DNA of 64,000 nucleotides from assembly GCF_932294415.1 (NCBI RefSeq), contig NC_065544.1, positions 13,925,351 through 13,989,350 of the forward strand. The letters run 5' to 3'. Each line of letters starts with the position of its first letter. Within the stretch, counting starts at the first letter, position 1. Below, in pieces: positions 1 through 64,000 of the stretch. The stretch is from Quercus robur. Its lineage: Eukaryota > Streptophyta > Magnoliopsida > Fagales > Fagaceae. Under the pieces are notes generated by a model. It was not told where the DNA came from, did no database searches, and saw only the letters and a program-made list of their open reading frames with translations. A program made the translations under genes and the position numbers.

Positions 1-834
1 TTTCTACTATGATTAACACTATTTTCCTTTCAAAGTAAATAATCAAAGAGTCTTTGAGAGAATAATATTACATTTTGTTGTGAGGTTTAGTTTTAACAGT
101 ATTCGTGGCTGCAAAAATGTCGGCTTTGTAGTTGCAATAAGTTGGAAGATTGTTGATTCAAGAACGGAGTTAGTACTTGGAATTAGGAGGCAGTTCAGTT
201 GTTGGTTGAGTGCAACGACTTTTACCTTCAGCTCTATTGCTTAACCATAGAAGTTTTTTTTTTTTTTGTTTTTTCTTTGTTGCATGCGTCTACAGCTGGA
301 TAAGGACAAAATTATTTTGTTCAAATTAAACTTTTTAGAGGGCCATGTTATTTGTATTGGGTAAAATAGGTTGATTGAGCTTAATATTTTTTGGGCTTTA
401 TTATTGGTAATTTTTGTTGTTAGGCTAATTTTTTTGAACATGTATATTTTGTTTTATATTTTAGCTCTATAAATTTTTTAATGGAATTTAAAAGGAGGAA
501 ATATTAGAGTTATAAATTTTTTTACAAATTACTAGTATGTAAAGTGGTTATTGGTGAGTAAAAAGATGATGTAAATGGTAGATCCAAATACGAACAACAA
601 GAATTTGTTACTTTAACTGTTTGTAAAAATGTTGTATAAAAGTTTGTGGTTATAGCATTACTCTTAAAAGAATCAATGATATTATTAATGAAAAGAGACT
701 AACTTTATAGAATAAAATTGTTAAAATTAGTAATTATGTAAAAAAAAATAAAAAAAATAAAGGAGGGGTGGGGGAGAGATTTGTCCCTAAGTCTTTGTTT
801 GCTAGCTGATCTTTATAATCACTACTAACCAATT
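1..834. other. AT-rich intergenic DNA, no gene seen
   Basis: This is the flank to the left of the gypsy element. It is AT-rich with homopolymer runs, for example near 245-270 and 740-760. A 66-codon minus-strand frame at 241-441 is low-complexity (Lys/Asn/Ser-rich) and shows no recognizable domain, so I do not call it a gene. Confidence 0.7.
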
Positions 835-839
835 GGCAT

Positions 840-2600
840 TGTACAAACACGATTTGGAGCCCAAGCCCAAAGTGTAAATGGATATTGGCTCAGTGGACCC
901 AGTACAATAAATTTGTTAAGAGTGGGTCAAAGAACTAGGCTCCAATGAATTGGATAACGATTAGAATGGATTTAAGAGACAATCAAACAAAAGCAGGAAG
1001 AATTTGTCCAAGTAAATTCGCCCTCGGCACAATCCAAGAAGGTCAGTTCTTATATAACTTAATTGAACAAGTTACAAGTACAATTTTGATTGCTATAGTG
1101 TTTTCTCTCTCAATTTTTCTTCCCCTTTTCTCTCAAGGTTCTCTCTCTAATTTATATCATCTTCCCTTCTCATGCTTCCCCTACACATGGATAGTAGATT
1201 GCTCAAGTTGATCATTGTCCCATCCACCCCCTCCTGAAATCTTTGGGAGTAGTTGTAAGGCTGAAAAAACACTGTTCAGAGATCATGAAAGCTCGAAAAT
1301 GTGTTGAAAACACAAGAGCTTGTTTAGACCCCTAATTTTAATTACGGCTTGGTAGATTTTACACTAACTTAATACTAAGTGCGGAATAGTGTAAACACAA
1401 GCATACAAGCAAGATAGCTACTCTACTTCATAATTAAAGCAACATAGCAGTAAAATGAAATAAACAAGAGTAGGGAAGAGAGATGCAAATACATATAATA
1501 CGCCGATGTATTATCGAAAAGGAAACCGAAGAACTCGGTGAAAAACCTCTCTGCCGCCCTCCAAGCGGTAATCGATCCACTAGACAATCAGTTGGGATAT
1601 ATGGATTAGCAAGAGACCCTCCAAACCTAATTTACCTGATGTACCTAAACCCTCCTAGCAACACCAAAAACACTCACTACACTCTGAAAATGTGTGGATT
1701 GTGTTTTGGTACAAATCTCTTCTCAAGGTATGATAATGGGAAAGGGAATGAGAAAATGCTACAATTAATTCTCACTAAGGATGAGTAGCTCTCTCTCAAA
1801 AAGATGGGTGTGTGTGTTGTAGAAAACCTATCTAGGGTTTTTCTCTCTAAATAGCCTCACTTATATTTGTGGGTAATAAGGGTATATATAGTATGGGTGA
1901 AGGGTAAGGAATTCACACATAAAAATCCTCCAGGCAGAATGTTTCGCGACTGTCTCGCGGGAAGGCCTTACCCACGAGACACTCGCAAAAACGACAGCCT
2001 GGCACGACTCTTTAGCTTCCAATCATGTGCTCCTCACATGCTCTTTCGCGGCTTAGCTTCTCGCGAGCTTCTTGCGAAATCCACTGATTCTTCATTTAAG
2101 CTTGAGTCTTCACCAACTTAATACTAAACTCAATACAATAAAATCCCACAAAATACAAGGAACAAAATTAGAGCAATTACAACACTTTTTGTCATGAAAT
2201 AAAGCCAACATAAAACATAGTTGTAAATCACAACTTTATATATCACTTCCTCATTAATGCGGCCAGGGAGTTAGCTGCAGAGCATTCAATGCGGTGGCAA
2301 CAGCTTTCCCTTAGATATTTCTGAGCTCTCATCCCTCTTATACGTTCATGATGAACATTTCTATCATTGAAACTTCCTAGAAGGTCACCTTGAACATTAT
2401 GATATACATTTGACCTGTGCTTGGCTTATCTGAGTAGATATTCCTCATTGACCTACCTTCCCATTTGTAACCTACTCATGGGACTCTGAGCTAAACCACC
2501 CACTACTATTTATTCGTCCTCAGATCACCCCACGTTCTCGGCCAAGGCCCAAGGCCCAAGGCCCAAGGCCCAATATATAATTTGGGCCCTTATCCTTACA
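840..2600 (-). repeat. 3' LTR of the gypsy element (enlarged by an insertion)
   Basis: This copy matches the LTR at 11958-12744 along its length, apart from a 960-bp insertion at 1286-2245 and a longer run of a GGCCCAA short tandem repeat near 2545-2570. It starts TG and ends CA on the plus strand. Without the insertion it is about 800 bp, close to its partner. Confidence 0.93.
1286..2245 (-). mobile_element. Solo LTR (Copia-like) inserted in the gypsy LTR
   Basis: This block is absent from the partner LTR, where the same place reads CAGAGATCACTTCC. It begins TGAAAGCTCG and ends ATATATCA, so it has TG...CA ends on either strand. Read on the minus strand it has a TATATATA box near 1890, a CT-rich leader and a U5-like end, which is the look of a plant Copia LTR. 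No internal coding region is attached. Only ATCA is shared at the two junctions, so a normal 5-bp TSD is not visible and the exact mechanism is uncertain. Confidence 0.6.
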
Positions 2601-2614
2601 ATAGCCCCTCAAAA
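2601..2614 (-). other. Polypurine tract of the gypsy element
   Basis: On the minus strand the bases TTTTGAGGGGCTAT directly precede the 3' LTR. The same 14 bases precede the 3' LTR of the second element at 55713-55726, which supports the assignment and a common lineage. Confidence 0.75.
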
Positions 2615-2804
2615 CTCCGGTTTTTTCCCTCTCATCTGAGGAGAAAATGTGGGGTTTTGATTTTTTAAGAGTTAAAACTATTTATTCCTTTGATTTACAC
2701 ACATGGAAGCACCATTTTACACTCCCCATAACTGTTACTGATGCTTCAGAACCCGCGATGCGTCATTAATTGCTCCAAGCGGCACTTTGTTCCCCGCATC
2801 CAAC

Positions 2805-2810
2805 TATAAA
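2805..2810 (+). promoter_or_regulatory. TATA box candidate of the antisense gene
   Basis: TATAAA sits about 250 bp upstream of the first ATG of the opposite-strand gene at 3054 and outside the LTR. It is followed by a CT-rich leader. It is a plausible plant core promoter for antisense transcription, but only the motif is seen. Confidence 0.4.
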
Positions 2811-3053
2811 GCGCAGATCCTACGGTGGACATTTCTTATTGAATTTTGAAACACTCAGACCTTCAAGGCTTTCTAAGTTCCTAAATCTCTCTACCCCTTT
2901 TCTTAAGAAATCTTTGAATCTTTTACAAGTTTAGGGATCAACATACGCATTTGTCCTTGTAAGTTTCTACTTCTTTAAGCTTTTTTCTCCTCGGCTTTCT
3001 ATTCTTTGCTTCCTTCTTTTAAAAATTCTTTCGCATCCTCTTAGCTTGCTTAG

Positions 3054-5622
3054 ATGGATAGGTGCAAGCACCTCATAGACTCTTCGGCCAGTATAGAGGG
3101 TTTTAGGGCTAGGTACCACATCTTGCAGGGAGTAGCCCTGCAATATTGTGCCCCAGACCAAATTCTTATAGATAGAAGAGAAGGTGAAGTTGTCATTCCT
3201 ATGATCGCCTTCATAGAGGGAGGAATGACACTTCCCATGGGTAGGGTAACCAGAGATTACCTAATTAACCACAGACTGTGTCCCCACCAGTGCGCTCCCA
3301 ACCTGTTTAGAGTTTTAGGGAGTGTAGATGCTCTAAACGAGCAAATGAACTTAAGGCTCACATGGCACAACGTCGTTCACTTGTATGAGTGCCATTCCTT
3401 TTCCAACGCGGGATTTTATCTCAAGTCCCGATCTGACATTGTTAGAATGGTATCATGTCTTCCTAAGTCCAACAAGGGTATGAAAGATGATTACCTGATC
3501 GTCTCTAGGGAGTGGCACGATGGTCTTCACTGCCTAACTCGGGAGGAAGAGCCAGGTGGGGTACCCTAGGATTAGGTCCCTCGGCAAGGGATTTACTTCC
3601 TTTTACCTTTAACACTTCACCTTCCTCTGATGATAATTTTCATTGATCTAACCATGATTTCCTCCCAGGATGTTTTGATAGATAAAAGGCACGTTGCTCT
3701 AAGACTCAACCTAGTCAACGTTCCAAGTCTCAACAAGCTGCTGAGGTTGGAGATATTTATAAGTGAAGATAGGCAGCTGCGAGTCGTTCACTTGATACTC
3801 GACTACGAGCCTCTGTCAAGAACATTCCAGGACGCAAGCTAAGCAATAAGAGCCAGTGACCCCAGACTAGCCCACATAGACGTTTCTGTGCCTTGTTTTT
3901 TTGGCTCATATAGACCTTCCACCAGTTGAACTACCACTTCAAGGCTCTCCCCAAGAAGTAGCTGCCCCGAGGGAGGAAATAGCCTCCTCGCATCTATCCC
4001 TTAAAGTCGAGATTGACCAATTCGGATTCGAAGAAGAAGAAGAGGCACCAGAAAGGCCTATGAAGGTCTTGGATCTTGAGGGTGAACTTGACAGATCCTC
4101 GACGGCCCACTCTCCCAGACTTGTAATCGCCCAGGTTGATACCAGCTTCGAGGAAGAGGAAGAAATGGCCTTAAACCCGAGGAAAGGCCTGAGGGGTCTC
4201 ATGGCCGGGAGGAACAAGGGGTTTACATCAAAGGACATTCCCAAGTCCCAAATTCCTCCCAGTCTCCCCCCTCCTCCCCCTCCTCCCACAACTGACCTCA
4301 GCCTGCTCCCTATTCCGAACCTCAAGAAGAAGAGAAAAGAACAAGAGTTGGAGGAAGGGGAGGTGGTCCCTTAGAAGGGGGCTAAATAGTAGAAAATTGC
4401 TAAGGACCCCAGGGACAAAAAGGCCAGCTCCACGAATAGCAGGGAGGAGCACAATGGAGCCGAGGTGCATATCCAGCAACGCACGTGGTCGCCTCTGTTG
4501 AAGGTGGATGGTGCTGCCATCCCCTGGAACGCTTCCATCAGGGAGTTCCAGCGAGGGCATTCCGCCCACATTGCTGAGGCCTTAGAGCAGCCCTTTCTCT
4601 TACCCAAGGACATGGATACCCTGAGACGCATAAGGCAGCCGGACCTTTTCCTGTCCTTAAAAAGGGACCTTGCCATAGTAAGTTCATAACCACATCTTTT
4701 AACTAAGTATTAATATGCCTTCTCTTTTTTCTTTTTTTCTTTTTTTTTTACATGGGGTTGTTCTATCATCTTTGTGCAAATCACCCAAGAGGTCTTTGTG
4801 GCTGAGGAATGGGTCAAGGAGGCCCGAAATGACGCTAGGAATGAGGCTCACCTCCGTGTCGAGGCTGAAAGGTCCTTAGGGGCCACGAAGTAGGAATGCA
4901 ATAAGCTGGCCTCCAAACTGATTACTGAGGAAAGGGAAAGAAGGAGTGCTGAGGCCGGACTAAAGAATGCCCAAGTCCAAGCTGAAGACCAACGCAAGTT
5001 GCTCTATCAGACTGAGATAGAGTTGGCCACCCAAAGGCAGCTGGTCCTGGAGCTGAAGTCAAACTTACAAAAGGCCAAGGAAGTAGCCCAGGCAGAGCCA
5101 TCAAAGCAAGCATCCTACCTCCTCGGCATAGAGGAAACTGAGATTAGGCTAGCCGAGGAGCTGGTTGAGGTATGCAGGGATTACTGCAAGGTAACATGGG
5201 AGGAAGCCCTTAACCTTGCAGGAGTCCCTGCGAACTCGGAGTAGAGGCAGTTTAGGAGTGTATTTTACCATCCAAATATCCGTGAAGCCCCAATTGCCAT
5301 CCCATCTCCCTCTACCCTTGCTCCAAAGTCTTCAGAGCAGCCTTTAACCGCTCAGGCTGCTCTCTACCTCCCTGAGGTTTCGAAAGGATCCAGCCAAGCT
5401 AGTGATCAAAACCAAGGGGCTGAGGTGGCCAAAGACAAAGGCAAGGGTAAGGAGACCAAGCCCCCTTCGGAGGCCGAGGACGCTGCTAAGGCCAAGGAAG
5501 CTGCAAATAAGGCAAAGGAGACTGAGGCCAAGAGCAAAGAGATTGATCCTAAGGCCAAAGACATCTTTGCCTCGCAGCCAAGCCAAAAAGAAAACCCTCC
5601 TCCTCCAAAGGCCCAGACTTAG
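3054..5622 (+). pseudogene. Antisense gene of the Tat element, spliced, coiled-coil protein, broken
   Basis: This gene lies on the strand opposite gag-pol, between the tandem array and the 3' LTR, where Tat-lineage elements often carry an extra antisense ORF of unknown function. Exon 1 (3054-3560) encodes a globular part with 'MDRCKHLIDSS'. A GT-AG intron at 3561-3668 joins in frame to 'DVLIDKRHVALRL'. Next comes an acidic and proline-rich segment (3901-4374, with a PPPPPPP run), then a second intron-like gap from about 4679 (GTAAGT) to the acceptor near 4789. A Lys/Glu-rich coiled-coil region follows at 4790-5240, and the 3' end is lysine- and alanine-rich. Breaks include TAA at 3840-3842, a frame change at a T run near 3896, stops near 4374-4390, TAG near 4890 and TAG near 5242. 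I infer one ancestral spliced gene. Function is unknown. Confidence 0.6.
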
Positions 5623-6059
5623 TAATTAGGATTTTCTTTTGTAGTTTTCTTTGTATATTTTATTTTTGTAGTGGCATTTTGCCATTGAACACAATGTACT
5701 TCCTCTTTTATTCAATGAAAAGACTTTTCTTTTTACTCTACATGTCTTGACTTTAACAATGTTGCAGACAACAATGAACTACTGCCATTCTTTTAATAAA
5801 AGTTAACAGTAACACATTACTGATAATTTAGATAAATTGAACAAGTACCAACAATAAAGAGAATTATCATATACTTGTATTGAAAATTGAACCTTCTGTA
5901 TGGAAGGCAGAATCTTATAGAGAGGAATAATATACCTGAAAGAAAGAAACAAGGCAGGTAACTCTCATCCTACTCAGCACTTAGATAAAAACTAAAGAAC
6001 CTTAACTTACTCAAAGCCAGTGATCCGAGGGGTTGGGTATAACCTAGGTCTGTTCGACA

Positions 6060-6650
6060 TTTAGGAAAATAAGTGGATGTCATAGAGTGTTAATTTATCC
6101 AAAGTATGTGGTTCGAGGAGCCAGGCATGACTAAAGTTCTGTTTAACACTTAGAAAGATGCCATTAAGCAATAATTTACCCAAAACATGCAATCTGGGGA
6201 GCCAGGCATGACTGAGGTTTTGTTTAGTACTTAGAAAGATGTCATAGAATGTTAATTTACCCAAAACATGTGGTCCAAGGATCCAAGCATAACTAAGGCT
6301 TTGTTTAACACTTAGAAAAATGTCATTAAGCATTAATTTACCCAAAGCATGTGGTATGGGGAGCCAGGCATGACTGAGGTTTTGTTTAATACTTAGAAAG
6401 ATGTCATAAAGTGTTAATTTACCTAAAGCATGTGGTCTGAGGATCCAGGCATGACTAAGGTTCTGTTTGACACTTAGAAATATGTCATTAAATATTAATT
6501 TACCCAAAGCATGTGATCTGGAGAGCCAGGCATGACTAAGGTTTTGTTTAATACTTAAAAAGATGTCATTGAGTGTTAATTTACCCAAAACATGTGGTCC
6601 GAAGAGTCAAACATGACTAAGATTTTGTTTAACACTTAGAAATGTAATAA
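6060..6650. repeat. Tandem array, ~81-bp unit, about 7 copies
   Basis: The motif GCCAGGCATGACT recurs about every 81 bp (near 6119, 6200, 6285, 6362, 6444, 6522, 6606), each followed by a TTAACACTTAGAAA-type block and an ACCCAAAGCATG-type block. Because 81 is divisible by three, an apparent 175-codon minus frame of repeated 27-residue units results, and I do not regard it as a gene. The array sits between pol and the antisense gene, the hypervariable 3' region of Tat-type elements. Confidence 0.85.
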
Positions 6651-6704
6651 TGGGAAGTGCAATACATTACATAATAAACAAGAATATGACAAAGGAAACT
6701 TTTA

Positions 6705-7700
6705 TTAATAATAATACCTCTTTAGGTTGTTAACATTCCAAGGGCGTGGTATTATATTTTCATCTAGGTCTTCAAGGAAATATGCTCCTATGCTAGCTAC
6801 CGAGGTGATGTGATATGGCCCCACCCAATTGGGCCCCAACTTTCCCCATGTTGGATTTTTTGTAGTACCCAGAACTTTTCTTAACACCAAGTCACTAGGT
6901 GCTAATGGTCTCAACTTCACATTGGCATCATACCTTTACTTAAGCTTGTGTTGATAATATGCCAATTGGACCATGGCATTTTCTCTTCTTTCTTCAATCA
7001 AGTTTAAGCTCTATTCTAGCAATCTGTTATAATCACTCGAACTAAAAGAACTTGTTCTCAGCGTTAGGAAGCCGGTCTCCAAAGGAATAACAACTTCGGC
7101 TTCATAAGTCATTGAAAAGGGGGTCTCCCCTGTTGACTTGCGAGGTGTGGTTCGATACGTCCAAAGGACGTGGGACAACTCTTCCACCCATCTTCCTTCG
7201 CATCATCCAACCTCTTCTTGAGTCCATTCACTATGACCTTGTTAACAGTCTCAGCTTGTCCATTTCCTTGGGGATAGGATGAGGTTGAATATCTATTTGT
7301 AATTCCTAGGTCACAACAGTATCTCCTAAAGGATTTGTTATTGAACTGAAGGCCGTTACCTGAGATGAGGGTACGAGGGACCCCAAACAGGGTGACTATG
7401 TTTTTCCAAACGAATTTCTTAGCATCTACGTTCCTGATATTCTCCAAGGGTTCAGCCTTAACCCACTTAGTGAAGTAGTCTGTGCCAACTAGCAAGTACC
7501 TCTTATTCCCTGCTGCCTTGGGGAAATGACCAACAATGTCCAAGCCCTATTGAGCAAATGATCAAGGGCTGGATAGGGGATTAAGGACTCTCCTTGGTTG
7601 GTGTATGTTTAGTGCAAATCTTTGGCATTGATCACACTTCTTTACATACTCTTGTACTTCTTTCTATATGTTTGGCCACCAGTAGCCTTGAGTGATTGCT
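6705..7700 (-). pseudogene. Integrase region of the gypsy pol, broken
   Basis: The integrase core is readable at 7109-7543 on the minus strand. It contains 'DYFTKWVKAEPL' with the first catalytic Asp and 'SYPQGNGQAETVNK' with the catalytic Glu. At the second catalytic Asp the motif reads 'ISGNGLQF' where the family normally has S-D-N-G, so that Asp is lost. The C-terminal part at 6705-6920 ('GPYHITSV', 'WNVNNLKRYY') is the usual tail that follows integrase in this lineage. Stops separate the pieces, so no active integrase is made. Confidence 0.85.
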
Positions 7701-8200
7701 CGGTGAGATAAAAATCTGTCTCTAGTGTGGCTTCCACAAATCCCTTCATATAACTCCTCAAGGAGTAGTTTTGATACTTCAAGATGTATGCATAGTAGGT
7801 ATGGCCCAAAAAATGAGCGTTTGTACAATTTTTGGTTCTCAGATAACCAAAATCGAGGAGCCTTTCTCCGTACCTTGTCAGCTTCTAATTTCTCCTCTGG
7901 TAGGATATCCTTCTTCAAGAATAGTACCATAGGGTCCATCCAGCTAGGCCCTACTCTAACCTGATTAACATGGACCACCTCTTTTTTCACTTTTGTGGGT
8001 TTGCATAAGTCTTCTACAAGGATGACTCGAGGTAAGCTCTGCACCGAGGAGGTTGCAAGTCTGGCTAGGGAATCAGCATGTGTGTTTCCACTTCTAGGGA
8101 TATGCAATAGGTTGAAAGATTCAAACCCTGATGGCAAATGCTTAACTTGACTCAAGTACCCTTGCATTCTCACATCTCTTGCTTCTAACTCTCCCTTCAC
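7664..8200 (-). pseudogene. RNase H to integrase zinc-binding linker of gypsy pol
   Basis: This minus-strand frame of 178 codons continues the RNase H domain ('HIPRSGNTHADSLARLAT', the conserved end of the RNase H fold) into the integrase N-terminal region ('HTRDRFLSHRAITQGYWWP', the zinc-binding HHCC area). It is in the expected order between RNase H and the integrase core. It is a piece of one ancestral polyprotein, cut off by stops on both sides. Confidence 0.82.
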
Positions 8201-8785
8201 TTAGCCTACGACCAACCTTGAGTCCGAAAATATCTCCACTGCCTTTCCGCCCATTCTTTGAACCATGGCCATTCCCACCAGTAGAGCCTCATATTCAACC
8301 TCATTGTTTGTGGTTGACAAGCCCAACCTTAATGATTTCTCAATGGTGATTTTCTCAGGAGAGACCAGAACTAGCCCTACTCCGGATCCCCTTTGATTCA
8401 CTGCGCCATCAACATATACCTTCCAGAATAAAGGTTCTTGCAAGGTGATTATGCCAACTGATTTTCCATCAATGTATTATGTTTCTACCTCTTTCCGAAA
8501 CGGGGATTTAGCGAACTCGGCCATCAAATCTGCGAGGACCTGACCCTTAACAGAGGTATAAGGCATGTATTTGATGTCAAAAGCCCCTAAGATTGTACCC
8601 CACTTGGCAATCCTCCCCATGTAGTCAGCGCTCCGAAGTAAAGATCTTAGTAGAAGCTGGGTTAAGATAACAACTGTGTATGATTGGAAATAGTGGGGGA
8701 GCTTACGTGTAGCGTGTACTACCACCAAAATGGCTTTCTCCAGTGGCAGATAACGGACCTTGGCCTTATGTAGTAATTTGCTCAC
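8201..8785 (-). pseudogene. RNase H domain of gypsy pol, broken
   Basis: Two adjoining minus-strand pieces make up the connection and RNase H domains. At 8477-8785 lies 'LLHKAKVRYLPLEKAIL', the palm-connection region that precedes RNase H. At 8201-8443 lies 'WKVYVDGAVNQRGSG', the first RNase H active-site strand with its Asp, then 'NNEVEYEALLVGM' with the active-site Glu, then 'EIFSDSRLVVG' with the next Asp. An in-frame stop separates the pieces near 8476. Confidence 0.85.
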
Positions 8786-9061
8786 ATAATTAACTAGCCT
8801 TTGTACCCCACTATCAGCTCACACCAACACCAAGCTTACAACATGAGGGTCCACGGCAATGTAAGAAAACAAGACCTCGTCCACTTTAGGACTGGACATG
8901 ATAGGTGGCCGAGAGAGGTATTCCTTATGTTGAAAAGCCAAAGTACACTCCTCGGTCCATTCAAATCATTTCCATTTATTCATAAACAAAAAGAAGGGTT
9001 TACATCTATCTGCTAATCGAGAAATGAACTGGTTCAAGGCAGCAGTCATTCCTGTCAGTTT

Positions 9062-10000
9062 CTAGACTTCCTTGGGATTCTGAGGTGGTTGTAGATTATT
9101 AATTGCTTTAATTTGATCAGGATTAACCTCAATTCCACATTGAGTTACCATATAGCCCAGAAACTTGTCTGATCCCATGCCAAAAGAGCATTTGGAAGCA
9201 TTAAGACGCAACTTGTGTTTCCTCAGAATTTCAAAGATGCTTCCGAGGTCTCCCACATGCTCGGACACCAACTTACTCTTCACCACCATATCATCTATGT
9301 AGACCTTAATACTCTTGCCCAATTGTGGCTCAAACATCCAAGTCATCATTCTCTGATAAGTAGACCCTGCGTTTTTCAAACCAAAAGACATCACTTTATA
9401 ATGTTAGTTTCTAGTAGGAGTGATAAAAGCTGTCTTCTCCTAATCACCCAAGGCCAATGGTATTTGGTGGTATCCTTGGAAAGCATCTAAGAAGCTCATC
9501 TAGGGATGGCCTATGATTGCATCCACTAGTTGGTCTATCCGAGACATAAGGAATGGGTCTTTTGGACAAGCCTTATTTAGATCTGTGAAGACCACACACA
9601 CTCGCCACTTCCCATTCTTCTTCTTTACCACCACAGTATTGGCTAGCCACTCAGGGTAGAACACCTCCTTAATGGCCCTAGCCTGCTTAAGCTGCATACC
9701 CTCGTCTTTAACAGCCTCAAAATGATCCTTGGATGAGCGTCGAGGTGGTTGCTTTTTGGGGGTGATAGATGGATTTACATTTAAATGATAGCAGATGAAA
9801 CTCGGATCCACCCCCAAAGCCTCATAAGCATTCCATGCAAACACATCAATGTTTCTCTTGAGAAACTCTATCAGCTCTTCATTCTCCTGAGGAGGCAGCT
9901 GAGCTCCAACTTGAAAAAACTTTTCCAGATCATCATCTACAATAATTTTCTCCAAATCCTCGCACTTCGCCTCCTCAGCTAGCCCATTGATAGGTGACAC
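9062..10000 (-). pseudogene. Reverse transcriptase domain of gypsy pol, broken
   Basis: The N-terminal half at 9500-10000 has 'NTVVVKKKNGKWRVCV' and 'DLNKACPKDPF', the fingers and palm motifs of Ty3/gypsy RT. The half at 9062-9394 has 'MSFGLKNAGSTYQRMM' and the catalytic 'VYIDDMVVKSK' with both active-site Asp residues intact. Between them (9395-9499) the frame is interrupted by stop codons, one just upstream of the MSFGLKN motif. The catalytic box survives but the enzyme cannot be translated as one chain. Confidence 0.9.
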
Positions 10001-10189
10001 CGGAGTTTTTGATTACTATGAGCTTCTTTTTGCAAAGGCCGAGGATTCAGCTTCGAGCTGATGTAAGATGGCAGCCATCAGGCACTGCCTAGCCGTGGAC
10101 TGACTCCCAACAAGCTCTTCAATCTGGCCCCTTGATGGATATTTCACCTTCTGGTGTAGAGTAGAAGAAGCGGCCCCTAAAACATGAAG

Positions 10190-10480
10190 CTAGGGTCTGG
10201 CCACGATGACCGTTTAAGGAGAATAAGCATCCACTACAATGAAGTCTACCTCCACTAGTTCTGAACCAGCCTGCACGGGTAGTCTAATTTGACCCCTCGG
10301 AATGACAACCTTCCCATCAAAACTCACCAAAGAAGAATCATAGGCTGTTAAATCTTCGGGCTTCAAATTCAGCCCCCTGTACAAATCAGGGTACATAATC
10401 TCAGCGCCATTGCCCTGGTCCACCATTACCCTTTTCACGTCGTACTCCCCAATCCTGAGCATGACCACCAAAACATCATC
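10190..10480 (-). pseudogene. Aspartic protease region of the gypsy element
   Basis: A minus-strand frame at 10214-10471 contains 'VKRVMVDQGNGAEIMYPDLY', which aligns in position and pattern with the retroviral-type aspartic protease of Tat elements. There the active-site region reads V-D-x-G-S-S-A-D-I. Here the following Ser-Ser and Asp are replaced by Asn-Gly and Glu, so activity is doubtful. It lies between gag and RT as expected. Confidence 0.7.
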
Positions 10481-10689
10481 GTGTAGCTATATTGTTCCAA
10501 TTTTATCCTCGTTTGAAAAACTTAATGCCGATTGGATACTCACTCTAGCCTTCTTCGACTCAGAATTAGGGTCCTCGGCGAACAGCCGGGCCACAAAGAA
10601 CACCCTGAAAGGACAAGAACCAGTCCTCCTTAGAGCAGCAAAAATGACATTTATCTTACCCAAAGGAGGTCTTGAAGAATCATTTCTCT

Positions 10690-11874
10690 AGGATTCCGAA
10701 CTCATCTAGCCCCCCTGGCCACTAGAATGATGCAAAAACTGTTTCAACCTTCCTTCTCGGACCAACTGGTCTAGATGATCCCACAAGGTCCTACAGTCCT
10801 CTATGGTGTGTTCTCAGTCCTAGTGGTATTGGCAATGAAGGCTCTAATTATAGGGTCTCCTCCCATCTTATTTGGCCATTTAAAAAATGGTTCATTCTTG
10901 ATCTTTTCCAAAACTTGGTGCACTGGTTCTCGGAATACTGCATTAACTGCCTGGGCATTGGCAGATCCTGCTTGCCCAGCAAAATTCCTCCGAGGTCAAT
11001 TATTGTTCTATCGATCTGACCTAAAATCTCTCCTCTCTTGAGGGATAACCTTAGCCTTCCCCTTCCCCTGTTGCTAGTCTTCCTCGACCGTTTTATACTT
11101 ATCAATTCGATTTATGAGTTGACGTACACTGGTGGCAGGCTTCTCGGTTAAGGACTTCCTTAAACCGTGCTCTGTAGGTAGACCAACCTTGAAAGTCCTA
11201 ATGGCTACATCGTCAAAGTCACCATCTTTCTCATTGAACATCTCCCAACATCTGTCTAAGTACGTCTTCAAGGTCTCCCCCTCTCACATGGTTAAGGACA
11301 GTATGAAATCCAAGGATCGAGGAACCTTACTGCAAGTAATGAAGCGAGAGCCAAATGCTTGAGTGAGCTCCATAAAAGAACTTATGGAGTCGGACCCACA
11401 CCATCGAACCATCTCATCGCCATAAGCCCCAGACTGGATGGGAACACCTTGCACATCAAAACCTCGTTTTTGGAGTGAACAGTCATTCTCTAGTTGAAGT
11501 GACTTACATGCTCCACAGGGTCCATTCGATCGTTGTAAATGGTGGACGTTGGCTGGTTAAATCGCTGAGGAAGTCTTGCCCCTTCAATATTACACGTAAA
11601 ATGCGACCTGGAAATTTGATTCAACGCCCTACTTATAGCATCGCTTCCCAGGCCTTTATAAGGCGGGCTTTTATACCTACGTTCGTGGTGGTGCTCCTCA
11701 TCATAGGAGAAAGACTCACTGGGTGGGGTTCTTGACCTACATCTGTAGCTAACATCCCCTTCATCATCAAAGGAGACATCAGAATTGGAAGGAGTCCGCT
11801 TTCGCCGTGCATGGCGCAACTTCTTCTTTAACTGGTCAATCTCTAGTTGCATGGCCATAGCGTTCTGCCGTAGA
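10690..11874 (-). pseudogene. Gag region of the gypsy element, broken
   Basis: The start region at 11490-11858 encodes 'MAMQLEIDQLKKKLRHARR' followed by a Ser/Arg-rich segment and 'RMDPVEHVSHFN', the beginning of the retrotransposon Gag domain. A second piece at 11074-11271 ('RCWEMFNEKDGDFDDVAIR') is the middle of the Gag domain. Further pieces in other frames continue to about 10700. Gag forms the virus-like particle that packages element RNA. Multiple frame changes and stops make this copy non-functional. Confidence 0.8.
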
Positions 11875-11937
11875 CTCTACCTGGTGTGGACTTGATCCCA
11901 CCATCATCAACCGTTACACTCACTATCACCTAAGTTC

Positions 11938-11955
11938 TTCCCACAGATGGTGCCA
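11938..11955 (-). other. Primer-binding site of the gypsy element
   Basis: Two bases inside the 5' LTR the minus strand reads TGGCACCATCTGTGGGAA. The second Tat-like element has TGGCGTCGTCTGTGGGAA in the same place (52750-52767). The TGGCRYCRTCTGTGGGA pattern is typical of plant Tat/Athila-type elements. I cannot fix the primer tRNA. Confidence 0.65.
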
Positions 11956-11957
11956 AT

Positions 11958-12744
11958 TGTACGAACACAATTTGGAGCCCAAGCCCAAAGTGTAAATGGA
12001 TATTGGCCTAGTGGGCCTAGTATAAGAAATTTGTAGAGAGTAGGTCAAAGAACTAGGCTCCATTGAATTGGATAACGATTAGAATGGATTTAAGAGAAAT
12101 CAAACAAAACCAAGAAGAATTTGTCTAAGTAAATTTGCCCTCGGCATAATCTGAGAAGGTCAGTTCTTATATAACTTAATTGAACAAGTTACAAGTACAA
12201 TTTTGATTGCTACAATACTTTCTCTCTCAATTTTTCTACCCCTTTTCTCTCAGGGTTCTCTCTCTAATTTATATCATCTTCCCTTCTCATCCTTCCCCTA
12301 CACGTGGACAGTAGATTGCTCGAGTTGATCCTTATCCCATCCACCCCCTCCTGAAATCTTTGGGAGTAGCTGTAAGGCTGAAAAAACACTGTTCAGAGAT
12401 CACTTCCTCATTAATGCGGCCAGGGAGTTAACTGCAGAGCATTCAATGCGGTGGCAGCAGCTTTCCCTTAGATATTTCTGAGCTCCCATCCCTCTTGTAC
12501 ATTCATGATGAATGTCCCTATCACTGAAACTTCCTGGAAGGTCACCTTGAACATTATGATATACATTTGACCTGTGCTTGGCTTATCCGAGGAGATATTC
12601 CTCCTCGGCCTACCTTCCCATTTGTAACCTACTCATGGGACTCTGAGCTAAACTCACCCACTACTATTTATTCGTCCTCAAATCACCCCACATTCTCGGC
12701 CAAGGCCCAAGGCCCAATATATAATTTGGGCCCTTATCCCTACA
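11958..12744 (-). repeat. 5' LTR of the gypsy element
   Basis: Intact 787-bp LTR, TG...CA, followed on the right by the target-site copy GGCAT at 12745-12749. It lacks the 960-bp insertion of the partner LTR and so shows the pre-insertion state of that site. Confidence 0.93.
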
Positions 12745-12859
12745 GGCATAATTCAGAAGAAATAATAATGAATATAAAATTATATGTGTACTTCAGATCT
12801 TTAAATATCCCCATAAATAATTTGACGGAAAAAACATTTGATTAAAAAATGAATAATAA

Positions 12860-14270
12860 TAATTGTTAGGTTTTGAGTTTGTAGTGTTGGCAAACCATGA
12901 CAAAAAGTAAGTATTGTTGAGTTAGAATGTTGTACTTTTAAGTCCAAGACAAAAAACTCAAGTTTAGGATGAAAAAAAGTGAGTTGCAATCTGGTCCTCT
13001 CGATTGCTATTCGATTCCTCTCGATTGCTATTCGAATTCTCTCGATTTGTCGGAAGTCACATATTAGCAAAAAATTAACAAACGTGAAAAGCCCATAACT
13101 TGTCCGTTTGAAGCCTAATAATCACGATCCTTTTTTTCTAGTATTTAAAAGACATTATAAGCTAACCCTAAAAAGGTTTTTTAGAGAGAAAAGAGTGCAT
13201 CGTGTGCCTTCAATTGTAGATCTAGGGTTTTTGTACCCAAAACTCTCTAAAGTCTATTAGGACATATGTGATTCACTTGTTACGAACATATGTCACTATT
13301 TTATGTAATTGGCTAATCTTTTGACAAAACGCACTTTACTTGTAATTGGGTAGATCTAGGATGTGTTTAATACTTCAAGAAACCTTGTTTCAAGTTCAAG
13401 TGTTAAAGTCATGCAAGTCTATCCAAGATTCTAGTCTGAAAAGTGTCTGTCATTAAAGCTCAACAACTAGCCATCTATCAAGCCTTGAAGAGCTGTTCCA
13501 GCCCATGGCTCGACAGCAGCTCGACAGATAGGCATCTGTCGAGGTTTATGAAAAACAAAGTTTTAGTTCTATTTTGACTCCAATCCGTGATTGTATATTT
13601 GGGCTTTCTTTTCTCACAACCCCAAACATATAAAAGGATTATTTTAAGGGCCGTCAAAGGTGACACAAGCTGCACAAGTGTTGAGCAAAGTTTGTTCAAG
13701 CAAATTGTGACCAGAGATAGAATTTGCCCTAGTTCATCTTTCTTGTGAAGAAGTTGCGTATTTGCGCACCGTAGGGTTTTGTAACCAAGGATCTTCTTGA
13801 TTTTCATCGTGTGATGAACTGAAGAATTTTGCAGCCAACAACCTTCTCTAGTTGGTGATTGAAGTTGCATACTGGGATTCGCACAATTGGTTAGTCACGT
13901 ACTGGGAGCCGTGTATTACAAGGATAGATTGTCACTACAAAATAAGTCCAATTGGGTATTGGGGTAAGGGTTCAACAATAAGTTGGTATAAGGTACTGGG
14001 ATTCCTTTACTTCTAACCATTTGTTGTGATAATAGTAGATTCTCGAGAGTGGTGACCTTAAAATCACCCGGTGGGGTTTTTACTGTGTTGGTTTTCCCCA
14101 TTCGTAAACAAATCACCGTGTCAATTTAATTTCTGCTGCATACTTTAGTTTATTGGTGATTTGTTTGTGCTACCACGCGTTTGCATGTTAATTTGATTAA
14201 TTAATAAATTTGGCTAATTAATCAATTAATTCATCACAAGAGGTCAATTCGTTTTTGGCCTATCAAAGTA
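12860..14270 (+). mobile_element. Copia-like LTR relic (probable)
   Basis: No coding region is seen. The block starts near TGTTAGGTTTTGAG and contains a short transcribed-leader-like stretch after TATAAAAGG near 13630. Near 14060-14230 it has CGGTGGGGTTTTTACTGTG and an ATTTCTGCTGCATAC segment of the kind that ends plant Copia LTRs. Neither a partner LTR nor a clean TSD is visible. Solo or truncated LTR is my best reading. Confidence 0.4.
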
Positions 14271-14279
14271 TTCTACCAT

Positions 14280-14790
14280 CAATATTCCTTAAAGAATCTC
14301 AAGATCCGGTATTGTAGAAGTTGCTACTACAAGATCATTACAGATGGTGATCTGAAACCTTTGAGTAGGATCTCAAAGTAACAAACAATGCGGCTTGTGT
14401 TGGTGTAAATCCAAGAAGATAAGAAGTTCGTGAATTTGGAGCTTGCACGTGGACGTGTCAGTAAGTTACTACATGAGGTAACAATAGATTTAGGGTTAAA
14501 TTTGTTTGTAAAAACTTCGATTATCTTATAGTGGATTTACTTTACCTTGAGAATAGTTAGGTCAAATCCTCTCTAGGTTTTTACCTTGAAACAGTTCGTT
14601 TCATTGGTTTTCCTAGGTCATTATATCGTGTATTGTTTACTTTTCTGCATCTTTGCATGATATGATTTATTTGTGTTTAACTTAGATTTGAAAATTAATC
14701 TAAGTAATCACTTGGTTAATATAATAGGTTAAACAATCTGTTTTAAGGGGTCTAAACGAACTTTTAATTATAATAATTAAAAAAACACTA
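14280..14790 (+). mobile_element. Second LTR-like relic
   Basis: This is an adjacent non-coding block with a U5-like end (GGGGTCTAAAC near 14747). The same octamer context occurs in the solo LTR at 1286-2245 on the other strand, so the two may be distant relatives. No LTR partner, PBS or coding sequence is seen. Confidence 0.3.
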
Positions 14791-15190
14791 AAAATGTAAA
14801 AATAAAAAAATAAATTTCATAGGCTACAAATGAATTTACTTTTTATAGGAGAGCCACACCTCATAGGCTAGTCGACCATTCTTGGGGGCCAAACTTTAAA
14901 TATTTATATAAATTTATTTGTTATAAAATAAATAAAATTTTCAAGAAGGGTTTAGCCTATTTTTATCATAGGCTAGTAGGGGGGAATTGATAAATACCCT
15001 TTATTTTTAAAGTACGTAACAAAATGTAGATCTTTTCAAACTATGTAGTAAGATACCCATGTTTTGAAATTCAATTTTAACAAAATCGGGTTCTGCGTAA
15101 AACTTAATATCCTCAAAGTTAAGTTCAATGTGTACTCTTAAATAGAACTCAACATTAGCAATATCGAGTTTCACTTAAATTTTCAAAAAA
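14791..15190. other. AT-rich spacer, no gene seen
   Basis: An AT-rich stretch with a short dispersed direct repeat: CATAGGCTA appears near 14820, 14850 and 14965. No frame or RNA gene can be supported. Confidence 0.6.
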
Positions 15191-17513
15191 CACTACAACA
15201 AAATGTATTTTTAGCGACGAAACTTAGTAAGGAAATATTTTTTCGTCACTAAAATTACAGATTTAGCGACGAAATATGGATTTCGTCGCTAATAATGAAA
15301 AAAATAATAACATTGAGCGACAACAAGTAATTTTCGTCGCTATTGTTGATTTGAAACAAGGGCGCCAATGGGGAAAAACTAGGTGCAAACTTAATTAAAC
15401 TATAGGGATGAAATATTTTATCACTAAAAGTTGAGATTTTTAGTGGCGAAATATTTCATTGCTATAGATGTTGCTTTGAACAATATTAGTGACAAAACTC
15501 ATTTCGTCGCCGAAGGTAACCAATAGTGACGAAACTAAATCGTCGCCAAAAGTCCAATGCATATAAACCGGCAGCTTTAGTGTCGAAATCATAATTCGTA
15601 ACAAAAAAGTTAGAAACATCAATGAAATAAATTTCATCACTAAAGAGTACAACTTAAATGGGTTAAATTTCAGCCAAAAAAAATTTCATTTCCCACATAA
15701 AATTTTATTTCTCCCACCCATTCACTTAAAAATTTTTCAGCCCTCCCACTCTCATTATCACTCACTCCCTAACACAAACACATACTCAAATACAAACATA
15801 AACACACACATCCCTTTATCTCTCTCTCTCTACCAAATCTCTCCTCCCTCTTGGTCTCTTGGTTAGCTTCTACTAGATTTTCAGTCATCAAACTCTTACC
15901 CATGGTTTGAGTTCTCCTAACATGAATCTAAGGTAACATCTCCATGACCCACCTTCTAATATCTTTAGGTTTTTATCCTATATTGTTAGGATTGCTCTTT
16001 ATGTTGTGGGTTTTGTTTTAGAAGTAGTTTGTTATATTTGTTGGTACATTTAAAATCTTATTGGAGGTTTTTAATTTAATGGAGTGAAATGGATTTTGTT
16101 GTTTGGCAACTATGCGAGTTGGGTTTCTTAAGAAATCATTTGGGTTTTTGATTGTATAGGAGATTGGGTTAGTTTTAGAAAAAGGGATTCCTTACATTTT
16201 GAAATGTCTTTGGCATATGTGGTTGTGATTATGGTGTTAAATATAAATTTGTGCAAGTAATATGAGCATGTGTCTTTTGCTTACCAAGTGTTTGACAAAT
16301 TGCCTATATGAGTTACGAAACAGATTTTGTTGTTTGGCAACCATATGAGTTGGGTTTCTTGAGAAATTGGGTTTTGATTTATATGGGAGATTGGGTTAAT
16401 TTTAGAAAAAGGGTTTCCTTACATTTTGAAATGTTTTTGGCATATGTGGTTGTGATTGTGGTGTTAAATATAAATTTGTGCAAGTAATATGAGCATGTGT
16501 CTTTGACTGAATTATGTCGTAAATGATTTAGTTCTAGCAAATATTTGTAATTGAATTATGCAATGTGAGGTTGACAACCAAATTGGGTTTGCAATTTGTG
16601 TCTTGGATGAACATATATATATATATATATATACACACACAAATATTCAATAGAGATGTTTCTTATAACATAGTTAATGTTTTTACTTTACAATTTTAAT
16701 GTAGTATTGTTTTTACATTTGTACAAATTTCTTATTGGTGTCTTTTAGGACATTTTCTTTTGGTATTACTTGAAGACGTTTGAGGACATCTTCTTTTAGC
16801 CCTTAGTATTTTATGTTATTGTATGTTATAAAACATCTTGTATTATTGTATGTGTTGGAAACAATTTGTATGGATGGATTGAATAGAATACTTGTTTTAT
16901 TTTTACATTTGGAATGTATGGATCATTTTCTTATAAATGTGTAGTTGACATTAATGTGTTATTCAAGTGTGAGGAGTTAATAATGTAATGACAGGTTACA
17001 TACAGGAAAAGAATGAAAACAGATAAGTAGCTTTAGTGACGAATTTTCCATCACATTTAGCTACATTTAGTGACGAAATTTTTCGTCACTAAATGTAACT
17101 AAATTTATAAAAAAACACTTTCAACGACGAAAATTTTTGTCGCTAAATATAGCTGAATTTTTCAGACTATAGTTTTAGCGACGAAAATATTTCGTCACTA
17201 AATATTATCTAATAAAATAAGGTACATGTAGTGACGAAATAGTTCATCGCTGAATAGTATTTTTTACCAGGAAAACATTTAGCGACTAAATAATTTCGTC
17301 GCTAAAAGTATTTTTATTTTAAAACAACTCGGATCTTTAGCAACGAAATTTGTTGAAAGTTTTCGTCGCTAATACTCTTAGCGATGGGGCTATAGCAACG
17401 AAACAAATTTCGTCACTAAAAAGAAGAATTCATCACTAAAGGTACTAGGCAACGAAATATAGGACTTTTACTTACGAAAATTTTCGTCGCTAAAAATACA
17501 TTTTGTTGTAGTG
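15191..17513. mobile_element. CACTA (En/Spm)-like non-autonomous DNA transposon
   Basis: The ends are inverted repeats: CACTACAACAAAATGTATTT at the left and its complement ending TTTTGTTGTAGTG at the right. Both subterminal zones (15205-15620 and 17030-17505) are packed with direct and inverted copies of AGCGACGAAA / TTTCGTCGCT, the kind of subterminal array bound by a CACTA transposase. The interior has no transposase frame. It holds a CT-rich leader-like stretch (15710-15850) and a ~230-bp tandem duplication (16085-16275 against 16315-16500). The flanking triplets (AAA and TGA) do not match, so the TSD is lost or the junction was altered. Confidence 0.82.
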
Positions 17514-18615
17514 TGAAGATATCATGTATGGTAATAATAGATACAATTTATGCAAAAGAAGTTGTCAAGCCTAATTGTGTGTTAAGCATTAAATAACGTA
17601 ATTAAAAGGTAAATATACTTTGTCTTAGACGTTGATTTTTGTCTCATATTTAATCTAAAATCTTTATTTTTATACTTGAAAATTTAAGAAAATATAAATT
17701 TTATAAGGGTTTTACTCACGTATGCCTTTACGACATATATTAATAAACCATTTTAAGATACTTTTTATGTGAAAATTAAAAATTAACTAATTTTTTGACA
17801 ACTTTTTTAATTTTTCATAATAAATTTTCTAAAATTGATGATTAATGTATATTCTAAGAGCATACATTAACAGAACCCATTTTATAATTCCATCTATGAT
17901 TTATCCGGTGAAAATGACCAATTTTTATGCATGAAAAGTGTATACCCGTTGCAAAATAAATAAATATATAATTTTACACTAGATTTTGATTGAAGTTTGT
18001 TAGGGTACTTTTTTTTTACACCTAATTTTACTTGGGTGCCACCTATTTATTTTCAAACACCACTAATAAGTTATTAGGTTTTCTCAAATATTTTTTGCTT
18101 TATTATTATGTTAATCACAAATGTTTCATATCTCATTATCTAAATTAGGTTATGATATAAACTATCACAAAAAGCCCCAAAACTTAAATTTTATCCAATT
18201 TTATTATCATATTCTATTTGAGAATATCAAAATTTTCCCCTCAACAAAGTTTAAAATGAAGTTAACTTTTGGACAAGTAGTTTGTTTTTATTTGTGACTA
18301 TTATTACCATACATGATATCCTCAGTTGTGATTTTCTTAATTACGCCTTTTTCAATCTAATAATTACAACAGCTTTTGTGATAATGTTTTAGAACTATCC
18401 TTTTTAATATTTAGGTGATTATTTCACCTTCTAAGTTTCGTAGCAATCCAATATATTATTGGGGTTGACGAAGTGCACCTTCAACGTTCTGGATAATTAG
18501 TTTATTTTTAGTGCATTTTGAGCTTCCCCATTTTTGACTTTTACAATTAACGCAGCAAATTTTGACAATTTCTTGTCAACTTGAACGGTAGTAAGAAGAA
18601 ATGGTAAGCACGAGA
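17514..18615. other. AT-rich intergenic DNA upstream of the DUF26 gene
   Basis: No coding frame is seen. The stretch is very AT-rich, with several oligo-T runs, and becomes the promoter of the DUF26 gene at its right end. Confidence 0.6.
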
Positions 18616-18619
18616 TTTA

Positions 18620-18627
18620 CTATAAAT
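18620..18627 (+). promoter_or_regulatory. TATA box of the DUF26 gene
   Basis: TATAAATA lies 59 bp before the ATG in the context GATTTACTATAAATAAC. Nearly the same context precedes the paralogue at 36829 (GATTTACTATAAATAAC near 36750), and a related TCTATAAAAATAAC precedes the one at 58757. This conservation among paralogues supports it as the core promoter. Confidence 0.7.
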
Positions 18628-18685
18628 AACAGCTGCATGGACCAAAGTTTAAACCCATCAATCATCCTCTCATATCCTGTTGACA

Positions 18686-19414
18686 ATGTCTTCCTCACAC
18701 TTCACCTTCTCCATCTACTTTTTAACCTTTGCTCTCTTTCTCCAAACCATTTTTGGAGCTAGCCCTCTCTTCCATTTCTGTTCAAGCTCAGAGAACTTCA
18801 CCACCAATGACCCATATGGATCAAACTTAAAAAAGCTCTTGGGTAACCTTTACTATCAAACCCCTCTCCAGGGCTTTGGTCTTGGTTCAGTGGGTTCGTA
18901 TCCATACCAAACTAATGGACTTGCTCTTTGTCGTGGTGATGTTGCAACCACAGACTGCAAGACCTGTGTCAATGAGGCTAGCAATGAAATTCACAAACTT
19001 TGCCCATACAATAAAGGTGCCATTATATGGTACGACAATTGTCTTGTGAAGTACTTGAACAAGGATTTCTTTGGCCAAATTGATAATCAAAACAAGTTCT
19101 ACATGTACAACTTGAGAAATGTTAGTGAGCCGACAACATTTAACGAAAAAACAAGAAAGTTGTTGAGCCTCCTAGCCAAAGAAGCATCTGTTACACCAAA
19201 ACTGTATGCAGTTGGAGAGCTAGAGCTTGGAGAATCAAAGAAGCTTTATGGTTTGGCCCAGTGCACTAGGGATCTTTCTAACAGTGACTGCTTCAAGTGT
19301 CTTGATGGTGTAATTGGTGAACTTCCCCAATGTTGTGATGGGAAAGAAGGAGGAAGAGTTGTTGGTGGGAGTTGTAACATAAGATATGAGATTTACCCAT
19401 TTGTCAATTCTTAG
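18686..19414 (+). CDS. DUF26 (Gnk2-type) cysteine-rich repeat secretory protein, intact
   Basis: The gene is an intronless frame of 242 codons. The ATG at 18686 is chosen because it begins a standard signal peptide (MSSSHFTFSIYFLTFALFL, cleavage near Gly-Ala about residue 25). Two DUF26 domains follow, each with the diagnostic C-x8-C-x2-C motif: 'CRGDVATTDCKTC' in the first and 'CTRDLSNSDCFKC' in the second. There is no transmembrane segment or kinase after the second domain, so it is a secreted, apoplastic CRRSP38-like protein rather than a CRK receptor. Sites such as NFT and NVS could be glycosylated. The family includes ginkbilobin-2, a mannose-binding antifungal protein, and plasmodesmal proteins. 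The exact role here is unknown. It is the only member of four in this window without a visible lesion. Confidence 0.93.
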   Translation: MSSSHFTFSIYFLTFALFLQTIFGASPLFHFCSSSENFTTNDPYGSNLKKLLGNLYYQTPLQGFGLGSVGSYPYQTNGLALCRGDVATTDCKTCVNEASNEIHKLCPYNKGAIIWYDNCLVKYLNKDFFGQIDNQNKFYMYNLRNVSEPTTFNEKTRKLLSLLAKEASVTPKLYAVGELELGESKKLYGLAQCTRDLSNSDCFKCLDGVIGELPQCCDGKEGGRVVGGSCNIRYEIYPFVNS

Positions 19415-20700
19415 ATTATGTATGTTCTAGGGTTTAGAACTACCCATATGTCGTAACATAAAATAAAGTGTTTGTAGGAACACCCTTATGATGATTCTCC
19501 ATTATGGAAGAATGCAGAAATAAAACCTGCTTTGTATTTGTTGGATGTTTCAACTTTCAACCATCCTCATATGTTGTTAAATAAATTTTCTTTTTATGAT
19601 TGTTATGGATAAATGACAAATTTTGCATCCTTGAATGGACAAGTAGGATGGATGACTTCAAACAACTTAACAGAAAGTCTAATACCACAATAAATTTTAA
19701 ACAAATTTTACAATTATTGAGGTGGCATTGGAATAAAAGAAAAGTGATGTTAATAGTGGTCTTACATGAAAATGATGTATACATTAATCACAATTTATTA
19801 CTTTAATAATTGTGAAATTTATTGTATTTGTAATATTGTTAAAAACTTAAACCATAACTATATAGAAATTTTAAATAATTTAACTTATCTCTAATACTTT
19901 TATTTATTGGAAATAATACGGGGCATAACATATGTCATAAAATGATCACGTGTCAACCTCGTTTCCTATCCAATACACAAGAGCACTAAAAAGAATTCTT
20001 ACCCATTTTAAAACAATAATGTAGTACTACATTTTCTGGTTGCCAATTTCTTTTGTGGCAAATAATAAAATAAAATAACAAATTACAATAACAATTATAA
20101 TAATGAAAAAAAAAAAAAAAAAAAAAGAGAGAGAGAAGGTTGCTAACTGCTCTATATTAATTGTGTATATATACATACATATATATATATATATATATAT
20201 TATCCTACTTCTCTTCTAATACATCTCTTGTGTAATAATTAACAAGAAAAGTTTTTATTTAAACTAACTCTCACACAATTACGTATCTCTTTTTGCTAGT
20301 AGTGTCATATCTGTTTATGTTTCTTATTTTCTTTTTTTGATCAAGCTACCCGAATCCAAGGTAGCGATGGATGAGACAATACATATGATTCCTCCTCTTT
20401 TTATATAAAAAATAAATAAATTTTTTGAGAAACAACTGGTGTGTCATTGGATTTTTAGTGTGGTAGAAAGAAAGAATTTTAGAGAGAGAGGGAGAGAGAT
20501 TCAGAAAAAACAAATCCTTTTTTTTTAATGGTCAAACACACAAACCTTTACCTTTTCCATTTCTTTTTCTTTTTTAAATTATGGTCAAACCATAACTGGT
20601 AGACGAAAACCAAGAAACTGGATTAGAAAAAACAAATTTATTATCTTTTTCTAGAACATGTGACCAAACAAGACAAAGTGATGATTATATATAAAATTAT
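19415..20700. other. Intergenic DNA with simple repeats
   Basis: Contains the 3' flank of the DUF26 gene (AATAAAG near 19462 is a possible polyadenylation signal), a poly(A)-GAGAGA run near 20105-20140 and a TA run near 20170-20202. Short frames at 19557-19806 overlap on both strands and are unconvincing. Confidence 0.6.
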
Positions 20701-20818
20701 AAATGCAAAATCGCCTAAGAAATTACTGTGCCGCAACACCAAACATTCAACTTTTTTACATTGAACAGATGCAATCACGGCAAGTTGGATGGTTCGCTGT
20801 AATAGTTGCTTTTCCCTT

Positions 20819-21347
20819 TTGTCGTGGTGATGTTGCAACCACAGACTGCATGACTTGTGTCAACGAGGCTAGCAATGAAATTCACAGACTTTGCCCATAT
20901 AATAAAGGTGCCATTATATGGTACGACAATTGTCTTGTGAAGTACTTGAACAAGGATTTCTTTGGCGAAATTGATAATCAAAACAAGTTCTACATGAATA
21001 ACTTGAGAAATGTTAGTGAGGCAACAACATTAAATGCAAAGACAAGGGAGCTGTTGAGCCTCCTAGCCAAAGAAGCATCTGTTACTCCAAAACTGTATGC
21101 AGACTGCAGTTGGAGAGCTAGAGCTTGGAGAATCAAAGAAGCTCTATGGTTTGACCCAATGCACAAGAGGGATCTTTCTAACAGTGACTGCTTCAAGTGT
21201 CTTGATGGTGCAATTGGTGAACTTCCTCGTTGTTGTGATGGGAAAGGAGGAAGAGTTGACGTTGGTAGGAGTTGTAACATAAGATATGAGATTTACCCTT
21301 TTGTCAGCCATAACTCCATAAGCCTCTATATATACAGACCACCATAA
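20819..21347 (+). pseudogene. DUF26 gene relic, 5' end missing
   Basis: Similarity to the intact paralogue begins abruptly at TTGTCGTGGTGATGTTGC. The signal peptide and first ~80 residues are absent and replaced by unrelated DNA. The first C-x8-C-x2-C motif remains ('CRGDVATTDCMTC'). Near 21100 a 7-bp insertion duplicates ACTGCAG and shifts the frame. Near 21165 two extra bases restore it, so about 23 residues read differently and the first Cys of the second motif is lost. The stop codon is also lost and the frame runs on to 21347. Nucleotide similarity to the copy at 18686 is very high, suggesting a recent local duplication. Confidence 0.88.
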
Positions 21348-21583
21348 ACGGCAAAAAGATGTATATACAAAACAAAGAATGAGAAAATATAGAAAGATAA
21401 AAAGATGTATATACAAAACAAAGAATGTGAAAATATAGAAAGAGAAAGTAGAGTTGATTTTATCTTCTTACCCTTACATGTAGCAACAAATCTAAGTGTA
21501 GGGTGAAAAAACCGAGGTTCAAGTATTTGAAGAGAGAGTTTCACACATATATACACTTAAATTAGGTTAGAATAAAACTTTTA

Positions 21584-22717
21584 GGCAAAAATCTAAAACT
21601 GACCCCCTAATTTTAACCTTTTTTTATTTCAATTCTCTAACTTTCAAGTTTGCCATTTCAGTTCTCTAACTTTTAATTATTATCAATTCGGTATTTCATT
21701 AGATCTCAGTTATTTATTGCCGTTAAGTGAGTTAAAACAACATCGTTTTGGTTTTTTTTTTTTTTTTTTTCATAAATTTCAGAATTAAAAGAAAAGAAAA
21801 AAACTATTATTAAAAAACATTTGTCGTTCCCTTACTTGAAATCAAAAACAAAGAAATATTGAGAGAGACCCAAATCCCTAACTTGAGAATTTGGGGAAAA
21901 GAATGACCTGGTCTTTCCATGGTATTTCCCCAACTTAGATCAAACCATACCCATGAAGAAGCCTAACGTAATTAATTCCCATGTTCTGCTTAGGATCTAT
22001 TTATATAAAAAACGACACAGCCCAAAACATAAGAATGGCTGCTCAGTTTATAAAATCTAGAAAAGAAAAAAAATGGAATAGGTATTTTACCTGGTAAGCT
22101 TTTATGAGGGGAAGATCTATGATGGAAGGGTTGTTAGCTTGGATTTCGGCAATGGATTCAGACAGCCCAAGACTCTGACAGGACTGTCTCACAGTGAGAG
22201 AAGCCAGTGAGTCATTTGTGACCAAGAAAAGTGGCCAAATGAGTCTAACACAGTTGAATCCCATGGAAGCAATCTTCTTGGAGATGGCATCCATGGGCTG
22301 CTTGCTAAGGCCCTCAGTCACCATGGGTTCCAGTCTTCCAGATGTGACACCTAATTCACGCATGCCAGCTTCACTCGTTGCCCTCCTACTTCGTCTACAA
22401 TCCACCTAGAATTGGTCTATAGAGGTAGAGTCATGACTGGCTTGCTTTGAGTTAGGGATTTGGGTCTCTCTCAATATTTCTTTGTTTTTGATTTCAGGAA
22501 AGGGGGTCATCGTTCCCCTGAATGTTTTCTTTTTTTTTCTTTTTTTAAATAACAGTTTTTTCTTTTCTTTTCTTTTAATTCAAAAAAAAAAAATGATGTC
22601 ATTTTGGTTTCGAATCGACAACAATTTAAAGTTAGAGGATTGAAATGATATATCAAGCAGTTAAAGAACTGAAATAAAAAATGCTGAAAATTAGAAGATC
22701 AATTTTAAATTTTTGCC
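21584..22717. mobile_element. Long-TIR, MULE-like element carrying a captured gene fragment (Pack-MULE type)
   Basis: The ends are long imperfect inverted repeats that start GGCAAAAATCTAAAACTGA at the left. The right end, read in reverse complement, starts GGCAAAAATTTAAAATTGA. The match continues for roughly 120 bp or more, including the TCTAACTTT and TTTATTTCA blocks. The interior is a piece of a GH5 gene and no transposase is seen. Long TIRs plus captured gene DNA are typical of Pack-MULEs. The flanks (AAACTTTTA and AAATCTCCA) match at only six of nine positions, so the TSD is weak and the superfamily call is an inference. Confidence 0.75.
22091..22434 (-). pseudogene. Captured 5' fragment of a plant GH5 (cellulase-like) gene
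   Basis: On the minus strand the pieces 'RWIVDE', 'RVKLACVN' and 'VSHLE', then 'EGLSKQPMDAISKKIASMGF' and 'NCVRLIWPLFLVTNDSLASL', match the N-terminal part of plant glycosyl hydrolase family 5 proteins. The fragment starts near the native ATG at 22434. It ends exactly at an exon border, where KAYQ is followed by GTAAAATACC, a splice donor. Lesions are an in-frame TAG shortly after the ATG, a TAG where a Trp codon is expected after 'ACVN', and a frameshift before 'PMVTEGL'. The catalytic Glu residues lie further downstream in this family and are absent. It lies wholly inside the long-TIR element. Confidence 0.85.
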
Positions 22718-22881
22718 AAATCTCCATCTTGCAATAAAAAAAAAAAAAAATTCGTATTATAATTTCCCCTTTGATCTTTTATGAAAAGATAAGGTCATTC
22801 TATAGTACCCACTATTTCCTCTTAACCATTTAAATCATTTTAGGGGGTTACCATTTACTGGTAGAATAGGTTAGTGTATAA

Positions 22882-23654
22882 TAGGGGTGTGCAGAAAACC
22901 CACCGACCCGCCAAACCCGACCCAACCCAACCCGACCCGCCGGGTTGGGTCGGTTTTTAAGGCTTGGTGGGTTGGGTTGAGTTACAAAAAAAATTTTTAT
23001 GGCGGGTTGGGTTGGGTCTGGGTCATAAAATTACAAACCCGCCAAACCCAACCCGATCCACCCATATATAATATATATTTAAAATATATTTTTATATTTA
23101 ATAATTTTTTTAAAATCAATTGTAGGGAACTTTTATATATATATATATATATATATACATTTAAATATATATTATATATTTAATAATTTTAAAAAAAAAT
23201 AGTTGTAAAACAGTATTTCCTCAGTTCCTTCTACTAATACTAATTTAATATATATATATATATATATATAATATATATTATATAATTAATAAATATTTTT
23301 AAATAGTCAGTTCTTCCTATCCTATATAAAAACTAATTAGTTCACACAAATCCTAATAAATTACTATTGTTGTTTAGTCATTAGTGTTGTTTGCTTTTAA
23401 AGAGTTACCTTGATACTAATCTTTAGGTTTTTTTAATATTTTCATTTTTTTTTTATACTCAATTTAATAATAATAATAAAAAAATTTCAAACCCATGGGT
23501 TCAACCCGACCCAACCCGACCCATGTGGGTTGGGTTGGGTTGGGTTGGACTTATGTGATGGGTTGGGTTGGGTTGGGTTTTTTTTGACCCGTCATGGTGG
23601 GTTGGGTCAAAAAATCCCCTCAACCCGACCCAACCCGACCCATGCACACCCCTA
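22882..23654. mobile_element. Non-autonomous hAT element with GGGTT-rich ends
   Basis: Perfect 12-bp terminal inverted repeats TAGGGGTGTGCA (22882-22893) and TGCACACCCCTA (23643-23654) are flanked by the identical 8-bp direct repeat GTGTATAA (22874-22881 and 23655-23662). An 8-bp TSD with these ends is diagnostic of the hAT superfamily. Both ends carry arrays built from CCCAACCCGA/GGGTTGGGTT, while the middle is AT-rich with TA runs. There is no transposase. Confidence 0.93.
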
Positions 23655-23662
23655 GTGTATAA

Positions 23663-25526
23663 TGTCAAAAAAAAAAAAAAAAACTTGCTTCCTCTCTCTT
23701 TCTTTCAACTCTGCTCCTCTTCACTGATCTTCACCACATCTGCCCCTAAATCTCAGCTAACCATTTTTCATCCCTTTTTCCTGAATTTTATCCTATAGGT
23801 TTGTGTTTATGAATGGTGGTTTTAACCTTTATTTTTTCTCTATTATTTATGTTGGGCCCAATTTGAGAGATTTTCTTTCCTCTAGGAATTTTGGAGCACA
23901 TTGGGAAAGTTGTGAAATTTGACCTGAAATTCCCTATTCGGCAGATTCAAATTGAAAATGAAGCCATTTGCTTCAATTTTCCCCCAATTGTAATCCATGT
24001 GAAATTTGCCCCCTAAAACATTATTTAGCAAATGTATAATGTGAAACTTAGAGAGATTTTGATTTTGGTTTTAGTTCTTGGAAATGGATATCTATTATCC
24101 CTAACATTACAACTTCCATATCCAAACATAAACGGGGAATCTAAATATGAAATCGAGAATTTTCCCTGTAAAGGTTGGATACAAAAAACTTATCAACTTT
24201 TTCTTTTTGCAACTTTCTTGTGCCTCAGAATAATTATTCAGTTAGATGTGTCTTGGTTCATTCAAAAAAACCTTATAATTATTCAATTACAAAAATCTTT
24301 TGTGTGTGAAGCATTGTTCATTTGAAGATACAAATCATTACCATTTTTATTATGGTTGCTTGCTTATCATTTAGTGTGGCATGACATAAACATGGTTTCC
24401 TATGGTTACCCAAACATTATTTTTTGTTTTCTCATTATCTGGAAGCGTTAAGTTCTCTATTGAGGTTTTTGTCAGATGCTCCATTCTAGTTTATTGATTG
24501 TCTAGTGTAGTAGTAGATTTGTTGGTTTAGTCTGGATGTTCAGGGGCTAGCCCCTTTCTATATCACATTTTCACAATTTGATTATTATGAGACATATTCT
24601 AGAAGACATGTGGATAGCGGACTTAAAGTGCATGCCTTGGCAAGCCAAAAAAATTCACTTTGCTAGGCTAGAAAGCAGTTGTATCAGTGCCTAAGCATGC
24701 CACAAAATTCAGGCAAACAGAATTTATGCTTTACTTTTTGTAACCTTTTACATACTTCTTGCAAAATTATTGTCTTTGAATTGCATTTCCCCACAATATC
24801 TCTACAATGCTCTCCATTGTGATTGTCTTTTTTTAAGAAAAAAAAAAAAGGATTGTGTGATTATGGCTTTTAAGTGGTTGAAATGATGGAATTAAATCTC
24901 CATGATCTAAGAGTCAACGATTCTCTACATTTTTAGCTTTCCTATGTAAAAGTCTCAAGCTGTCAAGCCATGTGCAAAATTTAGATTGTTCAGGCAATAT
25001 CCTGAAGTTTAGGACCATATCCAAATCTCGCCTTCCAAAATCCTACTTTGGCTAGACTCACACTGGATGATGGCCTTTTTTATGTATCCTTTGGATTTGT
25101 AACTAGCTAGTGTCATCTACACCGAGTTTTGTAAACACTTATTGCAGAAGAGTTTCTACTTTCTGCTAATGAGTAATGAATTGTGAATTAATGGATTTTG
25201 GACTTACAGATGGGATAAACAAGTACTGCTGGTTTGAGAAATATTAGATAAGAATCTGACTCAATCTACTGAAGAAGAGTTTCAAAAAGGAAATCCAATT
25301 GCCATCATGCTTAAGTTAAAAAAGGGTGCGGGTCATATGCCACAGGAGGATTGGCAAGGATTTTAGCTACAGATTAATGCGCATTGCAAGTTCATCATTT
25401 TTTACAAAATCTTGAAATTTATCTTGTTTTGACAAGTCGAAAAAATTGTTGAAGCTTGGAGAGTATCTTTCTAAATTGATTTCCTAAACTTCGACTAAGA
25501 TCCAAAAATTGGCCTCTTGCAAGTGT
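23663..25526. other. Intergenic DNA, no gene supported
   Basis: A CT-rich stretch near 23690-23780 resembles a transcribed leader, and GTTTGTG at 23799 could be a donor, but no downstream exon is found. A 97-codon frame at 24032-24325 is hydrophobic, has biased composition and no family match that I know. Confidence 0.5.
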
Positions 25527-25998
25527 TTTTTTTTTTTTTTTTTTTTGGAACAAAGACGATAGAATTATTGTTTCTTCAAAACACTGTAATACAAGTATAG
25601 CCACACCGAAACAGATTGGCTTGGGGGAGATACTAACTAGCAGTAGTATCCCCAAATAGTAAAATTGGAAACATAACATGAACAACCAAAGGCAGTCCTA
25701 TGAAGATGAAGACCCTGTTTTACACCTGTGCTGTCATCAATCTTTGATACTCGTCAACCAAGCCTGTTGCTCCCTCCATGATAATTCGTGGGTGTACCTG
25801 AACCTGCTCAAAGTAATATCTGTTTCTTGCATTCCAAATAGCCCATGCTGTGGCTGCCCACCTCTCCAGATCAGGTAAGCTCAGAATACTCTGCAAACGC
25901 TTGAACAGCAGGAAAAAATCATCTTCTTCATTGCTGCGTTTTTGGATTTTCCCCCTAAAAAGACCCCCAAACGTTTCTTACAAATGGACATACCCAGA
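25527..25998 (-). mobile_element. 5'-truncated LINE, 3' end only
   Basis: A T20-plus run on the plus strand (25527-25549) is the poly(A) tail of a minus-strand retroposon. The body matches the 3' end of the LINE at 45634-51039, for example the stretch containing CAAAGTAATATYTGTTTCTTGC. It corresponds to the extreme C-terminus of ORF2 and the 3' UTR. GCAAGTGT occurs on both sides (25519-25526 and 25999-26006), a probable short TSD. It was 5'-truncated on insertion, the usual LINE outcome. Confidence 0.82.
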
Positions 25999-26044
25999 GC
26001 AAGTGTGTAACAATTTCAGGTTCTTGTCTACAAAATTAAAAAAA

Positions 26045-26790
26045 GTTAACTCCCCATATTTTGTGTTGAACAACTCATTCAGCACCAAAATTAGGAAGAA
26101 AATAGACACATGACACAAAATTAAACACTAATTAAAAATTATTACTAGATTTTCTCTAAGTTTTTACTTTAACTTATATCTTTATCTTTAAGTTTTAACA
26201 TGTTGAACCCCTCGGTTTTCACTATACATTAAAATTAAAAAATTTAACTCGTATTTTGTATTGTACAACTCATTTGGCACAAAAATTAAGAAAAAATTAG
26301 GAACACATGATACAAAATTGGACACTAATTGAGAATTTTAATTCAATTTTCTCTTAGCATTGACTTTAATTTATATCTTTCTCTTTAGGTTTTAACGTTT
26401 TGAACCCCTCGATTCTTACAAAGGTGTATACTTATACATTAAAACTAAACAAATTAACTCCTCATATTTTGTCTTGAACAACTCATTGGCACCAAAATTA
26501 AGATGAAATTAGAGATATGTGGCACAAAATTGGATACTAATTGAGAATTCTATTTAGATTTTTTAAGAGCTTTGAACTTAATTTATATTTTTTTTCTTTA
26601 ACTTTTAACATGTTGAACCTTTCGGTTCTCACAATGGTGTAAATTTATACATTAAAATTAAAAAAAATTTAACTCCTCATATTTTGTGTTGAACAACGCA
26701 TTCTGCACCAAAATTAGGAAGAAAATAAGCACACATAGCATAAAATTGGAGACTAATTAAGAATTCTAATTATATTTTCTCTTAGTATCC
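26045..26790. repeat. Tandem repeat, ~200-215 bp unit, about 3.5 copies
   Basis: The segment TTAACTC-CATATTTTGT recurs near 26045, 26243, 26454 and 26669. Each is followed by ACAACTCATT-GCACCAAAATTA and GTTTTAACRTKTTGAACC blocks in the same order. Spacings are 198, 211 and 214 bp. No coding content. Confidence 0.85.
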
Positions 26791-28021
26791 TTAGGAGCAC
26801 ACATCCTCTATCCCACGTCATGTATCACCACTCAGCTTGTGACACATGTCTATTATTAATATTGCTGACATCTCTTTTATTGACTAACTTTTTTTCAAAA
26901 CGTTAACGCTATATCTAAATAATGTCTCTGAGAGGTGGAATTTCACATTTACGTGTCGAATTCGTGTCATATTAACTCATGAGTATCCGACTATATGGGT
27001 CAATACTAACTCGACATGTTTATTAAACGAGTCAAGATTTTTCAACTCTAATACAATCTATTTATTAAACGGATCAATCGTGTCGACCTGTTTATTAGAT
27101 TTTATCAAAATGAAAAAATATATATATTATTAACCAAACTGAATTATGAAAAACCAAAAAAATAAATATTTTTAATATAAAATTCAAAACTAATAAGTAA
27201 CGGCATCACAAATAATCATTTAAAACTAAATCATATCTCAATATCACAAATAATCAATCATAACATGGTTAAAGAAAATAAATCACAACAACTAATAAAT
27301 TTATATACCTAGGATTTGAAAGGTATATTGGTAAATTGTCATTTAATTAAACGGGTTAGACAGGTCAAACGAGTTCTATATATTGGACACTAATACAACA
27401 ATTTTATTAAACAGATCTATCATGTCAACCTGAATATGACACTAACTCGTTAAGCAGCGTTTACAAAAACACAACTATAGACTGGCTTTGAGCAGCATTT
27501 GGCAAAAATGCAGCTATAGCAAAGATCAGCTCTATAGCCGCGTTTTGGCATGTTTGAGCTGCGTTTTTGTGGGTTGGGATTAGGCCGCGTTTTAAAAACG
27601 CGGCTACAAGTTTGTATAAAATAAAATTAAAAAAAAAAAAAAGAAAAAAAAAAAAACCCTAAACTATACTCTGGTCTCTCAGTCTCTCTCACTCTCTCCC
27701 TTTGACTCACAAACCCTCACCTTCAACCCACCCCTCTCTACCACCGATCCTCCTCCACTCTCAGTTTCACTCTACCGAGTCTCCACATCCCTCACTTGTG
27801 CGCTAAAAGTCCATTCAAAGACCTTAACTTTCCTTCATTCCAAACAAGGTACACACTCTTTTTCGTCTCCTCTTAATGAATCCTTTGTGACTTTACTGAT
27901 TTTGATCAGCTCGCTACTGTGTTTTTGTGTGTAATTACAGTGTGGTTTGTAGTTTTTTTTTTTTTGGGGGGGGGGGTGTGGGAATTGCTTTATAATTTGT
28001 CGAATTCTCTGAGTGTTTGTA

Positions 28022-28279
28022 ATGGCTGGTGGGTCATCGAGTCTTGGTTTTTTGAGAAACGAGGTTGTTTTGGGGAAGATGTGGAGTCAGAGTGTGGTTG
28101 TAGAGAGTGTGAGAGTCAGAAATGTGGTCAAGGTGGTGGCTTTGCCAGTGTTGTGTAGAAAAAATAGGAGGGTTGTGGTGGCGAATGTTTCAAAATCAAA
28201 CCCACTTGGTGAATCGCAGTCTGGTGTGGACTCTGTTTCGGTTACTTTGATTCAAATTTGTGTAAAATTGTTGATCTAA
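28022..28279 (+). CDS. Unidentified ORF in the Pack-type element (possible captured first exon)
   Basis: This frame of 85 codons starts MAGGSSSLGFLRNEVVLG and is rich in Ser, Val, Arg and Lys with few acidic residues. That composition would suit an organelle targeting peptide. It follows a CT-rich, leader-like stretch at 27660-27850, so it may be a captured 5' exon with its own promoter region. The last dozen codons (SVTLIQICVKLLI) may already be intron sequence. I do not recognize the donor gene. It could also be a chance frame. Confidence 0.35.
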   Translation: MAGGSSSLGFLRNEVVLGKMWSQSVVVESVRVRNVVKVVALPVLCRKNRRVVVANVSKSNPLGESQSGVDSVSVTLIQICVKLLI

Positions 28280-28698
28280 GGCAAATCTGAAAATGCAAGC
28301 ACTGTTTTAAATTTCAAACTAGTTGAATCACAAATAGTGTCTGTTACTAATTGTGGATTTCTTTGAATCACATATAGTATTAGTTTTACTTTGATGCCAA
28401 ACAAGTATGTTGAATGAGCTACTGGTTTTTTTTTTTAGGAAGTACTGTTGTGGTATAACTAGTTCAATAATGGTCTAAGTTTGGTTTCAATGAGTTTATT
28501 TTCACATCATAAGAGAATGTACGACTTTACTTAAATTTTTACACAATAAACAAAAGATACTGTTGAAAAAAAGCTCATTTAAACACAACCAGTTTCGCAT
28601 TTTTTATATATGCAGAGTGTTGTGTTTGTGTTTATATGATATGAGTTTTTTTTTTTTTTTTTAATTGCCTTGTTCTTTTGCGGTGCATTTGCGTGCAG

Positions 28699-28751
28699 GT
28701 TAGGGTTCTCCACTCTCTAGATCACGCAAATGTACTCAAATTTTGTTCCTG
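28699..28751 (+). pseudogene. Captured exon of a RUNKEL/ULK4-like protein kinase
   Basis: Between an acceptor (GCGTGCAG) and a donor (GTAAGG) lie 53 bases that read 'VRVLHSLDHANVLKFCSW'. This corresponds to the segment after the catalytic Lys in plant RUNKEL-type (ULK4 family) kinases, which act at the cell plate in cytokinesis. Only this one exon is present and no catalytic residues are included. Recognition rests on an 18-residue match from memory of the family, so the family assignment is moderately sure. Exon status is supported by both splice sites. Confidence 0.65.
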
Positions 28752-28899
28752 GTAAGGCCTTATACGAATGCAGAAACACAGAATCTACTGTTGTTAGTAC
28801 AGTTGCTTGCTGATTAGCCACTTGACTTGATGACTGCTTCTGAAATTTCAGTTTTGTTCTTCATTTTGCAATTATTATCATTATTATTATAATTGAGAT

Positions 28900-29233
28900 A
28901 TGCAGAAATTGGGTGATTTTAAGCTACCTCACTTCTTCAATTACCCTCCATACTTCATGTAATCTTCTTCTCTCTCTTTCTATATTTACTAATTATTTTG
29001 TGACATATCTTTTCAACATTGTGTTATTGAATCTTATTTTTCATTTGGAAATTGTGATTCATTCTATTACATACCTTGGTTTATGTTTGTCAGCTTGCAG
29101 CCTGTAAGGGACACCCGTGAGAAGCAGGTACAATGTTGGAAGGATCTTATTCTTGACTACTGTAGAACACAAAAGATATTTGTGATTGGACTGGAAGAAG
29201 ATTTTTTGCTATTTTCAAATTCTGCGATTGAAA
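28900..29233 (+). pseudogene. VPS25: Captured 5' exons of VPS25 (ESCRT-II subunit)
   Basis: Exon 1 (28900-28958) encodes MQKLGDFKLPHFFNYPPYF and ends at a GTAATC donor. Exon 2 (29094-29233) continues in frame with 'LQPVRDTREKQVQCWKDLIL' and 'DYCRTQKIFVIGLEEDF', then 'SAIE' and a GTAAGT donor. This is the N-terminal winged-helix part of VPS25, a subunit of the ESCRT-II complex that sorts ubiquitinated cargo at endosomes. About 65 of the roughly 180 residues usual for the family are present. The second winged helix, which contacts ESCRT-III, is not found downstream. Changes such as Cys for the usual Leu in 'QVQCWKD' suggest relaxed constraint. The reading frame is open across both exons. Confidence 0.9.
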
Positions 29234-30604
29234 GTAAGTCCTTTGTTTTTGTTAGTTTCTAATCTGCTCATTGAAATTTGTGTTTTTGAGTCCTAGAAAC
29301 TGTTTGACATATCAGTACCCTATAAGCATGGCCATTGTACATTTTGCCTTTGAAATTGGCAGAATGCCCTGCATTCTAGTGGACGGACTTGTTATTTGTG
29401 CTTCAACTGTATTATTGTTCATTATTACTCAAGAAATTGCACTTCATTCATAAAAGTTCAAATTTTTTGGCGTTCTGGTATTTTGGTGTGGAGCAGATCA
29501 GTTCTTCTCCATTTTGGAGGTTTTCCTCTTAAATATTTTTTTCCCACCTAGCAATAATTAATAAGTTAGTGAGGAGTGTTCCAAATTGAAGATGAAATCA
29601 AATTGGGGGTATCTTCTTCCAAATTGAGTTTTTTTTTTATTCAATAATAGAATATGGTTATTGAGACCTGATTTTCAAATCGGTAGACTTGCTAAAAAAG
29701 ATTTTTCATTCAGACACGTTAAACTAGGGAATCAAGAAACATTATAAGACGCATTAACTTTTTTTAAGGCTCCAAAATCTTTTGTTATTGGTTACATAAA
29801 TTCTTGATTAAAACAAAATAGAAACCCAGCTATAATGAAATTGTCATCTTTTGTCAGAACTAAGGATTGCCCAAATTTGACTCTTTTAGAAAGTAGAAAG
29901 ATGATTTTATAAGGGTTATATTCTTGTGTTTTATGGGTGGTACTCTTCTAGAAGAGTCTGGAATATTCAAGCGGTGAGGTGTCCCCACTAGCTGTCACCA
30001 TCAAGAATATTCCGTATCAAATTGTTACCACCTTTCCTATGTAAGAAATACACAGTAAGAGGGCCAGCATCCAATATTTTTCTAGCTCATTATGTAAATA
30101 TTCCTCCAGTATTATTTCTTTAATAGACACAAATTAAACTTCAAACAATAGTAGTAAACAATATTCACTGGCAAACACTGTTTGCTCTATTACCAAACTA
30201 GGAGAAAAAATATCTTTGCTAAATTAAGCTTATAAAGATTTACTTTCTGCATATGTGGGAGCTGATAATCAGATTAATTCAGCTGGCCCCATCTAAAAGG
30301 AATATCCTACCATGGGCACCTACTGTGGGGCATAGTGGTAATTTTTAGGGCTTTGGCCTTCATGAAGTATTATACCATATTGCTATTTTCCTGTGTTTCT
30401 GAAGCCATTATTTATAATTAACTACTGCTTGGTGATGATAATGGAATCTTTAAGATTTATAAATGCATGTGCGAATAGGTAATCTCTTGTGTCATTGAAA
30501 GTTGAAATAATAACTTAGGTTAATGTAAATGAGTAAATCCATCTTTCATATTATTATATACTATTTGAATTATAGTTAAGTAATTAAATTCAAAATTTCC
30601 TAAA

Positions 30605-30770
30605 AACTTAAGCTTTTTGGGACAATTGGTAATTTATCATGATATCAAAGCAAGAGGTCCCAAGCTTGATCCTTGTCTCCACTCTACCTTCCGTTTAAAA
30701 TATTAAAAATCAAATGTGTTTGGCCTCACTTAGGGCCACCCATGGATGGGTGGGTGCTGGGGGGGGGGGG
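30605..30770 (+). repeat. Possible SINE-like relic
   Basis: The block contains GAGGTCCCAAGCTTGATCC, which resembles a degenerate tRNA B box. It is followed by CCACTCTACC and a GGCCTCACTTAGGG...CACCCATGGATGGGTGGGTG segment and ends at a G12 run. I believe this is a dispersed plant repeat of SINE type, but neither TSD nor A box is clear. Confidence 0.3.
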
Positions 30771-30921
30771 GACAGTTTAAGCTTTTTGTGACATTCCGTA
30801 ATTTATCATATACTAATATTATAAAGAGAACCTCTTTAACCATAACTATCATGGTCATTATTGTTTCCTTTAGTAGCAATGCTAGTTCAGTTTATTATGA
30901 ACTGTTTCTGTATTTATGCAG

Positions 30922-30980
30922 CAGCCTTTTTTTGGCATGTTTGGATATGGAGGACCTATTGCATCTATGCATCTGGGGAG
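30922..30980 (+). pseudogene. Exon-like fragment of unidentified gene
   Basis: An acceptor (TTTATGCAG) is followed by 59 bases in the frame 'QPFFGMFGYGGPIASMHLGR' and then a GTATAG donor. Gly-rich and free of stops, with splice sites on both sides and lying in the same orientation as the other captured exons, it is probably another captured exon. I do not recognize the donor gene. Confidence 0.45.
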
Positions 30981-32194
30981 GTATAGCCTCATGATCTCTC
31001 TCTCACCCCCCCTCCCCCCTCTTCTTCTCCTTTTAGAGTAATTTCATATCCTGGTGTAGTAATGCCTCGGATTCATGTGTGCATAGTTTATTTGTTATCC
31101 TGAACTATGCATTATCCTGCACTTTATTTTTTGATAAGTGCACTATCATTACGGATGACTCATGTTTGAGAATCTTAAACGGTTCTGCTGATAATTTTTA
31201 TTTATTTATTTATTTTTATTATTATTTAATTTTGAGTTTAAATGCTCTAATTTGCTCAATAGTTTTTTGAATAATATAGGGGTGTGGTTTAGATAGGGAA
31301 TAATATTACTCTATAATCACTAATTATGTCATATAATTCTGGATATGAACTTGATATTGAATTGAATAAATTGCATATTATCCTTTTCCTTTTCTTCTTT
31401 TCTGAGGCAATAATTATAAGAGCAAAGAATAGCAGATCTACAAAGGCTTGAAAGAGTGAAGGATATGTGTGTGTTAAAATTAATGTGAAAATGTTGCCTG
31501 GGAGTAAGTGTGTACAATCATAGGACATATACGTAAATAAAACAGACATAAGAATGTCTCAAGAGAGATTTTAAATACGAGGGTAATATATAGAAAATTT
31601 CTGATATGGATAAGGCTTAATAGGATCAACATATTACTTAATTTATGCATTTTCTTACTCTTTTCCTACTAAAATAGGATTTACCATAATGAATCATAAA
31701 ATGCTATATCTCCTGAAGTTTTTTAGAAGAAAGAAAGAAATTTCTTTATTAGCATATTTACCTTGCAATATGGATAAAATTTAATGAAATGTACATTAAT
31801 TAGTATGGGCACTTCTAGTGGAGTGCCATTTCTTATTAGAAATGACATGAATTCACCAAGTTACCTGTTTTATGCCATTGGCAATGCTTTGGATGTGTAC
31901 ATAACTTCTAAATTCACTCTTGGTTGGGTTGCTTGCTTCATTTCTATGATCTTATTTTTTTAAGACTTTCTTCTGTTGACAATTCTATTTCATTTAGAGT
32001 CTGTCTTGTATTCTATTCATTAAAAACAATGATTTTCAAAATTTATGTGCTTCAATGTTGTTTTCTATTTATAAGCATATATATGTTTTTTTTTTTTTTT
32101 TTTTGTTGCCTTAACTTTTGGGGTTTGACTCTTTGAAGAGTATGAACATCAGAAAGGTGTTTATTTGCCTTATCTGGGGTTTTCTATGTTGCAG

Positions 32195-32603
32195 AATTCA
32201 ACTGAGATGGACTTTTTCTCCGAATATGGTGACGCCAACAAATACAAAATTCAGGAAGTTATTGGAAAAGGAAGTTATGGCGTTGTTTGCTCAGCAATTG
32301 ACACTTGCGCTGGTGAAAAAATGGCAATAAAGAAAATACATGATATATTTGAACACATATCTGATGCTGCGCGTATTCTTCATGAGATAAAGCTGCTCAG
32401 ACTTCTACAACATCCTGGTATTGTTGAAATTATACACATTATGCTTCCACCCTCTAGAAGGGACTTTAAAGATATTTATGTTGTTTTTGAGCTCATGGAA
32501 TCAGATCTTCATCAAGTCATCAAAGCCAATGATGACCTGACACGAGAACACTATCAGTTTTTCCTATACCAACTACTTCGTGCCTTGAAGTATATTCACA
32601 CTG
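32195..32603 (+). pseudogene. Captured exon of a group-D (TDY-type) plant MAP kinase
   Basis: After an acceptor (CTATGTTGCAG) the exon reads 'NSTEMDFFSEYGDANKYKIQ' and continues with the glycine loop 'GKGSYGVVCSA', the ATP-binding Lys in 'MAIKKIHDIFEHISDAA', the helix-C Glu in 'HEIKLLRLL' and 'VFELMESDLHQVIKANDDLT'. It ends at 'LLRALKYIHT' with a GT donor, a native exon border in this family. These are signatures of the long plant MAPKs with a TDY activation loop. The catalytic HRD, DFG and TDY segments are missing, so no active kinase can be made. The whole 409-base exon is open, and nothing more of the kinase is found downstream. Confidence 0.9.
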
Positions 32604-33176
32604 GTACTTGTTTTAAGCTAATTTCCTGATACCTTTACCCTTGATCTTGACTTTTCTTAATCTCAATATAAAGCAAAAGTTAGTTTATTAACAGAATGTG
32701 ACAATCTTAAATGTCATATTTGAGTAGTTTAGGCTGGCTGAAACCTATGGTTGTCGCTTCTTTCAGTTCTACCCATACATTTAGGAAATAGTTCCCTTGT
32801 ACAAGCTTGCTTCATTGAACTTTGTGTACTGCATTTTTTTTCCTCCCCCTCCCCCTTGACTATTCCAAACATTTTGACTATATAATTTTTTTCCCGTTAC
32901 CTTTAACATGTCAGCTCTACAACTTAATGCTAAAGTTTATTATATGCCAACATAATATTTTAGTTGATCATCAACATGGGCATAAATTCTTCTTTGCTTC
33001 CAAATTTTGTCTAGCAATCTTTTGTCATGGTTTCTAAGTAGTTTTAGTTCAGCCTTATGTATAACTTTTATTTATATGTGTTTCTTTCTTTCTATTGCAA
33101 AACCTTAGTAGTGATGATCATGTGTCCTCAATATTACTAAATCAAAAGATATGTCATTACTTTTGTACTTTTCCAG

Positions 33177-34527
33177 TTTCATGCTGTAGCAGATCAGCTG
33201 TATGGTGATCCTGACCTCCATACATTTGTAAGAGACTGGTTATTGAACAGGTTGGTTGCTATCCAATAAAGTTACTCTTTTATAAAGGAATTTGAGTCCT
33301 AATGTCCAAAAGCAAGTCAAGGTTTTATTTTTTTTCCCGTGTTGATGTCAATAGCTCAAGTCTCAACTGGAACTTTACAAGAATTACGTTCTTATGTCTT
33401 ATAGTGACTACTTGGAGAAAATGAGCAAGTATTTTGGCATTCTCTCTTTTTAAGTTATAGCATTCATGAATGTTTACTTAGAACTATTTCATACTTACAC
33501 TCTTTGACATAAATAAAATAGGGAAGGTGAATGGGGTGATCATGTCACATTGCAGGCTGCCGCAGATTGGGTAAGAGGAGCTTCCCAAACCTTTCTATTT
33601 GCTTTCAGCTGTCCTGTCCTTAGAAAATTTTGAACACATTTGGTCATTGAACCCTCTATTACTTCATAGCCAAAAAAATGTGTATGAGGTCACATTTATT
33701 AGTTTCTATTCAGAGGGCGCTAATTAACAGTGCTTCCTTAATTTCATTTTAGCTATTTTGAGAATATATAATATGATTACAAATTGCTAACAACTTTGAT
33801 ATTAAAATTTTGATGCGGAACTTCAAATTGCGAAATTCAGAATTTTATTGGTGGAAAAAATTTTGTGAGAGCAATTTATTTCTAACTCAAAATTTACCTT
33901 CATCTAATTGTAAATAAATTGGTCGATTATTGATTAGGAAAACACTAGGTGCCTTAATGTTTTTTCATCATCACTTGTGATTTTTATGGAAATTTCCTTT
34001 TCCTTTTTTTTCTATATGGGTTCATGCAACTTATGATGTACTGATGTACATGTGTGATTTACCATTTTTTTTTCTTTGTTAATTTCTTCTTTTGATAAGT
34101 GATGCATGTTTACCTTGTGATTGTAGTTTGGTGTCAAGATATTTTTGATTACTTCCTTTAAGGATACTTGTTACACTGAGATTCTTCCCCACATTCAAAA
34201 GTCCAAAAGAGGTAAACTTTTTACAAGTATTCATTTATCCCTATGAAACTTGATGTGAATTACAAACTTATATCAAGGTCATAATAGTTCTCATTGATAG
34301 ATATGTCATACTTTTTATTAGGACTCACTTTTTATTTTTCACTCAAATGACTTTTCCGAATTCATTCTTATAGAAAGTTGCAACTTCATGCCCCTTAATT
34401 TTTGGGCCATGCCTTAATTTTATACTTGGTAAACTGTGAATATGAAATTAATGAATTGTGGATTTTGCAGTTCTTATGTTAAGCATTTGGGCAGAGACCC
34501 ATTACAATTCAATTAATCCAGAAGCAG
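33177..34527 (+). pseudogene. Captured exons of an OTU-domain deubiquitinase (OTU9-12 type)
   Basis: Five exon-like blocks lie in the correct order. 33177-33250 reads 'FHAVADQLYGDPDLHTFVRD'; 33355-33428 reads 'LKSQLELYKNYVLMSYSDYL'; 33522-33570 reads 'EGEWGDHVTLQAAADW'; 34127-34211 reads 'FGVKIFLITSFKDTCYTEIL'; 34471-34527 reads 'VLMLSIWAETHYNS'. Together they cover the C-terminal two thirds of an OTU cysteine protease, including the catalytic His in the 'WAETHYNS' block. The exon carrying the catalytic Asp and Cys (G-D-G-N-C) is absent. GT-AG borders are kept at nearly all junctions. The first block appears one base short at its 3' end (AACAG where AACCAG is expected), which shifts the frame. 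Non-functional as a protease. Confidence 0.9.
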
Positions 34528-34719
34528 GTAAACATCTATATAATTATAAACTTCATAACTCAACATATGCTGAGCTTTATGGTTAGATAACCCACCTTAG
34601 GCTCCATTCTATTAGTGGACTTAAAAGTATGCTCCTAGCCTCCATAAGAAGAATCAAGTAGAAGGAAAACAAAATACTCTCTCTTGCCAATTAATCCCAC
34701 TTCAAATTGACCATTGTAA

Positions 34720-34906
34720 GAGTTCACTTGGATACAGCTTATTTTGCTGGAAACTGAAAATTGAAAACACTGTAGCAAAATAATTTTTAAATGTGTGAAT
34801 AGTACCGTGGGACTCATTTTTAATATTTTTTCTGAATAAAATGGCTGTGGGTCCTATGAACAGTACATGCACAGTAACTTTGTCTCCTACCTAGAAACAC
34901 GTGCAT

Positions 34907-34938
<32 letters not shown>

Positions 34939-34985
34939 GCCAGACACAAACGTTCTGGCTTTTTCAGCCGGATCTAAACAGTCAC
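34720..34985. mobile_element. Tourist-like (PIF/Harbinger) MITE
   Basis: A 266-bp element starting GAGTTCACTTGGATACAG and ending CTAAACAGTCAC, flanked on both sides by TAA, the TWA target of PIF/Harbinger elements. Its interior (TGTAGCAAAATAATTTTTAA, then GTGTGAATAGTA) matches the second copy at 40508-40783. It contains a poly(A) run of about 30 bases. It is nested in the Pack-type element. Confidence 0.8.
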
Positions 34986-35635
34986 TAAATAAAAGGAGAA
35001 AGCACTACTTGGAAACACACATCAAAATATGGGCTGCTAAATGAAGGCGGCTATGCAGTAGTAGTTCCTACCTTGAGTTGATACTAATACCAGAGAAAGA
35101 AAAAAAAAGACTGACTTTATTTAACGACCATTATAGCCTGATGTATCTAATTGTTTTGAAACTTTGTTTCTTAGCTTTCGCTAACTGTTAGAGGCTAACC
35201 TTAATGTAGCTCAATTGAAGAAAAAGACCAACAAGCCCAAGAGACCTTCTATTCAGTAATTATTTGGTACACTCTTCTTCAACTAGAATTGCCTGACTTA
35301 ATATGTTTATTTCAATATGTATCTGCACTCTCATAACTCTTATTTCCATGTTTTTCCCCCATAACTCTTAATCTGTTTTGAGTTCTGATTTAGCAAGAAA
35401 TTGTGATTTTGGGCACAAAGTTGTGATTTAGCAAAAGAAAAAAAAAACCTATAGACAAAACAAATGTAGGAGGCTTTACTATAGCCGCATTTTTTAAAAA
35501 CGCGGCTATAAGTCTCAGCCTATAGCCGTCTTTTAGAAAACGCAGCTATAGGTGTGAGCCTACAGCCGCGTTTCAAACGCAGCCCAAAGCGGGTCTATAG
35601 CCATGTTTTTACAATTTTGCCACCCTTACGTCTCT

Positions 35636-36207
35636 CTCTACTACTAAGTGTCACGTGGCTGTTTTTTTTTTTTTTTTTCCCTTCTTCTCTCCCTCTCTAC
35701 AGCAGAAAGGGTATTTCATGATTTTGCTGTTTGCTCTTTTTCTTTTGAGCTCCAATTCACTACAACTTTGGTTTGAAGTTTGAACAACAGATTCTCTGCC
35801 CGGCTGTTGTTAAGCTTTTAGGATCAAGAAATAAAGCTGAATTTGTTAAGAAGACCAAACACTACCCATTAAAAATTCATAAAAATGAGATAGCTCTTAT
35901 TCTTAATTAAAATGTTAACGGACTTAAACCATACAAAAGAAAGACCAAGAAAAAAAAATAATAAAAACAAAGCTAGAACTCCTAATAAGTTAGTTTGAGT
36001 CATCACGAGATAGTGAAGAAAATCAAACAACACAGATCTATATTAAATTATGAAAGAAAACAAGATTAATTTTATAGCAAATTTTAATGGTCTGGCAATG
36101 CAAATGGAAGGAGATTATCTGCAAAAGCAAATTAAGGACAAACAAATTTTACAGAACAAAAACCTCATTAAATATCAGGCTGATGAGCAACTGATTGTTT
36201 CAATAAG
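35636..36207. other. Intergenic DNA, no gene seen
   Basis: AT-rich, with a T16 run near 35665. A 75-codon Lys/Asn/Ile-rich frame at 36050-36277 runs into the MITE at 36217 and is not a gene. Confidence 0.6.
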
Positions 36208-36216
36208 AATAAAAAT

Positions 36217-36613
36217 GACAAAGTTTAGCTACAAAATTGTTTATAGTATAAGATTACAACCTTACTCAATAAAATAAACATTATTACATATTTTGAAAAT
36301 TTAACTGTTGGGTTGCATATTGTTTATACTCTTAATACAAATGCCAACTTTAGTGCCAATCGAATGTTATTTATTATATGATCTATAACCTTATATTTTA
36401 TACATAATTTTAAATTACAAAAACTTGCAATTTAAACAATTTATTGATAATATAGCTATTAATCTTTAATTTTCTAGAAATTTTACAAGTATGAAGGATA
36501 TAAGAATAAGAGGTAATCTAATGGTAGATTTATCAAAATTTATATCTAATAAAAAGATATTAAGTAAGATTGTAACCTTAGGCTACAACCAATTTTATAA
36601 CTAAATTTTGTCC
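36217..36613. mobile_element. Mutator-like MITE, single copy
   Basis: A ~397-bp element from GACAAAGTTTAGCTAC to AACTAAATTTTGTCC, so the ends are inverted repeats. AATAAAAAT occurs as a direct repeat on both sides (36208-36216 and 36615-36623), a 9-bp TSD as expected for Mutator-like elements. The interior matches the copies at 43925-44920, 45156-45549 and 57440-57849. Confidence 0.85.
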
Positions 36614-36828
36614 AAATAAAAATTATATTTAGGCCTCTCGTTAATTTTACAACGCAATTAATCAACTTATTAAACTAACTAGTTATGTAATAATTTTTTA
36701 GAATCAATATAATATTAATTTTCCTATTAGGTAGTAGTTGAGATTTACTATAAATAACTGCTACGAGATCCATATTCCATAGACTCCATACCTTAAACTC
36801 ATAATCATCCTCCCATTTCCTTCTAAAA

Positions 36829-37574
36829 ATGTCTTCCTCACACTTCACCCTCTCCATCTGCCTTCTAACCTTTGCTCTCTTTTTCCAAAGTTCCAAACCA
36901 CTTTTGGAGCTAGCCTTATCTTCCATTTTTGTTCAAGTTCTGCTGGGAACTTCGCCTCCAATAACTCATGTGAATTAAACCTCAACAATCTCTTGGGAAA
37001 TCTTTATAACCAAACCCCTCCACAGGGTTTTGGTCTCATTTCAGTTGGTATTTCTCCAAACCAAGCTTATGGGCTTTCACTTTGTCGAGGTGATGTTAGT
37101 GCCACAGACTGCCAGACTTGTGTTAATGAGGCTAGCAGTGAAATTCCTCACCCCTGCCCATATAATAAAGGTGCAATTATATGGTACGATAATTGTCTTT
37201 TGAAGTACTTGAACACTGACTTCTTTCACCAAATTGATAATCAAAACCAGTTCTCATTGTGGAACCCTCAAAACGCTAGCAATACCACAACATTTACCAA
37301 TCAAACAAGGGAGTTGTTGAGCCTACTAGCCACAGAAGCAACACTCACCCCAAAACTCTATGCAGTTGGAGAGCTAGACTATGCAGTTGGTGGTTCATAT
37401 AAGCTCTATGGTTTGGTACAATGCACCAGGGATCTTTCTAGCAATGACTGCTTCAAATGTCTTGACGGTATAATTGGTGAACTTCCTGATTGTTGTAATG
37501 GTAAAGTCGGGGGAAGAGTTGCCACTGGGAGATGCAACATAAGAAATGAGATTTACCCTTTCTTTAGTTTTTAG
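36829..37574 (+). pseudogene. DUF26 secreted-protein gene, frameshifted in the signal peptide
   Basis: The ATG at 36829 starts 'MSSSHFTLSICLLTFAL' as in the intact paralogue. Near 36885 an 8-bp duplication (TTCCAAAG-like) shifts the frame before the end of the signal peptide, and the ATG frame soon stops. From 'QTTFGASLIFHFC' onward the original frame is fully open to 37574, with both motifs intact ('CRGDVSATDCQTC' and 'CTRDLSSNDCFKC'). The mature protein is undamaged but can no longer be secreted from this start. The promoter context (TATAAATA near 36750) is also kept. A recent single-event pseudogene is the simplest reading, and a sequencing error cannot be excluded. Confidence 0.85.
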
Positions 37575-39033
37575 GTAATATGTGTAAAATTCTTCTAAAA
37601 ACAAAAGATAATATGCGTAAGATAATAGGTGTTGGTTGTATAAACACGTTTTTGATTTTCCATTTTGCAAAAAAAAAATGCAATATTAACTGCTGCTTTG
37701 CATTGGTTGCATGTTTCAAACTGTTGTTGAAATATTGAATAAAGCTTCCTTTTGTTTCTTACTATGATTGTTGTGGAAGAATGACAAATTTCGCTTCCAT
37801 TTAAACTTAGGCTCCTTTTGTTTCCATGTATAATTTATTCTGACACAATATAGTTTAAGGAAACATACATTTAAGAAAATTATTTATTTTAATTTTTATA
37901 AAAGAAAATGTTATAATTATTACAGATTTTACTTCAAAATATTTACAAATTAGTGTGATAAATAACACAATTGGTAGACTTCAACACTTAATAAATGAAT
38001 GTTTAAATAAATCTATATATATATAATAACTGGTGTTTAACCCGTGCAATGTGCGGGATCATTTTACATATTAATGATCTTTGCATCCAACATAACCTTA
38101 GTTCTCATACTTTTACTACATACATTCAAACCTAAATAATTTTGTATATTTAAACATATAGTATCTAATATCCCCTAAAATTTTTAAATATTAGTCTCTT
38201 CAAATCGCTTCATGTATGTACTTCCATTCTCCAAGAGACCACTTGGACTAACATATGATATGAGCAACCACCATTGTTATTACTTTCATTGCAATCAAAT
38301 GAGTTCGAATGAGGGGAATACTCTAGAATACCTGAATTTTGTATGCAAATATGCAATATCTTCAAAAGCATCCAATATCACATACTAATAATAACAATTT
38401 ATTATAGTGGAAATCACATAGAAAATAGGGCAAATATATCCAACTGAATTGGTATGTCATCATTGTCTAAACATTTGGGACTAAATCTTCAAAGTCGAGT
38501 CAATACATTAAGGAGGATATTAAGCTAATCCAAAATATCATTGTAAGAAGCAGTTATAGCACTGAATATGTCAAGAGTTTGATGAAACCTAATACAAAAA
38601 ATGAACACAATAATTACATAATGGCAAGATGATAGGCTTGTAATTTAGATTATATATAGACCATCAAGAAAATATATTCAATTGCAGGTCTATTTTGTCA
38701 CAGTTCTGTTATGGGAGAAATGAATATATGTTGAAAGTTGATAATATATATATATATATATATATATATTTAAAAGGCCTTTGCAAAACTTTTTTTTTTA
38801 ACAAAACAATAGTGGTATTTATTGAGAACTTATAAAACTTGTACATCAGTAACTATTAAAGAAACTCAAATTAGAATTTTAAATTAGAATTTCAATTTTG
38901 TACTATATGTCCTAAATTATTTATTCTTAAGGAGTTTTATTTCTTAATTTTAGAATTAAATGTAGGACCACATCCTAAATATTAATCCAAGTGTGTTATT
39001 AAGTACAAAAACCAAAAATTCTAGAATATGTAA

Positions 39034-39079
<46 letters not shown>

Positions 39080-40500
39080 GTTTCACAATAATTTTTAAAA
39101 AATGGACAATTTACATTTTATACCTAATAATATCATTTTACAAAAAATTTTAAAGAGTTAACAAAATATAAAAATGACTATCAAAAGGATTTAAATTATA
39201 TATATAGGAATTATATTAAGTATTTTATTATATATCTTTAAGTGTATCCATATATATACATGAGGTTACAAGTTAGTTTTATATAATTTGTGACACATTA
39301 ATTTGTACGACTTAGATATTAAAATTTATAATATTTTTAATATCACTATTCTATAAAGGTTCAAAGAATATATATATATATATATAGATATGTTTTGGAT
39401 TTATATTTTCTTTTTATTTTTTTGACTTAAACTATAGAAATATATTTAAAAGAGGAAAAAAGAGTACAAGTCCCATTATCTTGAAGCTGTACAAAGATGA
39501 ACACAGTGGTTAGCAACCCCACGAAAACAGAACTAAAAAAAGAATAGAAAAAGAGCGACCAGAGTCTCAACAGTAGGGTCCTGCTAACTGCTAAGGCTAG
39601 CCGTTGGTACTCAAAATGACAGCAGGTTGAGTCTGAACTCGCTCGAGGATTTATATTTTCATATGTACATATAAATAATAATTTCAATTCACAACCAGCT
39701 ATAAAATATTAATTCAGAATAACTAAAATTAACCTGAAAAAGAAAAGGCACAAAAACTCAATCCAGTAACGAGTACCCAGCTAGAATTTCCGAAAATCCA
39801 CTCACCTTATAAAAGCAATTAGCTTTGTTCACGTCTCTAAAAAACCCTTTCATGTCATGAAAAGATTTGTCTATTTCAAATTTGTTTCTTTAAGAAATGA
39901 TGTTATGTTTGTTTACTGAGAAATAATGGGAAAGCAAAATAGATTTTCTTTTCTTTTTTCAGTATTCTTGGAATCCAAACATAGATGAAAGAAGGGCACT
40001 TTCATGTTTTAATTTTAAGGGGTGAAGTCCAGCTCTCAGTCAGTGGATCTAGAAGTATGTGTGGTGCGGTGCAGGTACTTATATTTTCCGTTAAACACCA
40101 AAACAATCGGCAAAATAGTGCTATAACTTTGGTGTTGTCTTGTCTTAATGAAATGGCCCATTACATTTGTTTTTTCTTGCAAATGATAGCGGCTTCAATT
40201 GTTTTTTTACCCACTCAGCGGCCCGTTGTATGCAAGTTGCAACTGAGGGCTATGAGAAAGGTTATCGACCATGAGCCTAATTTATGTAGTCAAAGTCTAT
40301 GGGTTGTAAAGCCCATTTTTTGAATGAGGAAAATATGGTTTGCAAAGCCCAATAAATGAAGTGAAACTCATGGGCCTTAAAGCCTATCTCTAAGGTAGAA
40401 ATTTTGGTTTGCGAGACCCATCAAGTATAGTAGAGTAATTGGGCTTGAAAAGTGGGCCACTTGTATGAGAAAACCATGAGCTAAAATCGAACATATATAA
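37575..40500. other. Long AT-rich intergenic stretch with simple repeats
   Basis: Holds the 3' flank of the DUF26 relic, a TA run (38743-38769), an A37 run (39041-39077), another TA run near 39370, and near 40290-40420 an imperfect direct repeat with GGTTTGCAAAGCCCA-type units. Frames at 39427-39687 and 39985-40323 have no recognizable domain. Confidence 0.5.
38014..38075 (+). mobile_element. Possible Helitron 5' terminus
   Basis: TCTATATATATATAATAACT followed within 20 bases by CCCGTGCAATGTGCGGG, a GC-rich imperfect hairpin, resembles the start of many dicot Helitrons (TC end, TA-rich, then a CCCGTGC palindrome). No matching 3' end (hairpin plus CTRR) was located, so this is a weak candidate. 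Confidence 0.3.
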
Positions 40501-40507
40501 ACATTTA

Positions 40508-40783
40508 GGGTCCGTTTGAATTGAACTTATTGCTACTAAAACTGAAAACTAAAAATACTGTAACAAAATTATTTTTAAATGTGTGAATAGTATCGTGAGA
40601 CCAATTTTTAATATTTTTTAACCCGTGAACAATGCCAAACAGTATATGAACAATGCTCAACAGTATGTGAACAGTACTATTGTCCCCTTAAAGCAGAAAC
40701 TGTGCAGGAAAAAAAAAAAAGAAAAAAAAGAAAAGTAAAACGCAAAATGCAGACTTGACTTTCAACTGGATCCAAACCGGCAC
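40508..40783. mobile_element. Tourist-like (PIF/Harbinger) MITE, second copy
   Basis: A 276-bp element from GGGTCCGTTTGAATTG to CAAACCGGCAC, flanked by TTA on both sides (40505-40507 and 40784-40786). The interior shares the ACTGTARCAAAATTATTTTT and GTGTGAATAGTA blocks with the copy at 34720-34985. No coding capacity. Confidence 0.82.
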
Positions 40784-40895
40784 TTAATTAGGCTTTGGTG
40801 CTCTAGGCCATATTTGGCCCAATTTTATGTCTTACGAGGTGGCTTTTTTTTTTTTTTCTTCTATATATATATATATTTATAAAGAGAGAGGGAGA

Positions 40896-41842
40896 GAGAT
40901 GGGTTCAAGTTACACCTTTTTTACACCATAGATTTTTAAAAGATCTAATAGTTGAAAAAAAAATCATTAAATGCTATTCCTTTTCCCCTTATTACCTAAT
41001 TAATACTACAATTTTTTTCTCTCTCCTTATACTTTTTTTTTTTTCATTTTTCTTTCTATCCGTAGAGCATAATATCTTTTTTTTTTCTTTCCATCTGTTA
41101 AAGAGCACTATATAATTTTGGTGTGGGTAGAAACTTCAGTACAAATCTATTTGCAAGAAATTCAAATTATCTAATCATGGCTATCCCTGAACTTGAATTT
41201 TTTTTTTTTTTTTGAGAAATTGTTAGGAATTTAAATACTAAATAGTACTTGCTCCTTTAAATTTTTATTTTGTTCCTTTCATTAATTTGCTTTATCCAAA
41301 TGAACATGCTCTCAGTTAACAACTAACCAAGACACTAAACAATAATAAACAAGAACTCATAATAGCCACACCACTATAAACAAGTAAATCTGTAACAACG
41401 AAACCAGTTCTAATTTCTAACGTTAACTTGTAGGAGAAAATAATTTAAAATGGACACCTACTTGAAACAAACTTCTCCATGGCACTTTCTCAAAAAAAAA
41501 AAAAAAAAAAAAAAAAAGGAAAAGAAAATCTCCATAGCATCAGGTAACCGCACTGATTTTCAAATCGAGTAGAAACGTATGAGGAATTGTAAAGAAAAAT
41601 TTTCCCAAAAAAAAAAATTCAAAGAAAAAGGAAAGAATGAATTAATAAAGAGAGAGAGAGAGAGAGACGAGAAATATTTAATGTGGAGAGTGATAATGTG
41701 GAAACTACTAATTAGGTAAGTATTTAATGATATAATAGATAAATATGTCTTCTTTTTTAACTGTTTGATCTTTGGGAAATCTATCGCCTAAAAAATGTGT
41801 AACTTTTATAGAGTTACACCAAGTGTAACTTGAACCCATCTC
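40896..41842. mobile_element. Long inverted-repeat (foldback or MULE-like) element
   Basis: GAGATGGGTTCAAGTTACAC at the left reappears as its exact complement at the right end (41823-41842). The similarity continues inward with gaps for well over 100 bp, including the ATCATTAAAT and TTACCTAATTA blocks. The centre is AT-rich, with poly(A) and GA runs and no frame. TA-rich flanks prevent a clear TSD call. Confidence 0.65.
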
Positions 41843-41866
41843 ATATATATATATATATATATATAT

Positions 41867-42012
41867 ATTGAGTTTTAACTTATAGTGTCCGCTTCTGATA
41901 ATTGTATTTTTTACTATTAGACCAAGACACCAATCAGTTTTTGGTGTAGACGGGATTTAAACTCCAAATTTCTTATTTAACTATCAGATATTTTACCAAT
42001 TGAGCTAATTGG
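41867..42012 (-). mobile_element. tRNA-derived SINE
   Basis: On the minus strand the block starts with TTAGCTCAATTGGTAAA, a good RNA polymerase III A box. It continues to GGAGTTTAAATCCCG, a degenerate B box, then GATTGGTGTCTTGGTCTAAT and a 3' end running into a TA repeat. This arrangement is that of a tRNA-derived plant SINE. About 146 bp. A TSD is masked by the TA repeat. Confidence 0.7.
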
Positions 42013-43915
42013 AAAATACTATGAGATAGCCTTTTAAGTTGGCATTAATTGATGAATGAGAATCTTATCACTTGACTTAAGAAGAAAAATAGAGCCTAAG
42101 GCCCTGAACACATGCCTAATGAAATTTATAGATAACAGTCCGCATAAGTAGCATAACTAGTAGGATGTAAATCACATATAAATCAACTAAATGGTGAAAT
42201 GAGCTAGTTGCTACGTGATGTAAAAGCATAACACAAAAGCCAAGTTCTACATCCAAAAAGGAGATCTTACATTTCATTTCCTATCTCATTCCCAAATTCA
42301 CATGTCCAAACTCATTCCTCTTCTCCATGCAATGCTGACACAAGATAGACTACAGTGGTGGAAAAGAGGGAAGGTGGCAGTGGTGACGCAAGAAAGAAGA
42401 CGCAACTGTAGTGGGTGGAAGAGAGGAAATAAACCCAGGGAACAATAAAATATAAATTCTAAAGAATTCAAACAGCATCATGACAGTTTTATGCCTGTTT
42501 AGTAACAGTATTTAAATAATAAAAATTACTGACTAGACACCACAACACATATTTTCATATATTTTTTTATTTATATATATTTTTACAAAACTTAAACAAC
42601 ATTACTAGAAATCTCTTACCAAACGGGTCTTTAAATTCCCAAAAATAAATTATTTTACCAACTAAATATTTTTCAAATGAAATTCTTCATTTGAATCTTG
42701 TGATAAGAATCCTTTATATTACAAATAATACTTTCAAACTTTCTTGACTTTATTTGATTTTAATAATTTACCATACATTAATGATTAATCCTTAAGTACA
42801 TTTCTTTCCGGAATATCTTTGTAGTGACACTGTTTCATGCCTTCTTTCATAGTAAACCTCCTAAAAGCATCAACAACATATGCAAACACAAAATCCCATC
42901 CATTTTAGCTAGTGAAGTCCCAAATTCAAGTGGCAGCTAGAAAAAATATATATTTTGGATGAACTACAGTGACTTTCTTGGTGTGTAGGGTCGGAGGCAT
43001 TAATTGACCCAGGGGGCCAATGGCCGCCCCTAAACTTTTTTTAAAAATATATAAAATTACATTTTGCTCCTTTAACAGTATTTTTGATTCTTTTAGAGCA
43101 ATGTTACAGTTACAAACTTACCTACAATATTTTTATAAACTGTTGAGGTACAAATTCTTATTGGTTCACATCTAACCCTATCATTTATATAACTTTTTTA
43201 CTTACCAATAATCACTCACTATATCAACAATACACCTCTAGTACTTTCATCATTTTAAAGTCCATTAAAAAAATTTATAGATCTAAAATTTAAAACAACA
43301 TATACTAGCCCAAAAACATTTGTACAACAACAAATAATCACCAATAACAAAGCTAAAAACAATTAAGTCCAATTAACCAATTTAACTCAAACAAACAACT
43401 GGCCCTTTAAAAAGTTTTAAATACTAAATAGAATAATTTTGTCTTTACCCAGCAAGTGCACATATGATAAAAAAAAAAAAAAAAAAAAAAAAAACCCTCA
43501 ATGGCTAAGAAGCCGCCAAGCTAGAGGTCAGTGTCACCCCCTAAACTCAAAGTCTTGGCTCCATCGCTGTTAGTATGGAGAGGAAAGTAACTTCTGTAAA
43601 TGAATTTAATAGAATAAAATATTGAATCACCCAATTTTAATTGAACCAGCAACATAGAACCCACTAATTGAACAAACAAAGAATCCACCACTGATAAGTG
43701 GTGGGATAAAAGCCAGTGGCAAATGACGAAGCTAGCCATTGTCTAATCAAAGCCAAATGACCAACGACAAGGAGCATAACCCGTCGTTCTCTCTCTGTGG
43801 CTTAAGCTTTGGGGTTTGTTGTTTATGTATTAAAATGATTTGGGTGTTGTTAGTTGATAAAGCTTAGGCAAAAGATATTTGAGTCCTATTGGTTGATAAA
43901 ATATGGGCAAAAAAG
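42013..43915. other. Intergenic DNA, no gene seen
   Basis: AT-rich. A segment at 42985-43035 (GGGGCCAATGGCCGCCCCTAAACT) and another at 43525-43565 (CACCCCCTAAACTCAAAGTC) share CCCCTAAACT and probably belong to an old repeat. A poly(A) run lies at 43470-43494. The minus frame at 43521-43739 has no recognizable domain. Confidence 0.5.
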
Positions 43916-43924
43916 ATTTTAATA

Positions 43925-44920
43925 GGACAAAATTTAGCTACAAAATTAATTGTAGTCTAAAGTTACAAACTCACTCAATAAAATAAGTGTTACTACATAT
44001 TTTGAAAATCTAACTGTTGAATTGCATGTTCCTTATATTCTTTGACAAACCAAATAAATCCCCTCGTCCAGATAAGTCTACTCTGAACGAGGGAAAGTGC
44101 CATTAAGCATATATTTATTGGGAAACCGTTACTCACCAATGAAAGCAGGAAACATGGCCGTTGGAAGAGATATCAAATCCTCTCATTTAAGCCACCCTGG
44201 GATGTTACGAAAAGGCATTGAAATCACCATTGAATACCACCAACGACTAGAAGGAAAAGCCCTATATATAGGCAATGTCAAACCCAAAAGGAGGTACGAA
44301 TTCATTTTTATCCACATATAACAAAATCAGAGCTCTAGCCATTACTATTATTCCTCAGTTATTTGACTTTGCCATTGGAGACTCAGTGGCTGACACCACA
44401 CCGATGACTTCTCGAGTGGAAGTTCTCTTTTTGTTCTTGTGCAGGTCACCTAACAACCTTGAGCGACATCATGTCTAGATGATCACCACGATTGACGATT
44501 CTGGCATCATCACTCTCAATACACATGTTAAATTTTGTGTCAATTGATTGTAGTTTAAAGTTACAAACTCACTTAATAAAATAAATATTACTACATATTT
44601 TGAAAATCTAACCGTTGAATTGCATATTCTTTATACTCTTAACACATATGTCAAATTTTGTATTAATCGGATAATATTTACTGTATGATCTATAAGTTTA
44701 TATTTTATGCATAATTTAAAATTACAAAAACTTGCAATTTAAAAAATTTATTGATAACATAGCTAGTGATCTTTAATTTTCTTGAAATTTTGCAAGCATA
44801 GAGGATATAAGAAGAAGAAGTAATCCAATGATGGATTTGTCAAAATTCAACTCTTATAAAAGGATATTGAATAAGATTGTAACCTAAGATTACAACCAAT
44901 TTTGTAACTAAATTTTGTCC
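43925..44920. mobile_element. Mutator-like MITE, apparent partial dimer with nested solo LTR
   Basis: The outer ends GGACAAAATTTAGCTAC and AACTAAATTTTGTCC are flanked by identical 9-bp repeats ATTTTAATA (43916-43924 and 44921-44929), so the whole block was one target-site insertion. Inside, the left 115 bp (43945-44040) is repeated in direct orientation at 44545-44645 (TTACAAACTCACT, ACTACATATTTTGAAAATCT). A solo LTR at 44043-44512 interrupts the first unit. The second unit is a near-complete MITE lacking its left terminus. Confidence 0.8.
44043..44512 (+). mobile_element. Solo LTR (gypsy type) inside the MITE
   Basis: This block starts TGACAAACC and ends GGCATCATCA, with TATATATAGG near 44264 as a core promoter and the ATTCTGGCATCATCA end usual for plant gypsy LTRs of the Tat kind. 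MITE sequence resumes on the right with CTCTCAATACACATGTTAAA, which continues the left flank. Flanking five-base words (TTCTT and CTCTC) are only loosely similar. Confidence 0.65.
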
Positions 44921-44984
44921 ATTTTAATAAAAAATAGCTAGTTGTTATTGAGAAAAGATAGTCAATTAGTGCAATTATAACAAC

Positions 44985-45152
44985 AAGATTACCAAAAATA
45001 ATTTCTAAAAAATTAAAGATCAATAACTATGTCATCAATAAATTGTTTAAATTTCAAATCTTTGTAATTTAAAAATAAGCATAAAATATAAGCTTATAGA
45101 TCATCTGTGTTAAAAGTGTAAAGAACATGCAATCCAACAGATATATTTTCAA
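44985..45152 (-). repeat. Partial inverted copy of the Mutator-like MITE
   Basis: TTAAAGATCAATAACTATGTCATCAATAAATTG and adjoining blocks are the reverse complement of the MITE's inner half. It directly abuts the next copy at 45156. Confidence 0.65.
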
Positions 45153-45155
45153 AAT

Positions 45156-45549
45156 GACAAAGTTTAGCTACAAAATTAGTTGTAACTTGAGGTTACAACC
45201 TTACTTAATAAAATAAACATTACTACATATTTTAAAAATCTAACCATTGAATTGCATATTTTTTATGATCTTAATATAGATGTCAAATTTTGTATCAATC
45301 AGATGTTATCTACTATATGATCTATTATTTTTAATGCATAATGTTATTCTACAAAAATTTGCAATTTAAACAATAAATTGATGCATAGCTATTGATCTTT
45401 AATATTCTAGAAATTTTACAATAATTGAGAATATTAAAAAAAAAAATGTAATCTAATGGTGGATTTGTCAAAATTTACATCCAATAAAAAAGATATTGAA
45501 TGAAGTTGTAATCTTAGGCTACAATCAAGTTTGTATCCAAACTTTGTCC
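45156..45549. mobile_element. Mutator-like MITE, full-length copy
   Basis: Starts GACAAAGTTTAGCTACAAA and ends CAAACTTTGTCC with the family's interior in order. A clean 9-bp TSD is not seen. The right flank TTATTATTATTTGTATA is identical to the right flank of the copy at 57440-57849, so this family member may extend further or both may come from one duplicated segment. Confidence 0.75.
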
Positions 45550-45793
45550 TTATTATTATTTGTATATTGATGTGCATGAAATATATATAATGAAATATCC
45601 TCATATATGCATCTTTAACGTCATTATTATGTTTTTTTTTTGAGGTAAATAGGTAGAAACTTTTATTTAGTAAAAACATTGTAAGTACAAGGGAAGTATA
45701 TGCCCTGTTTTCAAGTCCGAGAAACAGGGGATAAAAGGAAACATAATAAAAAAACTCCACTATTGCTACGTAGCAGTCAGCCCTTCATAAGCT

Positions 45794-48700
45794 TCACTGT
45801 TGACTCTCGGCCTCTCTGTTCTGCTGTTGTGCCTGCATAAATCTCTGATATTCTTGCAAGAATCTGGTAGCCCCCCTCAGTATGTCTCTTGGATGGAGTT
45901 GGATCCGTTCAAAGTAATATTTGTTTCTTGCGTTCCAGATTGCCCACGCTATGACTGCCCACTTCTCCACATCATGCTCTTCTAATTTACTCACCATCCT
46001 TTGGAGAAGCATAAAGAAATCACCTTCTGTATTGGGGCATTTCTGAATTCTTCCACTACAGAGAGCCCATACGTTCCTTGCTAGGGGGCATTCCCACAAA
46101 AGGTGTCCAACTGATTCAGGCTTCTGGCAGCACATACCACACATGGGGTCTACCTGCACTCTTCTCCTGTTTAAGTTCTCTCTGGTTGGCAATATATTTG
46201 AGCATGCCCTCCAGAGGAACATACGGACCTTTGGTGGCACGTTCAACCGCCACACCTTCCTCCAGATTGATCCGTCTCTTCTGGCTGCTGAGTGCTCACT
46301 CCGAACAATGTCCCTCATCCGTATAGCTAGCTTATAGGCAGACTTCACCGCGAAAGCACCTGATTTTGTCTCCTTCCATATCAAGGTGTCTCGGCTTCCA
46401 TCCTGTGGCAGTGCAGTATCCAGAATCTCCATCCTTGTCCTGTGTGCAAAGAGGTTGAAAACTTTCTCCCTATCCCATTGTTTCGTATGCCCGTCTATCA
46501 GGTCCTCAACCATCATCCCCTGCTGTTGTTCACCCAGAAAAACCGGTTCATGAGATAGCCAGTTGTGTGTACTGACACCGATAGTTCGACCATCTCCCAC
46601 CTTCCACTTGGACCCTCTCCGTATGATGTTTCTTGCTGCAAGTAAGCTTCTCCATACATAGGATGGATTATTTCCCAACTCAGCATCCATGAAAGAGCAG
46701 TTTGGGAAATACCTTGATTTGTACACCCGATAGAACAGTGAGTGTGTGTTATGGATAAGTCGCCATGCTTGTTTTGCTAGCAAGGTTAAATTGAAAGCTT
46801 GTATGTCTCGAAACCCCATCCCTCCTCTTGCTTTTGGGCTGCACAGCTTTTCCCAATTGATCCAATGAATTTTCTTTTCATCCTTCGTCTGGCCCCACCA
46901 ATATTTAGCTATTGTGGAGTTTAGAGTGTCACATAAGGCATTTGGGATTTTGAAAATTCCCATGGTGTATGCGGGGATGGCTTGGGCCACCGTTTTGATG
47001 AGTATCTCCCTTCCGGCCTTTGAAATAAATTTCTCCTTCCACCCCATCACTTTCTTTGTAATTTTCTCTTGTAAGCCTCTGAAAGTGTTGACCTTTGATC
47101 TTCCACCGGTCATGGGCAAGCCTAGGTATGGTTCACAATCTTCCATAATTCTGCCCCCTAATAGTGCCTGTATTTCTGCCTTAACCGAATCCCTTGTATT
47201 TTTGCTAAAGAAGATGGAAGTTTTGTGACTATTTATAGCTTGTCCTGAAGCAGCTGCATACCTCCCAAGAATATCTAGAAGGTGTTGCCCCTCCTCCCTT
47301 GTGGCTTGGCAAAAAATAAAGCTATCGTTTGCAAACAACAAGTGAGAGATGCATACTCCATTTTTACAAGATAAAATCCCATGTAGGTGTTTTGTCTCCA
47401 CAGCCTTTCGTATAAGGGAAGAAAGGCCCTCCGCACATAGTAAAAATAGATAGGGAGATAGTGGGTCTCCTTGTTTTAAGCCCCTTGAAGGTGAGATATA
47501 CCCCTTTGGTTCTCCATTAATGAGCACCGAGTATGTTGCTGTATGAACTGTCTCCATAGCCATTTGCACCCACCTTCCATCAAACCCCAATTTTAGCATG
47601 ATTTGCCGGAGGAAAGACCACTCAACCCGGTCATAGGCTTTGCTGATATCCAGCTTGATTGCCATCTGCCCTTTCTTTCCTGTTCTTTTATTCCTCATCC
47701 TGTGCAACACCTCAAAAGCTACAGTTGTATTATCAGTTATCAATCGGTTTGGAACAAAAGCACTTTGTGAATCCGATATTACATTGGGCAGAATTAATTT
47801 CAAGCGATTTGCTATCACTTTAGAGACAATTCTGGATACAACATTTCCTAGACTAATAGGCCGGTAATCAGATACATTTTTTGGCTCATTTATTTTTGGA
47901 ATAAGGACAATGTGTGTGTAATTCATCTTATGCAGAAAATGGCCTGAATGTAGAACAGATAAAATAGCACTCGTGACATCATTACCTACTACATGCCAGA
48001 ATTTTTGGAAAAAGAAAGGAGACATACCATCGGGACCTGGAGACTTTGAGGGGTGCATGCTGAACAAAGCCTTTCTAACCTCTTCTGGTGTGTAGGGCTG
48101 AAGGAGTGCATGGTTCATATCTGGATGGACCACCTTATCCACCGAGTCCAAGACCGACTCCAAATTTGTTGGGTTTGATGTTGTGAATAAATTCTGAAAA
48201 TACTTTTCAGCCAATCTGGCTATGTCAGCATCCGATGTACACCATTGTTCATGCTCATCAAGGAATCCATGGATATGGTTCTTTCTTCTTCGTTGGCTGG
48301 CTCTCTGATGAAAGTATCTTGTATTTTTGTCTCCTGCAGGTAGCCAAATAGCCCTAGATCGCTGCCTCCAAAACAATTCATCTTTTAAGAGCAAACAATT
48401 AATCTCATCCCGAACTTTGTGAATCTGGTCTTGGTTTTCGGCTAGGTTCATAGAGGTTAGTGCTTCCAATTCGGTGTACTTCGATTCAATTTGCTCCTTA
48501 GAATTGCCTAAAGTTCGGCTCCACCTCACCAAGGCCATGCGGCAAGCTTTTATTTTTTCAAATAATTGGTACATAGGACTACCCATGAGGTTCACTCCCT
48601 CCCATACCTCACAGATCACCCCCTCACAAGCTGGATCCGAAGCCCACCTTTCTTCAAACCTCTTTGGCTTTCGTCTTCTACTTGTAACCTGTGTGACTTC

Positions 48701-49396
48701 CTGTGTTTTAATTAAGATTGGCTCATGATCGGAGTATGCCGCATGAAGATGATGCACTCTTGCAAAAGGATAAATCTCCCTCCATTTAGTGTTTGCACAT
48801 GCCCGGTCCAACCTCTCTTGAACAAAAGCCCTTCCCGGTCTCCCATTCCTCCAGGTAAATATGTTCCCAATGAAACCAAGATCACTCAACCCACAGTGTA
48901 ATAGTGCTTGTCTAAAATCCTCCATTGGTCTGTGTGGTCGTGGGAGGCACCCTTGCTTTTCTTCTGATGACAGTATCTCATTGTATTCACCCACACACAG
49001 CCACGGCATGGAGTCTCTAGAGTGCAGATGCCTCAATAGTACCCAAGACTCATGTTTTCGATGTGCCTCCGGTCTTCCATAGAAACCTGTTATTCTCCAA
49101 GGTGTAGGTTGATTATTCATGATTCGTGCGTCTATATGATTCAAAGAAAAAGTTTGCACGTGTAAATCAACACCTGCCTTCCACATCATTGCGAGTCCAC
49201 CCGCTCTATGGACACATGGGACTGCTAGCATAGAAGCATAGTGTAAATCTGCTTGAATAAGTTTCATCTCATCAACTGTCTGTTTTGTCTCCATAAGAAA
49301 CAAAATATCGGGAGCCTTTTCTCTCACCAAATGAGAGAGTATAGTTCCTGCACGGAGGTTCCCAAGCCCCCGGCAGTTCCAGCTTAGGACGATCAT
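45794..49396 (-). CDS. LINE ORF2: endonuclease - reverse transcriptase - zf-RVT
   Basis: The frame has 1200 codons without interruption. The N-terminal apurinic-type endonuclease is visible ('MIVLSWNCRGLGN', 'LFLMETK', 'AYSDHEPILI'), occupying roughly residues 1-230. The usual G-D-F-N motif reads 'GEYNEI', a Glu at a normally invariant Asp. The reverse transcriptase follows at about 480-760 ('HPSKSPGPDGMSPFFFQKFW', 'RPISLGNV', 'GLKQGDPLSPYLFLL'). The catalytic F-A-D-D box reads F-A-N-D (47324-47335, residues 688-691), replacing one metal-binding Asp. A zinc-binding zf-RVT region with 'CGMCCQKPESVGHLLWECPL' lies near 1090. No RNase H domain follows. The enzyme would nick target DNA and copy its RNA there, but both active sites look damaged. 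Confidence 0.92.
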   Translation of the reverse strand: MIVLSWNCRGLGNLRAGTILSHLVREKAPDILFLMETKQTVDEMKLIQADLHYASMLAVPCVHRAGGLAMMWKAGVDLHVQTFSLNHIDARIMNNQPTPWRITGFYGRPEAHRKHESWVLLRHLHSRDSMPWLCVGEYNEILSSEEKQGCLPRPHRPMEDFRQALLHCGLSDLGFIGNIFTWRNGRPGRAFVQERLDRACANTKWREIYPFARVHHLHAAYSDHEPILIKTQEVTQVTSRRRKPKRFEERWASDPACEGVICEVWEGVNLMGSPMYQLFEKIKACRMALVRWSRTLGNSKEQIESKYTELEALTSMNLAENQDQIHKVRDEINCLLLKDELFWRQRSRAIWLPAGDKNTRYFHQRASQRRRKNHIHGFLDEHEQWCTSDADIARLAEKYFQNLFTTSNPTNLESVLDSVDKVVHPDMNHALLQPYTPEEVRKALFSMHPSKSPGPDGMSPFFFQKFWHVVGNDVTSAILSVLHSGHFLHKMNYTHIVLIPKINEPKNVSDYRPISLGNVVSRIVSKVIANRLKLILPNVISDSQSAFVPNRLITDNTTVAFEVLHRMRNKRTGKKGQMAIKLDISKAYDRVEWSFLRQIMLKLGFDGRWVQMAMETVHTATYSVLINGEPKGYISPSRGLKQGDPLSPYLFLLCAEGLSSLIRKAVETKHLHGILSCKNGVCISHLLFANDSFIFCQATREEGQHLLDILGRYAAASGQAINSHKTSIFFSKNTRDSVKAEIQALLGGRIMEDCEPYLGLPMTGGRSKVNTFRGLQEKITKKVMGWKEKFISKAGREILIKTVAQAIPAYTMGIFKIPNALCDTLNSTIAKYWWGQTKDEKKIHWINWEKLCSPKARGGMGFRDIQAFNLTLLAKQAWRLIHNTHSLFYRVYKSRYFPNCSFMDAELGNNPSYVWRSLLAARNIIRRGSKWKVGDGRTIGVSTHNWLSHEPVFLGEQQQGMMVEDLIDGHTKQWDREKVFNLFAHRTRMEILDTALPQDGSRDTLIWKETKSGAFAVKSAYKLAIRMRDIVRSEHSAARRDGSIWRKVWRLNVPPKVRMFLWRACSNILPTRENLNRRRVQVDPMCGMCCQKPESVGHLLWECPLARNVWALCSGRIQKCPNTEGDFFMLLQRMVSKLEEHDVEKWAVIAWAIWNARNKYYFERIQLHPRDILRGATRFLQEYQRFMQAQQQNREAESQQ

Positions 49397-50750
49397 TGTG
49401 CTCGGCGGGGCTGAATTTCAGCCTCCATCGTTTTGCTTTCAACAGTTTTTGCCGCTGCCCTTGACTTTTTCCTTGCCCCATCCTGTGCTTCCCCCTCATG
49501 AGATCTTTTCTTCCCTGTTTCTATTGTTCCCGTGGGTGGTGTAGTGTTTGTTGAGTCAACCCTAGGAATTTTAGTCCACTTAGGAGTCTTTCGCCGTGGG
49601 GCTTGAAGTGTAGCACATGGTGCCCCCTCAGAAACGTGTGGAACTAGGGTTTCACTTTGAGAATTAATTCCTGAGTTTCCCATATTGCCCACGTACATTA
49701 TTGGAATGTTTATAAACTCCTCCGCATTCACTCCCACGTTTTTCTCCTTCCTATTTAATTCCTTGCCGTTAGGAAACTCTTTATTATCCGGGTTTCCTTC
49801 TGTCATAACTCCTGGAATTATTTCCTCCATAAAATCCTGAGTAATATTCCCCATAACTGTTTGTTTGACTTGCCATGACTGTTTTGTGCAGTGAAAACCT
49901 TTATTGAGTCCGTTACCCCTTCATTAATGTCCCTAGCCATGCTTGTAACGGACCCAATAGGATCTACAACCGGTGACTTAGTCGTCCGTGAAGGTTGGTG
50001 GTCTGTTGGCTGCCGGCGTGGTGGGCTTGGTGCCTCCTTTCGTGACTGCTCTCTCTGCCTTCGAAACCCAGCCCGTAGCCAATCTCCATAGGGCAGCTCT
50101 TCACCCTCTCTGCCAATGGACGCTGAACACACCCTTGCTTCATGCCCCAACAGACCACACCGAAAACATAACCCCAGCAGCCTTTCATATTGAAAAGCCA
50201 CCCACACCGTATCTCCCTCCGGGCTAAGGACTGGCGCCCCACGGCGAATCGGTTTGTCCAGCGGCATGTCGACTCTGATACGTAGGAACTTAGCTTGGTC
50301 TGCTGCCATGGCTTTGCAGTCTACCTCGATGACTCTCCCAACTCCCCTTCCAATGTCTCTCCCCGCTTCCTCATTGATCAAGTCGAAAGGCAATCCCCAT
50401 ACTTGCACCCAAATGGGAAGTGTTTCAAAACTCACCGAGAAGGCAGTCATTCCCTTTTCCCACCGTCGCAACAGTAGGATGTGATTTTCGAAACTCCAGG
50501 GTCCGTTATTCAGAACCCACTTCAGTTGGCTCTCCATTGCAAACTTAAATTGGAACAGCCCATCCCCCACCTCTGTAATCGTCATATCCTTCCCCATCTT
50601 CCATACTGTCCTGAGAAGGTTTTTTGCAGCTCTGAAATTTATGTTTTTAGTCGTATGGAATCTTCCCACTAGACTAAGTGAACAGTCCTCTAATGTTTTC
50701 TCCCGATTATCTGCACGTACTGTAATCACCTCGCCTTCATCTGCTGTCAT
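49393..50750 (-). pseudogene. LINE ORF1: DUF4283 and CCHC zinc knuckle, one frameshift
   Basis: The start is placed at the ATG at 50750 ('MTADEGEVITVRADNREKTL'). The frame stays open upstream to 50906, but that part looks like leader. Residues 20-170 form the DUF4283 region common to plant LINE ORF1 ('FHTTKNINFRAAKNLLRTVW'). A C-x2-C-x4-H-x4-C knuckle 'CFRCGLLGHEARVC' follows near residue 195 and binds nucleic acid. Near 49860 a one-base shift ends this frame. A second frame (49393-49854) carries the basic C-terminal part. That frame ends in TGA overlapping the ATG of ORF2 as ATGA. ORF1 product normally coats the element's RNA. Confidence 0.85.
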
Positions 50751-51058
50751 GCAACTTAATCTTTTGTAAACATGCAATAAACTCCGAGTCCATGTTGAGA
50801 AAAGAAAAGTAAGAAAGGATGATGAAAGACAAAGCCTACACCTAGCAGTGGAGGAGAGTTTTGTTTCTGTGGCCCACACTGTAGGATAGGAAGAAGAAAG
50901 TCTCACTCTACGTGAGAAAGAAAACTCCTACCAAGAGGAGAAGAAAACTCCATTTTTCATTCCCTCATTCCTCTGGCCCCAAAGAAAAAAAGAAAGGGCT
51001 TTTTTTCGGAAACCCGAAAGTGGAATCTAAAAACTGGACTTAACGTCATTATTATGTT

Positions 51059-52006
51059 AAGTTGTGACTAATTATAATCTATCTTTTGTTTTATAGGTTA
51101 TTAAGGATTTACATGCTAACGAGAATTAATGAAAAAAAGAAGAAAAAAAATGCGATCATCATCATCCTTCATGAACACATGACATCCACAAGGAAGTTGA
51201 ATGCTCCAAGGTGAGTCTAGGCCAATTGAGTCCTGCCATTTTGAGAGATCCCGACCAGACATATGTGAAAGAAAAGAATTCAGAGAAGAAATAATAAAGA
51301 AAGAAAAAGAAGTCCAGACGTGAAGTTTAGAAAGCAAAGGAAAAAATGAATAAAAAATAATAATACATTAGGCGTGAAGTCGACAAGGGATGTACAGATG
51401 AGCTTGTGGTCAAAATTGCACGTATGAGCTTTCCTCTTACTCCACCGAAACACAAATAAGGAGTTTCCATTGGTCCACTTCAGTCTTGGTTATGTAAAAA
51501 GAAAAGGTTTAGGTCGGTGTGACTTGGTGAGAACATAAATAGAGAGCAAAACAGAAAATACAGAAAATACTTGCTTCTCTTTGGTTTTCCTCTATGATAG
51601 TTTTATTTTATTAGTCTAGTTTAATGTTTAGTATTTTATTCTTGTGTTTTATTTTAATTATTATGAGTACCTAAATTTTAATTAAAGTTGATAGTGAAAT
51701 CTTGTTAAAGATTATTAATAGTATTTATTATGTGATTTGATTTTTCTCATAATATTTTAATGATTTGAATTGTTCTTACTTCATATCAATTGACTAAGAT
51801 GAGATTCTAGATATGAGTTCAATTATGTTTTTTCTCATGATTTAGGATTTATCTTAATTAATTGAATACTTAGATTATAATTGATTGATTTTAAAATTGG
51901 ATGTCTCTCATGATTTTTTTGTCAACGGATACAATTAATGATTTGATTTTATACCTAAGAAGCGAAAAAGAGTATTGCTTTATATTTTTAAACATAAGTT
52001 TTAATG
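51059..52006. other. Left half of an interrupted LTR-like relic
   Basis: No gene is seen. AACATAAATAGAGAGC near 51533 could be a promoter. If the element at 52012-56467 is removed, this stretch joins 56473-56813, which ends with TTCTTGTGGGTTCGACCTC and CTTCGGTATGGTTCGTG, the style of a plant LTR end. The whole would be a ~1.3-kb LTR relic. Tentative. Confidence 0.3.
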
Positions 52007-52011
52007 ATAAT

Positions 52012-52747
52012 TGTGGGGCCAGAGAATTTGTAACCCTGGCCCATTTTACATTAGGGCCCAAGACCCGAGCCGAGGAGAGATATTGCCGAGGACATACAAC
52101 GAAAGTCCAAATGGCCTAGAGATATGGCCGAGGACGATTTTGTCCTCGGCATCCCAAAGCGCTCCTAGAAGAAAGGGCGAGTACGGTATAGAAGCGGTTC
52201 ATGGAAGAGCTAAACACCTCCGCATTGATGGGGAAAGGACTCCTGAACAATGTGGCGACAAAGGACAAGGAAAAGGCTACCATTACTGCAATTAAGTACT
52301 CTGCGCCTGACAGAGCAATACTTTTCAGCTTTTACAACCACTCCCAACCACTTTGGGTATAGGCTGATAGGACAAGTATCAACCCTAGAAAGCTGAACCT
52401 ACACGTGGACGTTGGAGGGAGGGCAAAGGCTAGTATAAAAAGGAGAAGGAAGCAATCCAGAAGGGGGGACTCTTGAACCATTGTAACCAAAAGTAAGAGG
52501 AATAATAAGAACATTAAGTTCCTGGGACCAGGGCCAAGAACCAGAGCCTCCCAGGTTGTGCCGAGGAGAAAGTCTTCTTGGGCAAGCACGGTTCACCCCT
52601 GTGTGATTATCATGAACACCATGACTGATTACTGTCCAATAACCAAGACCTAGCCTTTTACCCCACTCTCTACAAATTTATTGTTTGGGCTTTTAACGTT
52701 CAAACCCAATACTCTGATTTGGGATCGTTACAAATTGAGTCCTTACA
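52012..52747 (+). repeat. 5' LTR of the deletion derivative
   Basis: 736 bp, TG...CA. It contains CCGAGGACA/CCTCGGC inverted motifs, and TATAAAA near 52434 is a likely core promoter. It differs from its partner by a ~30-bp segment (CCAAAAGTAAGAGGAATAAT) present only here. Confidence 0.92.
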
Positions 52748-52749
52748 AT

Positions 52750-52767
52750 TGGCGTCGTCTGTGGGAA
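52750..52767 (+). other. Primer-binding site of the deletion derivative
   Basis: TGGCGTCGTCTGTGGGAA, two bases inside the 5' LTR. Same layout and nearly the same sequence as the primer-binding site at 11938-11955. Confidence 0.7.
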
Positions 52768-52819
52768 GGCTTGTTCGTTGGCACAAGAGGCTGTTAGTCA
52801 TGGTAGGATCAAGTTCCTG

Positions 52820-53025
52820 TCAAACAAGGGTCTGCGAAAGCTCCTCCATCATTTCCAACAGCACGGGGTTGTCGTCCTAACTCAGCTCCCACTCAAGGCT
52901 GCACTTCGAAGTGTCAGTGGCGTGGGCAGTTCTAGGGGCTTCCAACATCAAGTTTATGCCCCACACGCCATTGTCAAGAGGCTAATCCTCGCGGGTCCAG
53001 TAGCCCGATTCACCGAATTCCTATA
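52820..53025 (+). pseudogene. RNase H-connection remnant of pol
   Basis: A plus-strand frame reads 'LRKLLHHFQQHGVVVLTQLP' and 'LKAALRS'. This aligns with 'TRKLPHYFQSYTVVILTQLL' in the pol of the element at 840-12744, then shifts frame near 52915 and recovers similarity around 'YAPHAIVK' and 'VARFTEF'. It marks the left deletion breakpoint, with everything from gag through RT missing before it, and proves descent from an autonomous Tat element. Confidence 0.8.
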
Positions 53026-54290
53026 AGTTTTGGACAGAACCAAGGTTTTGCATGGTCCTCAGACTCAAACCTATGGGGAAACTAACTACTTGAAGAAAAT
53101 AACAAGTTTTGGACAGAACCAAGGTCTTGCACGGTCCTTGGACTCAAACCTATGGGGATACCAACTATTTCAAAAAATATAAGTTTTGGACAGAACCAAG
53201 GTTTTGCATGATCCTCGGACTCAAACCTATGGGAAAACCAACTACTTTAAGAAAAACTATAAGTTTTGGACAGAACCAAGGTCTTGGATGGTTCTCGGAC
53301 TCAAACATATGGGGAAACCAACTACTTTAAGAAAAACTATAAGTTTTGGACAGAACCAAGGTCTTGTATGGTCCTCGGACTCAAACCTATGGGGAAACCA
53401 ACTACTTTAAGAAAAACTATAAGTTTTGGACAGAACCAAGGTCTTGGATGATCCTCGGACTCAAACCTATGGAGAAACAAACTACTTTCAGAAAAAATAT
53501 AAGTTTTGGACAGAACCAAGGTCTTGGATGGTCCTCAGACTCAAACCTATGGAGAAACCAACTACTTTGAGAAAAACTATAAGTTTTGGACAGAACCAAG
53601 GTTTTGCATGGTCCTCAACCTAAAACTATGGGGAAACCAACTACTTTAAGAAAAACTACAAGTTTTGGACAGAACCAAGGTCTTGGATGGTCCTCGGACT
53701 CAAACCTATGGGGAAACCAATTACTTTAAGAAAAACTATAAGTTTTGGACAGAACCAAGGTCTTGAATAGTCTTCGGACTCAAACCTATGGAGAAACCAA
53801 CTACTTTAAGAAAAACTATAAGTTTTGGACAGAACCAAGATCTTGGATGGTCCTCAGACTCAAACCTATGGGGAAACCAACTACTTTGAGAAAATATAAG
53901 TTTTGGACAGAACCAAGGTCTTGTATGGTCCTCGGACTCAAACCTATAGGGAAATCAACTACTTTAAGAAAATATAAGTTTTGGACAGAACCAAGGTCTT
54001 GTATGGTCCTCGAACTCAAACCTATGGGGAAACCAACTACTTTGAGAAAAAAATACAAGTTTTGGACAAAACCAAGGTCTTGTATGGCCCTCGGACTCAA
54101 ACCTATGGGAAAACCAACTACTTTAAGAAAAACTATAAGTTTTGGACAGAAGGTCTTGGATGGTCCTCGGACTCAAACCTATGGGGAAACCAACTACTTT
54201 GAGAAAAATTATAAGTTTTGGACAGAACTAAGGTCTTACATGGTCCTCGGACTCAAACCTATGGGGAAATTAGTCACTAAAAAATGGCTT
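53022..54290 (+). repeat. 80-bp minisatellite, about 16 copies
   Basis: The unit begins AAGTTTTGGACAGAACCAAG, continues with TGGTCCTCGGACTCAAACC and ends with CCAACTACTTTAAGAAAAAC. Copies are head-to-tail, mostly 80 bp, with a few shorter ones (near 53160, 53900 and 54140). Apparent frames across it are periodic artefacts. It lies in the same place as the 81-bp array of the larger Tat element. Confidence 0.95.
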
Positions 54291-54299
54291 AAGTCCTAG

Positions 54300-55712
54300 A
54301 CAGAATGGAAATCCCGCGCTGTCCTCGGATCCCCAGCTCTAAGGAAACTAACGCAACCGAGTGTTTAGATCCGGTACAGTCATACCTCGGTCCTCGGACC
54401 AGATGCCAAAAAAGGTTAAGGCTATGAATGTTGTCAGGAACGTGGCAAAGCACCCTAGTGCTCAGCGACCCTCTTGGATAGTTCATTTTAGGTTACCCAT
54501 CCTCAGATGATCACCCCATATGCAATACAGAGCATTCAGCTGTTATCTCGGTTATTCTTATATGGATAACCTACTTCAGGTCAGCATTGTTATGCCCGTC
54601 AGTTTTAATAAGTTCAAAGTGATAGCTCTTTGTTAACAAGGGTTTCGACCCTAAGTATTGTTCAAAAGAAAAGGACACCAGCACATCCATTTACAAAATA
54701 ATTATTGCAGAATAGAAAGAATACATAAAATGGGATAAAGTCATCTTTTATTAGACAAGAAATAGTACAGCGTACAATAAAGGGCTTAAACTAGCCTATA
54801 CTAGAAGCTAACTACAGAAGCAAAAAGAAAAAGATATAGGGGAACGATAAATCCTTCAAATTTTGCTCTAACAACGACTAAGCATGACAGGATGGCCCCA
54901 GTGATGGAAGAGAAGAAGAAGCGGAGGCACCTAGGTGGCACTAGTGATGGAAGAGAGGAAGAAGCGGGGATGCCTAATCCCCGTACCAGTTCTGACTGCA
55001 ATCGAGCAAGTGTCATATTAGCAGCACTCGAGAGAGAGCGGATGGTACCGACGATGAAAAATCTCAGTGTTGTCGCACCAAAAATCTGATGCGACCTCCA
55101 CCTGTTTCGTATTTTGGCTGAAGTAAGAAGAGGCTCCTTTCCTACCTTATCAAGGGGAAGAAATGTCTTGAGTCTTTGTCTCCCTTGCCCTGATCGGGCC
55201 ATCTTGAGTCTCGGGAAAACCCAATACTTCTAGAGAGGGTGTGGTCCCTTCACGCCCATCCTGGCCTTGACCATATCACCCCCGAAGGCTCAGTCACACT
55301 GGTAATGGGGACTATGGGCACAACTGGAGGGTTAGGGATTTGAAAGGCTTAAAAGGTCTACAAATAAAGAAAATGACCCCCCCATCGTGCTTCTTATATG
55401 GGGGGCAAGCCTGGTGGCATTTAATCTGTACAAATCTCCAAGAAAAGCTACAAACGAGATAAGTCCCACTCAACTCCCAATGCCGTCTTCAACCGTTGGA
55501 TTTGCGTCGCCTCGTAAAGGGAACTTATTATCGTGTACCGAAACGGTAGGAACGTGGTGTGAGTAAAACTAAAGAAATGTCTCATAACCAAGAGCATGTC
55601 CCAGGCAAATGAAAAGGCACCGGCATTGATCAAGGACAAGGTTTGGCAAGCCGTGACATAGGCCTGACGTCACCAAAACCCTCCTCTCCATCCGAGGGGC
55701 TGGACAGCAGGA
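54300..55712. other. 3' internal region of the deletion derivative
   Basis: Unassigned retrotransposon sequence between the array and the polypurine tract. It has a short duplicated segment (GTGATGGAAGAGA at 54899 and 54943). A minus-strand frame of 133 codons (54801-55202, 'MARSGQGRQRLKTFLPLDKV', hydrophobic C-terminus) sits where the antisense gene of Tat elements would be. I do not recognize it and cannot tell whether it is a remnant of such a gene. Confidence 0.4.
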
Positions 55713-55726
55713 TTTTGAGGGGCTAT
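55713..55726 (+). other. Polypurine tract of the deletion derivative
   Basis: TTTTGAGGGGCTAT lies directly before the 3' LTR and is identical to the tract of the larger element at 2601-2614. Confidence 0.8.
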
Positions 55727-56467
55727 TGTGGGGCCAGAGAATTTGTAACCCCGGCCCACTTTACATTAGGGCCCAAGGCCTGAGCAGAGGAGAGACATTA
55801 CCGAGGACATACAACGATAGTCCAAATGGCCTAAAGATATAGCCGAGGACGATTCTGTCCTCGGCATCCCAAAGTGCTCCTAGAAGAAATTGTCCTCGGC
55901 ATCCCAAAGTGCTCCTAGAAGAAAGGGCGAGTACGGTATAGGAGCGGTTCATGGAAGAGCTAAACACCTCCGCATTGATGGGGAAAGGACCCCTGAACAG
56001 TGTGGCGACAAAGGACAAGGGAAAGGCTACCATTACTGCAATTAAGTACTCTGCGCCTAACAGAGCAATACTTTTCAGATTTTACAACCACTCCCAACCA
56101 CTTTGGGTATGGACTGATAGGACAAGTATCAGACCTAGAAAGCTGAACCTACACGTGGACGTTGGAGGGAGGGCAAAGGCTAATATAAAAAGAAGAAGGA
56201 AGCAATCCAGATGGGGGGACTCTTGAACCATTGTAAAGTTCCTGGGACCAGAGCCAAGAACCAGAGCCTCCCAGGTCGTGCCGAGAAGAAAGTCTTCTTG
56301 AGTAAGCACGGTTCACCCCTGTGTAATTATCATGAATACCATGACTGATTACTGTCCAATAACCAAGGCCTAGCCTTTTACCCCACTCTCTATAAATTTA
56401 TTGTTTGGGCCTTTAACGTTCGAACCCAATACTCTGATTTGGGATCATTACAAATTGAGTCCTTACA
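55727..56467 (+). repeat. 3' LTR of the deletion derivative
   Basis: 741 bp, TG...CA, followed by the target-site copy ATAAT. It carries a ~38-bp tandem duplication (TTGTCCTCGGCATCCCAAAG occurs twice near 55855-55910) that its partner lacks. Confidence 0.92.
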
Positions 56468-56472
56468 ATAAT

Positions 56473-57439
56473 ATTTTCTATGATAACAAGATTGATTTCT
56501 AGATTATCAAGCAGTGGTTGGAAAAAATTAATGATCATAAATATATGCTGATATGAATTAATAAGGCGGGTTCTAAAACCTTAATTCTTTTCACTTGATT
56601 GGTTACATCTTTCTACTGCTTTATATCACATCTTTGCTTTGTTTAATTTCAAACAACCAATTTTTTTAAAACTAGATTAGGATTAATTTGGTTAAAATTT
56701 CACTAATTTTCCTACATTCATACAAGTTCTTGTGGGTTCGACCTCATTCTTGTCAAACTATACTTCGGTATGGTTCGTGAACTTGTGAGTACTTTAAAAT
56801 TTCACAACATATATGATGTTTGCCCATAATTGTTTTTAGGGAGCCCTTAAATTTATTTTAAACCAAGTCAACTTTATAACCTGTTAAGTTAGAGTTCTTA
56901 TACACTCACACCATTTACTACAATACCTTGAAAAGGTTGACTATTAGCGGTGGAGAATCACTTCCACATAGATTCATTATTTTTTCTCCTTCACCCACAA
57001 TTTTCTACCTCAGAATTGTGGCACAAAAATTGTGTAATCAAGTTGATACTTTGTGGCCTAAATACAGTTCTTTTAAGCACAATAAAATTGATGCTTTCTT
57101 AAATTTTTTTATGATAAAACTGAAACCTTTTACAATTATCAAACTTTGGATAATATTTCAAAGACAAAAAGTAAATTTAATACCTAATGTGGTGACTATT
57201 GACTAAAATTCTTTCCAAATCTAATCACACATGAACTTTCTAGTTTTTTCTAAAAAGAAAAAACTTTCTAGTTCAAATATAATAATATATCATAATATTT
57301 AAATAAAAAAATGTATTGTCTTATTTCTAATGTTCTATTTTATGCTCTTCAAGTCTGCAATATGTTTCTTTTTTTTATTAGGATAGAAAATTTTTATTCA
57401 AAATGTTTTGAAACTTTCACTTTTACTATTTTGACAATT
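56473..57439. other. Right half of LTR-like relic and AT-rich spacer
   Basis: 56473-56813 may complete the relic that starts left of the inserted element at 52012. 56814-57439 is AT-rich. A 92-codon frame at 56928-57206 shows no family features. Confidence 0.35.
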
Positions 57440-57849
57440 TTTTTTACGTGTTAAAGGTTATGTAGTAATGTTTATTTTATTAAGTAAGGTTGTAATCTCA
57501 AGCTACAATTAATTTTATAACTAAACTTTGTCATTTTAAAAATATAATTGCTGGATTGCATGTTCTTTACACTTTTAAATCAAATTTTATGTTAATCGGA
57601 TGTTATTTACTATATGATCTATAAATTTATTTTTTATGCATAATGTTATACTACAAAAAACTTGCTATTTAAACAACAGATTGATGTATAGCTATTGATC
57701 TTTAATTTTCTGGAAATTTTACAAACATTGAGGGTATAAGAAAAAAAATGTAATTTAATAGTAGATTTGTCAAAATTCACATCCAATAAAAATATATTGA
57801 ATGGAGTTGTAATCTTAGGCTACGACCTAGTTTGTAGCAAACCTTTGTC
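57440..57849. mobile_element. Rearranged copy of the Mutator-like MITE
   Basis: From 57536 rightward the copy follows the family's interior in order and ends CAAACCTTTGTCC. The left ~95 bp (57440-57535), however, is inverted relative to the other copies: the terminal motif appears as AACTAAACTTTGTC and points inward. No TSD is evident. Confidence 0.65.
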
Positions 57850-57887
57850 CTTATTATTATTTGTATATGATGTTTGTCCATAATTTT

Positions 57888-58467
57888 TGTGCGCACCGAA
57901 AATGAGGCTGTTGGGCTTAACCTCACTTGGGCTCACAACTTACTTATAAGGTGGGCTTAGGATTTCCTACTTTGGGTCGTTCTCGGCACAGAGACTCAAC
58001 ATATTTTATTCATCCTCTTGCTGAATCACTGTTTCTCTCTACTCTCTATTTTTTGTGAACCTCTCCACAACCCTTTTTCCTTTTCTTCTTCATATATTTA
58101 TAGCTCTGGAGTAGTGGGGAGACTATGATTACAAACTTAATTAGTGCAATTGGGGGTCCAATATCATCAGTTGTAAGTGGGTGGTTAGGTGGGGGTGGAA
58201 TATAGCGAATGTGGCCTTGGAACTTAGTTCCAACTCAAGTAATAATGCTCGGTAGTGATGTTTCCTGGAAACTGCCGAGCATGCTATGGTGTGTTCAGAT
58301 TTCAGTCTTTTTTTATTATTCGGGAACTTTACGCCAAGCAATAGTTAAGTGATGAGACTTGGACTTGTAGTTTGTAAGGGTAGAGTAGAAAGAGATTGAA
58401 AGTGTGGGTCGTGCTACTGGTCCTGAATCCAAGGCCCAATTGGGTTCGGTAACCTCGGTGCCGTACA
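57888..58467 (-). mobile_element. Solo LTR (gypsy-like)
   Basis: A 580-bp block starts TGTGCGCACC and ends GGTGCCGTACA. It has a CT-rich leader and CTTCATATATTTATAGCTCT (58088-58107), in line with an LTR on the minus strand. The right flank (TGATCTATAAATTTATTTTT, 58468-58501) is a second copy of sequence found inside the MITE at 57616-57649, so the LTR sits between two MITE-derived pieces. The 5-bp TSD is not clear. Confidence 0.55.
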
Positions 58468-58756
58468 TGATCTATAAATTTATTTTTTATGCATAATGTT
58501 ATTTTTTTTTTAAATGGATATTAACTTGATCAAAGTGAAGTTTTATATTCCCCTTTCTTCTTCTTCTTCTTCTTCTTCTTTTTTTTTTTTTTTTTGACCT
58601 TTGGCAAAGATGGACAACCCAGTTTTGACTACTACCACAGTACAATGCCAACTTGAACAATTATTTACAAGAAAGAGTCAGCTTCTTTAACGTTCCAATA
58701 AGGTTGAAACTGAGATTTTCTATAAAAATAACTCATCTTCTCATTTCCTTCTCAAA

Positions 58757-59273
58757 ATGTCTTCTTCACAGTTCACCCTCACCATCTACCTTCTAACCTT
58801 TGCTCTCTTTCTCCAAACCATTTTTGGAGCCATCCCTGTCTTCCATTATTGTTTAAGCTCAGCTGGAAACTTCACCTCCGATGACCCGTATGGATCAAAC
58901 CTAAATGTGCTTTTGGGTAATCTTTACAACCAAACCCCTCCCCAAGGTTTTGGCCTCGATTCAGTTGGTTTGAACCCATACCAAACTTATGGGCTTGCTC
59001 TTTGTTGTCGTGATGCTGAGCAAACTATCAAAAGAAGCAACTCTCACCCCTGAACTCTATGCAGGTGAATTGCTAGACTTAGCAGGTGGAGATTCAAAGA
59101 AGCTCTATGGTATGGTCCAATGCACTAGGGATCTTTCTTGCAATAACTGCTTTAAGTGTCTTGATAGCATAATTGCTAAACTTCCTTCTTGTTGTAGTGG
59201 TAAAGTTGGAGGAAGAGTTGGCGCTGGGAGTTGCAACATAAGATATGAGATGTACCCTTTCTTCAGTTTTTAG
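58757..59273 (+). pseudogene. DUF26 secreted-protein gene with internal deletion
   Basis: The ATG at 58757 opens 'MSSSQFTLTIYLLTFALFLQ', a good signal peptide, and the frame continues to 'NPYQTYGLALCCRD'. Compared with the paralogues, about 220 bp are then missing: sequence jumps from the start of the first C-x8-C-x2-C motif to the region before 'KEATLTPELYA'. The deletion is not a multiple of three, so the ATG frame ends soon after. The second domain ('CTRDLSCNNCFKC' to 'NIRYEMYPFFSF') stays open in another frame to 59273. No functional two-domain protein is possible. A TCTATAAAAATAAC promoter context upstream is kept. Confidence 0.9.
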
Positions 59274-59527
59274 GTAGTATATGCATAAAATAATAAGGGG
59301 TGTTTGTATGAACACATCCTTTCTGCAAGTATGTAGTATTACCAGTTGCCATGTATCTTTGTTGCATTTTTCAACCTATTTTTGAATAAAATTTATGTGT
59401 TTCTTACTATGATTGTTGTGGATAAATGAAAATTTCCTCATCAATTTTTGGACAAGGGGGTTGGATTAATAGTTCGAAAACATAGGTAAACACCAAATTC
59501 AAATTTTACAACTTTTGCATGATAGAT

Positions 59528-60630
59528 TAGGAGTGTCAATTCGGGTTAGTGTGTAGTATCGAGGTAAAGATATTCGGTTAAATGACTCAACTCGAACTCA
59601 ACCCATTTAATAATTGGGACATGACCCTTCAACCCTAACACAACATATTAATAAAGTGGGCTGACACAGCACAGCTCACTTAACATGCTTAATAAACAGA
59701 TCGTATTGAGTGGACACAAATGTAACATGACCCACTTCATCCCGCCTAATATTAAACAAGCCGGCTTGGTTGACACAAATTCAAACCATTTAACTTGCTT
59801 CAAAAAAAAACCTAATTAATATTGTTGCACATTTAATAAACAACAAATTTAATACAAACTCATAACATCAAAATACCTATTAAGCATACAATTTGAAAGT
59901 TAATAATAAAATCAAATACTTGAAACACATCATCCAAAAGTTCAAAATAACATCAAATTACTTAATAAATATTAACTTCATAATGTTGTACCATCTATCT
60001 AGAAATAGGTTCTTTACATCCCAAAAGAAATGCATACACTTCATCCCAAATCAAAATAACAAAGATCAACAAAAATATAACATTCATCTAGAGATAAGTT
60101 TTTTACATCCCAAAAGAAGTACATACACTTCAACCCAAATTCAAAATTGCATTGTTCAATAAAACTCGTCAGATGCTAAGTATCAATATTGAAAGAGTTA
60201 GAACAACCAGTAGAATGATCATGACTAGGACTATAAGTATCATCCATAAATTCTTTTGATTTGTAAAGTTTCAACTTACAATTATATTACTTATAAGTTT
60301 TTGTAATTTGTCATTTTATTTTTAAGTTTAAAATATAGGTTGGATATAAAAGGTATTGACAAATCTAAAATAAACTAAATATTTATTTGTCATTCGAGTT
60401 AAACAGGTTGTGTTAAACGGGTCATTATGGGTTGACATGAATAAATTGGCATATCAAACATGTCAATTGTGAGTCACATGAGTTGACTTGCTTATGACAC
60501 ATTTCTTATCATGTCACTCTCAAGTCGACCCATTTATGACCCAAACCCGCTAAGACCCAACCCTAACCTACAAAAATCTGTGTCGTGTTCGAGTTGTATT
60601 CGTGGGTCATGTTAAACATTGACACCCCTA
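59528..60630. mobile_element. Non-autonomous hAT element, 1.1 kb
   Basis: Terminal inverted repeats TAGGAGTGTCAA (59528-59539) and TTGACACCCCTA (60619-60630) differ at one base. The 8-bp TSD TGATAGAT lies on both sides (59520-59527 and 60631-60638). The interior is AT-rich, has TTAATAAAC-type words shared with the smaller hAT elements, and includes a ~80-bp direct duplication (TTACATCCCAAAAGAA near 60012 and 60102). No transposase. Confidence 0.93.
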
Positions 60631-60827
60631 TGATAGATGCAGTCTATTAATCTAAGTTTTTTTTGTCTTTCTATTTTTTTAATGAATAAAAAATTGAAAT
60701 TCAATCCACTTTGAGTCTTATGCAACTATGGAAATAGGGGACATTGAACACTTGCCTAAAGAATGCCACAAAGGCCATTTAAGTCCAAAACTTGTCTCAA
60801 AAGATTACATTCTAATAAAATGTTTAG

Positions 60828-61434
60828 TAGGGGTGGCAAAATTCGACACCACCTACGAACTCAACATGACACGACATGAAATTAGCAAATTCTAGGGTTG
60901 AGGTTTAATGGATTCGTGTCATATTTGGGTTGACACGACTAATCTATTTAATAAACATGTCAAGTTTGTGTCCAACCTATGGAACCTGTTTAACCTGTCT
61001 AACCCATTTGATTAAATGACATTTTAACAATATACCATTCAGACCTTAGACATAAAAACTTATTATTTGTTGTGGTTTATTTTCTTTAACATATTGTGAT
61101 TGATTATTTGTAATATTGAGATATGCTTTAGTTTTGAATGATTATTTGTGATGCAGTTACTCGTTAGTTTTACATTTTATATTAAAAAAAAAAAAATTAT
61201 CTGTTTAGTTTTTCATAGTTCAGATCAATTTGATTAATACTAAAATTTGTATTTTTTTTTTCGTTTTGATAAAATCTAAAAAAATTGGTCGACATGACTT
61301 ACTCGTTTAATAAACAGATTGTGCTAGGGTTGAAGAATCTTGACCCGTTTAATAAACGTGTAAGGTTAGTGTTGACCCATATAGTCAAATAATCATGAGT
61401 TGACACGACACATGAACACAAATTGCCATCCCTA
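60828..61434. mobile_element. Non-autonomous hAT element, 0.6 kb
   Basis: The ends are TAGGGGTGGCAA and TTGCCATCCCTA. The flanking octamers ATGTTTAG and ACATTTAG match at six of eight positions, an aged TSD. The interior is the reverse complement of the hAT copy split at 26930-35627, which gives that copy its reference structure. Confidence 0.85.
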
Positions 61435-62295
61435 ACATTTAGTACACTTAATAGAAATTACGTTAGGAATAATAATTTTGAGGGAAAAAAAAAAAAGATG
61501 TAACTTTTTTTTTATATAAGAAAGATGTTGTAACTTGTAGTATAATAACTATATATTCCTATCCATAACTTTGGCTACTACCTATGAAAAATTTATAAAA
61601 TATGATTAATATCGAAAGTTTGTATTTTTCTTAAAATATATTAATTTTAAGAGTTCTTACGTGTATTAAGGAATAGTTTATAGTCATTTTAGAGAGGAAT
61701 ATATATTCCTCAATTTAAGGCATAAGTACTCCTCAAGTTAAGGATTAGTAGCAACTACTAAATAATTATTCTCTATAATAAAGATAAAGATGAAACCAAA
61801 TATTGGAATATTTATTACAAATGATTAATCATTTCATTATAAGAGCTATTATAGTATACCAAATGCGTCCATAAAACCCCATAAAAAAATGTGTACTTAA
61901 AAATTAACCCAGCAGAAAAATTAGAACATATTATAGAAAATTTTACACCAAAACAGAACACCTCCTAAACATCAAGAATACACACAAATATTTGGCACAT
62001 CAGAAGAATTTATCCCCAAATAATAGCAGAGAACATTGTTCAGATATTTGGTTCAGGACTAATCTTCCTCCAACATCCTTCATAATTATTCTCAAAATCT
62101 GATCTTCAAATTAAACCAGTGACCCATTATATATGTACAATGGCATTTCTATGAGACCAAACATAATACAGTGGCCCATGGAAACTTACAAATAGATGAT
62201 CTTAGATTTCTCCCTCTCAAGTTGGTAATGCCCTAGCTCATCAGATCATGCCAGCCGTACTTAGTATCTGAAAGACTTGAAACTCAGCATTACCC
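61435..62295. other. AT-rich intergenic DNA, no gene seen
   Basis: No frame above background, and no RNA gene or repeat structure that I can support. Confidence 0.55.
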
Positions 62296-62556
62296 AATGA
62301 CGGTGGACCGAAATGGACCAAAAGTGTACCAAGTAGACCAAAATAAATTGAATGGACCGAAGTGAACTAAAATAGACTGAATGGACTGAATTTATTGAAC
62401 TAAAATGAACTAAAATGGACCAAAATAGATCGAATGGATCGAAGTGGACCAAATTGACCAATGGATTGAATTTGACCAAAGTGGACTGAAATAGACCGAA
62501 TTGAACAAAAATAGGCCAAATGGACCGAAGTAGACTAAATGGACCAAATGACAGTT
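62296..62556. repeat. Degenerate short tandem repeat (AAATGGACCGA-like)
   Basis: About 25 imperfect units of 9-11 bp built on AARTGGACYRA fill the interval. A 103-codon minus frame across it (repeated Phe/Leu/Val/His words) is a product of the repeat and not a gene. Confidence 0.8.
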
Positions 62557-63280
62557 TGACATGCTCACACATTTTTTGGGTCTAGACAGTGGAGGAAATA
62601 AGTAACAAAATTGGGACAGAGAAGAAATTCAAATGGACTAAAGCCGTATCTTATGGAAATAAGAGGGTGTTGATGCCTCTGCATATATATGGGAAATAAA
62701 AAACAAAACTTCAAAAATCAATAAGTCGAGCATACTTGACATATTTGAGGCAAACAAGGAGTTTTCAGCCTTTCGTACCCATAACAGCTGCTGCCTAGCC
62801 TTGTGACAAGATGCTGCCTTTAGATTCATGCCAAATCTCATTGGAAAGATTGGAATTTTTACTTGTTCATCGTGACCTATTCTGAGTTTGAGGAATATGT
62901 AAAAAGTACTTACTTAATAAAACAAAAGGATTTCATTCTATAAAAAAAAAGCAAATTATGATTTTATTTCTTAACATCTACATTATTTGTCAATTTGGTT
63001 CTTAATCGTTTCAAGTAAGTCAATTTAGTGTCTTACTTATTTTCTTCTCTCTTTTTTATGGGAAATGTCTTACTTTTTGGTATTATTATGTCAAAATAGT
63101 CATTGTTGCTAAATGATAGATAAAAAAAAAAAGGCTATTGGTCAAAATTAAAATTAAAAATATTATTATTATTATTATTATTATTTCTATGCCACTTTGG
63201 CCTCTGCATAGACTGCCACATGGTGGAAAAATAAATAAATAAGGTGTGGGGGGGGGGGGGGAGTGTGTGTTTGGTTAGGT
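62557..63280. other. Intergenic DNA, one weak frame
   Basis: A minus-strand frame at 62638-62841 (starts MRFGMNLKAASCHKARQQLL) has a less biased composition than its surroundings but no known domain and no splice or promoter context. An ATT trinucleotide run lies at 63160-63185 and a G12 run near 63250. Confidence 0.4.
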
Positions 63281-63295
63281 AGACTAATGATTAGT

Positions 63296-63332
63296 TCCTC
63301 ACCCTAAAAAAAAAAAAAAAAAAAAAAAAAAA
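63296..63332 (+). mobile_element. Minimal retroposon: 10 bases plus poly(A)
   Basis: TCCTCACCCT followed by 27 A residues is flanked by the perfect 15-bp direct repeat AGACTAATGATTAGT (63281-63295 and 63333-63347). This is the footprint of target-primed reverse transcription that stopped almost at once, leaving only the last bases of an RNA and its tail. Confidence 0.8.
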
Positions 63333-63347
63333 GACTAATGATTAGTC

Positions 63348-64000
63348 ACACACTTGGCTAAAAGCACAGAATCGTAAAAACCCGATATTTTAGCTCAATG
63401 AAAGATATCCATATTGTCACTTCTTTTCTTTTCTTTTCTTTTTTTTCTTGTCTCTAACAAAGATTAACAAAAATTTGGACGGTCTAAGTGTGGTTTCATA
63501 GTTTAGTAACTGAAACACAATTACCATATTGCAGAGAAAGTACAACCCAAAATAATCCAAACCCACCAAACAACATTGATACCCAGTTGAAGTAAAAAGT
63601 ATATATATAATTAGTAATTACAACCCTAACTTAAACAGAATCAATATTCATTTAGAAGATACAAGGGTGAAATAGGGAAACCCAGATATGCTGATTGAGA
63701 AGAAACAAAAACACAGACCTCTAATTTTTTTTTTTTTTTTTGGCCATTAGCCATTTTAGCAATTTTCCTCAATTATTTAACGATAAGGATTAATTTGACA
63801 CAATACCAAAAGATTAAGAATTAAACTAACCATTTGAAATGTTGGAGACCAATTTGACACAGTGTAAACATTGGAACTAAAATATTAATTTATCCTATAA
63901 ACAAAAGAAAGGAAAATGACATGCTAGCATTAATGCCATTGGATTGACAAAAGAATAGATAGAATTTTTTATACACCACATTTTGGAAGATACTAGATAA
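63348..64000. other. AT-rich intergenic DNA to the end of the window
   Basis: Contains a TTTTC microsatellite near 63420-63450 and a T20 run near 63725-63743. No gene seen. Confidence 0.55.

Follow-up and report, generated by a model that had tools for sequence, protein, structure and literature searches.

The closest precedent for the oak locus considered here is, by analogy of architecture, Tgm-Express1 from the wp allele of soybean, a CACTA element whose five gene fragments are spliced into chimeras according to the available part of the report by Zabala and Vodkin 2007 (PMC1947982). According to that report and a second article, transcription of rice Pack-MULEs (Jiang et al. 2004) is in some cases driven by promoters within the ends or close to them (PMC1947982, PMC13317346). 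For Pack-TYPE elements, Gisby and Catoni 2022 discuss mobilisation by the outer ends of two adjacent elements as a way in which new cargo may be acquired (PMC8903248), and gene-carrying maize Helitrons are presented, in the part of the source available, as containing fragments of multiple donors whose exons are intertwined in transcripts (PMC4528327). In the window that was analysed here, i.e., the whole 64-kb stretch of Quercus robur DNA, a block of 8,159 bp (27454-35612) contains pieces of six host genes that are unrelated to each other, and every piece lies on the plus strand; the genes are RETICULATA, a kinase, VPS25, a GHKL ATPase, a MAPK20-like gene and an OTU gene. We assign a probability of about 0.7 to the reading that this block is a non-autonomous oak transposon with terminal inverted repeats (Pack-type), which took up genomic DNA of the six genes together with introns and landed in a dispersed repeat. 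The features of the locus are as follows:

26964-27453, no strand: left flank, copy of a dispersed repeat broken by the block (79.7% identity to 61411-60905)
27454-27612, plus: left end, CTATAG/GCGG palindromes in the opposite orientation to those of the right end (alignment, hairpins)
27615-27848, plus: TATA-like TATAAAATA (27615-27623) and leader-like stretch (27656-27848) (sequence)
28022-28249, plus: RETICULATA exon 1, N-terminal coding part (protein-similarity matches)
28699-28751, plus: kinase exon, VRVLHSLDHANVLKFCSW (PDB match to LIM domain kinase 2)
28898-28958, plus: VPS25 exon 1 with the VPS25 start codon (Pfam, PDB)
29094-29233, plus: VPS25 exon 2 (Pfam, PDB)
30925-30980, plus: GHKL-ATPase exon, PFFGMFGYGGPIASMHLGR (11 of 24 listed matches)
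32195-32603, plus: MAPK20-like exon, N-terminal part of the kinase domain up to YIHTG (Pfam Pkinase)
33177-33250, plus: OTU exon a, frameshift near 33230 (protein similarity)
33355-33428, plus: OTU exon b (protein similarity)
33522-33570, plus: OTU exon c, which directly follows the MAPK exon in the annotated chimeric model (protein similarity)
34127-34211, plus: OTU exon d, in which the annotated chimera ends (stop codon 34146-34148) (protein similarity)
34471-34527, plus: OTU exon e (protein similarity)
34751-34990, no strand: short repeat lying within the OTU capture (72% to 40539-40788 of the window)
35474-35612, minus: right end, CTATAG/GCGG palindromes in the opposite orientation to those of the left end (alignment, hairpins)
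35613-35629, no strand: right flank, where the dispersed repeat resumes for its final 17 bp, AATTTTGCCACCCTTAC (16/17 identity)

Like Tgm-Express1, as far as the available text describes it, the oak block has inverted ends, contains exonic and intronic fragments from unrelated genes (six, against five in soybean), keeps their splice sites and joins exons of different donors into open reading frames, in the oak case in an annotated model. The soybean element differs in being a CACTA element, whereas the oak block has no CACTA termini; it lies inside a host gene, at whose promoter the isolated transcripts begin, whereas the oak promoter would be a captured fragment; and it yielded twelve distinct RT-PCR transcripts, whereas the oak counterpart is an annotated model. 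With the rice Pack-MULEs, as the available parts of the sources portray them, it shares a non-autonomous nature, inverted ends and host gene fragments, but no 8-11-bp duplication was found at its borders and its ends are made up of short palindromes, with 71 and 74% identity in the two best inverted pieces. As a putative non-autonomous DNA transposon with coding DNA captured between inverted ends, it also resembles the Pack-TYPE elements, although the detection procedure in the available text of Gisby and Catoni filters on a target-site duplication, which the oak block does not have (PMC8903248). The words Quercus and oak are absent from the main text of that article (PMC8903248), and the listed titles and abstract openings on oak and Fagaceae elements contained no description of the block or of oak Pack elements. 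Fragments of multiple donors and the combination of their exons are shared with the maize Helitrons of the accessible text (transcripts there, an annotated model here). By analogy with these systems, the oak block is a further case of the gene shuffling already known in plants, and it would offer a concrete example of exon shuffling by a transposon in a long-lived tree, with six donors, all in sense orientation, and a promoter-like leader in front.

The initial annotation had described inverted CTATAG/GCGG modules as bounding the block, and this was borne out: the left end aligned with the reverse-complemented right end with a score of 94, while 1000 dinucleotide shuffles of the right end gave a mean of 25.7 and a maximum of 51, none of them (0/1000) reaching 94. 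The ends also exceeded every shuffle in direct orientation (score 62), because the end units are palindromic. Hairpins were located at 27491-27515, 27584-27604, 35480-35510 and 35565-35583, and the right end shows a 40-bp period over 35479-35573. The inverted similarity is gapped and covers about 140 bp; its two best pieces comprise 74 columns at 74% and 82 at 71%, the better one being out of end-to-end register, and from a reading of the sequence both ends seem to be broken inside a palindrome unit. Elsewhere in the window, no second copy of the ends was found. The target-site duplication of CACTA elements measures 3 bp and that of MULEs 8-11 bp, mostly 9. There was no exact 3-bp match at up to 2 bp from the borders, nor a duplication of 9 bp (one mismatch) or 11 bp (two mismatches) at the borders; the near-matches, two of 8 bp and one of 10 bp, compare with 1.6 and 1.8 expected at random places, and GCGTTTACAA/GTTTTTACAA was dropped as a target duplication (1 found against 1.8 expected). 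The two occurrences of CACTA, at 27388 and 27440, both belong to the flanking repeat; none lies at the right end, and TAGTG is absent from both end regions. A CACTA element proper was rejected for its missing termini and 3-bp duplication, and a MULE proper for the missing 8-11-bp duplication. Subterminal repeats of CACTA elements are described, in the available part of the source, as palindromic with GC-rich and AT-rich parts (PMC2613891); palindromic subterminal repeats also form hairpins at both oak ends, a trait that is not CACTA-specific. The earlier Pack-type reading is supported as regards an element that carries gene fragments between inverted ends.

The left flank aligned with 61411-60905 of the window (minus strand) at 79.7% identity over 508 columns, and the right flank is identical at 16 of 17 positions to the repeat copy at 60.8-61.4 kb, a short match of just 17 bp. 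In that copy the right junction lies 61 bp beyond the left one, which implies that about 61 bp of the target is missing. Judging by these matches, the block sits within one copy of a dispersed repeat, its flanks matching one family in order.

The proposal of a Pack-type element with exons of at least four unrelated genes held for its multi-donor character and for the gene fragments between inverted ends, with no transposase found by Pfam; the count was revised to six by the addition of RETICULATA and the GHKL ATPase. A six-frame Pfam scan of 27454-35612 (E 0.05) detected two kinase families and ESCRT-II, confined to two of the plus frames; the third plus frame and the three minus frames gave no family, and no transposase was detected at this threshold, which small fragments could escape, as the split OTU exons did. 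No Rfam family reached its gathering threshold anywhere in the window (0 matches). The VPS25, MAPK and OTU exons were confirmed by Pfam where they had been placed, on the plus strand, and the borders reported as intact GT-AG indeed read AG|exon|GT at 10/10 placed exons, an agreement that is partly by construction, since the borders were set at the homology ends. Seven of these exons and six intervening introns are reused by an independent public gene model. One intron was kept in the VPS25 segment and four in the OTU segment. By arithmetic, six fragments out of six would share one orientation by chance about once in 32 cases, and orientation alone is thus weak evidence.

At the 5' side, the stretch 27656-27848 comprises 193 nt with zero ATG and ends at a GT donor (CAAG then GTACAC), in agreement with the leader previously placed at 27660-27850; 27615-27848 is probably promoter-proximal DNA or 5' UTR of RETICULATA. 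What had been noted as a 5' ORF is RETICULATA exon 1: among the 24 listed matches, 13 were RETICULATA (PF11891) at 81-97% identity (Quercus 81-97%, Lithocarpus 81 and 92%, Castanea 87-88%, two others 92%). The homology breaks off within the donor exon, past SVSV (about 28243), and a PDB search with this part returned nothing up to E 1. The kinase exon at 28699-28751 had weak PDB kinase matches (best LIM domain kinase 2, E 0.068); the name RUNKEL given to it in the initial annotation is putative, the kinase assignment itself being retained. For VPS25, the two captured exons matched Pfam ESCRT-II (E 7.6e-16) and PDB, as had been claimed. The previously unidentified exon is that of a GHKL ATPase, presumably GMI1/MORC-like: 11 of the 24 matches were of this kind, individually weak (E 0.0088-0.44), 9 of the 11 bear PF13589, all 11 align to the exon at 30925-30980, and the motif is visible in the four proteins inspected.

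The MAPK exon has an open frame throughout and matched Pkinase with an E of 6e-22 (Pfam positions 1-116 of 263) as well as PDB, with a best non-self identity of 94.9%. It is without the activation loop and the HRD and DFG motifs. A MAP kinase was thus correctly recognised, while the TDY type is inferred from the match to MPK20/MPK10, the exon ending before the activation loop. A Pox_VLTF3 match to this exon did not reach its cut-off (E 0.11) and was regarded as a chance hit. The OTU capture was likewise corroborated on the plus strand by five collinear exons, the first frameshifted, and by Pfam OTU (E 3e-5) and PDB matches, the query for the Pfam, PDB and homologue searches being one from which 16 residues of exon b were missing. 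The exon with the GDGNC cysteine of the Castanea relatives is missing from the block, and downstream of exon e lies intron DNA whose read-through matches a Castanea protein. Conserved-site counts used 119/262 proteins for MAPK, 12 for VPS25, 107 for OTU and 12 for RETICULATA, with a consensus built from the homologs themselves, which biases the comparison in their favour. The MAPK copy deviated at 7/104 columns against a homolog median of 1 (one homolog reaches 7) and OTU exons b-e at 5/51 against a median of 0 (one homolog reaches 5). VPS25 showed slight drift, with one homolog reaching its count, and RETICULATA no excess (1/64 columns; median 1; 7/12 homologs reach 1).

Seven exons of the block, spliced in silico, reproduced 252/252 residues of "mitogen-activated protein kinase 20-like isoform X2 [Quercus robur]". 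The chimeric spliced transcript that had been foreseen thus has a counterpart as an annotated predicted protein, in which four of the six junctions (28751^28898, 29233^30925, 30980^32195 and 32603^33522) connect different donors. It starts at 28730 (MYSNFVPD) from the kinase exon in a non-donor frame, proceeds through residues 1-66 of VPS25 (roughly one third of that protein), the GHKL-ATPase exon out of its donor frame and the N-terminal part of the kinase domain, and finishes in out-of-frame OTU after skipping OTU exons a and b. Its source cluster holds 6 sequences from ncbi, uniref and nr, and not from lgn, jgi or ena. No other chimera was found among the 263 homologous proteins compared (best 120 of 489 and best 120 of 990; lengths 0.55-1.75 of the query). 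The predicted structure had a mean pLDDT of 48.8 from a rough 28-row alignment, too poor for a fold search; this alignment probably set VPS25 rows over kinase columns. An early stop before the last junction can target a transcript for nonsense decay. The chimera stops 63 nt upstream of the end of exon d, and a chimeric transcript running on to exon e could be such a target.

If the block is a transposon of this kind, its 5'-most capture (the RETICULATA upstream region and leader with the TATA-like box at 27615) would act as promoter and 5' UTR, and the spliceosome would join exons of unrelated donors, because the downstream fragments all keep sense GT-AG borders. With the leader spliced to 28699, the first AUG is the one at 28730, the start of the 252-aa protein. 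A rather unlikely alternative is that the element is real but silent and that "isoform X2" is a gene-prediction product, assembled from open exons and not based on any transcript. The sources of the chimera (just ncbi, uniref and nr), its mixture of in-frame and out-of-donor-frame exons and the seemingly unconstrained MAPK and OTU b-e copies are consistent with this, but the model skips OTU a and b, includes short exons out of frame whose borders are exact splice sites, and has as its start the first ATG that a plausible leader splice would provide. Isoform variants such as X2 usually rest on transcript alignments, and the name implies at least one further isoform.

The points against the transposon reading itself are the absence of a target-site duplication and of canonical termini, the ends seemingly broken mid-palindrome, the 61 bp of missing target and the shortness of the right-flank match (17 bp). 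Repeated insertions and repair at one place, with two separate palindromic repeats as ends and no capture as a unit, would fit the absent duplication, the lost piece of host repeat, the apparently broken units and the fact that no second copy is known; yet one unit family stands at both ends, inverted, and coincides with the junctions to one interrupted repeat, which makes such a local assembly improbable. It is very unlikely that the block is a Helitron: Helitrons do carry several donors in one orientation, but they have no inverted ends, which are present here, and in a further difference from the maize elements no Helitron 3' end (CTRRT) occurs within 35560-35640. Ordinary host genes in order that merely look chimeric would suit the collinear OTU exons a-e, but the other five donors contribute one or two exons each, RETICULATA ends mid-exon, the rest of the kinase is absent and, within the block, the missing exons of RETICULATA, MAPK and OTU (GDGNC) do not follow in order, which renders this explanation negligible.

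As far as these data go, the chimera is a side effect of capture and not a gene under selection; its product probably has neither kinase nor deubiquitinase activity and is unlikely to work as an ESCRT-II subunit. It is highly doubtful that the element is a new oak gene in which the captured RETICULATA promoter and leader drive alternatively spliced mRNAs for a 252-aa VPS25-MAPK20 product; were this true, the product could be a decoy or dominant-negative in ESCRT-II assembly or MAPK docking or, alternatively, the transcript could feed small RNAs tuning the donors. A forward transcript of the element itself would not be antisense to the donors, as the captured pieces all run in the sense direction. 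Drift in the MAPK and OTU copies (slight in VPS25), the poor predicted fold and possible nonsense decay speak against a selected protein. The chimeric model is present in public databases under the misleading name "MAP kinase 20-like", without the catalytic part of the kinase, and surveys of the oak MAP kinase family may count such chimeras as genes.

The block at 27454-35612, a Pack-type transposon candidate (8,159 bp; G+C 33.6% vs. 35.8% in the window), was found to contain fragments of six donor genes. All six lie on the plus strand, as the initial annotation had described for its gene pieces, and a Pfam search of the three minus-strand frames gave no matches. One shared orientation for six of six fragments is expected by chance in about 1 in 32 cases and carries weak weight as evidence. 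The introns were kept in the captured pieces, which means that capture took place at the DNA level.

Captured fragments and nested repeat in the block
From 28022, plus strand: 5' ORF, RETICULATA N-terminal part (PF11891), by protein matches
28699-28751, plus strand: kinase-like exon, translation VRVLHSLDHANVLKFCSW
28898-28958 and 29094-29233, plus strand: VPS25 exons 1 and 2, by Pfam, PDB and protein matches
30925-30980, plus strand: GHKL exon, translation PFFGMFGYGGPIASMHLGR
32195-32603, plus strand: MAP kinase exon, Pfam Pkinase E 6e-22
33177-34527, plus strand: five collinear OTU exons, by protein comparison
34751-34990: short repeat containing an A-rich stretch, nested in the OTU-derived DNA; second copy at 40539-40788 (72%)

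The VPS25 exons that had been named from the sequence alone were confirmed by Pfam ESCRT-II (E 7.6e-16) and the VPS25 chain 2zme_C (E 2.4e-9), and they were 92% identical to three Quercus VPS25 proteins among the matches listed. The MAP kinase exon likewise held, with a best non-self match of 94.9% identity and with MAPK 10, 20 and 8 among the named plant matches listed. The 5' ORF and the exon without an assignment in the initial annotation were both present on the plus strand and can now be named. In the protein search with the captured fragments, RETICULATA accounted for 13 of the 24 matches at 81-97% identity (Quercus 81-97%, Lithocarpus 81 and 92%, Castanea 87-88%, two others 92%), the homology breaking off within a donor exon, past SVSV. 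The remaining 11 proteins matched the exon at 30925-30980, and nine of them carry PF13589; these GHKL matches are weak one by one (E 0.0088-0.44), yet mutually consistent. As for the exon at 28699-28751, its kinase-like character stood (weak PDB match to LIM domain kinase 2, E 0.068); RUNKEL is a putative name, as given in the initial annotation.

The proposed OTU origin was also upheld. Exons b-e (33355-33428, 33522-33570, 34127-34211 and 34471-34527) share 82 of 88 residues with the Castanea proteins P0025 and P0026 and 81 of 88 with P0027; exon a (33177-33250) carries a frameshift, and the GDGNC exon of these three relatives is missing from the captured segment. Read-through of the intron after exon e yields 19 residues identical to the C-terminal ones of P0026, and 35018-35071 is similar by eye to the P0027 tail, so OTU-derived DNA probably reaches about 35.07 kb, around the nested repeat. 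The annotated C-terminus of P0026 (Castanea mollissima CMV_018158), whose last 19 residues are identical to the translated window intron, is itself probably an intron read-through in the public record.

The hybrid transcript that had been inferred proved to be an existing annotation, albeit as a predicted model only, since P0028, 'mitogen-activated protein kinase 20-like isoform X2 [Quercus robur]' (252 aa, ESCRT-II and kinase domains, found in the protein search), was reproduced at 252 of 252 residues by in silico splicing of seven window exons (28730-28751, 28898-28958, 29094-29233, 30925-30980, 32195-32603, 33522-33570 and 34127-34148). Two of its six junctions lie within a donor (VPS25 exons 1-2, OTU exons c-d) and four join different donors; the donor frame is used for VPS25 and MAPK, and other frames for the kinase-like, GHKL and OTU exons. 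Among the 263 fetched proteins, P0028 alone matches more than one fragment. Its complete identity suggests that the window comes from Q. robur or from something extremely close to it. In the P0028 product, HRD, DFG and the activation loop of the kinase are absent, as are about two thirds of VPS25 and the GDGNC-bearing OTU exon; the predicted structure has a mean pLDDT of 48.8, the input alignment being probably poor. A TATA-like sequence lies at 27615-27623, and the leader-like stretch at 27656-27848 has no ATG and terminates at a GT donor; when it is joined to 28699, the first ATG is 28730, which is the P0028 start. The captured RETICULATA front end probably serves as promoter and leader, after which splicing would join the sense-oriented exons with GT-AG borders.

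Measured against a conserved-column consensus that was built from the homologs themselves and is therefore biased in their favour, the MAPK exon deviates in 7 of 104 columns (homolog median 1; 7 reached by 1/119), OTU b-e in 5 of 51 (median 0; reached by 1/107), VPS25 in 2 of 56 (median 0; reached by 1/12) and RETICULATA in 1 of 64 (median 1; reached by 7/12). On these sequence comparisons, the counts point to relaxed constraint on the captured MAPK and OTU and weakly on VPS25, and do not indicate it for RETICULATA.

The inverted CTATAG/GCGG modules reported to bound the block were recovered as inverted copies made of CTATAG-GCCGCG-T/A-rich palindromes (inverted score 94, direct 62; shuffles mean 25.7, maximum 51; 0 of 1000 shuffles scoring at least 94). 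CACTA/TAGTG termini and the Helitron CTRRT were looked for at the block ends and not found, and no target-site duplication above chance was detected at the borders. In our own reading, the outermost palindrome unit looks cut mid-palindrome at either end, and the element may therefore no longer have its original termini. For soybean CACTA elements, PMC2613891 reports subterminal repeats that are palindromic, with GC-rich and AT-rich portions; the block ends resemble these, a likeness only and not a class assignment. On the left, the flank (26964-27453) matches the minus-strand repeat copy 61411-60905 at 79.7% identity and ends exactly at the border. The right flank begins AATTTTGCCACCCTTAC; 16 of 17 positions agree with that repeat, resuming 61 bp beyond the left junction, in a short and tentative match. 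Because both flanks match one repeat, the block, judged by this similarity, sits inside a single copy, from which about 61 bp of target is gone.

The oak block is a further case of known Pack-type behaviour, with six donors (for the general biology, PMC8903248 and PMC13317346). According to PMC1947982, soybean Tgm-Express1 contains intron and exon parts from five unrelated genes, and RT-PCR gave twelve distinct alternatively spliced chimeric transcripts. The oak block is like it in behaviour, its chimera being known from an annotated model, but differs in promoter source and termini.

The block's surroundings have the look of a gene array that transposons have disrupted.

Features around the block
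18680-19414, 20703-21347 and 36993-37574, plus strand: Stress-antifung (PF01657; DUF26) gene copies, flanking the block on both sides
45794-50906, minus strand: LINE, 1200-aa open ORF with endonuclease, reverse transcriptase and zf-RVT
52010-52749 and 55725-56469: two direct repeats, each about 740 bp long (87%), with a tandem array between them at 53021-54269
838-1285/11956-12402 (93%) and 2242-2600/12399-12744 (91%): LTR-like repeat pairs
36212-36613, 43926-45573 and 57459-57873: AT-rich repeat family, direct and inverted copies (about 76-89%)

Further pieces similar to Stress-antifung genes occur at 58728-59291, and the LINE has an upstream ORF with DUF4283 and a zinc knuckle. The stretch 52010-56469 resembles a non-autonomous LTR element whose interior holds an array (80-bp unit, 15.8 copies). 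The repeat pairs in 838-12744 suggest a single LTR element in which about 950 bp of inserted DNA interrupts the first repeat; there is also an 81-bp tandem array at 6076-6642.
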